Assembly: GCF_032854445.1 (NCBI RefSeq)
Contig: NC_088303.1
Span: forward strand, 16,995,501-17,059,500
From: Liolophura sinensis
Taxonomy: Eukaryota > Mollusca > Polyplacophora > Chitonida > Chitonidae
Direction of reading: 5' to 3'
Length of the DNA stretch: 64,000 nt
The position numbers and the translations under genes are program-made. Under the pieces are notes generated by a model. It was not told where the DNA came from. It worked only from the letters and a program-made list of their open reading frames with translations, and did no database searches. The number at the start of each line of letters is the position of its first letter. Within the stretch, counting starts at the first letter, position 1. This document shows, piece by piece, positions 1 through 64,000 of the stretch.

Positions 1-248
1 TGAGACTACTGGGGGATTCTGTCAGCAAGCTGCCCACATGTTTTCTCTTAGACTATATTGTCACATGATATCTCAGCTGTTCTGTTGTACACTGTGTAGG
101 ACCATCAGGAGATCATAGACACTGTGAGACTACTGGGGGATTCTGTCAGCAAGCTGCCCACATGTTTTCTCTTAGACTATATTGTCACATGATATCTCAG
201 CTGTTCTGTTGTACACTGTGTAGGACCATCAGGAGATCATAGACACTG
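1..248 (+). repeat. Perfect 124-bp tandem duplication containing a COG7 acceptor and exon start
   Basis: Positions 1-124 and 125-248 are identical, and a third partial copy continues into the real exon at 224-298. Each unit holds the intron end (…gtacactgtgtag), the acceptor AG and the first 54 or so bases of the exon, up to AGCAAGCT. Only the last copy runs on into a complete exon with its GTAAGT donor. The duplicated exon pieces break off into intron-like sequence (gcccacatgttttctcttag). Perfect identity means a very recent event or an assembly error at the window edge. Confidence 0.9.
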
Positions 249-3200
249 TGAGACTACTGGGGGATTCTGTCAGCAAGCTCTTTAGTGCTGCTAATCAGGT
301 AAGTTCAGAATATCATGTAATCTTAATTGAAATACATGTATTTACAGGTTTGTACTTGGTTTTGCAGAAGCATGATAACATTCATATATTTGCCAGGTTT
401 CAAATTTTCTATCAGTGTTATGTATCGTGATTTGCATTTGATACCTGATAATAAAATGTAATTTTACAGTACTACTTTGTGTAGTGTTCTTTAACATGCT
501 GATAATAGTATTGTAACCTTGGCACCTAACACTGTGATATTCAAAGCAAAAATATTAACAATTACATACATTAGAGATTTATATTTAATATATTTCTGCA
601 ATGATGGTTTTGATGTGTAGGCAAATGAACGGTGTTTGAAGTTGACTGATGGCTGTGGATATCTTTCTCTGCTGGAAGGCTTCAAGGTCAGTACACTGTT
701 GACTATTTCACCGTATGAAAGGTTAACATGGAACTTTATGATTATGTATGTAATATAGATGGCATTCCTAATTATGTATGTAAAATATACTTGATGGTAA
801 AGCATGAAACCCAAAACCAGAAGAAAGTAAGAGAGTCCCTTTAATTATTTCGTACATAAATTTAATTTAGTATCGCTGTACTGTTCTCATTGTAATGATG
901 ATATATGCAAATTACTTAATTATGCCTGATTAGCAGTTTTGATTAACTACATGTACTTTGATTGTTGATCTCATGGTTTCATGATACACAAGTGAGGGTT
1001 CAGCTGGTTTTCTGTTATCGTGGCAGAATTATTTCCTGAACTACGCTCGTGAATTCCGCCGTGTTTTGGTGAACATCCAGGAGAAGTGTAGGATGGACAA
1101 GAGTTCTCAGGATGCTGAGGATTGGTCATTATTTCAACATTCCCTGAGGATCATACAGACTTGTGGTCGGTGGACATTTCTGTTTAACTTGGTATAGTTT
1201 ATATACATTGCTGTCAGAACCTTCAGCTGACTGGCTAAGTGGACTACAAGTAATTCTTGGCTGAGAATGTCCCTAGCAAGTAACACTTGGTTTTTGGGAT
1301 CAAATCTAACTCCTGCTGCTTTTGTCAGGTATCTTATGAAAGGTGGTGATTTCCCCAGAGTTCTTTCTGATTTTCTCCACCCATAAACCTTACCATTGTT
1401 CTTTAAGAAATCTTGTTGTTTCAGTTCTGACTTTTAACATGAAAGCTAAACAAAAGAACTATTAAATTTATATCGAACACTTGGCCTGCCAAATCAAGAC
1501 AGTTGGCTCTTTATCTTGGAAAATGCTCCCTGGGGCTTCTTGTTTTGGGAGGGTGTAAGGCCAAGCTCATTATGGTCAATATTGGATTTTCTCTGCCTAA
1601 AGGTGTTGAACACCTATCAGATAAATAAATAAATAAGTGAGTGACCAGTGGTACGGCAGATAGCTTTGTAATGTACCTGACGTCACACTCAAGGTATGCA
1701 CAAAGTAGGGAATCATAGTCTGATTAATAAAGTTTTGGTTTGATTAAATAAAACTGATCCTCTTCACTGAAAACTTCTATTCCAGGGGAGTTAATCATGC
1801 ATACAGATGAATTGGACCAGACCATCATCAGCAGTATAATAACTTCCATTGGTTCTTACCATCTCTCACCCAGCACTACGCATAAAGTTTCAGAGAACAG
1901 GTGGGTTGTTATGCTGAACAGATGCATTCATAAAGATAAGATCTTTGTGATAAACCTTCAACATGTGGTTACACACGAGGTGTCCTTTGTTGATCATGGA
2001 ATTTCTAAATTCCCTCGCTCTCACTGCTGACCTTGCTGACGATAAGTACACTCCTGTGTGGCCACTAGCTCAGTCTTACTTTCACTGAAGACCATGATGT
2101 CTTCCTACAATACGCTGTACATATTTGTCGGTCAGTAACGTTGGTCTGTAGTTTTTGATGGTTTGCGCCTAGCACTCCAGTTCTCTCCACCCATAAATCT
2201 GACAGCCTTTGTATAGGTGAAAAATTAGGTAGCAATCAAATGAACAAACTATTTAAATATACTTATTTTATTGGCATGTTTAACCTCAGCTCAAACTTTT
2301 TCTCAAAAGAAAAAGAAAAAAATGTTGACAAACATATTGCTTTCATACTACAATCAGAATATAAACAATTAACAAAAAATGGAGAAAGGCTTGCTTGTTT
2401 TGTAATTCCGTTTACATAATTAAGTCCCAGAGGAAGGTTTTATGTTTAGGTCAGCTAATTACTGAGTTTTCACTACTTCTTGAAACTTAATAGGCCTGAT
2501 GAATGAGCTATGAAAGATACATGTGGTCATCTTATGGAAATGTTTTCTTCAAATTTATTAGGTTGTGGGATTTAATATGACCATACTGAGAAGATGTGTA
2601 TGATTTAAATCTGAAATTATATATGAATTTGGGCAAAATTCAAGGTTTTGGTCTCCTCATTGTGTACAGTTTGAGTCTGATGTCCAGTCAACTCTATAGG
2701 CTACCATTTAAACTGAAGCACTAATTGGCAAGCTTCTGGGTTTCCCACAACCCTTTTCTACCTTGTTATATGGAACAATAATTTTGAACCATTTACATTT
2801 TTGGGGTGGGAGGGGGGAGGGGGTTAGGATATCCAGTTTAAGATGATTAAAGATACAGCCGGTGAATATCAGAAACTATTTTCAAGTATATGTATATATA
2901 TATACGTACTGAATACCTGATTTTTGCAGAGTATCTAACAAAAAAAATCTTCTACATGCCAAGGCGTCGTTGTTGTTGAGTAATCTGTCAGACATCGAAG
3001 CCTTGGAATCACTGGTAGTGAAGCTAGATGAAGGTGAGTTGTTCAAGGGTTGACCTCCCGTGCTCTGATGTTATATTTTCTTTTTCATATTAGTAGTCAT
3101 TTGTAACCTTGTTCTCCAAATGCTTCTTCATGTGAGTGTATTACTTTTATTGTTGCTCTCTCTGATCTGGAGAATTAGGGGTATACTGCTCTAGGACTAA

Positions 3201-6200
3201 TGCCGTTTTCGACTTTAAAGGAAGATAATGTTTTTTGTACAATAGAAAGATATATTCTATGCCGAAGGCTTCAGAATAGTTCATAATTACCTGTGTATGT
3301 TTTTTGGTCATATGACTATTTAAAAACCCAGTCAATTTCATATGAAATGCTTTTCTCAGGTGATACTCCGTCGGTGTTGCCTGAGGTGAAGAAGGAGATC
3401 TGTAGCCTGAGTGAAGCGGTGCACAAATTTGCTTTTGACATTGTGTTTGCTCAGCTCCAGGTTTATCTGACAGGATTGGGCGAGTATGAGGTATGGTGTA
3501 CAGGTTATCAGGCATGTATGGGGTGTGATCTGCAGGTTTTCAGGCATGTATGAGGTATGGTGTACAGGTTATCAGGCATGTATGTGGTGTGATCTGGAGG
3601 TTATCAGGCATTTATGAGGTATGGTTTACAGGTTATCAGGCATGTATGAGGTATGGTGTACAGGTTATTCGGCATGTATGTGGTGTGATCTGCAGGTTAT
3701 CAGGCATGTATGAGGTATGGTGTACAGGTTATCAAGCTTGTATGTGGTGTGATCTGGAGGTTATCAGGCATGTATGAGGTATGGTTTACAGGTTATCAGG
3801 CATGTATGAGGTATGAAATACAGGTTATCAGGCATGTTTGTGGTGTGATCTGCAGGTTATCAGGCATGTATGTGGTATGGTGCACAGGTTATCAGGCATA
3901 AATGTGGTATGGTGTATAGGTTATCAGACATGTATGTGGTATGGTTTACAGGTTATCAGGCATGTGAGTGAGTGAGTGCTTGGGGTTTAACGTCGTACTC
4001 AACAATTTTTCAGTCATATGACGACGAAGGAATCTTTAGGATGCATGTACGTATAATGTGCCTCCCTGTTGCAAGACGGACCCCCACCGCTCTTTTATTT
4101 AGTGCTGCTTCACTGAGACGACTTACCGAAGGCAAGTAAGCCGCCCCGCCCGAGCCATTATACTGATACGGGTCAACCAGTCGTTGCACTATCCCCTTCA
4201 TGCTGAACGCCAAGCGAGGAAGTTACAACTTCCTCTTTTAAAGTCTTAGGTGTGACTCGATCAAGGATTGATCCTGGATCTACCGGTCCCGAAGCGGACG
4301 CTCTATCAACTGTGCTATCCGGGCCGGTATCAGGCATGTATGGGGTGTGACCTGCAGGTTATCAGACATGTATGAGGTATGGTGTACAGGTTATCAGGCA
4401 TGTATGTGGTGTGATCTGCAGGTTATCAGGCATGTATGGGGTGTGATCTGCAGGTTATCAGGCATGTATGAGGTATTGTGAACAGGTTATCAGGCATGTA
4501 TGTGGTGTGATCCGGAGGTTATCAAGCATGTATGGGGTTAGTCTACAGGTTATCAGACATGTATGAGGTATGGTGTACAGGTTATCAGGCATGTATGTGG
4601 TGTGATCTGCAGGTTATCAGGTATGTATGAGGTATGGTGTACAGGTTATCAGGCATGTAAGAGGCATGGTGTACAGGGTATCAGACATGTATGAGGTATG
4701 GTGTACAGGTTATCCGGCATGTATGGGGTGTGATCTGCAGGTTATCCGGCATGTATGGGGTGTGATCTGCAGGTTATCAGACATGTATGAGGTATTGTGT
4801 ACTGGTTATCAGACATGCATGAGGTATGGTGTACAGGGTATCAGACATGTAAGAGGTATGGTGTACAGGTTATCAGTCATGTGTGAGGTATGGTGTACAG
4901 GTTATCAAGCATGTATGTGGTGTGATCAGCAGGGTATCAGGCATATACGGGGTTAATCTACAGGTTATCAGGGATGTATGAAGTATGGTGTACAGGTTAT
5001 CAGGGATGTATGAGGTATGGTGTACAGGTTATCAGACATGTAAGAGGTATGGTGTACAGGTTATCAGGGATGTATGAGGTATGATGTACAGGTTATCAGT
5101 CATGTGTGAGGTATGGTGTACAGGTTACCAGGCATATATGAGGTATGGTGTACAGGTTATCAGAGATGTATGGGGTGTGATCTGCAGGTTATCAGACATG
5201 TACATTTGTGTGTGGTGTGATCTGCAGGTTACCAGGCATGTGTGAGGTATGGTCTATAGATCACCAGGGATGTATGGGGTGTGATCTGCAGATTATCAGA
5301 CATGTATGAGGTATGGTGTACAGGTTATCAGACATGGATGAGGTATGGTGTACAGGTTATCAGGCATGTATGAGGTGTGGTGTACAGGTTATCAAGCAGG
5401 TATGAGGTGTGATCTGCAGGTTATCAGGCATGTGTGAGGTATGGTCTACAGGTTGTCAGACATGTATGAGGTATGGTGTACAGGCTATCACTCATGTAAG
5501 AGGTATGGTGTACAGGTTATCAGTCATGTGTGAGGTATGGTGTACAGGTTATCAAGCATGTATGTGGTGTGATCAGCAGGGTATCAGGCATGTGTGAGGT
5601 ATGGTCTACAGGTTGTCAGACATGTATGAGGTATGGTGTACAGGGTATCAGACATGTAAGAGGTATGGTGTACAGGTTATCAGTCATGTGTGAGGTATGG
5701 TGTACAGGTTATCAAGCATGTATGTGGTGTGATCAGCAGGGTATCAGGCATATATGGGGTTAGTCTAAAGGTTATCAGGGATGTATGAGGTATGGTGTAC
5801 AGGTTATCAGGGATGTATGAGGTATGGTGTACAGGTTATCAGACATGTAAGAGGTATGGTGTACAGGTTATCAGAGATGTATGGGGTGTGATCTGCAGGT
5901 TATCAGACATGTACATTTGTGTGTGGTGTGATCTGCAGGTTACCAGGCATGTGTGAGGTATGGTCTATAGATCACCAGGGATGTATGGGGTGTGATCTGC
6001 AGATTATCAGACATGTATGAGGTATGGTGTACAGGTTATCAGATATGGATGAGGTATGGTGTACAGGTTATCAGGCATGTATGAGGTGTGGTGTACAGGT
6101 TATCAAGCAGGTATGAGGTGTGATCTGCAGGTTATCAGGCATGTGTGAGGTATGGTCTACAGGTTGTCAGACATGTATGAGGTATGGTGTACAGGCTATC

Positions 6201-8782
6201 AAACATGTATGAGGTATGGTGTACAGGTTATCAGACATGTATGAGGTATGGTCAACAGGTTATCAGACATGTATGAGGTGTGATCTGCAGGTTATCAGGC
6301 ATGTATGAGGTATGGTGTACAGGTTATCAGACATGTATGAGGTATGGTGTACAGGTTATCAGACATGTATGAGGTATGGTGTACAAGTTATCAGGCAAGT
6401 ATGAGGTATGGAGTGCAGGTTATCAGGCATGTAAGAGGTATGGTGTACAGGTTATCAGGCATGTATGAGGTATGGTGTACAGGTTATCAGGCATGTATGA
6501 GGTATGGTGTACAGGTTATCAGGCATGGATGGAGTATGGTGTGCAGGTTGTCAGATGTACGAAGTGTGGTCTTCGGATAATGAGATATGTATGAGGTATG
6601 GTCTACAGGCTATCAGATTAAACTAAAAGAAAGATAAAATATGAATTAAGGTTCACCATACAGGACAACTGAAAACTATGCGTAAAAATACTTTCATTTA
6701 TTTTCAGATTTGAAAGGAGTGTTGAAAGGCATTCGAATATTTGAATATTATGGTGGACTTACTGACACTATCTAGGAACTCTGACGTCATATCACCCCTT
6801 TTACCTGATATTCACCAGAAGGAATGAATTTTTGGAAATATTATTTCAGTAATATTTTACTCAGGGGTATAAAGACTAATTTCAGTGTTTAGTGCCGTGA
6901 CTAGAGTTGCAAAAACTTCCTGTGACGTCAAATTTCCTAAACTCTGATAGAATTCAGATGTTGGAATGCCTTTAACTCTTCACACAAAAATCTACAACAG
7001 TTCTATAAATTCTTATTTTCACAACAGATGTGGACCTCACAGAGTACTGGAGGGGCCTTGACCTCTGACCTCCCGACCTTCAGTATGTCTCCACAAGAGT
7101 ACATTACCAAGGTGAGTCTGATCATGTCAGAATGTACCCTATGTACAGGGCTAGGGGTAGTCAAAAGCTTGTTTGATAACCCAGCTGTTGTAAAGGAGAT
7201 AGTGAATATATGAAGTTCCTTTAAAGGGCTTAAAATTGTTTGATATTTTTCGTTGTATTAGATACTGTCAAATTTTTCTTTATGAGGTGTGCCTTGTGAA
7301 CCATATTGATGATATATGTTAATTAATTTTTAGAGGAAAAAGTTGATGTTCTTTTGGGTAATTTTTCTTGATTGAAGAGTTGTTGTTGTATGGGTTACTT
7401 TTATCAGATTGGTCAGTACTTAATGACGTTGCCACAGCAACTGGAACCATTCACAATGCAGGATAACCCAGCGGTTGTCATCGCACTCAAACATGGACGA
7501 CTTCCATACACTGATGAACAAGGTTTGTATCTTAACAAAGGTTTGTCAATCTCTCAGTGAAATTCAAGAGCTTGTAATATTCTTCAGCAGCAAATTTAAT
7601 GTTTCTTGAAAGGAGCGCTGAAATTTGTCTCACCAAATATACAAGAATGTCTGAATGTTGTGAGAATATTCACCTGAAAATGTGGCATGGAGTTGAATCT
7701 GAATTTATGTTTTAATGTGCAAACCTTAAAAGTGTAAACAGTTACTTTATTTGCCCAAACTATTCGCCTGAAAAAGTGCACAGAAAGGTCTTAAATTTTT
7801 ACTTTTGATGCAGAAACTTTAGCCAACTTTCTAAAAAAAAAACCAGAAAAACAGACAAGACTCTCAAGACACCTTTCCAAGAACAATAGATCTCTCAGAA
7901 TCAGGCAAAATGAGTAACTTAGTGATGGAGGAAATCTGTGTTGAAATAGTCATTTTGATTCCATAATGTATGCATGTTGGCAGAGATCCCTGAGCACACA
8001 GCAGATCTTTGGCTGGAATCCATTGCGTGTGGCACAATGCATGTGTACTGTGAGGAGATCTTGAAGATTCACCAGATTACCCCTCATGCCACCCGACAGC
8101 TCGTCACAGATATTGGTGAGTTCATGCTTGCAAAAAGGAAATGTTTCATGAGTTGTAAAGGGGGTTCTTTGTCAGGGTCAGAGTTTGCTTCCATAATGAA
8201 AGACCAATGTTTATCACTGTCTTAAGTAGTTTTGCAAGGTTTTTTTTTTGTTTCACTAGGTAAATTTGATTGAATCTGTCCAATTGATTTTTTGTCTGCC
8301 CAAATTGACTTGGATCCAAGTCAGATCTACCATTGTTGTTTCTATAATAAATGACCAGTTTGCCCACAGATGGTCATTACAAAGATGGCAATGAAAAATA
8401 TACTACACAGCTTGCACTTGAATTACTGAGCCAGGAAGTGTTCTCCATGAATGACTTAGGAAATATTTATATTTATCCCTGAGTAAGAGGTTTAACCCCC
8501 AAACAGGTATAGAAATGAACGATGTCTTAAGCGGGCCTGAAAGCTTTAATATTCATGAGGGATGTTTGGTTAATTTGAGAGTTGGCTTTCTTTTTTTTAT
8601 GTTTGAATATTTCAGATTACCTAGGAAATGTCCTTGAAGATCTTGGCCTGCGAGTTTCAGACACATTGATGAACATTGTCCAGTTACTTCAGGCTAAAGC
8701 AGAAGAATACCCTGAAGTCGCCAAAACTCTCCCTCAGCGATTGACGCACGCTATCAGCAGCATGAGAGGCATTGAACTTTGA
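224..8782 (+). CDS. COG7: COG7, conserved oligomeric Golgi complex subunit 7 (C-terminal half, 5' end outside window)
   Basis: COG7 belongs to lobe B of the COG tethering complex, which acts at the cytosolic face of Golgi membranes in retrograde vesicle tethering. Ten exons are visible: 224-298, 621-686, 1027-1165, 1786-1900, 2930-3033, 3360-3490, 7028-7111, 7408-7522, 7984-8115 and 8616-8782 (stop TGA). All have GT-AG borders and the phases agree, giving 375 residues, about half the length of vertebrate COG7 (about 770). Recognisable blocks, compared from memory with human COG7, are EDWSLFQHSLRIIQTCG, HKFAFDIVFAQLQ, TSDLPTFSMSPQEYI, IGQYLMTLPQQLEPF, HATRQLVTDI and the end LPQRLTHAISSMRGIEL. 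The human protein has matching text in the same order (for example IGQYIMSLP and SLTPLEYI). The N-terminal half must lie left of position 1. Introns carry a 32-bp minisatellite, a SINE and a MITE. I am confident of the family; a borderline donor (gtcggt after 1165) is the weakest junction. Confidence 0.93.
1300..2240. repeat. Old SINE-like fragments in a COG7 intron
   Basis: The sequence around 1500-1637 ends in ATAAATAAATAAATAAG and 2035-2225 contains 'ctctccacccataaatctga' followed by a 'gtataggtgaaa' motif. These resemble the 3' parts of the window's SINEs but are too diverged to place in family A or B. The coding exon at 1786-1900 lies between them. Confidence 0.4.
3491..6625 (+). repeat. 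32-bp minisatellite starting on a COG7 splice donor
   Basis: The unit reads approximately gtatggtgtacaggttatca followed by ggcatgtatgag, and there are roughly 85 copies with alternates (gtgtgatctgcagg). The array begins exactly at the donor of COG7 exon 3360-3490: the exon ends TATGAG and the intron opens GTATGG, and that same TATGAG/GTATGG junction recurs through the array. A block of about 700 bp is itself duplicated: the marker tacatttgtg occurs at 5201 and 5912. A family B SINE interrupts the array at 3965-4327. Short open frames in the array are repeat artefacts. Confidence 0.95.
3965..4327 (-). mobile_element. tRNA-derived SINE, family B, inserted in the 32-bp array
   Basis: On the minus strand it begins GGCCCGGATAGCACAGTTGA, a tRNA-like head with an A-box-like stretch and a B-box-like 'aggatcaatcc', and ends in the family B tail (ccaagcactcactcac). 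It is flanked by an 11-bp target duplication, tatcaggcatg, at 3954-3964 and 4328-4338, which is part of the minisatellite unit. It looks complete and is the best copy of family B here. Confidence 0.88.
6642..7003. mobile_element. MITE-like element, copy 1 (COG7 intron)
   Basis: This stretch has inverted ends: gttgaaaggcattc near 6720 is complemented by gaatgcctttaac near 6965. A related copy lies at 47440-47800 and shares the interior (ggaac…gacgtcatat, attcagtgt, actagagttg) and the outer end with 'actttcatttatttt'. No coding capacity is seen, which fits a non-autonomous DNA transposon. Its right end lies about 25 bp before the COG7 exon at 7028. Confidence 0.6.
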
Positions 8783-9660
8783 CCTCTGTGACAAACATTC
8801 AAACTTTGACCACTGTGATAAACATGTGGACATCCAAGAGAACTTATTCCCTTTGTCGTAGATAACTCTTCATTCTCCAGCACGCATTGTCAGTAAGCGT
8901 GTTCTCATCACATATTTATCTGACAGTGGAAGCAAAATGCAGTGTATTGATATTCCCATTATTGTGTGTCCTCAAACTTCTTGACAGTAAGATAATGTAA
9001 GCTTAAAACAGCTGCCAGTGTTACATGTATACATGTATGGCATCCTTCTATGATATCACAAGCCTTTCACCCATGAGGTGATGTTGTCAAATCCAGAGCT
9101 TGCTGACTGAGCTCCATCTGTATAAGTAGAGGTTCGTCAACTGCATGATGAAAAGCATTAACTCCTCATACAGTAGCCCTCACCTCTATCGTGTAGAACT
9201 GTTCTGGAGCACAGCAAAAACATCAGTCGAAGGAAGCAGTGAATGACAGGATTAAGGGATGAGTTACAATGTGTCTTGACTGAGATAAAAGGCACAACAT
9301 TTAAAGAACACGGTGTAATAGTTTGCTCAGTTTGAAACAGCTGTGTACATTCTATATGAGATCGTCTTCGACATGCATTGCTTGGTGCATTATATTAACT
9401 TGTAGAAGAATATTTTTGAAGTTATGAACTGTGTTAATTAATGGAGAACTATTGTCAGTAGATATCTAGATAGATATCTAATTTTGGACATGGTTACGTA
9501 CATGGGGAAGCAGGTATTTGTATATTTAATTTTATATCTGTAAGATACGATGATGTACCTGTGTGAAGGTACAGGGGTTGACTTATGCAGCCAGTTGAAG
9601 AGGGCGAAGTGGTTTTCATATTATGATGAACAAGGGGGTTGACTCAAAATAAATATATAC
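8783..9660 (+). other. Probable COG7 3' UTR
   Basis: Non-coding sequence directly after the COG7 stop codon. The first good polyadenylation hexamer, AATAAA, is at 9648-9653, followed by AT-rich sequence. A second AATAAA-containing stretch lies near 9864. The exact end of the transcript cannot be told. Confidence 0.5.
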
Positions 9661-10349
9661 ATATAGGTAATATAAACACAGCACCACAGAGTTATTGTCC
9701 ATGGTATTTTACTGCTATTTAATGAGTGGGATTTTATTTGCATCATTAAATATAGACAATAATAATGACGTCTTCATGGAGATGGTGTATAAGAATATGG
9801 CACACAGTTGTTAATAAGACAGTCTTACTCAGATGGTTGATATACATTTTCCTTTTTTTTTAAAAATAAAACACTAGTTGCATAGTCAGTTAATAATTTT
9901 AAGTATGATAAATGACCTAAAATTCAATCCCAAAGATGCATTTTGAGAGGAAATTAAGTGTCTCTAAAATATTACTTTTGGTGCTGAAACTGACATAATA
10001 TGCAGTAGGAAATAATTCTTTCTTTCAAACTCACCTTAAAATACCTAAGCTGAACAGAACTCTCAGAATCAGAGAACATGTGCACCTTTGTCATGAGCGA
10101 TATTTTAGGTTATTTACCATGAACAGTTTGGCTAAATTCTATAATAACATCAACCTTAGCCAATGAAAGAATAAGGAACATTTGACGTGGAAATTCCAAG
10201 GAAATGCTGGCAAACTGAGACAGCCAGTATGGTTTTAGTATGTACAGATAGAACTTACATGGTTTGTCCATTTTTTTCTTTTTCTGTTCGTAAAAGTCTC
10301 ATTAGTATGTAATAAGACGAAATTATATGTAAACGGATGAACTGACAAA

Positions 10350-11340
10350 TGTGATGCAATGAGACATCTAGAATGATAGGATTCATGGTGCAGTGGAAGG
10401 TGGATTAGAATTTGGATTATGTGATGATACGATAGGACATCTGGAATGATTGTGGCTTATGCTTCATGGTGTGAAGGAAGGTGGATTAGAATGTGGATTA
10501 TGTGATGGTGCGATAGGACATCTGGAATGATTGTGGCTTATGCTTCATGGTGTGAAGGAAGGTGGATTAGAATGTGGATTATGTGATGGTGCGATAGGAC
10601 ATCTGGAATGATTGTGGCTTATGCTTCATGGTGTGAAGGAAGGTGGATTAGAATGTGGATTATGTGATGGTGCGATAGGACATCAGGAATGATCGTAGCT
10701 TATGTTTCATGTTGCAATGGAAGGTGGATTAGAATGTGGATTATGTGATGGTGCGATAGGACATCTGGAATGATTGTGGCTTATGCTTCATTGTGCAATG
10801 GAAGGTGGATTAGAATGTGGATTATGCGATGGTGCGATAGGACATCTGGAATGATTGTGGCTTATGTTTCATAGTGCGATGGAAGGTGGATTAGAATGTG
10901 GATTATGTGATGATGCGATAGGACATCTGGAATGATTGTGGCTTATGTTTCATAGTGCGATGGAAGGTGGATTAGAATTTGGATTATGTGATGGTGCGAT
11001 GGGACATCTGGAGTGATTGTGGCTTATGTTTCATGCTGCGATGGGAGAGGGGAGGAGAGGGTCTCCATGGCCGAGGGGGTTAGCACGAATGCGATCGCTG
11101 TGAGTTCAAGTCCAGCTCATGTTGGCTTCCTCTCCGGCTGTACGTTGGAAGGTCCCGCAGCAACCTGTGGATGGTTGTGGGTTTCCCCCGGGCTCTGCCC
11201 GGTTTCCTCCCACCATAATGCTGGCCGCCGTTGTATAAAAGAAATATTCTTGAGCACAACGTAAAACACTAAATCAAATAAATAATTCATGGTGCGATGG
11301 AAGGTGGATTGGATCATGCCGTGATGGTGCGATGGAACAA
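10350..11340 (+). repeat. 81-bp minisatellite interrupted by a SINE
   Basis: About nine units of 81 bp, beginning for example gataggacatctggaatgat, with 'gataggac' at 10431, 10512 and 10593. The first three units are nearly identical; the later ones drift. The array is broken by a family A SINE at 11047-11285 and resumes for part of a unit to about 11340. No gene is seen between the COG7 3' end and 12796. Confidence 0.92.
11047..11285 (+). mobile_element. tRNA-derived SINE, family A, in the 81-bp array
   Basis: Head with tRNA-like boxes (tggccgagggggttagca; B box gagttcaagtccagc), the family A body (gggtttcccccgggctctgc, ccaccataatgctggccgcc) and an AAATCAAATAAATAA tail. The minisatellite motif ttcatg-tgcgatgg occurs on both sides, consistent with a target duplication. 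Confidence 0.88.
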
Positions 11341-12132
11341 CAAGCTGAACAAAGCTAGTGTGTTGTATGGCTAACATAATGGTATGACGGAATATAATTA
11401 TATGTTGTGCAAGTTCATAAGCCGGAATATAGTTATAAGTACATATATATGTGGTATAAATACGTACGTATGCCGCTATGAAACACAGAGCTGGGTCACA
11501 AGTGGTGAAAAATAAAGTGAAACGGAGGGTTATATTTTACTGTGTATTGGGAAATCGGGTGGAATCTAGCGTTTGTAAAGGTGGGGGGTAAAGCATCAGG
11601 AGAAAACATTGTCATCGTTCGATGAAACACTAGCAGAGAGGGACACTCGCTGTGATGGGGTGGAACACCTTACAGGTACTGCAGTGGAAAGTTAAAACAG
11701 AACGTGATTTGCGCCATGGTGAAATGGAACGTCTGACGTCTGATCCATGTAGTAGTGTCATGGAACATCCAGTTTCGGAATCAGTCCACATATCATGCAT
11801 CATTTTGTTCAGCTTAATCCATCTGCACTGTGATCTCCACGCATCGGTATCTCTATCTGGTAAGCCGTACTTCAGAGTATACCAATGTCCATTGGCCTTG
11901 GTATATCCATATTTGCTCTAGAGTCCTACTTCAGTCCCCAGAGACGCCAGGTTGAAATATTAAATTGATGTGAAGGATACCCAGTGGGATATAGCTAGCA
12001 ACACGGTTTAAAAAAATTTACGCTGAATAACGGTTTTTAACACCTGTAAGTGAAGAGTCCTGAAAAACAAAATCTTAAGGAGTTTCCGTAAAATTTTCCT
12101 GATACAACGTGGTAATAGTTACATTGTTTCTC

Positions 12133-12192
12133 AGTGATAGGATGCGCAAATATGAGGATTATTTACACCATATATTTGCGCATCCTATCACT
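12133..12192. repeat. Perfect 21-bp inverted repeat (hairpin)
   Basis: The left arm at 12133-12153 (agtgataggatgcgcaaata plus t) is the exact reverse complement of 12172-12192, with an 18-base loop. It sits in non-coding sequence about 600 bp beyond the 3' end of the BK-beta-like gene at 12796. It could be a small foldback transposon or a structured transcript element. Confidence 0.85.
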
Positions 12193-12795
12193 TAGCAAGC
12201 ATGTAACAAATTTATCAATTTAGTGCGGAAGATAGGTGAATATCGCTTCAGCTATGTGTGACCACCGTTGGACCTCCAACGAAGGGACACACCTACTCAA
12301 CGGACACATTTGACGTCGTCTGCAGGATTCGAGAATATTTCTGTAAAACACGTGACCGTTGTCTAATGAAAAGCGGAGTATCTTGTCTGATCCGGGATAA
12401 TATTCCTCGTGTGACAATGAATCAGTTGATTTGACGCCACATAAGGTAGTTAGGCTGGAACATGCGCGTTTGAAAGTACGACGTCAAGTTTGGCCATAAA
12501 TCAGTGATGGGTGACGTCAAGTTTTTCTTGTAAGACGCCACACCAGGTAAAATTGGAAACAGCAGAAAACCTTTGTTTTCGTATTATCCTCCCGAAGTAA
12601 CAGCAACGGCTTTAACACAGTGCATTTTTTCTAAAATTTAAAAATTTTAAAGATTTAAGAAAGCAATTCGGACTATCATTTAACCTTGCCTTAAAGAAAT
12701 ACATGTCTTAACACTAAAGTAGCTCTTTTAGATAGTATAACAAACAGAATCTAGTGCTCTATATATACACATCCACGGTACGCACGTTTGGCAGG

Positions 12796-14923
12796 CTAGT
12801 CAGTGATGTGCAATACCTTGGATCTGTTCATTATCAGACAAATTGTGACGAGACCTATGACAAAGCCGATGGACGGCCACACCATGGCCATGGTCACAGC
12901 CAACGCATCCGGTAGCTCCAGGATAACCTCGTGGGTGGCTGTTGGGTTCACGTAACAGTCAAAACTAGACGACCCGGTGTGTCTCTTTGCGAACCATTCG
13001 ACGGACACTTCGTTCGTCTTCGGAGAGGGGTCGCAAGGCACGAGACTACACTGTGTAAAGAGAAAATAGGACAGAATAATGTTTTAATGAAGCACAATGC
13101 GTTTCACTTGGCAAGGATTTGAGCTTATCGTACAGTATAACATGGCGAAAACACGAGGGAGTGTAACGTCAAATTGAGAGCTCAATAACCACAAGAATTA
13201 GTAGAAAAGCTTGACTTGATAGAGTTAATCCACAAACGATGCGTTGCATCATACTTTTTGTGTTGCTGATTCCAAGATGGACTCCCAGTTTGTTGAAGTA
13301 TGGAACAATGGACAAAAACTAACAATTAAGGCCAGGGAGCCTGTTAACATATACGTAGCTATCGCAAGGCTACGCCAAGCGCATTTACCATGGTTATATG
13401 TTATTCTGGAAGTCAAAATTTGTGACTGCCTCGTGAACCAGTCCCCTTTACAGAACTTTAGCAACTGTAAGAAACGGACTCCCTAAACTGAAGTACACAC
13501 GAAAAGATAAATCAACTTTCGGTGTAATGAAGCGATTAAGGTAGCAATCAGTTAATTGAGGTGCAAAAATTCAGAAATGAAATCCATTCCTCATAGACAC
13601 ATGTAGCTAACAACACTACAGAACAACCGGTACCATTAGATACCCATTCAATGGAGCAGCTGAAACCCTATTTATTAACGCCAAGAACCCCGAAAAGCAG
13701 TCGTATCAATCCTGTTGTCTACCGTTATCAACCATTACAAGGATTAAACAATTCCTGGCAGTAATAAAGACACTACTTATCGAATCAATTATACCTGCAT
13801 CACTAATCACACTTCGATGTTCAAGACGTGAGACACTCAAAGTTTAGACTATATAGGCCCTTGACAAATGCGATCGCGTGTTCGAATCTAAGCCTCTCTG
13901 GTTTGACAGTGGCTTAATCACACATTCCAAGCCAGGTACGTTTGTCAGTCAGGTTGTTTCCTTCAATGAAGTTCATCATCATCATTTAAAAAAAAATACC
14001 CCTCCTCCGCCCCCCCAAAATACTAATCCACTAAATGAATACATCAACATATTGCAGACTTTATAGCTTTTGTCAAGCGTAGTGAACGTAGGGAACTGCA
14101 GACAGCGTAATTGGTCGAAAAAAACTTACTGTCTTGTGGTCTTTGATTGGCATCTTGAAGCTGAGTCATAATATATTTGACAACAATTCAGTAGTTTTAT
14201 AGTTGTCCGTAACACACTTTGTTTGTTTCAAGATGGCAGCGTTTCGGCTTTGCACTCTAGGTACGTCTGAGATACATGCATTTATGTTTAACGATAACTT
14301 ATGAACAAGCATGGTGTACACAGTATGGGTACTGATTTAATTCATTCATTTTGTTTCCTTGTGTTGTTCCGGTCTTATTAAACACTGTTCACTGCTTCTT
14401 TTTGCCTGAATTCATCCTAATTTCTCATTAGCGTTATGTACTTTCTTAGTTCTTTGATAGTTTGTGTTGAACGTTCGTCTGGAAATCGATCTTGCGACCA
14501 CTGGCCGATTATGGTTGACGGCAAGTATACAGAAGTCAAGATTTTCCAACTGTGTTACTGTGAAATACAATTGGTTGTCAAACTACGCGCTTGTAGTTAC
14601 GATATACTCACTGGTCTGTCATCATACAAGGCGTCGTAGTCCTTGAAGAGAATACTTTGACGTTCAGGACCTCCCAAAGGGAGATACTGCACGGTGATTT
14701 CCTTACACGGGAATACCGACCAGCAGGTAGCGGTCTTCGTGCTGCAGGAGCACTCCAGGTACCCATGCTCCTGCACGGTGATCCCCGTACACTTCACTTG
14801 CTCAAAGTCCCGCGTGTACTCGTAGGGATGAACAATGACCACGCCCAGGGCAATCAGCAAGACAACACATAGCACCGTGAACCCCACCGCCAAGCCCAGG
14901 AATATTTTCGCCTTTGTTCCCAT
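12796..14923 (-). CDS. BK channel beta-subunit-like protein, copy 1
   Basis: Two exons: 14923-14612 (ATG, donor GTGAGT) and 13050-12796 (stop TAG), joined in phase 0 to give 188 residues, the size of vertebrate KCNMB1. Family members are two-span membrane proteins that sit beside the Slo1 pore subunit and tune its Ca2+ and voltage response. Visible features are TM1 at about residues 8-31 (LGLAVGFTVLCVVLLIALGV), then HPY. The extracellular loop has CSC, the VFPCKEITVQY block (YPC-x-x-x-V in KCNMB), and C-x4-C at the start of exon 2. FDCYVNP and VILE follow, then TM2 with MVWPSIGFVIGLVTICLIM. The TYDCFYNP/KYGNT region is more diverged than in the other copies. A TATATAAAG motif 10 bp before the ATG is too close to be a normal TATA box. 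Family call firm; pairing with a channel is inference. Confidence 0.85.
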
Positions 14924-16590
14924 GGTCGACTTTATATAAGATGTATACTCCTATAGTAACAAGGTTCATATAGGGTTCCTGAAAAAGCTAGAATCATTCC
15001 AGAAACGACATAATCCAAGTAACCATCATAATATAAATGAGGAACAATATGAGCAAGATGGGTATTGACTGAATACTGGTTATTATATAGTGAGGCTGTA
15101 TGAACGGAAGATAACCGCAAATGCACCGGCTGTCGTCACATTCCAATATAGGAACACCTCTGTTTCTTGTCACATCTGTTTCCCTCTGAACGTGTTCTAA
15201 ATACCCAACGACAACAGCACATCTAACTATTAACATTTCTTATACACACACTTCATATCTTCGCTTTGTTGGTGTATTTTATACTAGGTTGGGCCTTAGC
15301 AGTGCCAGTGAATTGTGGATTGGATGGCCTTATTTAGTTTTAATAATTACAACAGTGCAATGTGTTACTGATACCTATTGTATAGTGACGAACACTTGGC
15401 AATCCTTAGACCGATATAATAAGATGTTGATATTACCCTTAACCCGATGTTAACCCTGTCATGTTGAACAAAATTGCCTTGTTGGATACAAGAACAGTGG
15501 TCATCAAAGTGAAAATATTTTTGATACATTTTACAAATATCATCGTGGCTTGCCTGGTTTCAGTCTAATTCATCCCTGTGATAAAAAAAAACTGGAACAC
15601 AAATGAAAGATGTTTTATCAATTGCAGGAGGGAAGGGAGTTAAGGGAGAGGTATTTTTTGCTTAATCAATCGACCAAAACCTCGCTTCGGTACAGCGGCT
15701 CGGCCTTAGAAAAACAACGTTTTGATTCCAGGTCACCAACTGCAATTTTAAGTCTGGAGATTTGAGAGCTACCTGACGAAGGGCGATGGTTTCCACTAGT
15801 CACTTTGGTTCCCTCTACTAATTAAACTCAAATTAAATTAGGTTACCAAAAAAACCCCTAATTTCAGGCACCCCGACCACGACGCTTGGCTAACGTGTTT
15901 GCTTTTCTTTTATTTACTCTGAAGATCTATACTTGTCTTATTCTGGTTTTCCGATTTATGAATTAAAATGTAAAACCCGATAATCAGGCAAAAAAAAAAC
16001 CCAAAAAAACCCACGACATTGCGTAATAATTTTCGAGCGTTAGATTCGCGATTCTGTTGTACTTAATCGGCTCTGATGTAAATTAGGTCATTCTAATCGA
16101 CGTCAGTGCTTTCGCTTGGTTAATCTGGAATTGGCCATTCATTAACTTAAACTGTCACATGATCTATTAAACGACATGTTACCTGTGTGTGCTGACTGGG
16201 CCGTCAATACCGACTCCGCTCTCATGTGGATTTTTCACTGGCAACCTACTCAAAGATCTCTTCAGGTGGAGCAACAACCCCATCGATTCTTTTATTCCGT
16301 GTCGATCTCAGTGTAGAGTCGACTGGCACCACCCATCAACAGCTCTGTGAGGTAATTGTGACGGCAATACTTCTGTTCTGGGAGAGGCCTTACAAGAGTC
16401 AACATTTATAGCTATACTGCTCCCATCACGTATATTTACATGGTACAGAAACTGATAGTATATGTGGAAAAGTACGGTCTCAGCGGATATCACAGTGAGT
16501 ATCCTTTACTGGGTTAGATGTCCTAATAATCATTATAAATTTTTCATTATGAATTGCATCAAGTGATGTTCTGTTGCTAGCTAAAACATT
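14924..16590. other. No gene seen
   Basis: AT-rich intergenic sequence between the divergent BK-beta-like copies 1 and 2. Only short, unconvincing open frames are present, with poly(A) and poly(T) runs near 15580 and 15990. Promoters of both neighbours could lie in the 14924-18414 interval, but no clear motif is visible. Confidence 0.5.
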
Positions 16591-16599
16591 TCTCGAAAG

Positions 16600-16779
16600 G
16601 TAGTACGTGGGAAGATCTGCCAGCAACTTGCGGATCGTCGTGGGTTTCCTCCGGGCTCTGCCCGGTTTCCTCCCATCATAATGCTGGCGGCCGTCGTATA
16701 AGTGAAATATTTTTGAGTACAGCGTAAAATACCAATGAAATAAACCAAAAAAAAATAAATAAATAAGTAAATAAATAAA
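16600..16779 (+). mobile_element. 5'-truncated family A SINE
   Basis: Family A body without the tRNA-like head, ending in AAATAAATAAGTAAATAAATAA. Flanked by the direct repeat ctcgaaag (ends at 16599 and 16788), a target duplication. Confidence 0.85.
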
Positions 16780-17542
16780 TCTCGAAAGATACGAAAGCAG
16801 CAAATCGTACATCATGGTTGATTGTTTTCTATGAGACCAAGTCATGAATCCTCCGGGACGGTTTGAGGCCGCGCGGTTACATTGACTGTCTTTCTATCAC
16901 TTGGACGAATTTGCATCGAATTCGCTGGAGATCACTTGTCATCTACCAGTATGATATGCGCATTGAGAAGGCATTGCGGGCGAAAATCTGTACGTGAGAG
17001 GTGGGAAAACACATCAGATAGTTGCCAAAGGCTTGAGTTTTACCCGGGGCGTCCTTGTTTCCTGTTTTCAAGAGACTGGCGATGTATAATAAATATTTTT
17101 GAGTATGGTGTTTATAAGTGCTTGATCAGTCAAATATTTATATAGTCAGTCAAACTATCAATCAATCCTAAATCATTACTCTTAACTGTTTATTGAATAA
17201 ATATGAAGAAACCAAGGTCATGCGTTTAAGTATTGATATTTACTGACGAACGTGATATGTGGGGAATAGCGATTTTCTCGCCACTTTCGTTCAATTTATC
17301 TGCATGAAACTGTCATTGTAACGTTTGTATCTGGATTTTAATCCATGAAGAAAAAAGACCATTATGGCTTTCTCAGTGACACATATAACATGGCTACTAA
17401 AAGCTGCATGGAGGTATGTTCCAAAACAAGTGATACCAAACAAGCGTTCGAGAACGCAGACACTAATGACCTTACATCTAATGTCTTAGAAAAATGTTAA
17501 AGGAAAAAATGTCTCTGAAGAAGGGTTCAAGAACCACGCTCA

Positions 17543-17775
17543 ATGCTTTGGCCGTCGCTGGTGTTTCTCGTGTGTGTTGTTGCCATGGTGATGATATAAT
17601 ATGCATTGACGGAACAACAAGTCGGAGACCAGGGCCCCGATTCACAAAGAGCACGTAACGCGAGGTTCACGTAACTACCATGACGACGCAATACCTGTAG
17701 TACTGGTCGCCATGGAAGTTACGTGCACGTAACGCTGCGTGCCCTATGTGAAACGGGCCAAGACTCTCGCCAGGT
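17543..17775 (+). pseudogene. BK-beta-like exon 2 fragment split by a foldback element
   Basis: Bases 17543-17632 match the TM2-coding end of BK-beta-like copy 2 (19418-19508), including atgctttggccgtcgct, gttgccatggtgat and ggagaccag. They carry many changes and no open frame. The match resumes at 17761 (agactctcgccag). Between them, 17633-17759 is an inserted element. No exon 1 partner is seen upstream, so this is a partial duplicate of copy 2, about 1.9 kb before the functional exon. Confidence 0.75.
17633..17759. mobile_element. 127-bp foldback (MITE-like) element
   Basis: The ends are imperfect inverted repeats (ggccccgattcacaaag against ggcccgtttcacatag). An inner inverted pair reads cacgtaactaccatgacgac against the complement of gtcgccatggaagttacgtg. 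It interrupts the copied exon 2 fragment exactly, which defines its borders. No clear target duplication longer than 2-4 bp can be read. Confidence 0.7.
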
Positions 17776-17839
17776 TCTGACCCGGAAAGCACATTATAGG
17801 TAACGACCTTCGTAGGGATGTCTTTCGACGCTTTGTTTC

Positions 17840-18135
17840 CACACAAACTTTCAAGAATTAATGATTCCGAACAAAGGTGCAAGAACACATGTCTCCAAAC
17901 AAACGTGCAAGAACAAATGTCTCCAAACAAACTTTCAAGAACAAATGTCTCCGAACAAACTTTCAAGAACAAATGTCTCCGAACAAACTTTCGAGAAGTA
18001 ATGTTTCCGAACAAACATTCAAGAACAAATGTCTCCAAACAAACGTTCAAGAACTATAATGCCTCCGAACAAACGTTCAAGAATGTCTTCTATTAAGCGT
18101 TCAGGAATTAATGTCTCTCAATCAACATTTAGGAA
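17840..18135 (+). repeat. 28-bp minisatellite
   Basis: About ten units of the type aaatgtctccgaacaaactt followed by tcaagaac, decaying at both ends. It lies just upstream of BK-beta-like copy 2. Open frames seen here are repeat artefacts. Confidence 0.9.
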
Positions 18136-18414
18136 CTCATCTCTCCAAAAAAAAAGGGTCATACAGAATTCGTTATTAAAAAAAAATGTGCCTAACAGCA
18201 AAACGGGTGAGTTTGTTTTTAGTAAGGAATAATTCAATCTACCAATAACAGTAATATTAACGCAAGAGAGAAATAGGCGTCATACCATTTACAATGGAAC
18301 GATGTACTTTACTGCATGCTATTCCTGTGATTCGTTTTCAGATAGCCTTCCTGTCGTTCAACGAATCAACCGAACCTTAATCTCTGCGGAACGCAGGAGG
18401 TTCTCCCCGTCGAC

Positions 18415-19524
18415 ATGGCACGCCATAGTAAAGGTCGCATGACCCCAAAGAAGCTGGCCTCTTTTGTGTTGCTAATATTAATGATCATCTGTGCCATTGT
18501 TATGATTTACTACGGGTTGATCGTGGTCAAGCCTTACACCTTCACTGCAGATTGGATCTTGTCTCAGTGTAGTCCCGTGACGGTCTCATTCAACGGTAGA
18601 CTGGACTGTATTTGCACCATGGGTACTGACAGTGGTTCCGGAACCTGCGTGTCGGAGTACCCGTGCGCAGAGATCACAGTTCGCTATCGCACTGACGGCA
18701 GTCAGATAGACCAAAAGGCCAAGATGCTCAAGTCTTTCTCGGCTAATCACAGGAATGTGCAGGTATACAAATATTAGGCCTATTTTCATAACTTCAAAAA
18801 CGATTGCTCAGCCACCATAATTAGAGCAGTAAATCAGGTTACATAGATTAACAGGGGATATCTTAGTACTTCCATACGGGTCTCTATTTCCGCTTGCCTT
18901 CCAGTATTGTTTAGCTTACATGTATTAGACTTTCATGCCGCATTCTAATTTATATGCCGGTAAGGTACGTTGTTGTAATGTTGGACTTAAAACTCGCCCG
19001 CATTGTGCTTTGTGTGGTATTCACGAGATTAACGTTTCTGTCATGCCATTTTCTTTTGAACACAATTTGTTTATTTTATGGCTGAAACACTTGCTCACGA
19101 TGCTCGTATATACCACATCGCTTCATGTTCAAAATGAATATGACAATGGTATAGGGTATAATGGTTAGCTTACGTATTCTCTCATCATGCATGTATTTAG
19201 CGCACACCTTACGTATTCTTATGTGGTTGTTTTGTATTTTTCCAGTGTGTTCTCAAGGCCTGTGAAGAAGATCCTCTCCAGAATAACAAAACGATCTATG
19301 AATTCGTGCAGAAGTACGGCAACACGGCCTCCAAGGCCTCCTATCCTTGCTTCTACAATCCCGACAACCTCAACGAAGTCATCCTCGAGAAAACGCCACG
19401 AAGTGACGTCATCGTGGTCATGCTTTGGCCGTCGCTAGGGTTCCTCGTGTGTCTTGTTGCCATGGTGATAATACAGTGTGCATTGACGGATCAACAAGTC
19501 GGAGACCAGACTCTCGCCAGTTAG
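18415..19524 (+). CDS. BK channel beta-subunit-like protein, copy 2
   Basis: Exons 18415-18762 (donor gtatac) and 19246-19524 (stop TAG), phase-0 intron, 208 residues. TM1 is at about residues 17-38 (LASFVLLILMIICAIVMIYY), followed by GLIVVKPY. The loop has cysteines in CSPV, CIC and C-x6-C within SEYPCAEITVRY, the block equivalent to the KCNMB YPC motif. Exon 2 opens with CVLKAC (the C-x4-C pair that precedes the last loop in KCNMB) and continues KYGNT, YPCFYNP and EVILEKT. TM2 is VVMLWPSLGFLVCLVAMVII. One N-glycosylation sequon (NKT) lies in exon 2. The upstream fragment at 17543 is a copy of its exon 2 and shows local duplication. The ATG at 18415 was chosen because it gives a short basic N-terminus before TM1, as in the family. 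Confidence 0.88.
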
Positions 19525-20059
19525 CGACGCTTTGTGTTTTTTTAGCGGAATGATGTCCTATGTAATTGCGGACGGGATTTCCGGCAAACGTGATTTAACA
19601 TCCATGGCGATTATATAAGAAACTCTGTCGTCGATAAATATTCAGGGACATGTCACATGACATGGCTGAACCTTGAAAGCAACAAAGGATGTATCAGCAG
19701 CATCGGTATAACAACTTTGTTATACTAAGTGATAAGCATACTTCTTACAGCCCAGCGCATGCCTGAATGTGTGTCTTTTGTATTTTGTCAACTGGTGAAC
19801 TTTGTAGGTAAATAATGCTGAATAGTCGACAATTTTTCTTATAATTAATGTAAGTACATAAAAAGCTTTAGACCACAATCTTCATAATTTTATTGATTGG
19901 TATTTATCGCTGTGCGCAGGACTGTTTTCCTTCATATGGCAAAGTTTATGCTGTGGGAAACAAAACTCCTGTCTTAATGTCGCAGCCTAATCAAAGGGGG
20001 CAGTCTTAGAGACTAGCTAGGACCTCATTGATCATCATACTTGTCATATGGGCCATCGA

Positions 20060-20560
20060 GGTCCCACATGATACATTGTCCAGATGAATGGACTGTTACG
20101 CAATAAATAGATTACTATGTGATGAATAGACTGTTTCTTGATGAATAGACTGTTACATACACGAGATGAATAGACTGTTGTATGATGAATTTGAAATCGA
20201 GGTCCCACATGATTGTCCAGATGAATAGATTGCTACGTGATGAATAGATTGATGCGGTGTGAGTTCAAGTCCATCCCACGCTGGCTTCCTCTCCAGGAAG
20301 GTCTTGCAGCAACCTGTGGAAGGTCGTGGATTTCCCCCGGGTTCTTCCCGGTTTCCTCCCACCATAATGCTGGCCGCCGTCGTATAAGTGAAATATTCTT
20401 GAGGATGGCGTAAAACACCAATCAAAAAATAAATAAATAAATGAATATATTGTTACGTGATGAATAGACTGTTACATGATGAATAGACTGTTACATGCAA
20501 GTGATGAATTGACTGCTACTTTGAATGAATGGATGATGAATGGACTGTTGTCGGATCAAT
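20060..20560 (+). repeat. ~20-bp minisatellite interrupted by a SINE
   Basis: Imperfect units of 'gatgaatagactgttacatg' type from about 20060 to 20254 and again from 20444 to about 20560. A family A SINE separates the halves. Confidence 0.85.
20255..20443 (+). mobile_element. Family A SINE inside the ~20-bp array
   Basis: Starts within the B box (gtgagttcaagtcca) and ends AAAAAATAAATAAATAAATG. It lacks the A-box half of the head, so it is slightly 5' truncated. Confidence 0.82.
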
Positions 20561-20901
20561 AGACTGTGCAATTAAACACCGGAGAAGACTCAAACGATTG
20601 TACCGATCCAGTCTACGAAGGTAATCAGATTTGGTTGGAAATGCAAATGAATAAATATGTTTACGACAGAGAAACACCACATAATGTAAATTAAGTAATG
20701 GTACGTGACACTGCAATAAAGTGGAAAATGGTATAAATACTAACATCCAGAAACAGTCTTTTCGCTGTACAGTTTTGTGGACAACAATTTAATAAACGTA
20801 TAGTTTCAGTGGCAGCAATCTGCGGATGGTTATGGGCTTCCTCTGGGCTCTATCCGGTTTTCTCCCACCATAATGCTGGTGGCCGTCGTATAAGGAAATA
20901 G

Positions 20902-21513
20902 CCTTATTTATTTATTTATTTGATTGGTGTTTTACGCCGTACTCAAGAATATTTCACTTAAACGACGGCGGCCAGCATTATGGTGGGTGGAAACCGGGCA
21001 CAGCCCGGGGGAAACTCACGGCCATCCGCAGGTTGCTGGAAGACCTTCCCACTTACGGTCTGGACCGGTAGATCCAGGATCAATCCTTGATCGAGTCACA
21101 CCTAAGACTTTAAAAGAGGAAGTTGTAACTTCCTCGCTTGGCGTTCAGCATGAAGGGGATAGTGCAACGACTGGTTGACCCGTATCAGTATAATGGCTCG
21201 GGCGGGACGGCTTACTTGCCTTCGGTAAGTCGTCTCAGTGAAGCAGCACTAGATAAAAGAGCGGTGGAAATCCGTCCTGCTACATGGAGGCACATTACAC
21301 GTACATGCACCCTAATGATTCCTTCGTCGTCATATGACTGAAAAATTGTTGAGTACGACGTTAAACCCCAAGCACTCACTCCCACTCACTCCCACTTACG
21401 GCCGGAGAGGAAGCCAGCATGAGCTGGACTTGGCATGAGCGGCCGCATTGGTGAGAGACTACTGGGTCATTACGCTGCGCTAGCGCGCTAACCGACTGAG
21501 CCACGGAGGCCCC
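20902..21513 (-). mobile_element. Middle family A SINE of the nest (full length, inverted)
   Basis: Reverse-oriented family A copy running from an AT-rich tail (ttatttatttatttgattgg) to a complete tRNA-like head (ctgagccacggaggcccc). It is itself split by a family B SINE at 21059-21390, with cccacttacgg duplicated at 21048-21058 and 21391-21401. Confidence 0.85.
21059..21390 (+). mobile_element. Inner family B SINE of the nest
   Basis: Family B copy lacking the first bases of the tRNA-like head (begins tctggaccggtagatccagg region) and ending in ccaagcactcactcccactc. The 11-bp target duplication cccacttacgg flanks it. It is the youngest of the three insertions. Confidence 0.85.
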
Positions 21514-22192
21514 GAAATAGTCTTAAGTAAGGCGTAAAACACCAACCAAATAAATAAATAAATCCATATCTCTGGTGGATACGGAACCACGGAAGTGACA
21601 AAATTTTAAAATTCTTAGTTTTTTATCCATCGGATAACAGAGAATAAAAAAAATACTATGCTTTCTTAGTAGCCTATATGGTGAGGAAAAAACCGGGCTT
21701 AACATGGGACTACTGATATTGAATACTCATACTATAGATCAAAGGACACAGTTAACACATGTAGAATCTTCCAAACCGAGAACTTACGCAGTCTATGCTC
21801 TCACGGTGACATTTGTCCACATCTGGTCAACATTAAATGCACTTGTGGGAAATTATCTAACACCTGTAAATCGGACTTGTGTGAAGAGGATACGTACATG
21901 TACATGTAAAGCTTATCTGAAATGACCCGCTTTAATACTATATTTACATTTGGCTTGATTACTAGAGGCTATAGGCCTACATTGGTTGTCAACACTAACC
22001 ACGTTATCGATATGTAGAGAATGACGGTGTGTAGAGTTTCATATCCGGGGCAATGTTGTAAACCTGAATCTATATACAGTGATCTTAATTCATTAATCTT
22101 TGAAGAGCAGTGATCATGTGCACTTTACCTGCATTTTCGAAAGGCAGTGCCCGTGTCCTATAGTTTGCAAGTGACAGGTATGGTACAGTGAG

Positions 22193-24046
22193 ATGGCTAA
22201 AGCTCCTACAATGAAGCGGTTTTGCTCTCGCATTGTGTTGGGATTTCTGTGTTTCATCGGATTCGCCTTACTCGTCGTTTTCGGCGTGGTCTTCGCGAGG
22301 CCCTATATCCACACCTCTCACTTTACCCTAGCCGAGTGCCGTGCCGTGAACGTGATTGACCACGGTAAGAAGACATGTCTTTGTACACGTACGACTGAGA
22401 ATGAACACGTCAAAAGACAATGTAGATCGGAATATCCATGTAGAGAGATCACCGTGACTTTCAAGGCTAAGGACAATGCGCCATATCACAAGAGCAGGCT
22501 GTTTTCACACTATAACTCTGAGTTTCGCACAGCACTGGTGAGTATTACATGTTATTAGGAAGGTGGATATTCCGGTTTATGTCGATATTTCTCGAAAATA
22601 CGATTCCATAAATGTGAATAAATATGTCATGGTAATCGTCAAAAAGCACTAATATCATGCAGGCGTTTTCCATGACATGCACGTGAGCCTAGTTGGGATG
22701 CATTTCGAAATGTGCGTGCAAACGAGTTTCCATATACCTTTAAGTCCAGCGTTGAGTCACACCTACGCTTGGCGTCCAGCATGAAGGGGATAGTGCAACG
22801 ACTGGTTGAACCGTATCAGTATAATGGCTCGGACGGAGCGGCTTACTTGCCTTCGGTAAGTCGTCTCAGTGAAGCAGCACTAGATAAAAGAGCCGTGGAA
22901 ATCCGTTTTGCATCAAGGAGGTACATTACATACACCCTAAGGATTCCTTCGTCGTCATATGACTGAAAAATTGTTGAGCACGACACTGAACCCCAATAAC
23001 TCTCTCACTCCATATATCTTACGGATAACATCACGAATAAAATCTGTCCATATATATCTTTTGGTGTAACGGAAAAGCTGTTTATCTAATACGAATATCG
23101 AATAGCACTGATACTTTACCTGGAAGGGTAGAAAAAGTTCTATTGGTAAGATCGCCACCTCTTCGAGGCTATATATAGCTGACAGATAGTTAAACCCTAC
23201 AGTGATACTTTTGTGACACTTAGCACAAATTAGTGCATTGCTTTTTCGTGACACTGTTTAGCTGACCTTCAGTTTTACAGTTCTGTGTATGACTGTGTAT
23301 GCGGATTACCACAATAATATTTGTTCAATATTAGCAATGAGCACAAAAAAGTCCTTCAAAATTTCCAACACCAGATAGCCAGCGCCTGCGCATTCACTTC
23401 ACATACACGGCGGACTTCCGTGGCCAATGCCCAGTGCTATAAAATGACCCAGAAGCTTCTCGCTGTGAGTTCAAATCCAGCTCACGCTGACTTCCTACCA
23501 CCATAATACTGGTCGACGTTGTATAAAGAAGTAGACCATATTCTTGAGCTCGGTGTAGCTGTGAATATCTCTGCCTTTGCTTACACCCCGGCAATGTAAG
23601 AGATATTCACAGCTAAGCTCGGTGTAAAACAACAATCAAATAAATAAACAAATTATATCAACCACCTGTAGTTGCGATATTTGTCGTTGATATAGGCCTA
23701 GTGCTTTTGGTATTCATGTAAAGAGTTTCTGTTTCAGTGTTCAGCATTCACTTGTTACGAAAGCCGGGTTCGAAACCAGGAAACAATAGATGATTTTGTC
23801 CGGAAGTACGGCAATACGCATGACACTTCGAGCACCTATGACTGCTATTACAACCCCAGTGATCTGGATCAGATTGTTCTCGCCATTCCCGCCCCTCTCA
23901 CTGTGATTCTCACCATGACCATACCCGGTGCACTCGTACTTATTACTGGTACTATTCTCTGCCTTCTCCATTTTTGTCCTAGAGTCAAGAGAAGAGACAC
24001 TGCTGTGGGAGTTGACGTACATGAGCTTGGAAATTTGACTAAATGA
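22193..24046 (+). CDS. BK channel beta-subunit-like protein, copy 3
   Basis: Exons 22193-22537 (donor GTGAGT) and 23738-24046 (stop TGA), phase-0 intron, 217 residues. TM1 is at about residues 14-36 (IVLGFLCFIGFALLVVFGVV), followed by ARPY and, eleven residues on, the first loop cysteine. The loop continues CLC, C and SEYPCREITVTF. Exon 2 opens CSAFTC, then RKYGNT, TYDCYYNP and DQIVL. TM2 is LTVILTMTIPGALVLITGTI with a Pro-Gly in place of the usual Trp-Pro-Ser, the main departure from the other copies. A 33-residue basic and acidic cytoplasmic tail follows. Its intron holds a family B and a decayed family A SINE plus a small foldback insertion. Neighbouring copy 2 has the same orientation. 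Confidence 0.87.
22742..23005 (+). mobile_element. Family B SINE fragment in the intron of copy 3
   Basis: Matches the family B body from 'gagtcacacctacgcttggc' through 'cttcgtcgtcatatgactga' to a degenerate tail (ccccaataactctctcactc). The tRNA-like head and a short internal piece are missing. Confidence 0.82.
23400..23645 (+). mobile_element. Decayed family A SINE carrying a foldback insertion
   Basis: tRNA-like head (ggcggacttccgtggccaat; B box gagttcaaatccagc), an internally deleted body and a tail ending AATCAAATAAATAAAC. The element is interrupted near its 3' end by a 58-bp foldback insertion. Confidence 0.8.
23558..23615. mobile_element. 58-bp foldback insertion with 11-bp target duplication
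   Basis: The arms agctgtgaatatctct (23557-23572) and agagatattcacagct (23599-23614) are perfect complements, with a smaller inner pair cttaca/tgtaag. The SINE sequence agctcggtgta is present on both sides (23547-23557 and 23616-23626), so it was duplicated at insertion. Confidence 0.8.
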
Positions 24047-24371
24047 ATACATGCATGCATATACAAATACGATCCTATGTCCATGCAGTGAGAGCGGTTA
24101 CCAAGGACGGAAAGTAATATACGTCGTTATCCATGATGATAGCGACTGTTATAGTAGCCACTTAACTGTCAAAATTACTTACTTCAAACAATTTATGCTT
24201 GGAAAGATTTGAAATTGGCTTGTTATCACGAAGAGAAGCGTCATCAAAAGACAATAGAAGAGTGTCATAACAATATTGTGATATTATTTATGCGGCAATA
24301 TATTTTATACTTTTACGTTTTAATATAATATTTTGTAACGTTCTGTTTCATTATACATTACTTATAATTTG

Positions 24372-24567
24372 TGGTGTCACGCTGGCTTTCTTCTCGTTGT
24401 ATATAGAAGGAAGGGTGTGTCATCTCCTGCAGATGGTATTGGGTCTCCCCCGGGCTCTGTCCGGTTTCCTCTCACAACAATGCTGTCCGCCGTCGTACAA
24501 GTGAAATATCCTTGAGTACGGCGTAAAACACCAATCAAGCAAATAAATAAATAAATAAATAAATACA

Positions 24568-24602
<35 letters not shown>

Positions 24603-24604
24603 AT
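24372..24604 (+). mobile_element. Family A SINE with long AAAT tail
   Basis: Family A body (gggtctcccccgggctctgt, gtacggcgtaaaacaccaat) followed by about fifteen AAAT units. The 5' head is diverged. Confidence 0.82.
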
Positions 24605-24968
24605 GAATTGACATTCGTCTTTCGTGAGGAACCGATTATTTGTTGCCTCCTCCAACAGGGACTCTTGTTTTTTTTATTTGCAGGGACTCTTGACATATTT
24701 GATTGTTGTTGAACGCTATATTTAAGAATTTTTTAACGCATACTATGCTGGCCGGTTTTATTGGTCGATGTAACTGCAGTGCCCACAGTGAACCACCGGC
24801 CTTTGACAACTTACTGGCGGACTTTTAGTGGACAAGAGGTCTTATTTCAAGTACAAAAGTTCAGTATATCAATGTTGAAATCTTTCACGTCGTTTCAAAC
24901 TGGTTCATGTTTACTTACTAAGGTCAGATTCCAGCGTCGAGGGTTCAAAAGTTTAATATCTGTGCATG

Positions 24969-25040
<72 letters not shown>
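24969..25040. repeat. (AC)n(AT)n microsatellite
   Basis: About ten AC dinucleotides followed by about 25 AT dinucleotides. Length is likely variable. Confidence 0.95.
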
Positions 25041-25043
<3 letters not shown>

Positions 25044-25229
25044 CTGATTGTTTGGAGAACCCACAAAAAGTTTGTTGAATATTGTATTTGTTTTAAAATT
25101 ACTCTTTGAAAAAGTCATTATTTCTCAATATACCTCCCTCCTCCATCACCCACCGAGGAAACTATACTTACTCGCCATTTGTTGAAGATTACTTGAAAAT
25201 AATGCAGTCGACATTAGGGAATTGTTCTA

Positions 25230-25560
25230 TTGTACATGTATATAAGGACAATTGTTATCGGAGTGTGTCCATGTGAATACCAATTATGTATTATATATTT
25301 ATATTAATGTAAATAATTATTGTATGATTTTACGTCCATAAGTAAAATGAAATAAGTGTGCATGCACATATCGGTATCGGTTAGCTATTACATACATATA
25401 TTGATGTAAAGAATTATTGTATGATTCTGTGTTCATAGGAACATGTGAATAAATTGTGGTATCAGTTAGGTATTACCTGTATATATTAAAGTGAAGAATT
25501 ATTGTATGTTCATATGCATATCAAGTGGGTATACACATATGAATTAATTGTGTATTTTTA
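25230..25560. repeat. AT-rich degenerate tandem repeat
   Basis: Three to four diverged units of about 90-110 bp marked by 'gaattattgtatg' and 'ggtatcagttaggtatta'-type motifs. No coding potential is seen. Confidence 0.6.
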
Positions 25561-25870
25561 TATACCAATATGGTCTTATTTTTAACAGTTAAGATGTAGA
25601 AATAAGTGTGTATTATTTTGTCATGCTAAATGCGTAAGACCTATTAATATTGATTTATTAGGTACATTGTTGAAATCAATGCAAGCCTGCAGGCCTCGCC
25701 TTAATTTGGGTTTGTTTAATAATCAGTAGCCATGAGGTTACCATGTCTAATCAGACGGTGAATAGAGATTAAGTCACCATTGGGGACACAACACAAGCGT
25801 AACCTGAAGGGACACGTCGTGGTTGACAGATGTTCTCTGGGTCTTTATAAGGACAGCCAGCCGTGAACAC

Positions 25871-26166
25871 TTTACTCACAAACTGGACTGCCCAATAAAG
25901 AGAAGAACTAACGGTCAACACGGTGTTTTCCTTCAGGTAAGTTTGTAGCCCAGCACGAAAATGATAACTATAATTATACCTCTGTGGTATTAGATCTATT
26001 GACAAAGACTTCGAGGATGCATGTATTCGTAATTGAACTATATTACATATTTGATTCTGAACGTATTGTATGTAATATATTCTGATTATGTACTTGTAAA
26101 GACTCACAAACTGGACTGCCCAATGAAGAGAAGACCTAACGGTCAACACGGTGTTTTCCCTTCAGA
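25871..26166 (+). repeat. Direct repeat pair of ~64 bp
   Basis: A block beginning actcacaaactggactgccc at about 25873 and ending gtgttttccttcag recurs at about 26103 with a few changes. The copies are 230 bp apart. The second ends in a polypyrimidine-AG. No gene could be supported around it. Confidence 0.75.
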
Positions 26167-26364
26167 TTATAATATGGAACACAATAGAATGAACCTAATC
26201 TCGATCATCGACAACTGGCATCATTTTCAGCTAACGACCTCATCATAAGTTTTTGCTGTGTTTTCGTCCATTCATTGTATCAGATCATTATAAACGTATT
26301 CGAGACAATTTGTTACCAAAACACACAAAAAGTTCCCTCCTCTAAATGGGCCATTGTATGTGAA

Positions 26365-27035
26365 TTAATTACTCTCACATCGAGTAACAGGAAATGTTGG
26401 GAAAGTTATGGAGAGAAACTGCTTCTGATGTATCGGATCGACGGTAAACAACATTTACCGCATCTTAACACGCGCATTAAAATTTCCCTATCGTAAATTG
26501 ACGTTAATCAAGTGGTATCCATGATCAGCTAACCTGTTCTGAGTCTTGCCGAACCAAAAACGATCAATGACAATAGCACAGATTCACAAAATGCATTTTC
26601 AGAAACTACACCTACTACGGCCGCCATCTCGTTCTGATAGTCATATACACAAGTCATGTACTCGAAGCGAGCACAGAAAAAATATGGTCGTGAAAGGAAG
26701 ATAATACCTATGGTAATCATGATTGTAACACTAGGCTAGTCATATGGCGCTGATCGCTTCAGTCTCGCACGTGATCAATATGGTGACAGTCTGCTAAGGG
26801 CCAGAGTGGGTGCACTGTCTGAAAATGTATTTATTTTTGTGAATTTGTGCGGTTGTCGTGGATCGTTTTTGGTTTAGTGAGACTCAGAACCGGTTAGCTG
26901 ATTATGGGACCATTTGGTTGACGTCGATTTAAGCTAAGGAAATTTTAATGTTGTTTCCCCGTCGATCCGAAAAATAAGAAGCAGTTTCTCTTTGTAACTC
27001 TCCCAACACTTCGTGTTACTCGGTATGTGAGAGTT
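26365..27035. repeat. Long imperfect inverted repeat
   Basis: The reverse complement of about 26365-26605 aligns along its length to about 26815-27035. Shared blocks include gatcgtttttggtt, gactcagaac, ggttagctgat, ggaaattttaatg, gtcgatccga and agaagcagtttctct, with one 22-bp length difference. The spacer of about 210 bp contains a BK-beta-like relic. Confidence 0.8.
26649..26720 (-). pseudogene. Possible BK-beta-like exon 1 relic
   Basis: On the minus strand a short open stretch reads ITIGIIFLSRPY and then has a cysteine eleven residues after the Tyr, with Phe at the sixth. This is the same spacing as after RPY in copies 3 and 4. The rest of the loop and any exon 2 cannot be found, and it lies between the arms of the long inverted repeat. 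The match is short, so this is tentative. Confidence 0.4.
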
Positions 27036-27039
27036 ACAC

Positions 27040-28897
27040 TCCGCAACTAAGTTGACTGCTGTTCAGACCTGGCCGAAAACCACCACATTTTGTCAGTTTC
27101 GGAAGAGCCATTGTTCAACAACCGAGATCAACGCTTTTGCGAAATGAGCCAGCCAGGATCCCTGATCAGCTGTTTAAACGACGACTCTCGGTGCTGTAAA
27201 ATGTTGGATGACATATCCAGCAACAGTCCTACAGATATGCTCGCTAACTACCATACGTGTATATGGGTATCGTCCCACAAGGGAAGTAACTCCAGTTGAA
27301 TTTCAGCTATGCAGGTGGCAGAGGAATAAATTATAAGAAACCTTCTGCATTCTTTTTTGTACACAAATGTTGAATTGCCATAACTCTTTGATAAAAGCTT
27401 GATTAACAAATTATTTAATTACAAAAATACTGAAACACGCACATATTATTAATGACTTTAATGAGCACTATGTAACAGTATAGAAAGCCTATGCTATAGC
27501 CCATCTTTATTAAAATATTCATCAAGTTATACAGTAACGTTATATAAAAATTATTAACTTAACACCGTTTTTACACACACTAATACAAACTTCTGGTATC
27601 AACATACACGACAAAACAAGCACTTTGCGAAACAAAAACATGCTATTTATATAAAACTCTATGACGGTAAGGATTGTTCATTTACTGGCGTCACCACGGA
27701 ACAGAAGTTGAGAAGTTTCATCTTTCATGCACGATGTACTTGTGTCGATGTAAACGGAGACATAAAAGTGCGAGGCGGTCTGTACCAATGTAAGCTGTCT
27801 AACGTAGTTTGTTCTTGGACACCTTTACATTAAACCGACACTTGCTTTTAAAACGTTTCTTTCCCTGCGTGACCAATCAAATAAATAAATATCCTCTCAC
27901 CCAATTAGGTAGTTTTTCCGCGAAATGGCCCACTCGGCCCCCAAATCAAATTGACCACTGCTCTCCTGTGATACAGGAGTAGGCCTACTGCGTCAGCAAT
28001 TTGACTACAAATCGTCATTGGAAAGGTAAGAATGAGTCATAATATATGTACAGTAAACTTATACATTCCTACGTCGCGAAAACAATGTGACACAGCGTCA
28101 TACATACGCAGTTGTAAAATATATAAGGGCGCTTACAATTTTAAGGAAACACCCGTGTGGCCAACTTATGAGGACCAATCACATAACAATAACGGTGAAT
28201 AACGTCACACGATTGGCTAGGCTAGGCTGGCGACACCAGTGTTTCTGTATAATCGTAAGCGCCCTAGGTACAACTGCAAATGGCATAAGCTTGCCGTGGA
28301 TGGGTCTAAAATGCGCATTAGAGGGATATGACTAGGTACGAAACAAGGTTCAGAGGCATCGGGTTACACAACAAACACCAAGACGAAGGTGTTAAACCCT
28401 TAAACATACAGCGTAGGCAAGGATGAACAACAAACTATAGAACTTAAGGCTGAGTTAATTTGAGCGGGAAAGGTTTCCCACTTGTTGTATACTAAGACGG
28501 CATACCTCGGCATATTCGTTTTATCTCTCACTGCTAATCTTGTTATCCACGACATCATACGGAGTATTCTGCATGATTGACGCTTACATAAAAGACTTTA
28601 ATACGGTTCCCTTTGATACTTAGTCCCATCAGATAATGCGTTTCCCCGTGTTTTCGCGTTCATTTCTGGTGCTTGAGCGAAGTATTATACCGTCATTTCA
28701 AATACAAATGTGAATGCCGTGGTCGAGTTCAGGTGACGAGACAGTTTGAGCATTTTCACAGTGCATTTTATAATTAGTGTATATATTCAGCTGATGTCTT
28801 CCCATGCGGTATTCATATTCGCTGCATGATGACTGGTGACTTCAGATGTAAGTTTAGTCATATGAACATTGTACAGTACATACTCCGATGACGTGAT
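27040..28897. other. No supported gene
   Basis: AT-rich intergenic sequence with a SINE-tail scrap (caatcaaataaataaata) near 27868. A 69-codon open frame at 27090-27299 has several cysteines but matches nothing I recognise and has no supporting splice or promoter signals. Confidence 0.45.
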
Positions 28898-28910
28898 TAT
28901 TTCATTATTT

Positions 28911-29178
28911 GGGGGCCTCCGTGGCTCAGTTGGTTAGCGCGCTAGCGCAGAGTAATGACCCAGGAGCCTCTCACCAATGTGGTCGCTGTGAGTTCAAGTC
29001 CAGCTCATGCTGATTTCTTCTCCGGCCGTAAGTGGGAAGGTCTGCCAGCAACCTGCGGATGGTCGTGGGTTTCCCCCGGGCTGTGCCCGGTTTCCACCCA
29101 CCATAATGTTGGCCGCCGTCGTATAAGTGAAATATTCTTGAGTACGGCGTAAAACACCAATCAAATAAATAAATAAAA
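28911..29178 (+). mobile_element. Full-length family A SINE with perfect target duplication
   Basis: Complete copy: tRNA-like head gggggcctccgtggctcagt with A box and B box (gagttcaagtccagc), body, and AAATAAATAAAATA tail. The 13-bp duplication tatttcattattt lies at 28898-28910 and 29179-29191. It is the reference copy for family A in this window and probably young. Confidence 0.92.
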
Positions 29179-29612
29179 TATTTCATTATTTCAAGAGCCA
29201 TTCTCAGATGACGTGTATTTATTCCAGGAATTCCACTCTTCATGCAGAAGAAGCACCTATTCCGTGTTTCAGTGAAGATTCGTCATCAGATGACGCGAAG
29301 TAGGCTGTACTCATATCATCGTACTCAGATAAGTATGAGTAAGGTTGTTCTCATATCATCTTACTGAGATAAGTAAACGATGGTCTTCACTGTCTTCCGT
29401 TTCCCTTGGAGTTGTTCTATAACAAGCTACTTAGTGCATGGTTTCCAAATCACACGGAAAAGGGAGCGATTTTCTGATATCCACGGCAACTCCCCTGTAA
29501 CAATCACGTGACAAAGTCCTGTAAAATATCCACCGCAGTTAAAATGACATTGTCGCCCAAATATTTTTCTTTCTGGTGATCTATACTTATTTCGAGTCCA
29601 CAGTTTCCATGT

Positions 29613-31062
29613 TCAGATGGCGTAGTTATTCCTTGATGTACGAAACATGCCGAAATAACCGTTGTCCTTTGACCGACAGTGACAAACGAGCAGAACGATG
29701 GCGAAGATGACTAAAACCAGCGATGGCCAGAGCATGGCCATTATAACAGTTCTCACAGACGTCTTCTCTATGATCACCTCCCCTGGGTTCTTTGAGTTGT
29801 AGAAACAATCGTAGGTGGCGTTCCGGTCAGTGTTGCCGTACATACTGACAAATCTGCTGACTCGTGCCTTGTTCTTGTTCAGATACTGATCACATGTCAT
29901 GATAGCACACTGGAATGACAATTGGAAGATTTCAGATATGCTGATATGACCTACTTGACATCGCACATGCAATACACAATACAACAGGCCTACAGTGTAA
30001 CCCCGAAATACGATGGTAATGCATGAAGTTTACGGTTGAATTTGAACAGGCGGGAAGAACTCTTTGGAAAATCAGCACATCTTGTCATGTACGGTCTATA
30101 ATAGTTGTCAGATTTCCTGCATGAAAAGCTAACGATTTGAACACGTGACCCAAAAATAACATAGAAGGAGACAACACTTCTGTTCAACCCGGGAAGAACC
30201 CTTCTGTTCTATTTATAATTTGCACCCCAGCGCGGCGCAGAGACACAGGAGAGTCTCACCAATGCGGTCGCTGTGAGTTCAAGTCCAGCTCATGCTGGCT
30301 TCCTCTCAGGCCGTACCTGGGAAGCTCTCCAGCAAACTGCGGATGGTCGTGGGTTTCCCTCAGCCTCTGCCCGGTTCCCTCACACCATAATGCTCACGCC
30401 GTCGTGTTACGCCATAATGCTAACGCCGCCGTATAAGTAAAATATTCGTGAGTACGGCGTAAAACAACAATCAAATAAATAAATAAATAAATAAATAAAT
30501 AAATCCATTTATGATTTCCCCATGCAGGTCCCACCATTATAATAATGATTCGTTTGCAACACGAATATGCAAAAGTAAATTCATTCCGTGGATACAGAGC
30601 ATTTACTTCTTACATACATTTTACTAAAAGTGACTTCAACAATTCACACTCCCTCTTTGTTTGTGTAGTGCTTGACATCAGGAATTAGAGATACATGTTA
30701 CAGTACACAAAGCGCCAGATTTGTAACACTTGATTACAGTTTACCTTTTCCGTAATGTAATCGCTCGTGTAGTATAGGAATAACCGGCTCTCGCGAGTTT
30801 CCTTGGAATGGTTCGGGTTGATTTCTACTGTAATCTCCACGCAGGGAAACACCGAATGGCAGTCGTCATCATCGTCGTCGCTGCTACATGTACACACCAT
30901 GTAACCATGATCTGTCACGTTAACCGCTCTACACTTAGCCGGAGAGTAAGCAGAGGTTATCACGTACGGTCTGATAAAGATGATGCCAAAGGCGATTAGC
31001 AGAGCACAGCAGATGAGCATCAGAAGCAAAATCAAAACGAGGGAGATTCTCGAGCATGTCAT
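29613..31062 (-). CDS. BK channel beta-subunit-like protein, copy 4
   Basis: Exons 31062-30745 (donor gtaaac) and 29909-29613 (stop TGA), phase-0 intron, 204 residues. TM1 is at about residues 5-27 (ISLVLILLLMLICCALLIAF), followed by GIIFIRPY. The loop has CRAVNVTDHG, CTC, an Asp run, and VFPCVEITVEI. Exon 2 opens CAIMTC, then MYGNT, TYDCFYNS and EVIIEKT. TM2 is VIMAMLWPSLVLVIFAIVLL, and a 25-residue tail follows. Three N-glycosylation sequons (NVT, NHS, NAT) fall in the predicted extracellular loop. It is closest to the pseudogene at 36166-38260, sharing GI(I/V)F(I/V)RPYV and NVTDHG. The intron contains a family A SINE (30231-30504). Assignment to the KCNMB family is firm; the channel partner is inferred. 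Confidence 0.88.
30231..30504 (+). mobile_element. Family A SINE in the intron of copy 4
   Basis: Nearly full-length copy with tRNA-like head remnant (gcgcagagacacaggaga; gagttcaagtccagc) and an AAAT tail. A short internal duplication repeats ccataatgct-acgccg. Confidence 0.83.
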
Positions 31063-33150
31063 TATGCCGTTAGACGTTCATCTGCAATAAACATACAGAT
31101 TAACTATACAGTAGGCCTACCTATGCATAGATACACCGGGAGATATTTGTTAGTTTTGTTGGGTGGTATATGTATATTTGTATATACCGGCTGTACACTG
31201 AATTAATTAACAGTCGGGTAACTTCCATACAGCACTGTCGTTTCTGACGTCAGCATTGGTTCCCCATATGTTATAAAGCCTGTATGGCAGTGTAATCTCC
31301 CTTGCATAGCTATGATGTCTTTTTAGGCCATAGTCGATAAGACGGTATGTGCCGAAAAAGACCTGTCCGCACGCTAGTTACTGGTAACGTAATATAGTAA
31401 CTGCTAAGCAGTCTAGTTGGTCTTAATTACCGATAGAGAGCTAGAAACGAAACAGTCCAGCAGGGTCCAGTCGCTAGAATAGCTATACCGTGAATTTAAA
31501 TCAAGAGTAAGGATTGCCAAGAGCATTAACCTTTCAGTGGGCCTATAAGCGCCTGTATAAGATTAACGTCCGGCACACCTGATCATTTGTCCATGCTTTG
31601 CGCCAAAAGAATGAGCCTTCAGTGTGGTCTTCAGTGTGGTATACCGGCATTTCTCTTTACGCTATATACCATACCTATCATAGAGATCATTGATTCTTTA
31701 CATTCTCTGTCACAGTACACTTCATGGTGCTCTGTGGTGGGCTAGGCTATATGCAGGGTCGCTGTCCTCGGGCTATACCGCGCCCTATTAAGTCTTTGTA
31801 CTCACTGTTGACAAATGCTGTTGAGAACTCTTTGAACTGTCGGGTAACAATGGCCATCACATGATTTTAGTGAGATCAACTCTCCATATTGAACGGTAAT
31901 GTTACAGACAACGCTCAGCAAGCTTGCGTCTGTAACCGCATTCGGCACTTGTGAACGCGCCGGCGTTGATGGTGACGAAAACAAGTCTCTGCCGTTCTCG
32001 GGTATAGGCCTACATTAACGTGTAAATGATTGACAGTTAAAGTGATTAAGTGATTGATCACCAGGACATTTTCCCCCCTTTTACGGAAAAAAACTCAGAA
32101 GGAAGAACTGAAAGTTGGAGAGATCCACTTTAAAATCGTCCCAAATGCTCATGTAATGCTCCACTCGAACTATTAAAGGACTGTATCACACCTTCCAATT
32201 AACACAATAATTATTCTCACGGCTTGCACATGAATGTTTATTCCCCACCCCCTCTTCCCCCGCCCTCTCTCACACACACAAGACCCTAACCCTTGTTGAT
32301 AAATAGTACAGACGGGTAAATTTCTTACCGAACGTGCCACTGTAAGAGCCGCATCAGGCTGCTCGTGTGCCGGGGAATTTAGTGGTAGTTACAGCATGAC
32401 GTTTGGATGAGAAAGCGCTGTTAACATTCCGGTTTTGAGGCAGACCCGCTACAAGCCATATGCTACAAGCACACATCACCGTCTTCACATGACCACAATA
32501 ATGTGGAAAGCAAGGATACAAATCAAACTTTGGTTCTACTGGGTATACTCGATGTCCAATCATCACAAGTGTTTACACGAGCTCAGTATAGGCCTACGTA
32601 CACGCTGTACTTACCCATCCATGACTCATTCGATACATGTGAGAGCTTTTGCAGAGCCGATATTCTCCTATAGGCCATAGCTACTCTTCTCACAGCCATG
32701 TGCATGTACACGTATATTGCGTGCTTGTGACCCCATTGCGACTGCAAACTTGGCGTATGTTGGCGTGAATCTTTTCGTTTACGCGCGCGATGTGGAGAGA
32801 GCGGTGCATGAGTACGGAATGTGTCAAGGCTCCCGATGACGTATTTGTTTGTTTATTTTACCAGAGTTGAACGTCCGGTTTGACATTATTGCGGTCAATC
32901 TGAGACAATAATCGCCTAGTTGCAGCCCAGTCCCAATGTCGCATGATTTATGGGCACAATGAAGCTTCACTGGGGAATGTTATACGCCGGGGACAGCTCG
33001 CATTCCCAGTGTACAGCAGCATTATTTATTTGATTGGATTGACTAGAGTGAATTGTCGTATACCTTATGTCACTTTATCTAGACCATAAACGAGGAATTT
33101 CTAGGTTGTCTCGCTTTTCGTTGTTTGTGTTGACAATACTGTCAAGGGTT
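31063..33150. other. No gene seen
   Basis: Intergenic sequence upstream of BK-beta-like copy 4, so its promoter should lie here. No convincing coding exon, SINE or array is visible. Short open frames have no recognisable content. Confidence 0.45.
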
Positions 33151-33154
33151 AGCG

Positions 33155-33405
33155 GCCATTGATGATAAGGATGATGATTATATAATGGTGATGTCGATGA
33201 TCATGATGACGACGACGACGACGAAGATATAATAATGATAATGGTGATGACGTAATGATGGCGATGACGTAATGGTGTTGATGATGATGTAATGATGATA
33301 TAATGATGGTGATGGTGTGATGCTTATGAGGATGATTGTGGTGTAATGAAGATGATTGTGATGATGGTGGTGATGATGATGATGATGTTCACGTGAAGGT
33401 GTGCA
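33155..33405. repeat. Imperfect GAT-rich triplet repeat
   Basis: Runs of GATGAT, GACGAC and GATGGTGAT with interspersed TAATGA units over about 250 bp. The open frame rich in His on the minus strand is an artefact of the triplets. Confidence 0.85.
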
Positions 33406-33409
33406 TGGA

Positions 33410-34950
33410 GGCATGCAAATTTAGAAACAAGATTGGTGGTGTGAAAGGCCTTCAACTTTAAGAATTATTTGTAACTATATTATTATGTAATGTTTACATT
33501 TCAATTTTCACATATCACTTTATTGGCAATGTATACATTGAAATACTGATAATGACATTTCAGTTATAAATGCTTGCTATTTATGTCGCTGGAGACGCAA
33601 TTTAGGCGATTTCTGGTGAAAAAAAATTGTGATAAGTCTGGAGTAAATTGCAGATCGTCCTTTATTCATTAAAACCACTAAGCCGATGTTATTTGGTCTA
33701 CAGAAAAAAACCCTTTATTTCAGGGAGACTTAGAGCCTCATTTTAATTTCAGGGGTGTTTTCGGCTCCACATCCCCCCCAGTTCCGCCGCCTGTAATGTG
33801 CTCGTGAATCAGCGACGTTATACACGTTGTAAGTACTGCAGTGTAACGAAAATGTACAGGCCGCTTTCAGTCACGTAATTGACATACTTGATTTGACCGA
33901 AAGAACCCTCATGACATTATGGCTTGTTAAAGGTAGTTTCTTTCGAGTTCCATAGAGTATGTCATGCATGCAGTTATCAGCTCTCAACCACAGTCTCCAG
34001 CGGACCACTTTACAATGAAAGCTGATAAGAGGTCTTCAAATCAAGAGCACTTAAGCAACATTGTGATCGGATACGTTTGCTACTGTTTACTTTTCTGAAG
34101 CAATTTAATAACAAATTCCTTTATTAACAGTATTTAGGCCATAAGCCCGTATGCACGCATCTCTGGAAGTACATAGGCTGCAGGTGTTACTCAGTATTTC
34201 TGTACACTGTTTAGCTTTGCGACCATAGTTTACACACTGTTGACACCAAGCGACTCATCGATATTAGTGCGCCGCTCTAGAGACAGGTAATAGAACTTAG
34301 CCAGTCAGTTTACCAAACGTAAGGAGGCACTTGTCATGGCACTAGTAATATCGGCCGCTCACAAATAAGTTATAATTTACCACCTGTACACAGTCGTGTA
34401 AAAGAGACAAAAATATTATCGTTTCTGAGCGACTTAATATCACGTGCGGACGAAGTGATTTGTTTTTCATTACACTTGTAAACATTACGGTTTCGAAAAC
34501 AGGCGAGGAACCAAAAAACCGTCCCAGAGTGTATATCATATAGTTGGGATGCATGTTATCTTTAGTGAAATTTATATGAAACTACGTATTGTTACACAGG
34601 CCACTAGAACATTAGCGGCGGGAGAAGTTCGTATTCCATTCTCATGACAAAGCCCACATTATCTTGTAGCGTCCTGTATATATTGTTCATATTTGGTCGA
34701 CGCACCACTTTGTTCCCTGATTTCTTCGTCTTTGGCTTTGATTATATATAAACCATGTCTGCCGTGATTCTGTCCGACATTTTTAGGTATAGGACATTTT
34801 TTTTCGTTTTACATACTCAAATGATGTATTTGTTCTTCAATTTCTACATCCCTATCTCATAACGTTGATGTTAGTCATTCCGTATTAGAACATCACTGAT
34901 CCTCTTCCGAATGGCAGTCATTCCCTCTTTTCCATATCCATGATGCTTGT
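33410..34950. other. No gene seen
   Basis: Unique-looking AT-rich sequence between the GAT-rich repeat and the 45-bp array. I see no exon, RNA gene or element that I can support. Confidence 0.4.
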
Positions 34951-35059
34951 ATGCATGTTAGCCCATATTCCTTAATTCCAATATTATTGATCAAATTACG
35001 CCGTTATTCTGTCCTGGAACATCCTCGTTCCTGCTCACATGGCGTTGTTATTCTCTCAT

Positions 35060-36050
35060 TCTTTTGGTTGGGGATCAACTCAGTGACATGTTATTCCTTC
35101 ATGTGTGTATTGTTGGTCATACTCAGAAGTCGTAGCCATTTTGTCATTAGGATATCCTTCTTCACATTCGCATGTCATAGTCATTCTGTCATTAGGATAT
35201 CCTTAGTCATACTCACAATCCATAGCCGTTCTCTCATTAGGATATCCTCGGTTATACTCACATGTCATAGTCATTCTGTCATTAGGATATCCTTAGTCAT
35301 ACTCACAAGTCATAGCCGTTCTCTCATTAGGATATCCTTGGTCATATTCGCATGTCATAGTCATTCTGTCATTAGGATATCCTTAGTCATACTCACAAGT
35401 CATAGCCATTCTCTCATTAGGAGATCCTCGGTTATACTCACATGTCATAGTCATTCTGTCATCAGGATTTCCTTGGTTATACTCACATGTCATAGCCATT
35501 CTCTCATTAGGATATCCTTGGTCATACTCACATGCCATAGTTATTCTCTCATTAGGATATCCTTGGTCTTATTCACATGGTATAGCCATTCTGTCATCAC
35601 GATATCCTTGGTCGTACTCACATGTTAGTCATTCTCTCATTAGGATATCCTTGGTCATACAAACGTTATATCATTACGATACCCTTGGTCATACTCACAT
35701 GTCATAGTCATTCTCTCATTAGGATATCCTTAGTCATACTCACAAGTCAGTCATTCTCTCATTAGGATATCCTTGGTCATACAAACGTTATATCATTACG
35801 ATACCCTTGGTCATACTCACATGTCATAGTCATTCTCTCATTAGGATATCCTTAGTCATACTCACAAGTCAGTCATTCTCTCATTAGGATATCCTTGGTC
35901 ATGCAAACGTTATATCATTACGATACCCTTGGTCATACTCACATGTCATAGTCATTCTCTCATTAGCACATCCATGATCATATTCACATGTCAGTCATTC
36001 TCTCACTAGCACATCCATGATCATATTCACATGGCATAGTCGATTATTTT
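35060..36050 (+). repeat. 45-bp minisatellite with a higher-order tail
   Basis: Units of 45 bp (catactcacatgtcatagtc … attaggatatccttagt). As 45 is a multiple of three, one frame stays open for 225 codons (34951-35628) with the monotonous repeat SHSVIRISLVILT, which I do not treat as a gene. From about 35636 to 35970 three copies of a longer unit of about 121 bp, containing caaacgttatatcattacg, follow one another. Confidence 0.92.
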
Positions 36051-37351
36051 TTCACTTGAATATACTTAAACTTTCTCAAATTGGCGTAGTTATTCTTGGA
36101 TTTCACATATCTGATCCTCTTCAGGTTACACAGTTATTCTTTGACCCAAATGAAGTATAGTTGGACTACTCTTTAATCACCATTTCTTCGTTCTCTGGTG
36201 ACGTCGTTATTCCGCCATTTACCGCTCTGCCTCTTTCTGGCCCAAAGTAAAACGAGATCAGAACGATGGAACATATGACAAATATTAGAGATGGACAGAA
36301 CATGGCCAAGATAACAGGATCTCAGGATTGTAGAAACAGGTGTAGGTGGTACTGCTGTTAGTGCTGCCGTACTTACGAATAAACGACGTAACGACCTGTA
36401 ACCTAGATTTTTATAGAAGTTTTGCTGCGTTCTAAAAACAGTGAAAATATGGTCTTAAAAACTTTAAAATTTAATTGTTTTGTGTAATTCCATGGAGTAA
36501 AAATGTCAAAAAAATTAATTTAAAGTCTTTCTGAACACAATTATCTCTTATATGCTTGGCATTTCAACAAGTATTTTGACTGATCTTGATTTATCTGTGT
36601 TGAAATATATATCTACGAGATGTCTACGATGATTTCAAATTAGTTTCTACTATATGAACATTTTTAATAAAAGTTTCAACGCTTACGTGATAGTGGCACA
36701 AGTATAAGGGTAAAGCCGAGCTAAGGGAGAGGTTTGGTGTGGGGGGGGGGGGGGTGATTCTGGTCAGTAGGCGAGTCAATATAGTGAGGAATGTTTATCG
36801 CCTTAGGTACATTGAACCCTAGCAGTGCATTGGACCCAAGTAGTGCATGCTTTTTCAAACGTGCCTGTGCGATGACGTTTTGTACGCCAACAGGTAACCT
36901 ATTACTCATGCATGGCCAGTTGTGTTTATGCCCGAGAAAAACGACCCAGCTGAAATGTGTTCAAATTTGTAAACAAAAGTAAAAAATAATGTGTGGCTCA
37001 CGCGAAAGACAACGGAGGACTGTTTCCAGAAGTATTTTCATTTCTTTGTTACCTCAAATGGTACAAAAGCAATTATTTTCTTAGGTGGATTGTAGAGACC
37101 ATATTTAAATATTACAGAGAACCCATTAAAACTTAATAGAATGATCGTAAGGTATAGTTCATCAGACAAAATTAATTTAAAAAAATTAAGTTTCAATATG
37201 TTCTGTAGATAAAAGGGAAATTTTGATGAAATCACTTAGTTGTCGTCCGAAGAGACCATCGTTTACTATTCTGCCTAAAATTCTACACAAATAAAAAGTA
37301 AAATAAAATACCTTTGGAGGCGATCTGAATGGCACTCGTTATTTACTTCAG

Positions 37352-37606
37352 TCTGTTTATTTATTCATTTGATTGATATTTTATGCCGTACTCCACTTAT
37401 ACGACGGCGGGCAGAGAATTATGTTGGGAGGAAACAGGGCAGAACCCGGGGAAAACCTACAACCATCCGCAGGTTGAAGGAAGATCTTCCCGCTTGCGAT
37501 TGGAGAGGAAGCCAGCACGAGCTGGTCATGAACTCACCTCAACAGCATTGGTGAGAGGCTCCTGGGTGATTGTGTAGCACAGGTGCACAAGCCACCTCGG
37601 CCCCTA
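37352..37606 (-). mobile_element. Family A SINE in the intron of copy 5
   Basis: Reverse-oriented full-length copy: tail (tttatttattcatttgattg), body and a diverged head ending ccacctcggcccc. Confidence 0.83.
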
Positions 37607-37790
37607 TTTCATTTTGATTGATACTCAAGAATATTTCATTGGCAGACAACATTATGGTGTGGTAAACCCACATCCCATGGAGGACTGCTGCCAAACCTTA
37701 CCACACATGACTATACTAGTGAGATGCTCCTGGATCCGCACTAGCACGCTTACCACAAGGCAATGGACCGCTTGCCCCGTCAAGTTTTAT
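37607..37790 (-). mobile_element. Second, older family A SINE directly adjacent
   Basis: Diverged reverse copy recognised by attttgattgatactcaaga, cattatggtgtggtaaaccc and a head remnant ending cttgccccg. It abuts the copy at 37352-37606. Confidence 0.65.
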
Positions 37791-38429
37791 TAAAATTTCA
37801 ACTTTTGTGACCATAAGCAGAATATAATATATGGAGATCTTAAATGTTGACGAGCTAAAAAAAATACGAACAGTGAAGAATGCAACGTATTTCTTGTTAG
37901 TGCCTATCTGACAACATCACGAGGTGCATGTCGTGAGCTGGATTTGAACTCGTGTTTACCCTCTCGATGATGTGGTCGTCTGTGTAGTGCTGGAATAACC
38001 TGCTGTGGTGAATCGCTGAAGACTCGGCCAGGCGGTACTCGACTTCAATCTCCATGCACGGAAACTCAGAGAGGCAGTCGCCGTCATTATCTCCGTGGTT
38101 ACATGTACAGGCAAAGAAGCCATGATCCGTTACGTTAACACTTGGTGGTGGAATAGGCAGAGGTCATCACGTACGGTCTGACGAAGACGATGCCGAATGC
38201 GATCAGTATACCAACACTGATAAGCAGTAGAGGCATCGCAATTGTTGCAGATGTACCCATACTGCCGATGTTCGCCTGCAAGAAAATTCATTTATTTTAT
38301 TTGACTGAGGATTTTCGCTATTTTCAAGTATGAAACCATTTCGATGAAACTTTTAGCTTCATCAAAATATCTCTGTAAGTTGGTCAGTGCAGTCGGTCAA
38401 ATCTTTGATATCCTATCTTTTAAAATGGA

Positions 38430-40785
38430 ATACAGAGGTATCAGTCATTCACATGTTCCTTCAATGTGGACAGAAGGTACGTCAGTCGTGCACATGTTCC
38501 TTCCATGTGGACAGAAGGTACGTCAGTCATGCATATGCTCCTTCCATGTGGACAGAAGGTACGTCAGTCATGCACATGTTCCTTCCATGTGGATTGAAGG
38601 TACGTCAGTCATGCACATGTTCCTTCCATGTGAACAGAAGGTACGTCAGTCATGCACATGTTCCTTCCATGTGAACAGAAGGTACGTCAGTCATGCACAT
38701 GTTCCTTCCATGTGGATTGAAGGTACGTCAGTCACACACGTTCCTTCCATGTGGACTGAAGGTACGTCAGTCATGCACATGTCCCTTCCATATGGATTGA
38801 AGGTACGTCAGTCATGCATATGCTCCTTCCATGTGGACTGAAGCTACGTCAGTCATGCACATGTCCCTTCCATGTGGACTGAAGGTACGTCATTTACGCA
38901 CATGTTCCTTCCATGTGGACAGAAGGTACGTCAGTCATGCACATGTTCCTTCTATGTGGACTGAAGGTACGTCAGTCATGCACATGTTCCTTCTATGTGG
39001 ACTGAAGGTACGTCAGTCATGCACATGTTCCTTCCATGTGAACAGAAGCTACGTCCGTCGTGCACATGTTCCTTCCATGTGAACAGAAGGTACGTCAGTC
39101 ATGCACATGTTCCTTCCATGTGAATAGAAGGTACGTCAGTCATGCATATGCTCCTTCCATGTGGACTGAAGCTACGTCAGTCATGCACATGTTCTTTCCA
39201 AGTGAACAGAAGGTACGTCATTTACGCACATGTTCCTTCCATGTGGACAGAAGGTACGTCAGTCATGCACATGTTCCTTCCATGTGGACTGAAGGTACGT
39301 CAGTCATGCACATGTTCCTTCCATGTGAACAGAAGCTACGTCCGTCGTGCACATGTTCCTTCCATGTGAACAGAAGGTACGTCAGTCATGCACATGTTCC
39401 TTCCATGTGAACAGAAGGTTCGTCAGTCATGCACATGTTCCTTCTATGTGGACTGAAGATACGCCCGTGATGCACATGTCCCTTCCATGTGGACAGATGG
39501 TACGTCAGTCATGCACACGTTCCTTCCATGTGGGCAGAAGGTACGTCAGTTATGCACATGTTCCTTCCATGTGGACAGAAGGTACGTCAGTTATGCACAT
39601 GTTCCTTCCATGTGGACTGAAGGTACGTCAGTCATGCACATGTTCCTTTCATGTGAACAGAAGGTACGTCAGTCATGCACATGTTCCTTCCATGTGAACA
39701 GAGGGTACGTCAGTCATGCACATGTTCCTTCCATGTGAACAGAAGGTACGTCAGTCATGCACATGTTCCTTCCATGTGAACAGAAGGTACGTCAGTCATG
39801 CACATGTTCCTTCCATGTGGACAGAAGGTACGTCAGTTACGCAAGTTCCTTCTATGTGGAATAAAGCTACGTCAGTCAGGCACATGTCCCTTCCATGTGG
39901 ACTGAAGGTACGTCATTTACTCACATGTTCCTTCCATGTGGATTGAAGGTACGTCAGTCAAGCACATGTTCCTTCCATGTGAACAGAAGGTACGTCAGTC
40001 ATGCAAATGTTCCTTCCATGTGAACCGAAGGTACGTCAGTCATGCACATGTTCCTTCCATGTGGACTGAAGGTACGTCAGTCACACACGTTCCTTCCGTG
40101 TGGATTGAAGGTACGTCAGTCATGCACATGTCCCATCCATATGGATTGAAGGTACGTCAGTCATGCATATGCTCCTTCCATGTGGACTGAAGGTACGTCA
40201 GTCATGCACATGTCTCTTCCATGTGGACTCAAGGTACGTCATTTACGAACATGTTCCTTCCATGTGGACAGAAGGTACGTCAGTCATGCACATGTTCCTT
40301 CCATGTGAACAGAAGGTACGTCAGTCATGCACATGTTCCTTCCATATGAACAGAAGGTACGTCAGTCGTGCACATGTTCCTTCCATGTGGACTGAAGGTA
40401 CGTCAGTCATGCACATGTCCCTTCCATATGGATTGAAGGTACGTCAGTCATGCACATGCTCTTTCCATGTGGACTGAAGCTACGTCAGTCATGCACATGT
40501 CTCTTCCATGTGGACTGAAGGTACGTCATTTACGCACATGGTCCTTCCATGTGGACCGAAGGTACGTCAGTTATGCACATGTTCCTTCCATGTGGATTAA
40601 AGGTTCGTCAGTTATGCACATATTCCTTCCATGTGGATTGAAGGTACGTTAGTTATGCACATGTCCCTTCCATGTGGATTGAAGGTACGTCAGTCATGCA
40701 CATGTTCCTTCCATGTGGATTGAAGGTTCGTCAGTCATGCACATATTCCTTCCATATGGACTGAAGGTACGTCGGTCATGGTGGT
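38430..40785 (+). repeat. 41-bp minisatellite, about 57 copies
   Basis: The unit runs tgcacatgttccttccatgt, then ggacagaaggtacgtcagtc and a. Variants alternate between ggaca, ggact, ggatt and gaaca after ccatgt. A seven-unit (287-bp) higher-order repeat is visible: the variant gctacgtccgtcgtgcac occurs at about 39048 and 39335. Nearly every unit has TACGTCA, a CRE-like half site. The array lies just upstream of BK-beta-like pseudogene copy 5. All long open frames here are repeat artefacts. Confidence 0.95.
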
Positions 40786-41374
40786 CATTCGTGTCTTGCC
40801 ATCCGTGCAAATGGAAGCCATGTCGGTTAGGTACTCGCTACTATACGAGTGGATCGAAATCATATACCAGCCAGCTCGTGTTGCTATACCGTACCTTCAT
40901 GTGGACAGAAATTATATACCACCAGTCCAGCTGGTGTTGCTATGCGTGTGGATCGAACATATAGGCGTACTTGTTGCTCCTGGCAAGTAGCCAAAGGGTG
41001 TGCCCATTGTGTTAAACCATTCTTCTGAAAATACCCGCAAGTATAATTCTAAAAATTCTAAAATGTAGAATTCTAAGATGAGGTCACAGTTACGAAGCTG
41101 TTCAACACTTTTCTTTTTTGGATAAACTGATGATGTTCCATTTCAGTCCAAATTGTTTTTCTTGTCTATGCCGCGTATATAATTCATTAGAATGATTGAT
41201 TTTTTTATTCGATGGAACAACACTAACGTCCTGGGTCGATATTGTTTTCCTCAGGTTCACAAATCCCTGTATCAACCAAACGTTACCCTGAATAGGGTTA
41301 TCCATGAAAATCTCCTGTTGTGAACATATCTTACCAACTTCGAAATGGTGCTAAAGGATGCAATATCCATTACC

Positions 41375-42075
41375 AGGACCTCAAAATGTTCAATACCAAG
41401 ACCTCCAAATATCCATTACCAGGGCCTCAAAATGTCCATTACCAGGACCTCAAAATATCCATTACTAAAACCTCAAAATACCCATTACCAGCGCCTCACA
41501 ATATCCCTTACTAGGACCACTAGTGGGAGGGGTAGATACAGGGTCAATCCTGGGGCCGGATCACACCTAAAGACCTTAAAAGAGGAAGTTGTAGCTACCT
41601 CGCTTGGCATTCAGCAATACGGGGAGTGGTACGACTGGTTGACCAGTATCAGTATAATGGCTCGGATGAGGCTGCTTACTTGCCTTCGGTAAGTCGTCTC
41701 AGTGAAGCAGCACTAGATAAAAAGAGCAGTGGAAATCCGTCCTGCAACAAGGAGGCACATTACACGTACATGCACTCTAAGGGCTCCTTCGTCGTCATAT
41801 GGCTAAAAAATTACTAAGCATGAGGTTAATCCCCAAGCACTCACTCGCTCAAAGTATCCAGAACCAGGGCCTCAAAATATCCAATACCGGGACCTCAAAA
41901 TATCCAATACAAGGACATCAAAATATGCAGTACCAGAAACATAATATATTCAATAACTCAATATTTTTAGTAACCTTAGGTCAATGTATCCAGTACCAGT
42001 AAATTAATATATTCAGTAGTTCAATATTTTCAAGTGACCTTACGTCAGTATATCCAGTACCAGTATCTCAACATA
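41375..42075 (+). repeat. 23-bp minisatellite split by a SINE
   Basis: Units of 'tatccattaccaggacctca' plus aaa at 41375-41515 and again from about 41850, decaying through agtatccagtaccagt-type units to about 42075. A family B SINE separates the halves. Confidence 0.88.
41516..41850 (+). mobile_element. Family B SINE in the 23-bp array
   Basis: Begins near the tRNA-like head remnant (gggtagatacagggtcaatc), has the body motif gaagttgtagctacctcgct and ends ccccaagcactcactcgctc. Confidence 0.85.
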
Positions 42076-42787
42076 CGCAGTGTGTCTTCCATTACTGAAG
42101 AATATTATGGGATATTGTGGGGAATAAAGGGCGTTCACAAATAACTATACCGTGGGCTTTGTCGACCATAAATTCTCAACGCACAACTAATACTCACCCA
42201 TACTCTATATACATGTTATTTGTGCTTGCAGTCACGGTTCCTGGAGTAGTGTGTAGTTCTGTCTACTGCCCTGCATGTGGACCTGGACACAGGTGTAACA
42301 TACATACCGGGTGTATGTGCAGGTGCCTTTGGTCGCATTCTGACCGTGTCACACCCCGCCCCTCTTCTTTGTAAAGAATATTTTACACAAGACTCTCCCT
42401 TTGAAGGTGCTACAAATTTCATATAATGACTTCATTTATTCCGATCAGCTGTCTCATAGAATTGATCTCCTTGCATTTGATCAGTATTCCTAAAGTAAGC
42501 TTCATGTACATTCGGCACGTCATCAGTGCTAAAAATAACCTCAGCTTGTCACCGCTGTACGCGCGGTGTAAACAGTTTAGATTCTCAACTGCCTCACAGA
42601 GTCATAGGCTTAAGAACTTTTCTCCTTCATTCTCTCCCCATGTTAGCCAGAGTATTAAAAGTTAACATGGGCATGGCTGAGAGAAAAAGTGTTTCCTTCA
42701 AATCATCACCCATAAAACAATCAAAGTATATCTTGACTCGATTTATGCTGCTGGTCATATATACTGGTATATCAATACCGTGGTTCT

Positions 42788-43019
42788 TTGCTCACCACTG
42801 CCATAGCTGTGAGTTCAAGTCTAGCTCAGACTGGATTCCTCAGTCACCGGTTGTACGTGGGAATGTCTGACAGCAGCCTGCGAATGGTCGTGGGTCCCCC
42901 CTGCACCCACCTTGGTTCTGACCGGTTTAATTCCACCATAATGCTGGCGTCAGTGATATAAATGAAATACTCTTGAGTGCTGCGTAAAACACGAATCGAG
43001 CAAAATAAAATAAATAAAT
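42788..43019 (+). mobile_element. Decayed family A SINE
   Basis: B-box region (gagttcaagtctagc), an altered body (gggtcccccctgcaccca) and an AAATAAAATAAATAAA tail. Confidence 0.75.
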
Positions 43020-43279
43020 TCTTCTTTTCTATCTCGACAATGTTAGATCCCTCTTGTTCGTAGGATATGGTGGACTATCTAACCAGCGGAGTCACAGTGA
43101 AAAAATATCTTCGTAAATATGTACCCTCATATAAAGGTGACGTCATTTGTAGAGGAAAGCACAGTATGACATTTTGTGAAAGTTGCCCCTGATATTGATG
43201 GAAGGGAAGATCATATGAAATACACCAGTGTTTGCTTCAGATTTATACTTGTCACATCAAAGAATTGGTCGTTGCTTCT

Positions 43280-43595
43280 TTATGCGGGTTCAAACCCGGC
43301 CCCAGACGGGATTTGTAGTTTCACCAGCTCTCATTCTTTCATGGCACCTTGATGGCGTTAACACTCGTGTGGATTTTGTGCTGCGTAATTTTCGCTGAAA
43401 ACCAGATTTCTTCTACCAAAATGTGGTGTAAATTTGTATGTTGTCACACGTGGGAATAATGGTGAGTGACTCGCCAAAGGTTGGTGGTTTATCCCAGTTA
43501 CTCCTGTTTCCTCAACGCACAAAGCTGACCGCCATCGGTATTAGTGAAATCAATCATTCAATACATCCATTTCTTGTTTGCTGGGTTGCTTATTG
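43280..43595 (+). mobile_element. Possible third SINE family
   Basis: Contains a tRNA B-box-like gcgggttcaaacccgg and, at the 3' side, 'tgtttcctcaacgcacaaag' and 'ggtattagtgaaatcaatca', related to but distinct from family A. Similar 3' motifs recur near 2190 and 53030. Confidence 0.45.
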
Positions 43596-44094
43596 ATTGG
43601 CGTCCAGTGGTCCGCTTGGTGTGTAATGGAGAAAGCACTTGTAACTATATTCTTTTCAAATTTGTTTATTTATTAAACAATGGATGGGTATATGATGGTC
43701 AGTGATAGCTGACAAACCTCCTGACCGTGGCCAGTGTCCTACCTTATTCTGCGCAATGACGATTCGGGCCCAGGACGAAATGACCATTTTTTTCTTGCAG
43801 TATCTGAGCAATTACTACTTTGCTCATAAAACTTCACCACTAAGACAGGTATGAACAACGGAATAGAACAATTGTGTCCGGATTTTACATTTGGCGGGAA
43901 AGGTTCTATAAGCTCACCGGGCCGCAAACAAAGGGATTATACTGCGTGTCTATCTCGCAATGGTGAAGAATCGTTTAACCATTCCTTTAATCAAAATCCT
44001 AAGCATATGTGCAAAATGTTAATAATAGACTGGAGGTTGGCCCACGGCCAAGCTGTGCAAAATCCGCCCACAAGCTTTTCCGTCAAGTTGCTGA

Positions 44095-44162
44095 CAAACA
44101 AACAGAGAGACAGACAAACAGACAGACAGACAGACAAACATACAGAGAGACAGACAGACAAA
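44095..44162. repeat. GACA-rich simple repeat
   Basis: Imperfect (GACA)n and (AACA)n run in otherwise unique sequence. No gene is supported around it (43600-45430). Confidence 0.85.
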
Positions 44163-45439
44163 TTAATGCCAGCAACAACATAACCTGTTCGTCCGAGGTA
44201 ATGTCACTCTCTATACTTTGTATTAATGCAATATATAATTTTTGTGAAAGTGGGCACATATAAGGTACGCGCATGTATATCTCTCATTTCGCATAATTAG
44301 CTACATGGTGGTCATTAATGGAAACAGTAAAAATGTGTTTAGTATACCGACAACGTAGACAGAGAAGATAGAGGCTGGTGAAAACATAGGCATGGCCTCG
44401 GCAATGGGGGATATCTTCTGCATTATCACTTCTTACGGGGTTTTACGGTGTACAGGCATGCGTATGGAGAAACATATTTTGTACTTCTGCACAAATTCAT
44501 AACTTCACCTCTGGTTTTCTTTAGGTTGTCTATCGCACGGCAGAGCACTTGAGAGAAAGAAAAAGGAAATGATATAACGTAAACAAACACGCAAATATGA
44601 AACATTGGGAAAGGGAAACTATATATTACCGTGTTACACTACACATCAACAGTAGCTTAGCATCTTGATAACAAAGCTGCTTGAAGTCTAGATATAAGCA
44701 TTACAGAAAGTACGGACCTGCTGTGTAAAACTGTTATATACAGGAACGAATGAATGATGACTTAATGTCACATCTGCAATATTTCAGCCATAGCGTGCCG
44801 AGGTTGAATGTTTAAAGGGGCTAGCTGGCATCGTTACAATCTACAGGCCCACTAACACAGTTAGTGTATATAAGCACTGTAGTTGTGAGCTGATGCTGTC
44901 CACGTTGGCCTATGACGTGAATTACCGGTACTCAATGCTTCGGTCCAAGCTTTCGATGTCTTGTATTTCACGACTTGCTGCCACAAGTACAAAGAACAAA
45001 ATCTTGGTATACCCCGTACTTTGGTTTAAAGTACCCAACTTGAAAGAATTGTGGCCGTGACATAGGCTGTCTATTGTCTGGTTTTACTCAGAATCATATG
45101 GCGGTGTGATATACATTACATTCTTTACCTCTTGACTTAACACTTACGTTCGGTAATCACCTCAACAACAGACACTGTTGCTACAGGAGACGACAGGCAC
45201 GCTCGGACCACCTTGTGACCTGAGTGCTAAAATAACATTTTCTGCTGCCTTGGTGTTTGTCTGTTTCTTCACGGAAACATTTGATACAAGTTCCAAATAC
45301 ATATATGATCTCGTCACGAGCGTTATATATTACACGTTGGTTAAAATTTTATTTCAAATTTGGTTATTAAAATGTATTATTTCACCGTAATTTTTCTTGT
45401 GCATTGCGTATTTGTTTTGTTGCACATACTATGACTTGC

Positions 45440-45890
45440 TTGATCAAGAGTCGTTATTATGGGAGGCCCTTCAAACAGGCTAATGATTGAAGTAGGTGGA
45501 TGGAATAAACCAAACAAAATACCCTTTGCAGAAACGAAATGTAGTAACTGCAAAGTAATCGAAGATGAATATCATTTCCTACTGGTTTGATCCCTGTATG
45601 TTGAATTGATTAAAAAGTACATAGATACATATTTTTACAGATATCCTAGCACTGAAAAGTTTACAGAGTTTACAGAGTTAATGAGTTGCAACAATGTGGC
45701 TATGGTAAGAAGATTGTTGATGCTTATATACAAGCATTTAAAATGAAAAATCAGTATACTTTCGTCTGATTGTCTTTTCCACTATTTGCCGACTGTTGTT
45801 CGCCATGTCACATGTTATGTTATGCTATAATATGTGTGGTCATGGACCAATTGCCCCAGCGCAATAAAGATCTATGTATAATATGAAGTC
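45440..45890 (+). mobile_element. 5'-truncated non-LTR retrotransposon (LINE) 3' end, decayed
   Basis: One frame from about 45478 reads IEVGGWNKPNKIPFAETKCS followed by NCKVIEDEYHFLL, then after a stop LYVELIKKYI, KFTEFTELM and LLMLIYKAFKM. The C-x2-C and EDE-x-HFLL pattern is typical of the extreme C-terminus of reverse-transcriptase proteins of non-LTR elements. An AATAAA at 45863-45868 follows and the likeness ends shortly after. Stops and the absence of the rest of ORF2 show a dead fragment. Confidence 0.7.
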
Positions 45891-46279
45891 CTCATATAAA
45901 GGAAGAATTAAGGACAACAACTCTAGCATTATGTATTTTCATAATAGCCATAAATTGTCTCCCCTACAATTTGTGACAAACAACGGCAAATGCACCGTAA
46001 GGAGAGAAGCGAGCGTAGAGCAGAACATGCGCTGTATACAGAACACACTTCGGTGCATGACACACATCAAGGATCAAAATATCTCTAGGCTAGTCGCATT
46101 TTACCTCAGGCTTTTCTAGAGGTTTGAGGTCCTACTCTATTTATCCCAGAGAGCCCACGATGATACTCACCTAGAATAACGGTAGACATAACAGTTATTC
46201 GTGACACGTCATGGTCACGTTATTATACCAGGACTCTTCTGTGGAAGCCGGAAGCCGGGTGAGGACATCTCGAGGACGT

Positions 46280-47335
46280 CACTCACCCAGCATAACGTCA
46301 CTCACTCAGCATAACCTTACTCACTCAGCATAACTTCATTCACTCAGTATATCGTCACTCACCCAGCATACCATCACTCACCCAACATAACCTTACTCAC
46401 TCAGCACAACCTCACTCACTGAGCATAACGTGACTCACCCAGCATATAGTCACTCAACAAGCATACCGTCACTCAGCAAGCATAACGTCTCTCTCTCTCA
46501 GGATATCGCCACTCACTCAGCATAATGCTAGTCTCTCAGGATAACGGCTCTCTCCCAGGATAACATTACTCACACAGCATGACCATGCCCACTCAGGATA
46601 ACATCACTCACTCAGGGGAACGCTACTTACTCAGAATAACGTCACTCACTCAGCATAATGCTGGTCACTCTGCCTAACGTCACTCTCTCAGGATAACGTC
46701 GCTCACACAGGATAACGCTCAGAGTAAGGTCTCTCATTCAGGCTAACGGCTCTCTCCCAGGATAACGTCACTCACTCAGGATAACACCTCTCTTTCAGGA
46801 TAGCGCCTCTAATCCAGGATGGCAGCTTTCACTCAGGATAACGCCACTTACTTAGGATAACGTCTCTCCGTCAGGATAATGTCTTTTACTCAGGATAATG
46901 TCTTTTACTCAGGATAACGCCTCTCACCCAGGATAACGTCTCTTACTCAGGATAACGTCTCTCACCCAGGATAACGTATCTCACTCAGGATAACGCCTCT
47001 CATTCAAATAGCGGCTTTCTCCCATGCAGGATAACGTCATTTCCCCCAAGATAACGTCACTCACCCTGGATAAAGTCAATCACTTAGGATAAAGTCACCT
47101 ACTCAGGAGAACGTCACTCATTCAGGATAACGTCTCTCACTTAGGAATACACCACTATCTCAGAACAACGGTTCTCTCTTAAGATAACGTCACTCATTTA
47201 GGATAACGGCTCTCACTTAGGAATACACAACTAACTCAGGATTACGGTTCTCTCTTAAGATAACGTCACTCATTCAGGATGAAGTCTCTCACTTAGGAAT
47301 ACGCCACAAACTCAGGATAACGGTTCTCTCTCATG
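46280..47335 (+). repeat. ~20-bp minisatellite
   Basis: About 50 highly variable units of the type 'cactcactcaggataacgtc', with alternates catcactcag, ggctctctcc and acttaggaatac. No long open frame survives in it. Confidence 0.92.
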
Positions 47336-47439
47336 GAACCGTCTCATGCGTTCAGTTTGGGGTAAATTGTCATTTTTCTTAATAAATTTAACAGTTTTAT
47401 ATGGATAAAGGTTTGGTTTGTAAATTAATTGCAATACCA

Positions 47440-47800
47440 TGTACTTGGTAGTGTTGAAAGGCATTCAAATAGTTGAATACTATGGTGGGCTCTATGAGCC
47501 ATACAGACGGTATCCAGGAACGTCATATAGCCCTTTCCCTGATGTTCAACAGATGGAGGGAATTTTTGGGAACATTCAGTAATCTTTTATTGATAGATAA
47601 AAAGAGTTTTTCCAATATTCAGTGTCATGATTAGAGTTGAATAAACTTCTTGTGAGATTAGAATTCCTAACCTATGATAGTATGGCCCATAAACCCACCT
47701 TAGAATCCACATTTTTAAACGCCTTTAACTCTTAAAAATCTAAAAAAAAATAAATGAAAGTATATTTATGCATAGTTTGAAGTGGCCTGTTTAGTGATGC
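47440..47800. mobile_element. MITE-like element, copy 2
   Basis: Partner of the COG7-intron element at 6642-7003. It shares gtgttgaaaggcattc, atggtggg, gaacgtcatat, attcagtgt and gcctttaactctt. Its right end, ataaatgaaagtatatttat plus gcatagttt, is the reverse complement of the left end of copy 1. Confidence 0.62.
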
Positions 47801-47809
47801 CTACTTCGA

Positions 47810-49576
47810 CTTTTAGACGTCTTTTCCTTTAAGGTATAAGAACTTTTATAGTGTAGATTTTAGGACATGCGATGATGTAAAGTAAAATATAGGCCTTCTA
47901 GTCATTGCAAGCAAGTTTGCTACTAAGCTTTTAGACGCACTGTCCCTTACTTTTTCATGAAAACCTTTGCAAAATTTAGTGTATGTTGTATAGATGCCTT
48001 TACCCATTGAAGAGTTGGTTTTATCGTACCCATGGTAATGCACTGTACATAAGTTGTTGATCTAACCTTAACACTTTTAGTTCGGGCCCACCCGCACTTC
48101 TGTTCACTTGTTACAGGCAGAAGAAAGACTTTTCCCAGGGACACGTGAATGTTATCATCTATGATATTCTCGTCTGCTTCATGCGTTACACAATGCAGTC
48201 TTATAACTCAAGCGTTTGCTAAAACTGTCTTTTGAAGCAAAGTTCATTGTTAAGTCCTGAAACTAGATTAGAGTTAACAAATCTTGAGCTTAATAGTCGT
48301 CGTTATTAAGGTACTTAAGAACGTGAAAAAGGAAGACAATTGCTCCGTTGTCCATAGTGCAAGAAATCTCCACAACTGGCTGCTCGAAGTTTGATCTTTC
48401 GTGTACCGTACAAACCTTTTTAAACCTACACTGAATGCTAACACGATGCTGGAATTATGTTTCCAGTACAACGTGCATGTTACTATCACGTGTTACCGTG
48501 AAGGATGCAGTCGGGATGGAGCAATATTCATTGGACGAGATTGCAAGCCTCGCTTTGACGTACTAATCGCATTTGACGACAGTCTCGAGCTATAGCAGAT
48601 CTGTCCCGCCCACAGTCTACACTGAATGACGGATGCTCCATACATTTAGTCTAGCTCATCAAGTATACAAGTGTGTACGTGATAGTGTTTGGTGTGGAAA
48701 CACTCCTCTAGCTAATGACGGCGTCGATATGTGCAGGATTGATCCAGACAGCTCGACACCTGTTATACCTACAATTTTAGCACTGATTATTCTGATTATC
48801 TTACTTTTTTGTCAGGTATTGATCACAGCTTATTGATCACGACAATGCACTCTACTGGCATGCTTGTAATCACATTGTCAGGGTTGGTGACATTCGACAC
48901 TTTCAAAGTCAACATTTCTGTGTGTCAGTACCGATTCCACAAGGCCATTTCTGACACGATTTTAGAGGTTGTTTTTGGACATTAGAAATTAAAATTGTTT
49001 ATCGCCTCATAAATGTTCTTAAGCCATATGTTTCAAAATGTCAACTTGCAGTACAAAAGACTAAGCATTATGACGAGATTTTAAATTTTGACTGTCAGAA
49101 ATATCTTTGAGGAATCCTTGTTTGCGCCCTTAATGATTGGTCTACTGCAAGAAGACATTGTTTTAAATGATCTCCTTTAAACAATTTGTAAGGCAAGGCG
49201 AATATCTGTGATGTTTTCAGACCAAAGTAAACTATAAAACTTTAAATTTAATGTGGCTTTTCAGCACGGACAATAATAAATTCTGCAGCCGTATTAAAGT
49301 ATTTATTAATGCCATATTGTTTTGCACTTGCGTCAAAGTTTTGCTGTATTCTCAAACGTCGATAGGAACTTTTTCGCCTTCTAGTCAATGATGTCGCCTA
49401 CACTCGGCGCTGCCGACAGGTGCCCCGGGTCGAATGCAGGAAAACAAGTCATATTAGTGCTGCCATCCTGCCGTCACTCTTCCTAATTACCAGGGAGTGG
49501 TGCTTACCTGGGATAAAAACCAATGCAGACTTTTCTCATCCTTATTATTATCAAGAAGGACTGTGGAGCGACTAAT
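47810..49576. other. No supported gene
   Basis: AT-rich sequence upstream of the cysteine-rich gene. Open frames at 48401-48595 and 48633-48836 (the latter with a hydrophobic stretch, VIPTILALIILIILLFCQVL) are short, lack splice support and match nothing I know. The promoter of the downstream gene should lie at the right end. Confidence 0.4.
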
Positions 49577-52500
49577 ATGTGGATTCTTACCAGCTGTATT
49601 GCGTTAGTCAGCGTAGGTCTCTCCCTGCAGGCTGGTAAGTTTATTGCTGACCATAAACAATGTCACATGCGGTTAAATAACGATATAAAGGTAGAAAGCT
49701 ACATGTTTAACGAAAACTAAACAGCAGCGTTCATTAAAATATTGAAATACATCGAATGTTAAATTCCATTAATATCACCGAATGTAAAATTCAGTTGTTA
49801 TCTTGGGGATTTTTAAAGGACCAACGGCAAAGGGTTAATATCAATAAGGAAATTGGTTTTCGTTAACATAATACATGCAGGTTAAAACATATACGTATCA
49901 GGTTGTATAGGTCTAAACATTCAGTCCATCTAAAGTTTAGTGTTTGAAATTATATTTTTATTTTTTATTTTTATTATTTATTTTTACGACATGGTTTCAT
50001 CCACAGCATACTGTTTCATACGATTTATGTAATATATTATGATAGTAAAATTTCAAGATTTACATTTTTTTAAAATGAATTTTTAAATTTAAAAAAAATG
50101 AGTATGAAAGATAGCATATCAGTATTTTCTTTCATGATTTTTCTTGCTGAAGAAAGAAAGACTACATTATACATCTACAGAATTTTCACAAATGCATTGA
50201 CTCGAGGGATATATTTTTCACCGGGGCCGGAATTATGCAAGCAGGATGTGGCAGTCCGAATTGTTATATGCGGGGAAGGTGATGATGTAAAGCACATAAC
50301 ACATGCGCTTCAAAATACATGTAAATATGATAAATGAATTGGGCCGTTATGTTTCAATAGATATATTTCAATAGAATTCATTTTTGCGAATCGGTGAGAT
50401 GTGAGAATATCGCAATAAGTCGCGAACCAAACTGCGAACGTCAAACCATCAATATCTATATTTATCTGAAGATTTATTAAGGATTAACGCTGTAATGAAA
50501 AATATTTCACTAATACGACGGCGCTCAGGTTAAAGATTAAAGGAAAATGTACAGAGCAAAAATCCACCGCGCATGCCAAAGTACTTGACAAACCCTTCTC
50601 ACTTAAAACCGCAACAGAAGATTGCTACGAGTAAAGTGTGTAATTATGTATGATTTAAACTGAAATTTGGAAGGAAAAAACACCTCTAAAATTAACCTCG
50701 TTGATCTCTGATGTATACGAAAATGATCACATCTGGTATTGTCTATCATGCTACAAGAGTACTCTAGGCGGCCATTAATGTTAACCTTTCTTGTCAAAAA
50801 TATTAAAGTTGCGTAAAGCCATAATCATTTATTCATTAATTATGTTTTAAATTATCTCAAGAAAAAAAAATATTCTTGTTTTGCTATCAAATACATCAGT
50901 CATGACATAATGAATAGCTGCGTGAAATAATGTACACAACATTGATATGAATGAACAGATAAATAATGAACGGAGGTAATTTTGATTAATGTAATGTGTT
51001 AATGTGATAGTGAGAGTTTTGTGGACTGAGTGAACCGGACAAAGTCCATTCACAATCAATCCAATCACTTTTATCATTCTGTGCTGACACATGTTTTGTG
51101 TTGGGCAGAATGTGACGTAACGAACAACCAAGGTTTCTGTGGCGCAGCCTGCATTGAGGGTTTCGCCGAGGCGGAGTCGGACACGTGTTCAGAGGGCATC
51201 TGTTGCTATGTAGACAGTAAGTATTGACAGTAAGACAAGTGTTCGAAGAGCTTCTGTTATGTACACAGTAAGTATTGAAAGTCTGACACACACGTTCGGA
51301 GAGCGGTTGTGATTATGAAGACATTAAGTATTGGGAGTCGGACACGAGTGTGGGGGGCTTTTTGTTGTTATGTGGACGGTAAGTACTGAGAGTCGGACGC
51401 GAGTGTGGAGGGCTTCTGTTGTTATATAGACAGTAAGTATTGAGAGTCGGACACGAGTGTGGAGGGCTTTTGTTGTTATGTGGACTGTAAATACCGAGAG
51501 TCGGACACATAATCGGAGCGCGTCCGTTGTTATGTACACATTAAGTATTGAGAAATCTTCTTTGTTATGAAATTCTTTTGAGGTGTATTCCCATATTTTA
51601 TTAGCTTCCCATAATTATAGAGCTTTGCATCACTCACTTAGAAATTGTGGATTCTGTCGATGTGTTTTTGAAACCGCTACATGACACCAAAATTGCCAAA
51701 AGCCTTAACCCATTATACGTCATCCCTAACTATACGCCGGTGCGTTCCTGGAAATACTCATGCGTAACAGCGCCATTTTTATTTTGTTATCTGGTTTATT
51801 TAATATGTGCATTCTTTGAGGAGCTGCTTAAATGCTACCTATGTATGTAATGTAAGCATTATTGCCGAAATGGAGAAGTTATTGTATTCCAGAATCATAT
51901 GGGTTTCTTTAAATCGATATATACCCGACACCAAAATACGAGACCAAAAGTCAAACCCTGAAGAATAGGATCTATTTGTTTAGTCTAACGCCTGTGGCAC
52001 TTCAAAATATAAGTGCTGTTTACTGCGGCCCTGAAGCGGAATTCTTGTTTAAAGAAGAGATACTATTCATGGAAGAAATTTATAACGTGTACATGCGTGA
52101 ATCGGTTGGCATGTGTAGGCAGTCACATTCAGACGGTTATGGTATATTTCTCTCGAACTGAACATACTAAACCTTAAGTTTCACTCGCCCAGTCGGTATA
52201 TTGTGCGGTAGCAATGTTTGCTAGATTTACGATGTTTTACAGTCATTGCATTGTACTTTAATTACTGCTCGTCATTTACTTCCGTAGCCTGTCCATTTGA
52301 TGAAGGGGCGTTTTGCGGTCCGTCCTGTGATGTTACGCCTGGATTCGTTGATGCAGGGGAACCGTGTGTAGGCGGCGTCTGCTGTATTCCAGGTAAGATC
52401 TGGTTCCTAGGAATATGCTCGCCATGATTGTGAGAAAGGAGGCAGAAACCAAGGAGGCGGAGGGCAGAGGAAACAAAAGCTCAATGTGATACTTGGAAAC

Positions 52501-55500
52501 ATGCTCCCCATAGGACAACAACCTCAAACATTTATCTTGTTCAGTGGTTTACACTTAGTTCGTGTTGACATTGAAACAAAATTTTGTTTTTATGAAGAAA
52601 TAGCAACTAGTTTAGTTTCCACTGCAACAACATGGTTATTCCAAGCGTCCATTGCTACTAGCATGCTACAAGGGTTTCATGTGACAAATTACATCATTAC
52701 ACTTGCCCTCCACGCTTTTGCCTTATCAAATTAAAATCGGTTTCGTCTTTCCTGCTACTGTATTAAAGCTCGGAACAGTGTTAACACACTTGTTTAAATC
52801 TGTCGTATATAGGGGCTGTTGGTGGTCAGGTGGTTGAGTTATCCATCGATATTCAGCTGCCACCACGGCATGTTCGGAGTCGTCAGCGGTTAAGCTATGC
52901 TTACATAATGTTCGTCAGAGACCGCATGTCTCCATTCATTATGGCATATACCTTGAGATCACTCAAAGTGAAAGTCTATGTGTCTTTTACTTGGTGAGTG
53001 GTTGATGGTTTACTCCAGGCTCTACGGTTTCTTTCACCCATAAAACTGCCGTCGCATACCTTTGGGAAAAATTCAGGCCATTTATTATTATTATGAAAAA
53101 CCTCGGCTTTTGTTTTTCAGAGAACTGCCCGAACGGCGTGTGTGTTCCAAAGGAGAAAGAGGACTTACTGGGACCTGCGTTTAGCGAGGATACAGCCGCG
53201 ACATGTGCCGCAGGGGAGATCTGCCTGGTCTATGGTAATAATACACACAATAATACACTCATAATAACACACTCATAATAATACACACATAATAATACAC
53301 ACATAATAATACATACATAATAATACACTCATAATAATACACTCAGAATAATACATACATAATAATACACTCACTATTATACATACATGATCACACATTA
53401 TAATAATGTAGTCTATTACTGTAGTCTATTTCTTTTAGCCAGTCGCCAATATTCAGCTCTGTGTAAAATGAGTCTTGCTCGCCACAAAATTGCCAACGGG
53501 CAGTGTAATGTACTGTATCATAGTAACATGTGTAACGGATTTTATCACAGTAACATGTGTAACGGACGATATCACAGTAACATGGGTAACGTTTTGTATC
53601 AGAGTAACGTGTGTAACGTATTGTATCACAGTAACATGTGTAATCGACTGTATTACAGTAACATGTGTAATCGACTGTATTACAGTAACATGTGTAACAG
53701 ACTGTATCACAGTAACATGTGTAACGAACTGCATCACAGTAACATGTGTAAAGGACTGTATCACAGTAACATGTGTAGCGGACTATATCACAGTAACATG
53801 TGTATTGGATTGTTTCACAGTAAAATATGTAACGGACTGTATCATAGTAACATGTGTAACGTATTGTATCACAGTAACATGTGTAACCGACTGTATTACA
53901 GTAACTTGTGTAATGAACTGTATCACAGTAACAGGTGTAAAGTATTGTATGACAGTAACATGTGTAGCGGACTATATCACAGTAACATGTGTAATGGACT
54001 GTATCACAGTAACACGTGTAAAGTATTGTATCACAGTAACGTGTCTAACGTATTGTATGAGAGTAACGTGTGTAACAATAACATGTTTACCATGTTGTAT
54101 CAGAGTAGCTGTAATGGAATATGTATTTCAGATGTCTGTGATGAATAAGCGTTGTATTTTTAAAGGCCCATGATGCAATATGCTTATTGTTTTCAGGGGT
54201 CTGTGACGGAATGTTTTATGTTTTCAGAGGTCTTTGATGGAATGTGTTTTGTGTTTTCAGAGGTCCTGTAATGGTATGTGTTTTGTGTTTTCAGAGGCCT
54301 TTGATGGAATGTTATTTGTGTTTTCAAGATGTCTGTGATGGATTGTGTTTTGTGTTTTCAGAGGCCTTTGATGGAATGTTTATTTGTGTTTTCAGATGTC
54401 TGTGATGGATTGTGTTTTGTGTTTTCAGAGGTCTGTAATGGTATGTGTTTTGTGTTTCCGGAGGTCTGTGATGGATTGTGTTTTTGTGTTTTCAGAGGTC
54501 TGTAATGGTATGTGTTTTGTGTTTTCAGAGGTCTGTGATGGATTGGTGTTTTGTGTTTTCAGAGTCTGTAATGGTATGTGTTTTGTGTTTTCAGAGGTCT
54601 TTGATGGAATGTGTTTTGTGTTTTCAGAGGTCTGTAATGGTATGTGTTTTCAGAGGTCTGTGATGGATTGTGTTTTTGTGTTTTCAGAGGTCTGTGATGG
54701 TATGTGTTTTGTGTTTTCAGAGGTCTGTGATGGAATTTCAGAGGTCCGTGATGGAACATGTTTTGCATTTTCATACATCTGTGATGCAAAATGTTTTGTT
54801 TTTTCAGAGGTCTGTGATGGAATATGTGTACCTGAAGAAAAAGCGCCGCTTGTCCCTGGGTTTACTGAGGATCCTAGTGGAGTCTGCATACAAGGGGATA
54901 TCTGCATCGTGCCTGGTACAGTTTCCAGCTGTCTGTCAGCAGTTGTAAGCCCTGTTCACACGATGCGATTTGTCGTACATTTACGAGGAATTCAACAAAA
55001 TCAAAGCGAATGCACTGTCAATGGACTTTGAAACCATGTCAAATAGCCTTAGTAGCGGCTAGTCTCAGTTCATACGAGAAATCGCACCATGTGCACGTGG
55101 CTCTACACTTAAGCTGAGCGACAAGATGTCTCACTATAACAGAGCTGTGGCAGATTTATTTAGATAAGATCCCGTTAGTCATCTTCACCCCCAGCTCATG
55201 GTTTCGTTTGCCGTCATCACGCTTCCTATTTATTTTCGTCTTCGTCTTCTTCGACATCAGATTCATTCAGATATTTAGGGTTTGACATCTCCTCCTTCAT
55301 CAGTATACAATCGTTCTTCAAACTTCACCTCCGTAGTTCCCTGCTCGCGGTGTGTTTTTCAAACTTTATCTCCGTAGCACCCTGCTCACGGTGTTGATCA
55401 CCATCGCTCCTCCCTTTAGCATTTTCGTAATTCCATTTTCGAAGAAACATCCCTTTGCCACGTGCCTAATACTTTCTGCCTTCACCCTAATGTCTGCGCT

Positions 55501-57102
55501 TATCTCTTTATCCCCCCGGTGCCAGCGGGACATTACATTAGCACCACGTTTGGCTAGGCTCACCTGCCTTCCCTGTCCAACACTCACTCCCTTACCTCAC
55601 TCCACCCCCTTCTACTGCTGGTTCATTAAAGCCAGTTGTTTCTCTCCAGCTCTCACCTATTTCTCCTCCACAGTTAGTCTACGCCAAGCTTTTCGGCCAT
55701 TGTATTGTAAAAGAATTGAGTCGAATTTGAGTTTCAGATTAGTGTCACCTTTTGGCCTTACTCAAAGGTCCGAAAGCGAGCTGTTCTCCGACTGTAAAAA
55801 CACTGGTTTGTTCTTCACGTGGGATTCAACAACTCAAAGCGTGGAAAACAACAAACATAGATGCAGTCTAACATCAGTCTAACATTTGGCGACTGGGGAA
55901 ACAACCAAGATAGACGCACACTGACATCATTCTAACATTTCGTGATTGCGGTATAACAGAAAAGACGCACCATGACATCATTCCAATGTTTTATGATGGA
56001 GGTAACAGTAAATACAGGCGCACTCTGATAATATTCTAAACTTTCGGGATGGAAGGCACATTCTAACGTGTCTCGAATGAGACCACAGCAAAGAAGTCGC
56101 ATAGTGAGATATGAGGTAACAGTATAGATACAGTTTGAAATAATGTTGACGCGACTGGAGTATACCTCAGGGCCTTGGTTGTCCAACACGCTTCATCTGT
56201 GTCAGGAGACCACGGGCGTCGAAAACGATGCTTATGCTTGGTGGTGCACTATTTAAATACAAAATGATACTATTATAAGTAATAAATATGATTGTATACT
56301 GAGTCATGGTTCTCCGTTAATGCTTAATGCTCAATAGAAAAGGCCTCTGATGTTCAGCCGATATTGAAGCGTCCAATCAGCCACAATTAGATAACGATGC
56401 ATGGGCTAAATTAAAGATTGTTTCGTATGTCATATTGGCAGACTTTAAAACTCTGAATTAATTGGACAATTTGAGTGCCTTTTTTGTGTGTAACAGAGTG
56501 AAGAAAGCTATCTTGTTACTGGTTGTACTTATGTGTTTCTTTCTTTTTCTCTCAGTGGTTCCAACCACAGCAGGCCCCATAGAAACTACAGAGGCGGCTG
56601 TAGAAACTACAGAGGCGGCTGTAGAAACTACAGAGGCGGCTATAGAAACTACAGAGGCGGCTGTAGAAACTACAGAGGCGGTTGTAGAAACTACAGAGGC
56701 GGCTGTAGAAACGACACTGGCGGCAGATGAACCTACGACATTGGCGGCAGATGAACCTACGACATTGGCGGCAGAAGAACCTACAACGGCCGCGGTGACG
56801 ACTCCCGATAGTAAATAGTTTCCTTCAAGCTTCTGTAGAATTAAATATTATAAAAAAAATAATAGTTTTGAATACGCTGTCGAACAGCATACATGCCAGC
56901 GTAATAGATGTGATGAAGCAATAATAGTAGTGTCTCTACATTTTAATTCCCGTTAATTTATGTTTATTTTAAAGCTCGATGTGAGGGAGCCATCGATGGG
57001 CTGTGTATGCCACAGAATCTGGTTCCAGTAGTCCCATCATGCGCGTCTGTAGATGAGGCGGCCACGGACTGCAAACCGGGTGAAAGCTGTTGTGTGGGCT
57101 GA
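49577..57102 (+). CDS. Secreted cysteine-rich modular protein with a mucin-like segment
   Basis: Seven exons: 49577-49634, 51109-51216, 52288-52392, 53121-53234, 54808-54915, 56556-56810 and 56975-57102 (stop TGA). The protein has 291 residues and every intron is phase 1. Exon 1 is a signal peptide (MWILTSCIALVSVGLSLQA). Exons 2 and 3 each encode one module of pattern C-x7/8-C-x3-C-x11/12-C-x4-CC (for example GFCGAAC … EGICC). Exons 4 and 5 encode a shorter form beginning CPNGVCVP or CDGICVP and ending in a single Cys. Exon 6 encodes repeats of ETTEAAV and then AADEPTT, a likely O-glycosylated spacer. Exon 7 returns to a CC-ending module (C-x4-ESCC). I do not recognise the family; the six-Cys pattern ending in CC loosely recalls CLIP or small disulfide modules. 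An extracellular or mucus role is inference. An AATAAA follows at 57215. Confidence 0.8.
51165..51560 (+). repeat. 54-bp tandem repeat copying exon 2 end plus donor
   Basis: Seven units; the first is the real end of exon 2 (from gagtcggacacgtgttcaga to the donor at 51217). Later units keep gagtcggacacgagtgtgga, ggcttctgttgttatgt and, in three of six intronic copies (ending near 51260, 51378 and 51432), an intact GTAAGT. Another copy keeps GT as GTAAAT and two have TTAAGT. A TGA just inside the intron prevents simple read-through. Confidence 0.9.
52812..53095 (+). mobile_element. Possible SINE of the third type, in an intron
   Basis: tRNA-like opening (ggtggtcaggtggttgagtt) and a 3' part with 'tctttcacccataaaactgc' and cgtcgcatacctttggg, similar to 43540 and 2190. 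It ends about 25 bp before exon 4. Confidence 0.4.
53235..53395 (+). repeat. Short tandem repeat beginning at the exon 4 donor
   Basis: Units of the type ataatacacacat / ataatacactcat start directly at the GTAATAATAC donor of exon 4 and run for about 160 bp. Confidence 0.88.
53500..54110 (+). repeat. 27-bp minisatellite in intron 4
   Basis: About 22 units of 'tgtatcacagtaacatgtgt' plus aacggac. Because 27 is a multiple of three, two forward frames (up to 253 codons) and part of the reverse strand stay open, with monotonous YHSNMCNGL or CITVTCVTD text. These are not treated as genes. Confidence 0.93.
54195..54830 (+). repeat. ~33-bp minisatellite copying the exon 5 acceptor
   Basis: About 19 units of gtgttttgtgttttcag followed by aggtctgtgatggaat. 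The last unit is the genuine 3' splice site and first codons of exon 5 (AG at 54806-54807, then AGGTCTGTGATGGAATATGT). Each unit therefore carries a polypyrimidine-CAG and codes for E-V-C-D-G-(M/I)-C. The open frame at 54384-55031 is made of these units running into exon 5. Confidence 0.92.
55845..56045 (+). repeat. Degenerate ~54-bp tandem repeat in intron 5
   Basis: Four diverged units marked by gatagacgcacactgacatc / attctaacattt. The preceding open frame at 55352-55882 has no recognisable content. Confidence 0.6.
56575..56780 (+). repeat. In-frame 21-bp coding repeat (ETTEAAV)
   Basis: Seven units of gaaactacagaggcggctgt plus a, then three units of a related 21-bp repeat coding AADEPTT, all inside exon 6 of the cysteine-rich gene. 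They keep the frame and make the Thr/Glu-rich segment. Confidence 0.93.
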
Positions 57103-57214
57103 GGAAGTGACACATGCCTACATGTATCGAACTCCATACTGTAAGCTATATCACTGCAAACATAGAGATTGGATAACACCGGAATGTGAAACATATACAT
57201 ACTGTTTCTTGATG

Positions 57215-57220
57215 AATAAA
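57215..57220 (+). terminator. Polyadenylation signal of the cysteine-rich gene
   Basis: AATAAA lies 113 bp after the stop codon at 57102. It is the first such hexamer downstream, so a short 3' UTR is likely. Confidence 0.6.
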
Positions 57221-57479
57221 TGCATTTGCTGCTGGTTAGGAGATTTGCTGGCTTTCCTGTGTATTTACTTTAAAGCATTTTAAGTTATGCTAAGTGTTCG
57301 AGAAGCCTTCGTCACATGCTGGGTTCAGTGTTAAAACAGGGCGTGTGGCTGAGACTTTAAAACTAACAGTCCTAGTATGTCTTCTCTGAGCAATGAACTG
57401 AGGTCAAATGCTGACTTGTTCAGTCAGTAGCATACCTATTTCCTTACAATGATCCAAGCTGATTCTTGCAATGATCCTT

Positions 57480-57950
57480 GCAATGCATGAATAGCACATT
57501 ACTACGTCACCACAAACGCATGAATAACACATTACCACGTCACCACAAACGCGTGAATAACACAATACCATGTCACCATAAACGCATGAATAACACATTA
57601 CCACGTCACCACAAACGCGTGAATAACACAATACCATGTCACCATAAACGCATGAATAACACATTACCATGTCACCATAAACGCATGAATAACACATTAC
57701 AACGGCACCACAAACGCACGTATAACACATTACCATGTCACCACAACGCGTGAATAACACATTACAACGTCACCACAAACGCGTGAATAACACATTATCA
57801 CGTCACCACAAACGAGTGAATAACACATTGCCACTTTACCACAAACGCATGAATAACACATTATCACGTCACAACAAACTAATAAACAACACATTATCAG
57901 GTCACCACAAACACATGAAAAACCACATTACCACGTCACCAACAAACAAA
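57480..57950 (+). repeat. 33-bp minisatellite
   Basis: About fourteen units of 'aacgcatgaataacacatta' plus ccacgtcaccaca, alternating cgcatg, cgcgtg and cgagtg. It lies about 380 bp downstream of the cysteine-rich gene. Confidence 0.93.
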
Positions 57951-58132
57951 AATAATGTTTATGCAGTCAAAGGAATAGGCAGGAACTCAATGTTGTACAC
58001 GTTAATGGAATTAAAAAGGATTTCGTCCGGCACAGCAAACTTACTGTCCAGCACAACCATAAAGTTCTTCGTAACAAAACATGTGTTTCGGTCAGAGTCT
58101 TTTTTCAGTATTATTTGTACTTAGACATATCT

Positions 58133-58388
58133 TGGGAGTTGGTTAGCTCGCTAGCTCAACGTAATGACCCAGGAGTATCTCACCAATGTGGTCGCTGTGA
58201 GTTCAAGTCCAGCTCATGCTGGGTTCCTCTCGGCCATAAGTGGGAAGGTCTGACAGCAACCTGCGGATGGTCGTGGGTTTTCCCCGGTCCATGCCTGGTT
58301 TCCTCCCACCATAATGCTGGCGACCGTTGTATAAGTGAAATATTCTTGAGTACGGGCGTAAAACCCAAATCGAATAAATAAATAAATA
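58133..58388 (+). mobile_element. Family A SINE
   Basis: Near-complete copy: ttggttagctcgctagctca head, gagttcaagtccagc B box, body and AATAAATAAATAAAT tail. The surrounding 58390-58820 has no visible gene. Confidence 0.87.
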
Positions 58389-58825
58389 TCTCTTGGGTTA
58401 CAGGTCCAGGATTATTAAGAAAATGATAGGTCATAATAAATATCGATTACCCCAGAGAAGGTCAAGCCCTCAAAAAACCTAAAACTAGGTATGAAAATAC
58501 TGGGTATGAAATCTTAATGTATTCCAAAACATACCCCACAAAAACTTCATATATCCTTTTTGAAAGATCACGAATTCATCCAGATGAAGCATCGAAAGAA
58601 GAAAGATAGACAATACACGAATATCCAAAGCGTTTAATTTGTATAAGACACTTCGACTACGGTCATTGTAAGCACTTTCACAAAATGTCAGATTGTCAAG
58701 TTTGAATGAGACGTTTAAATCTTAGCAAACACCAAAAATACATGCTTCAGAGGAGGCCTCGGAATGTAAATGGAGGTATAACACGACCAGAAATTTCACC
58801 CAAATCCTTTACGTGGAAATAAAAT

Positions 58826-59018
58826 ACCATTTATTTATTTATCTGACTGGTGTTCTACGCGGTACTCAAGAATATTTCACTTATACGACCAATGGTGAGA
58901 AGAAACCGGACAGAGAATATACGACTATAGAGGAAGTCAACATGGACTGGATCAAAGCGACCACAATGGTGGGAGGTTTCTGAGCTGTCGTGCTAACCCC
59001 CGCGGCCATGGGACCCCC
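58826..59018 (-). mobile_element. Rearranged family A SINE
   Basis: Reverse copy: tail (atttatttatttatctgact), ttctacgcggtactcaagaa and a head remnant ctaacccccgcggccatggg, with much of the body missing. Confidence 0.75.
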
Positions 59019-59274
59019 GAAGAAGTTGTGCTGTAAAAGCTGCACATATACACGTATATACACATATACATCATGCTATTGTATACAGGATTGACATTTC
59101 TACATTTGCAGCACCTTTAGTTGCGAGGAAACAAGAGACGATGTAACCGCGAAACTGGCTGTGAATTTACTGTCACAAGACAGTAACCTTGTGTTTCACT
59201 GATTAGTTTAACGTAATGCAGCGTAATGGTAGTGTAACTCCGAAAAACGAAAGGCTCATTTTGCCATCTCTTAA

Positions 59275-59585
59275 CCATGGCCTTATAAAGCCAGTATAGA
59301 ATTGATACTGTTCAGACAATGCTTGGCTGTTACTGTGTTAATGTTAATTTCCTGTATTTACATTGTAAGTTGATTTAGTATTTAGTCTAGAATTTATCAC
59401 TATCACAACACCTGTATGTATTTGATATGTTCATCCCTCTCCGTGGCTTTAAAGCCATTATAGAATATTGTTTAGATTAATTTTGACTGTTATGTTATCT
59501 TGCTGTTTTATTCTCCTGTATCTATATCTTAAGTTGATTAAACACCTAGTCTGCATTTGTGACTTTATCTCCATACCTGAACATG
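59275..59585 (+). repeat. Diverged tandem duplication of ~175 bp
   Basis: The block with ggccttataaagccagtata … tttcctgtatttacattgta … agttgatttagtatttagtc is followed by a related block with ggctttaaagccattataga … ctcctgtatctatatcttaa … gttgattaaacacctagtct. There is no coding potential. The region from 57950 to 61800 contains no supported gene. Confidence 0.6.
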
Positions 59586-59868
59586 AACCTGTAATATTTT
59601 GGCATATTGAGTCAAAATGAACCTTTCATTTTTCGAAATTACACAACTCGTGTATCAAGAAAGTTGTTTATCTACACAGAAATAAACTGTAGTCCAAAGC
59701 CTGTGTACATTTTCCCGTAAAATTACCAATTTGTTATTATGGTGCATGATTTTCGATGAGATGCTACAGTAGTAAGGCTACCTCTGAATAGCAAGAACTG
59801 AAAATAGCTTCACTTTTTTCCCGCTGAGTTAAATGAAGCAAAAGGTTTTGATTACATCGTGCATATTG

Positions 59869-60210
59869 AGTGAGTGAGTGCACAGGGTTTAACGCTGTAC
59901 TTAACAATTTTCAGTCATATGACGACGAAGGAATCCTTAGAGTGCATGTAATGTGCCTCCTTGTTGCAGGACGGATTTCCACGGCTCTTTTATCTAGTGT
60001 TGCTTCACTGAGATGAGTTTACCGAATGAAAGTAAACTGCCCCGCCCGAGCCAATATTCTGATACGGGTTAACCGGTCGTTGCACTATTCCCTTTATGCT
60101 GAACGCCAAGCGAGGAAGTTACCATTTCCTCTTTTAAGTTCTTAGGTGTGACTCGACCCAGGATTGACCCTGGATCTACAGCTCCCGACGTGAACGCTCT
60201 ACCAACTGTG
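59869..60210 (-). mobile_element. Family B SINE with 10-bp target duplication
   Basis: Reverse-oriented copy opening gagtgagtgcacagggttta and ending in the tRNA-like head complement (cgctctaccaactgtg). The direct repeat gtgcatattg at 59859-59868 and 60211-60220 is perfect. Confidence 0.9.
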
Positions 60211-60554
60211 GTGCATATTGGTGTTACATATTTATAATTTATAACTTGACTGCGCCGAAATTCGCTTGTATCAAACATGTTAGATACTAGCGAAGAAATA
60301 CACCGGCGATTTCACTCTGTCCGCGTAGCGTATTTCGCGTGCGATTTCGTCCTAACAAGCGAAAAAAATCTTGTGTGTTCCCAACTTTATAAATTCTTAA
60401 TAAGAAATTATTAATAGTGCAGATCCGTCATTAAATCTCATTCTATCAATTACGATTTTAATAAGCCGAATAACCTGTTTTGGCAGAGCGTTTGTTTATT
60501 CAAATAAATAAATAAAGAATTAATCAGGTAAATGGTGTCCTTAAAGATAGTTTA

Positions 60555-60800
60555 AAAAGGCAACGGGCCATAGTCCAGTGGTTTAGTTCTTGTCTTGCAG
60601 TCATTAAGAGACACGAAGTGCAGTTTCAGTCCTTGTTGTGATGGAGAATTTGTAAATTCTCGCACTCTCACTCTTCGTGTCAGGCCTTGGTGACAGTGAG
60701 CGGCCCACGACACTCTGCGCAGTCTAACATTGATTGATCAAGTCCTTAAGTGCTTCCACAACTTGGATCTCAGATCTTATACCACTTCTGTTTCTTCGGG
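60555..60800 (+). mobile_element. Possible tRNA-derived SINE
   Basis: Begins gggccatagtccagtggttt (A-box-like) with cagtttcagtccttg (B-box-like) 40 bp later, then an unfamiliar body. A true tRNA fold is not obtained, so this is more likely a retroposon of a further family. Confidence 0.4.
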
Positions 60801-61649
60801 AAGGAATGTAAATCTGTGTATTTTAGGGTGTAAAGTAATTTTTCGCTACCAGTCGGCCGTTTTTTATGTACGTTTGCATGCTTGGATGAAAGTAATGGGG
60901 ATTTTTTAAACTTTGGGCAGATATGTGTTTTATTGATGAAAGTTTGAAATTCTCAGCGAGAGGCTCCGAGTGACGTCCCACTGACGTTGTTGGCTCAGAT
61001 TTTGACGCTTAACCTATATGTCAAAAATTTTATGGCTACTTCCTTACAGGTTCGGCAAAGGTAGGCACCAATGTCTACTGACCATGGCAAGTTTGGGGCT
61101 GAGATATACAGCACTAAACTTTAAATTAGAAAACTAATAGGGTTCTCAGGGCTCTGAATGAATTGCCATCAATATTATATACCCAGTGTTGAATGGTGTC
61201 TTCTCGGCTTTTAAAGCGTTATCGAATTTTTATGTGATACCTGTGGCTTACTTCTTTTTATGTATATATAGTGGCAGACTTTATGTTGAAGTTAAAGGAA
61301 AAGACAACACATAGCAAAGTCATCATCACAAGACGCACCACCAAATACTGTATCTAATAAAAACACCTCGAATGTTTTCAAACTTGTAAGCTAAAAAACA
61401 TGATTCCTTTAATCCTAAATAATAATTTAAGTTCATGTCATCCATTTATTTGTGGATATTCAAAGTCGTAAGACAAATGTAACTGTCGCATCGACAGCAG
61501 CCGAACCGCCATTTTGAGCTGAATCGACTCTTCTCAACATGCTGCGCTTTTATTTTTGAAGAGAAAAACATATACACACGTTTGAGTTTACTTTCTTTAT
61601 TGGGAAACATAGTAATCAGTAAACATGAAACAAAAATGGCGTCAACATC

Positions 61650-61655
61650 TTTATT
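61650..61655 (-). terminator. Polyadenylation signal of the serine protease gene
   Basis: AATAAA on the minus strand, 146 bp beyond the stop codon at 61801-61803. Confidence 0.55.
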
Positions 61656-61800
61656 CGTCATATATCATATGTGTAAAAACGGCAATATACATATATAATT
61701 TAACATAAATATGTGATTTACAAACAGTACATCTCAACATGTCTTTTAGCGGCTAAGCCCATGGTCCTGTGTTAAAGGGCGCCGGATAATAGTTTACACG

Positions 61801-63170
61801 TTAAGAGTTTTGGGCGATCCAGTCCAGGTACTCGCTGACATCTGTGTAGACGCCAGGTTTTCCCGGGTCAGCGCAGCCATCTCCCCAGGACACCACGCCG
61901 GCCAGCACGTAGTTCCCAGCCGAGGTCGGGCAGGCCAAGGGGCCACCGGAATCCCCCTGGAATGGATCAGGTAGTCAACTCAGAGGCGGAAAGTAAGAAG
62001 CAGTCAGGTGTGACAGACAGGAACTATTTAGTTGTAGGAGAGTAGGACTAACCTGACGAGTAAGATGCACGTACAGTTTAAGCTTTCGGTGTCAGTTGCC
62101 CATATGTACAACGATCTAAAGCCTAAAATTGTCAAACCAGTCCTATGTGTTTTGGTTTTAGCGAAACCTCTCCATAGTTTAATATGTACGCAAGTGATTT
62201 ATAAGTCTTACTAAACGGCATCACTTATTTCAATGGTGTTTTACCCAGCACTCATGAATATTTATAAGACTTCGGCCAGCATCATGGTAAAACTTTCCAC
62301 ACAAGGTGATCGAGCTCAGAGAACTACATCGTGACGCGGAGGCGAAGTTTACCTGGCATGCGTCTTTCCCGCCTTGTGTCAGACCTGCGCAGAGGTTTAG
62401 GTCTGTGATGTAGGTGTTGGTGAAAACTGTCTGGCATTCCTGCTGACTGACAATGGGCAGGTCAACACTCTGTAGAGTGTAAGAGATGGATCCTCCAGCT
62501 AGGTGTCAGATCAAGCAAAAAGTATGAACAAAGGATACATGCGCTGTTTCGATTTATTTATTTGATTCGTGTTTTACGCCGTACTCAAGAATATTTTACT
62601 TCTACGACGATCTCTACTAGGCCTAATTCTTTAGTTTGCCCGATTAGAAGATATATTATCATACAATACATCAAATGTTCGAATAAATCATTAATACAAA
62701 TCTACCCACATCGGAGATATGTAAGAAACAAATATGTTTGAACAGGAAATATCGAGGATAGAGAATAAAATGGAAGCTGCTCGAATTCGTGACATTAAAG
62801 GAGACGGGTGAATGACCCTATATCTTGCTACTTGTATTGCTATTGTGTGGGTATTGGATGAATTATCATTCATAAACGATTTGCCATGGGAAAAACTTCA
62901 AAGGAAGTCGCTAAGCATGTGAATGTCATGCAGTACACAATAAATGTCATTCAGATAAGGGAATGGTTCTAGTGTCTGCAAAATATTTCAGGAATTTCCG
63001 TTCTATGACGATACGTTGACTAGTTAAATACTCACAGGAAATGGTACCCCAGCCGCTGACTTCGCAGTTATTTCTGGTATAATCCTGATTTGCCTCAGGA
63101 AGACAGATGGGCGCGACACATTCGTTGAACTCAATTGGGCTTTTCAGCTTAATAATGGCAATGTCGTTTT
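61801..63170 (-). CDS. Trypsin-like serine protease, S1 family (C-terminal part)
   Basis: A peptidase of the chymotrypsin fold, probably secreted and trypsin-like. Three exons are visible on the minus strand: 63170-63036, 62498-62353 and 61956-61801 (stop TAA), all with GT-AG borders and consistent phases, giving 145 residues. The catalytic Asp lies in NDIAIIKL at the start of the first visible exon, and the catalytic Ser in GDSGGPLAC at the start of the last. The specificity-pocket Asp is present six residues before the Ser (KDACQ|GDSGGP), and VSWGDGC and GKPGVYTDV give the open Gly-lined pocket of trypsins. C-x4-C in CVAPIC and CEVSGWGT fit the family. The catalytic His exon, propeptide and signal peptide must lie beyond position 64000. 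The substrate is unknown. Confidence 0.92.
62550..62612 (-). mobile_element. Family A SINE 3' fragment in a protease intron
   Basis: Only the tail end is present: tttatttatttgattcgtgt, ttttacgccgtactcaagaa and tacgacga. Confidence 0.78.
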
Positions 63171-63339
63171 CTGTGTAAAAAAATCAACAACAGTGATCAT
63201 GAAATCCACACGTTGGAGCAACACTAGTCTGTTTCTGATCCAAGGATTGGTTACGACCCGTGTGTACCAATCGGATCAAAGATGGGGTATAATTTATATT
63301 TCTTTGGTGGGCCTCCACATTTTTTACAGGTTTCTTTCT

Positions 63340-63495
63340 TTGTTTATTTATTTATTTTATATGTGTTTTACGCCGTACTAAAGAATATTTCAGTTGTGCG
63401 AAGGCCGCCAGCATTATGATGGGAGGAAACAGGGAAACTCATGCACGATCATCAGTAGGTTGCTGTCAGACCTTCTCCCATGCCACTTGAGGAAG
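63340..63495 (-). mobile_element. Family A SINE in a protease intron
   Basis: Reverse copy with tail (gtttatttatttattttata), tttacgccgtactaaagaat and gccagcattatgatgggagg. It stops before the tRNA-like head and runs into the 21-bp array. Confidence 0.82.
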
Positions 63496-63865
63496 ACAGT
63501 ATGTCAACAAACGTACAACTGTTTCAGCAAGTGTACAACTGTTTCAACAATTGTGCAACTGCTTGAGCAAGAGTGCAACTGTTTCAACAAGTGTGGAACT
63601 GTTCAGCAAGTGTACAACTGTTTCAGCATGAGTAAACCTGTGTCAACAAGTGTGCAACTTCTTCGATAAGGCTGCAACTGTTTCAGCAAGTGTACAACTG
63701 TTTCAACAAGTGTACAACTGTGTCAACAAGACTGCAACTGTTTCAGCAAGTGTGCAACTGTTTCAACAAGGGTACAACTATTTCAACAAGACTGCAACTG
63801 TTTCAGAATGTGTACAACTGTTTCAGCAACTGTACAACTGTTTCAGCAAGTGTACAAATATTCCT
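63495..63865 (+). repeat. ~21-bp minisatellite
   Basis: About eighteen units of 'caactgtttcaacaagtgta' type with gta/tgc/act changes, starting where the SINE breaks off. It lies in the presumed upstream intron of the protease gene. Confidence 0.92.
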
Positions 63866-64000
63866 GTTGTAATATTATTGACACAGAACAGGGTTTCAAG
63901 GAAATTTTTTTCGGGTATAATCTGCAGTATACGACTAATTTCAGGGGCCCACCCTAGCATAAGCGAGGTGAACTTGCTTTTTATTTCGACCTTCACATAG

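Follow-up and report, generated by a model that had tools for sequence, protein, structure and literature searches.

The closest known kind of array to those described here is the "mirage" minisatellite of lancelets, a form that is already known but has rarely been described. As far as the available text of the two lancelet reports goes, mirages occur in Adh3, BflGb6, BflGb9, TnC and PGBD5 and were reported without disturbance of splicing (PMC3087553, PMC3902484). In PGBD5, according to the same partial text, repeats are present at both the 5' and the 3' splice sites of one gene (PMC3902484). For human duplicated genes, the accessible part of a further report describes internal tandem repeats at exon-intron boundaries, some of which gave new introns (PMC2812944). 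Like lancelet mirages as these excerpts present them, the arrays of the chiton gene analyzed here are minisatellite-like copies of a 5' or 3' intron-exon boundary, with AG or GT present in many units.

From splice signals and homology judged by eye, we infer a gene of 7 exons on the + strand of the window (the whole 64-kb stretch of DNA that was analyzed), with the ATG at 49577, the stop at 57102 and an open product of 291 aa. The introns of this predicted gene are in phase 1 throughout, exons 4 and 5 both being phase 1-1. Exon 1 (49577-49634) would provide the start codon and a signal-peptide-like sequence, likewise recognized by eye. It is followed by four consecutive cysteine-rich repeats in predicted exons 2 (51109-51216, 108 nt), 3 (52288-52392, 105 nt), 4 (53121-53234, 114 nt) and 5 (54808-54915, 108 nt), by a Thr-rich exon 6 (56556-56810) with coding 21-bp and 24-bp repeats found by TRF, and by a final cysteine-rich repeat with the stop codon in exon 7 (56975-57102). 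Exons 4 and 5 share 48% identity over 33 aa. The gene product is probably a small cysteine-rich protein that is secreted. The coding minisatellites within predicted exon 6, at 56580-56784, encode ETTEAAV-like (21 bp) and TTLAADEP-like (24 bp) repeats. With a limit of E 1, Pfam contained no family for the predicted protein, the single listed match in PDB was not significant (E 0.34), Rfam gave no match at gathering scores, and the protein encoded by exons 2-5 had no match in viral_contigs.

Intron 4 of the predicted gene ends in 22 tandem units, mostly of 33-34 bp. TRF reported a period of 33 at 54126-54736 (18.7 copies, score 762) and at 54736-54827 (2.8 copies), as well as a 67-bp dimer period at 54188-54734. 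Scanning with the 20-mer TTTTCAGAGGTCTGTGATGG and allowing up to 4 substitutions identified 19 sites in the 64-kb window, all on the + strand within 54125-54820, and none on the - strand. Three copies added by hand, two with an indel (54254 and 54556) and a degenerate one (54158), bring these 19 matches to the count of 22. An array of this kind is far beyond chance, its functional meaning being a question to be judged separately. The earlier note had described about 19 units at 54195-54830; the array itself stands, but the 20-mer matches and the copies added by hand amount to 22 units, the first starting at 54125. By TRF, 20-mer scan and unit alignment, the 21 upstream units (54125-54800, +) each consist of a polypyrimidine stretch, an AG and a copy of the exon 5 start. 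The CAG at the splice position is kept in 17 of the 21, bearing out the earlier description of the units as copies of an acceptor and exon start. The last unit (54801-54827, +) holds the CAG of the predicted genuine acceptor (54805-54807) together with the beginning of exon 5. Its designation as the genuine splice site holds for the predicted junction, which places the end of the AG at 54807 and the first base of exon 5 at 54808.

The 22 rows of the alignment comprise 19 different unit sequences, and the identical units are non-adjacent (u05, u10 and u12; u04 and u15). Together with the 67-bp dimer period, this fits ordinary array turnover. In a unit tree, u02, u20, u21 and the genuine u22 group with weak support (65/86) and there is no firm fork. 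The diversity of the units also bears on the idea that a shorter array was falsely expanded during assembly, misassembly being known for lancelet mirages from the available text of the reports (PMC3087553 / PMC3902484). However, false copying of a single unit fails to account for units as varied as those of the intron 4 array, and we consider an assembly artefact extremely unlikely.

We compared the predicted genuine acceptors with the upstream copies. The distance to the previous AG was 19-33 nt in 18 of 18 scored upstream acceptors versus 44-64 nt in all six predicted genuine acceptors, the 18 decoys being copies of one another and no independent cases. The scored set comprised 17 CAG and one CAAG; an AAAG, a GGAG and each second AG within CAGAG were excluded. 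Within the window, AG-AG spacings of at least 44 nt account for 7.3% of 3,624. At the exon 5 acceptor the AG-free zone covers 54744-54805 (+), the previous AG ending at 54743, 64 nt from the genuine AG. The zone is long because the penultimate unit has lost both its CAG and the next AG. This unit reads TTTTCATACATC, compared to TTTTCAGAGGTC in most units. A G-to-T change converts the usual TTTTCAG to TTTTCAT (54768-54774, +), thereby removing the nearest decoy CAG and creating a yUnAy-like TTCAT at -34, the genuine site's only yUnAy in reach; a second change abolishes the following AG. A yUnAy in reach was found for 6 of 6 predicted genuine acceptors versus 6 of 18 upstream acceptors, although the motif is loose and a longer AG-free zone gives more room for a chance match. 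Genuine and upstream sites are not distinguished by their pyrimidine content, the value for the genuine site (10/16) being inside the upstream range (7-12/16). The longest pyrimidine run is 7 at the genuine exon 5 site versus 4-5 upstream, while two other genuine sites have 4. Work on acceptor choice indicates, in its accessible portion, a preference for the first AG 3' of the branch point (PMC1431707, PMC7317903). Some decoys have an AG-free zone of 31-33 nt, which can hold a branch point, so that these acceptors might still be used.

We think it likely that the intron 4 array is a mirage-type minisatellite produced by tandem duplication of the junction, with splicing mostly or wholly at the last unit (54807), and a neutral mirage with such a privileged last site is the reading we favor. 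From what is seen directly in the DNA (this array and a second one in intron 2, the AG spacing, the reading frames and the exon homology), we infer the following course of events. The sequence across the boundary of intron 4 and exon 5, with the polypyrimidine tract, the AG and the first exon 5 bases, would have been duplicated in tandem, through slippage or unequal exchange. The copies would have spread on the intron side, thus leaving the original exon intact at the 3' edge. An equivalent process would have acted at a junction of the opposite type, the exon 2 donor. The branch-like TTCAT of the last site would have arisen out of the inactivated acceptor in the penultimate unit. The last unit would be chosen for its 64-nt zone and TTCAT, as opposed to the decoys, whose AG-free zones are short and most of which have no branch-like motif. 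Splicing probably ignores both splice-site arrays. Several features of mirages are recognizable at this locus: units span the exon-intron boundary at the predicted exon 5 acceptor and exon 2 donor, the copies are intronic while the exons are whole (with a spliced prediction open for 291 aa), and many but not all signals are kept, including GTAAGT or GTAAAT in 4 of 6 intronic donor copies in addition to the CAGs of intron 4.

The direction of these events can be judged from the exons related to exon 5. Sequences homologous to its start (EVCDGICVP) are present in exon 4 (ENCPNGVCVP) and exon 7 (IDGLCMP), with DGxCxP common to exons 5 and 7. The repeated part corresponds to the first bases of exon 5, which encode part of the domain common to exons 4 and 7. 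TRF detected no tandem array at the acceptors of exons 4 and 7, and the exon 4 acceptor junction matches the exon 5 junction at 16 of 20 bases. Because the homologous exons lack arrays at their acceptors, the order of junction first and array later appears simplest and is supported, in agreement with the growth of the array from a working junction suggested by the earlier note. Conversely, an intronic minisatellite may have existed first, its edge unit then becoming the acceptor and start of exon 5. This order would accommodate the two further arrays directly upstream in intron 4, a 14-bp array (53236-53407, +; TRF) whose first base is the T of the GT donor of intron 4 and which is without exon sequence, and a 27-bp array of 21.3 copies (53503-54076, +; TRF). 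It would also accommodate the identity of the opening 13 bases of exon 5 with the commonest unit sequence of the array. However, what the units encode belongs to a domain that is also present in exons 4 and 7, and their core recurs at the exon 4 junction, where there is no array; we regard the reverse order as quite unlikely.

The 27-bp array was considered as a third mirage and rejected, as it had no clear match to the 4 exon ends tested (P 0.54, 0.05, 0.70 and 0.75, the best value, 0.05, being that for the exon 5 start). Two + frames of this array stay open, over 233 and 260 codons.

We next consider whether upstream acceptors could be used. Use of any of eight of the 35 upstream AGs in the array region, 7 of which are CAG, would lengthen exon 5 by 66 to 312 nt and leave it open and in frame. 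The 17 upstream CAGs divide into 7 that maintain an open frame and 10 that are out of frame or stopped. With the 7 in-frame CAGs, exon 5 would start at 54496, 54529, 54595, 54628, 54688, 54721 or 54742. Shuffled unit orders gave a mean of 1.04 open in-frame CAGs (P 0.006 for 7). Block shuffles of 2, 3, 4 and 5 units resulted in P values of 0.007, 0.012, 0.034 and 0.041, respectively, and shuffles with fixed edges in 0.035. Seven in-frame CAGs were reached by 2 of 21 rotations, including the real order, and by 0 of 21 with the order reversed. This frame excess could hint at use of upstream acceptors. Coding constraint on the added sequence was not evident as a codon-position bias among units, the three positions being equally variable (0.864, 0.859 and 0.857), while the frame excess over shuffles points the contrary way. 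The YYYCAG columns of the alignment are more uniform (0.921) than columns 22-34 (0.789), the uniformity of the remaining unit columns being affected by gap placement. We count the uniformity of YYYCAG against the neutral-mirage explanation, though the columns derived from the exon come close to this value (0.901). Among the 7 in-frame CAGs, only the acceptor at 54627 (+180 nt) has a yUnAy in reach (TTGAT at -23).

These data bear on a functional ladder, in which upstream acceptors would be used at a certain rate or in a particular tissue, adding E-V-C-[D/N]-G-x-C peptides ahead of exon 5 and thereby generating isoforms. The open in-frame CAGs and AGs in excess of shuffles (P 0.006 to 0.041 depending on the null), unit pairs with compensating lengths that preserve the frame (34+26, 34+32) and the motif at 54627 speak for such use. 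They are opposed by the equal variability of codon positions, the 10 CAGs that are out of frame or stopped, the 6 in-frame CAGs without yUnAy in reach and the short AG-free zones at upstream acceptors, and we consider the functional ladder unlikely. An extended version holds that the array is a self-tuned working 3' ladder. Here, the penultimate decoy would have become the branch site, the exon-proximal half would be in frame, and rare upstream use would produce length isoforms of the cysteine-rich protein (54627 being the best candidate, with +60 codons), with the intron 2 donor array truncating only (stop after five codons). We give this version little credence. Neither the frame excess nor the step from dead acceptor to branch motif is by itself evidence of function, but both merit RNA testing.

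The array might also act as a nursery of microexons or new introns, with units becoming tiny phase-1 exons via the donor-like GGTATGT. This motif is present in 6 array copies, 12 nt past the acceptor, and occurs 10 times on the + strand of the window. However, exons of 12 nt would have to be joined across introns of ~21 nt between neighboring units, and such exons and introns are hard to splice. Although a model of this type was proposed for lancelet mirages in the available text of one report (PMC3087553), we consider it very improbable here.

Returning to the neutral mirage, we found a second, mirror-image array in the same gene that had been missed by the earlier note, as had the fact that minisatellites of this type are already described. 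Intron 2 begins with 7 copies of a 54-bp unit forming a 5' splice-site array (51174-51553, +; TRF, 7.0 copies, 74% matches). The first copy consists of the last 43 nt of exon 2 and 11 nt of intron 2 (GTAAGTATTGA). GTAAGT is present in 3 of the 6 intronic donor copies and GTAAAT in one, while in the other 2 the GT is lost (TTAAGT). Any of the 4 downstream donors, with which exon 2 would end at 51267, 51378, 51432 or 51486 instead of 51216, would add S-K-Y and a stop directly past the authentic junction if used. Since each of them brings a stop, the donor ladder could only truncate the product.

The window is generally rich in arrays. We obtained 25 merged intervals covering 12,159 bases (19.0%), compiled by hand from 51 TRF rows with the short-unit arrays at 16738, 24541, 24989 and 30473 omitted. 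Very long minisatellites are located at 4328-6616 (32 bp x 71) and 38441-40780 (41 bp x 57). A special attraction of arrays to splice junctions was rejected: 2 of 12 junctions are inside arrays (P 0.61 for at least 2 by random placement) and 3 of 12 are within 2 bp of an array (P 0.41 for at least 3), with P values of 0.85 and 0.65, respectively, when placement was restricted to the gene. As junctions are hit no more than at random, no mechanism aimed at splice sites is needed. When 13 array unit sequences were compared with the window after masking of its arrays, the matches were weak or spread locally, and the 33-bp array unit had a chance-level 12-mer at 62399. A serine-protease-like peptide, which we take to belong to the trypsin family, was met as a chance match at about 61800-63200 (-). 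Elsewhere in the window, 4 ORFs match the Pfam family CaKB (calcium-activated potassium channel beta subunit), 3 of them above the curated cut-off (14597-14950, -; 18346-18777, +; 22175-22558, +; 30685-31077, -). They represent a local family on both strands.

Judging from titles and abstract openings, we found no mirages outside lancelets in the literature searched, which is weak evidence of absence; the accessible part of a report on earthworm metallothionein describes intronic minisatellites but no clear mirage (PMC12783039). The present array would extend mirages beyond lancelets if its host is no chordate. Zhuo et al. 2007 reportedly described introns arising from tandem arrays and splice signals repeated within tandem arrays; in contrast, intron 4 is bordered by an array and not evidently made from it. 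In tandem (NAGNAG) acceptors, several AGs compete for one exon, whereas here the spacing is ~33 nt instead of 3 nt and each AG has its own pyrimidine stretch. Decoys near-identical to a genuine acceptor provide a natural test of spliceosome discrimination. As AG spacing and the branch-like motif are what chiefly sets the last site apart, the rule of the first AG after the branch point makes a sharp prediction.

Like the human boundary repeats, which have ~30-bp units on average and are able to change splicing, the chiton arrays are minisatellites at exon-intron boundaries; unlike the present arrays, the human repeats were selected for paralogue copy-number variation and RNA support, as far as the accessible text goes (PMC2812944). 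In the excerpts available on lancelets, BflGb6 has 3-6 units of 150-160 bp, compared to 22 units, mostly of 33-34 bp, in another gene here, and splicing was checked by RT-PCR, while that of the chiton gene is predicted from sequence. Two arrays on opposite kinds of junction in one gene offer material for watching intron growth, and in this respect the chiton gene resembles lancelet PGBD5 as described in the available text, with 5' and 3' splice-site arrays in the same gene (PMC3902484).
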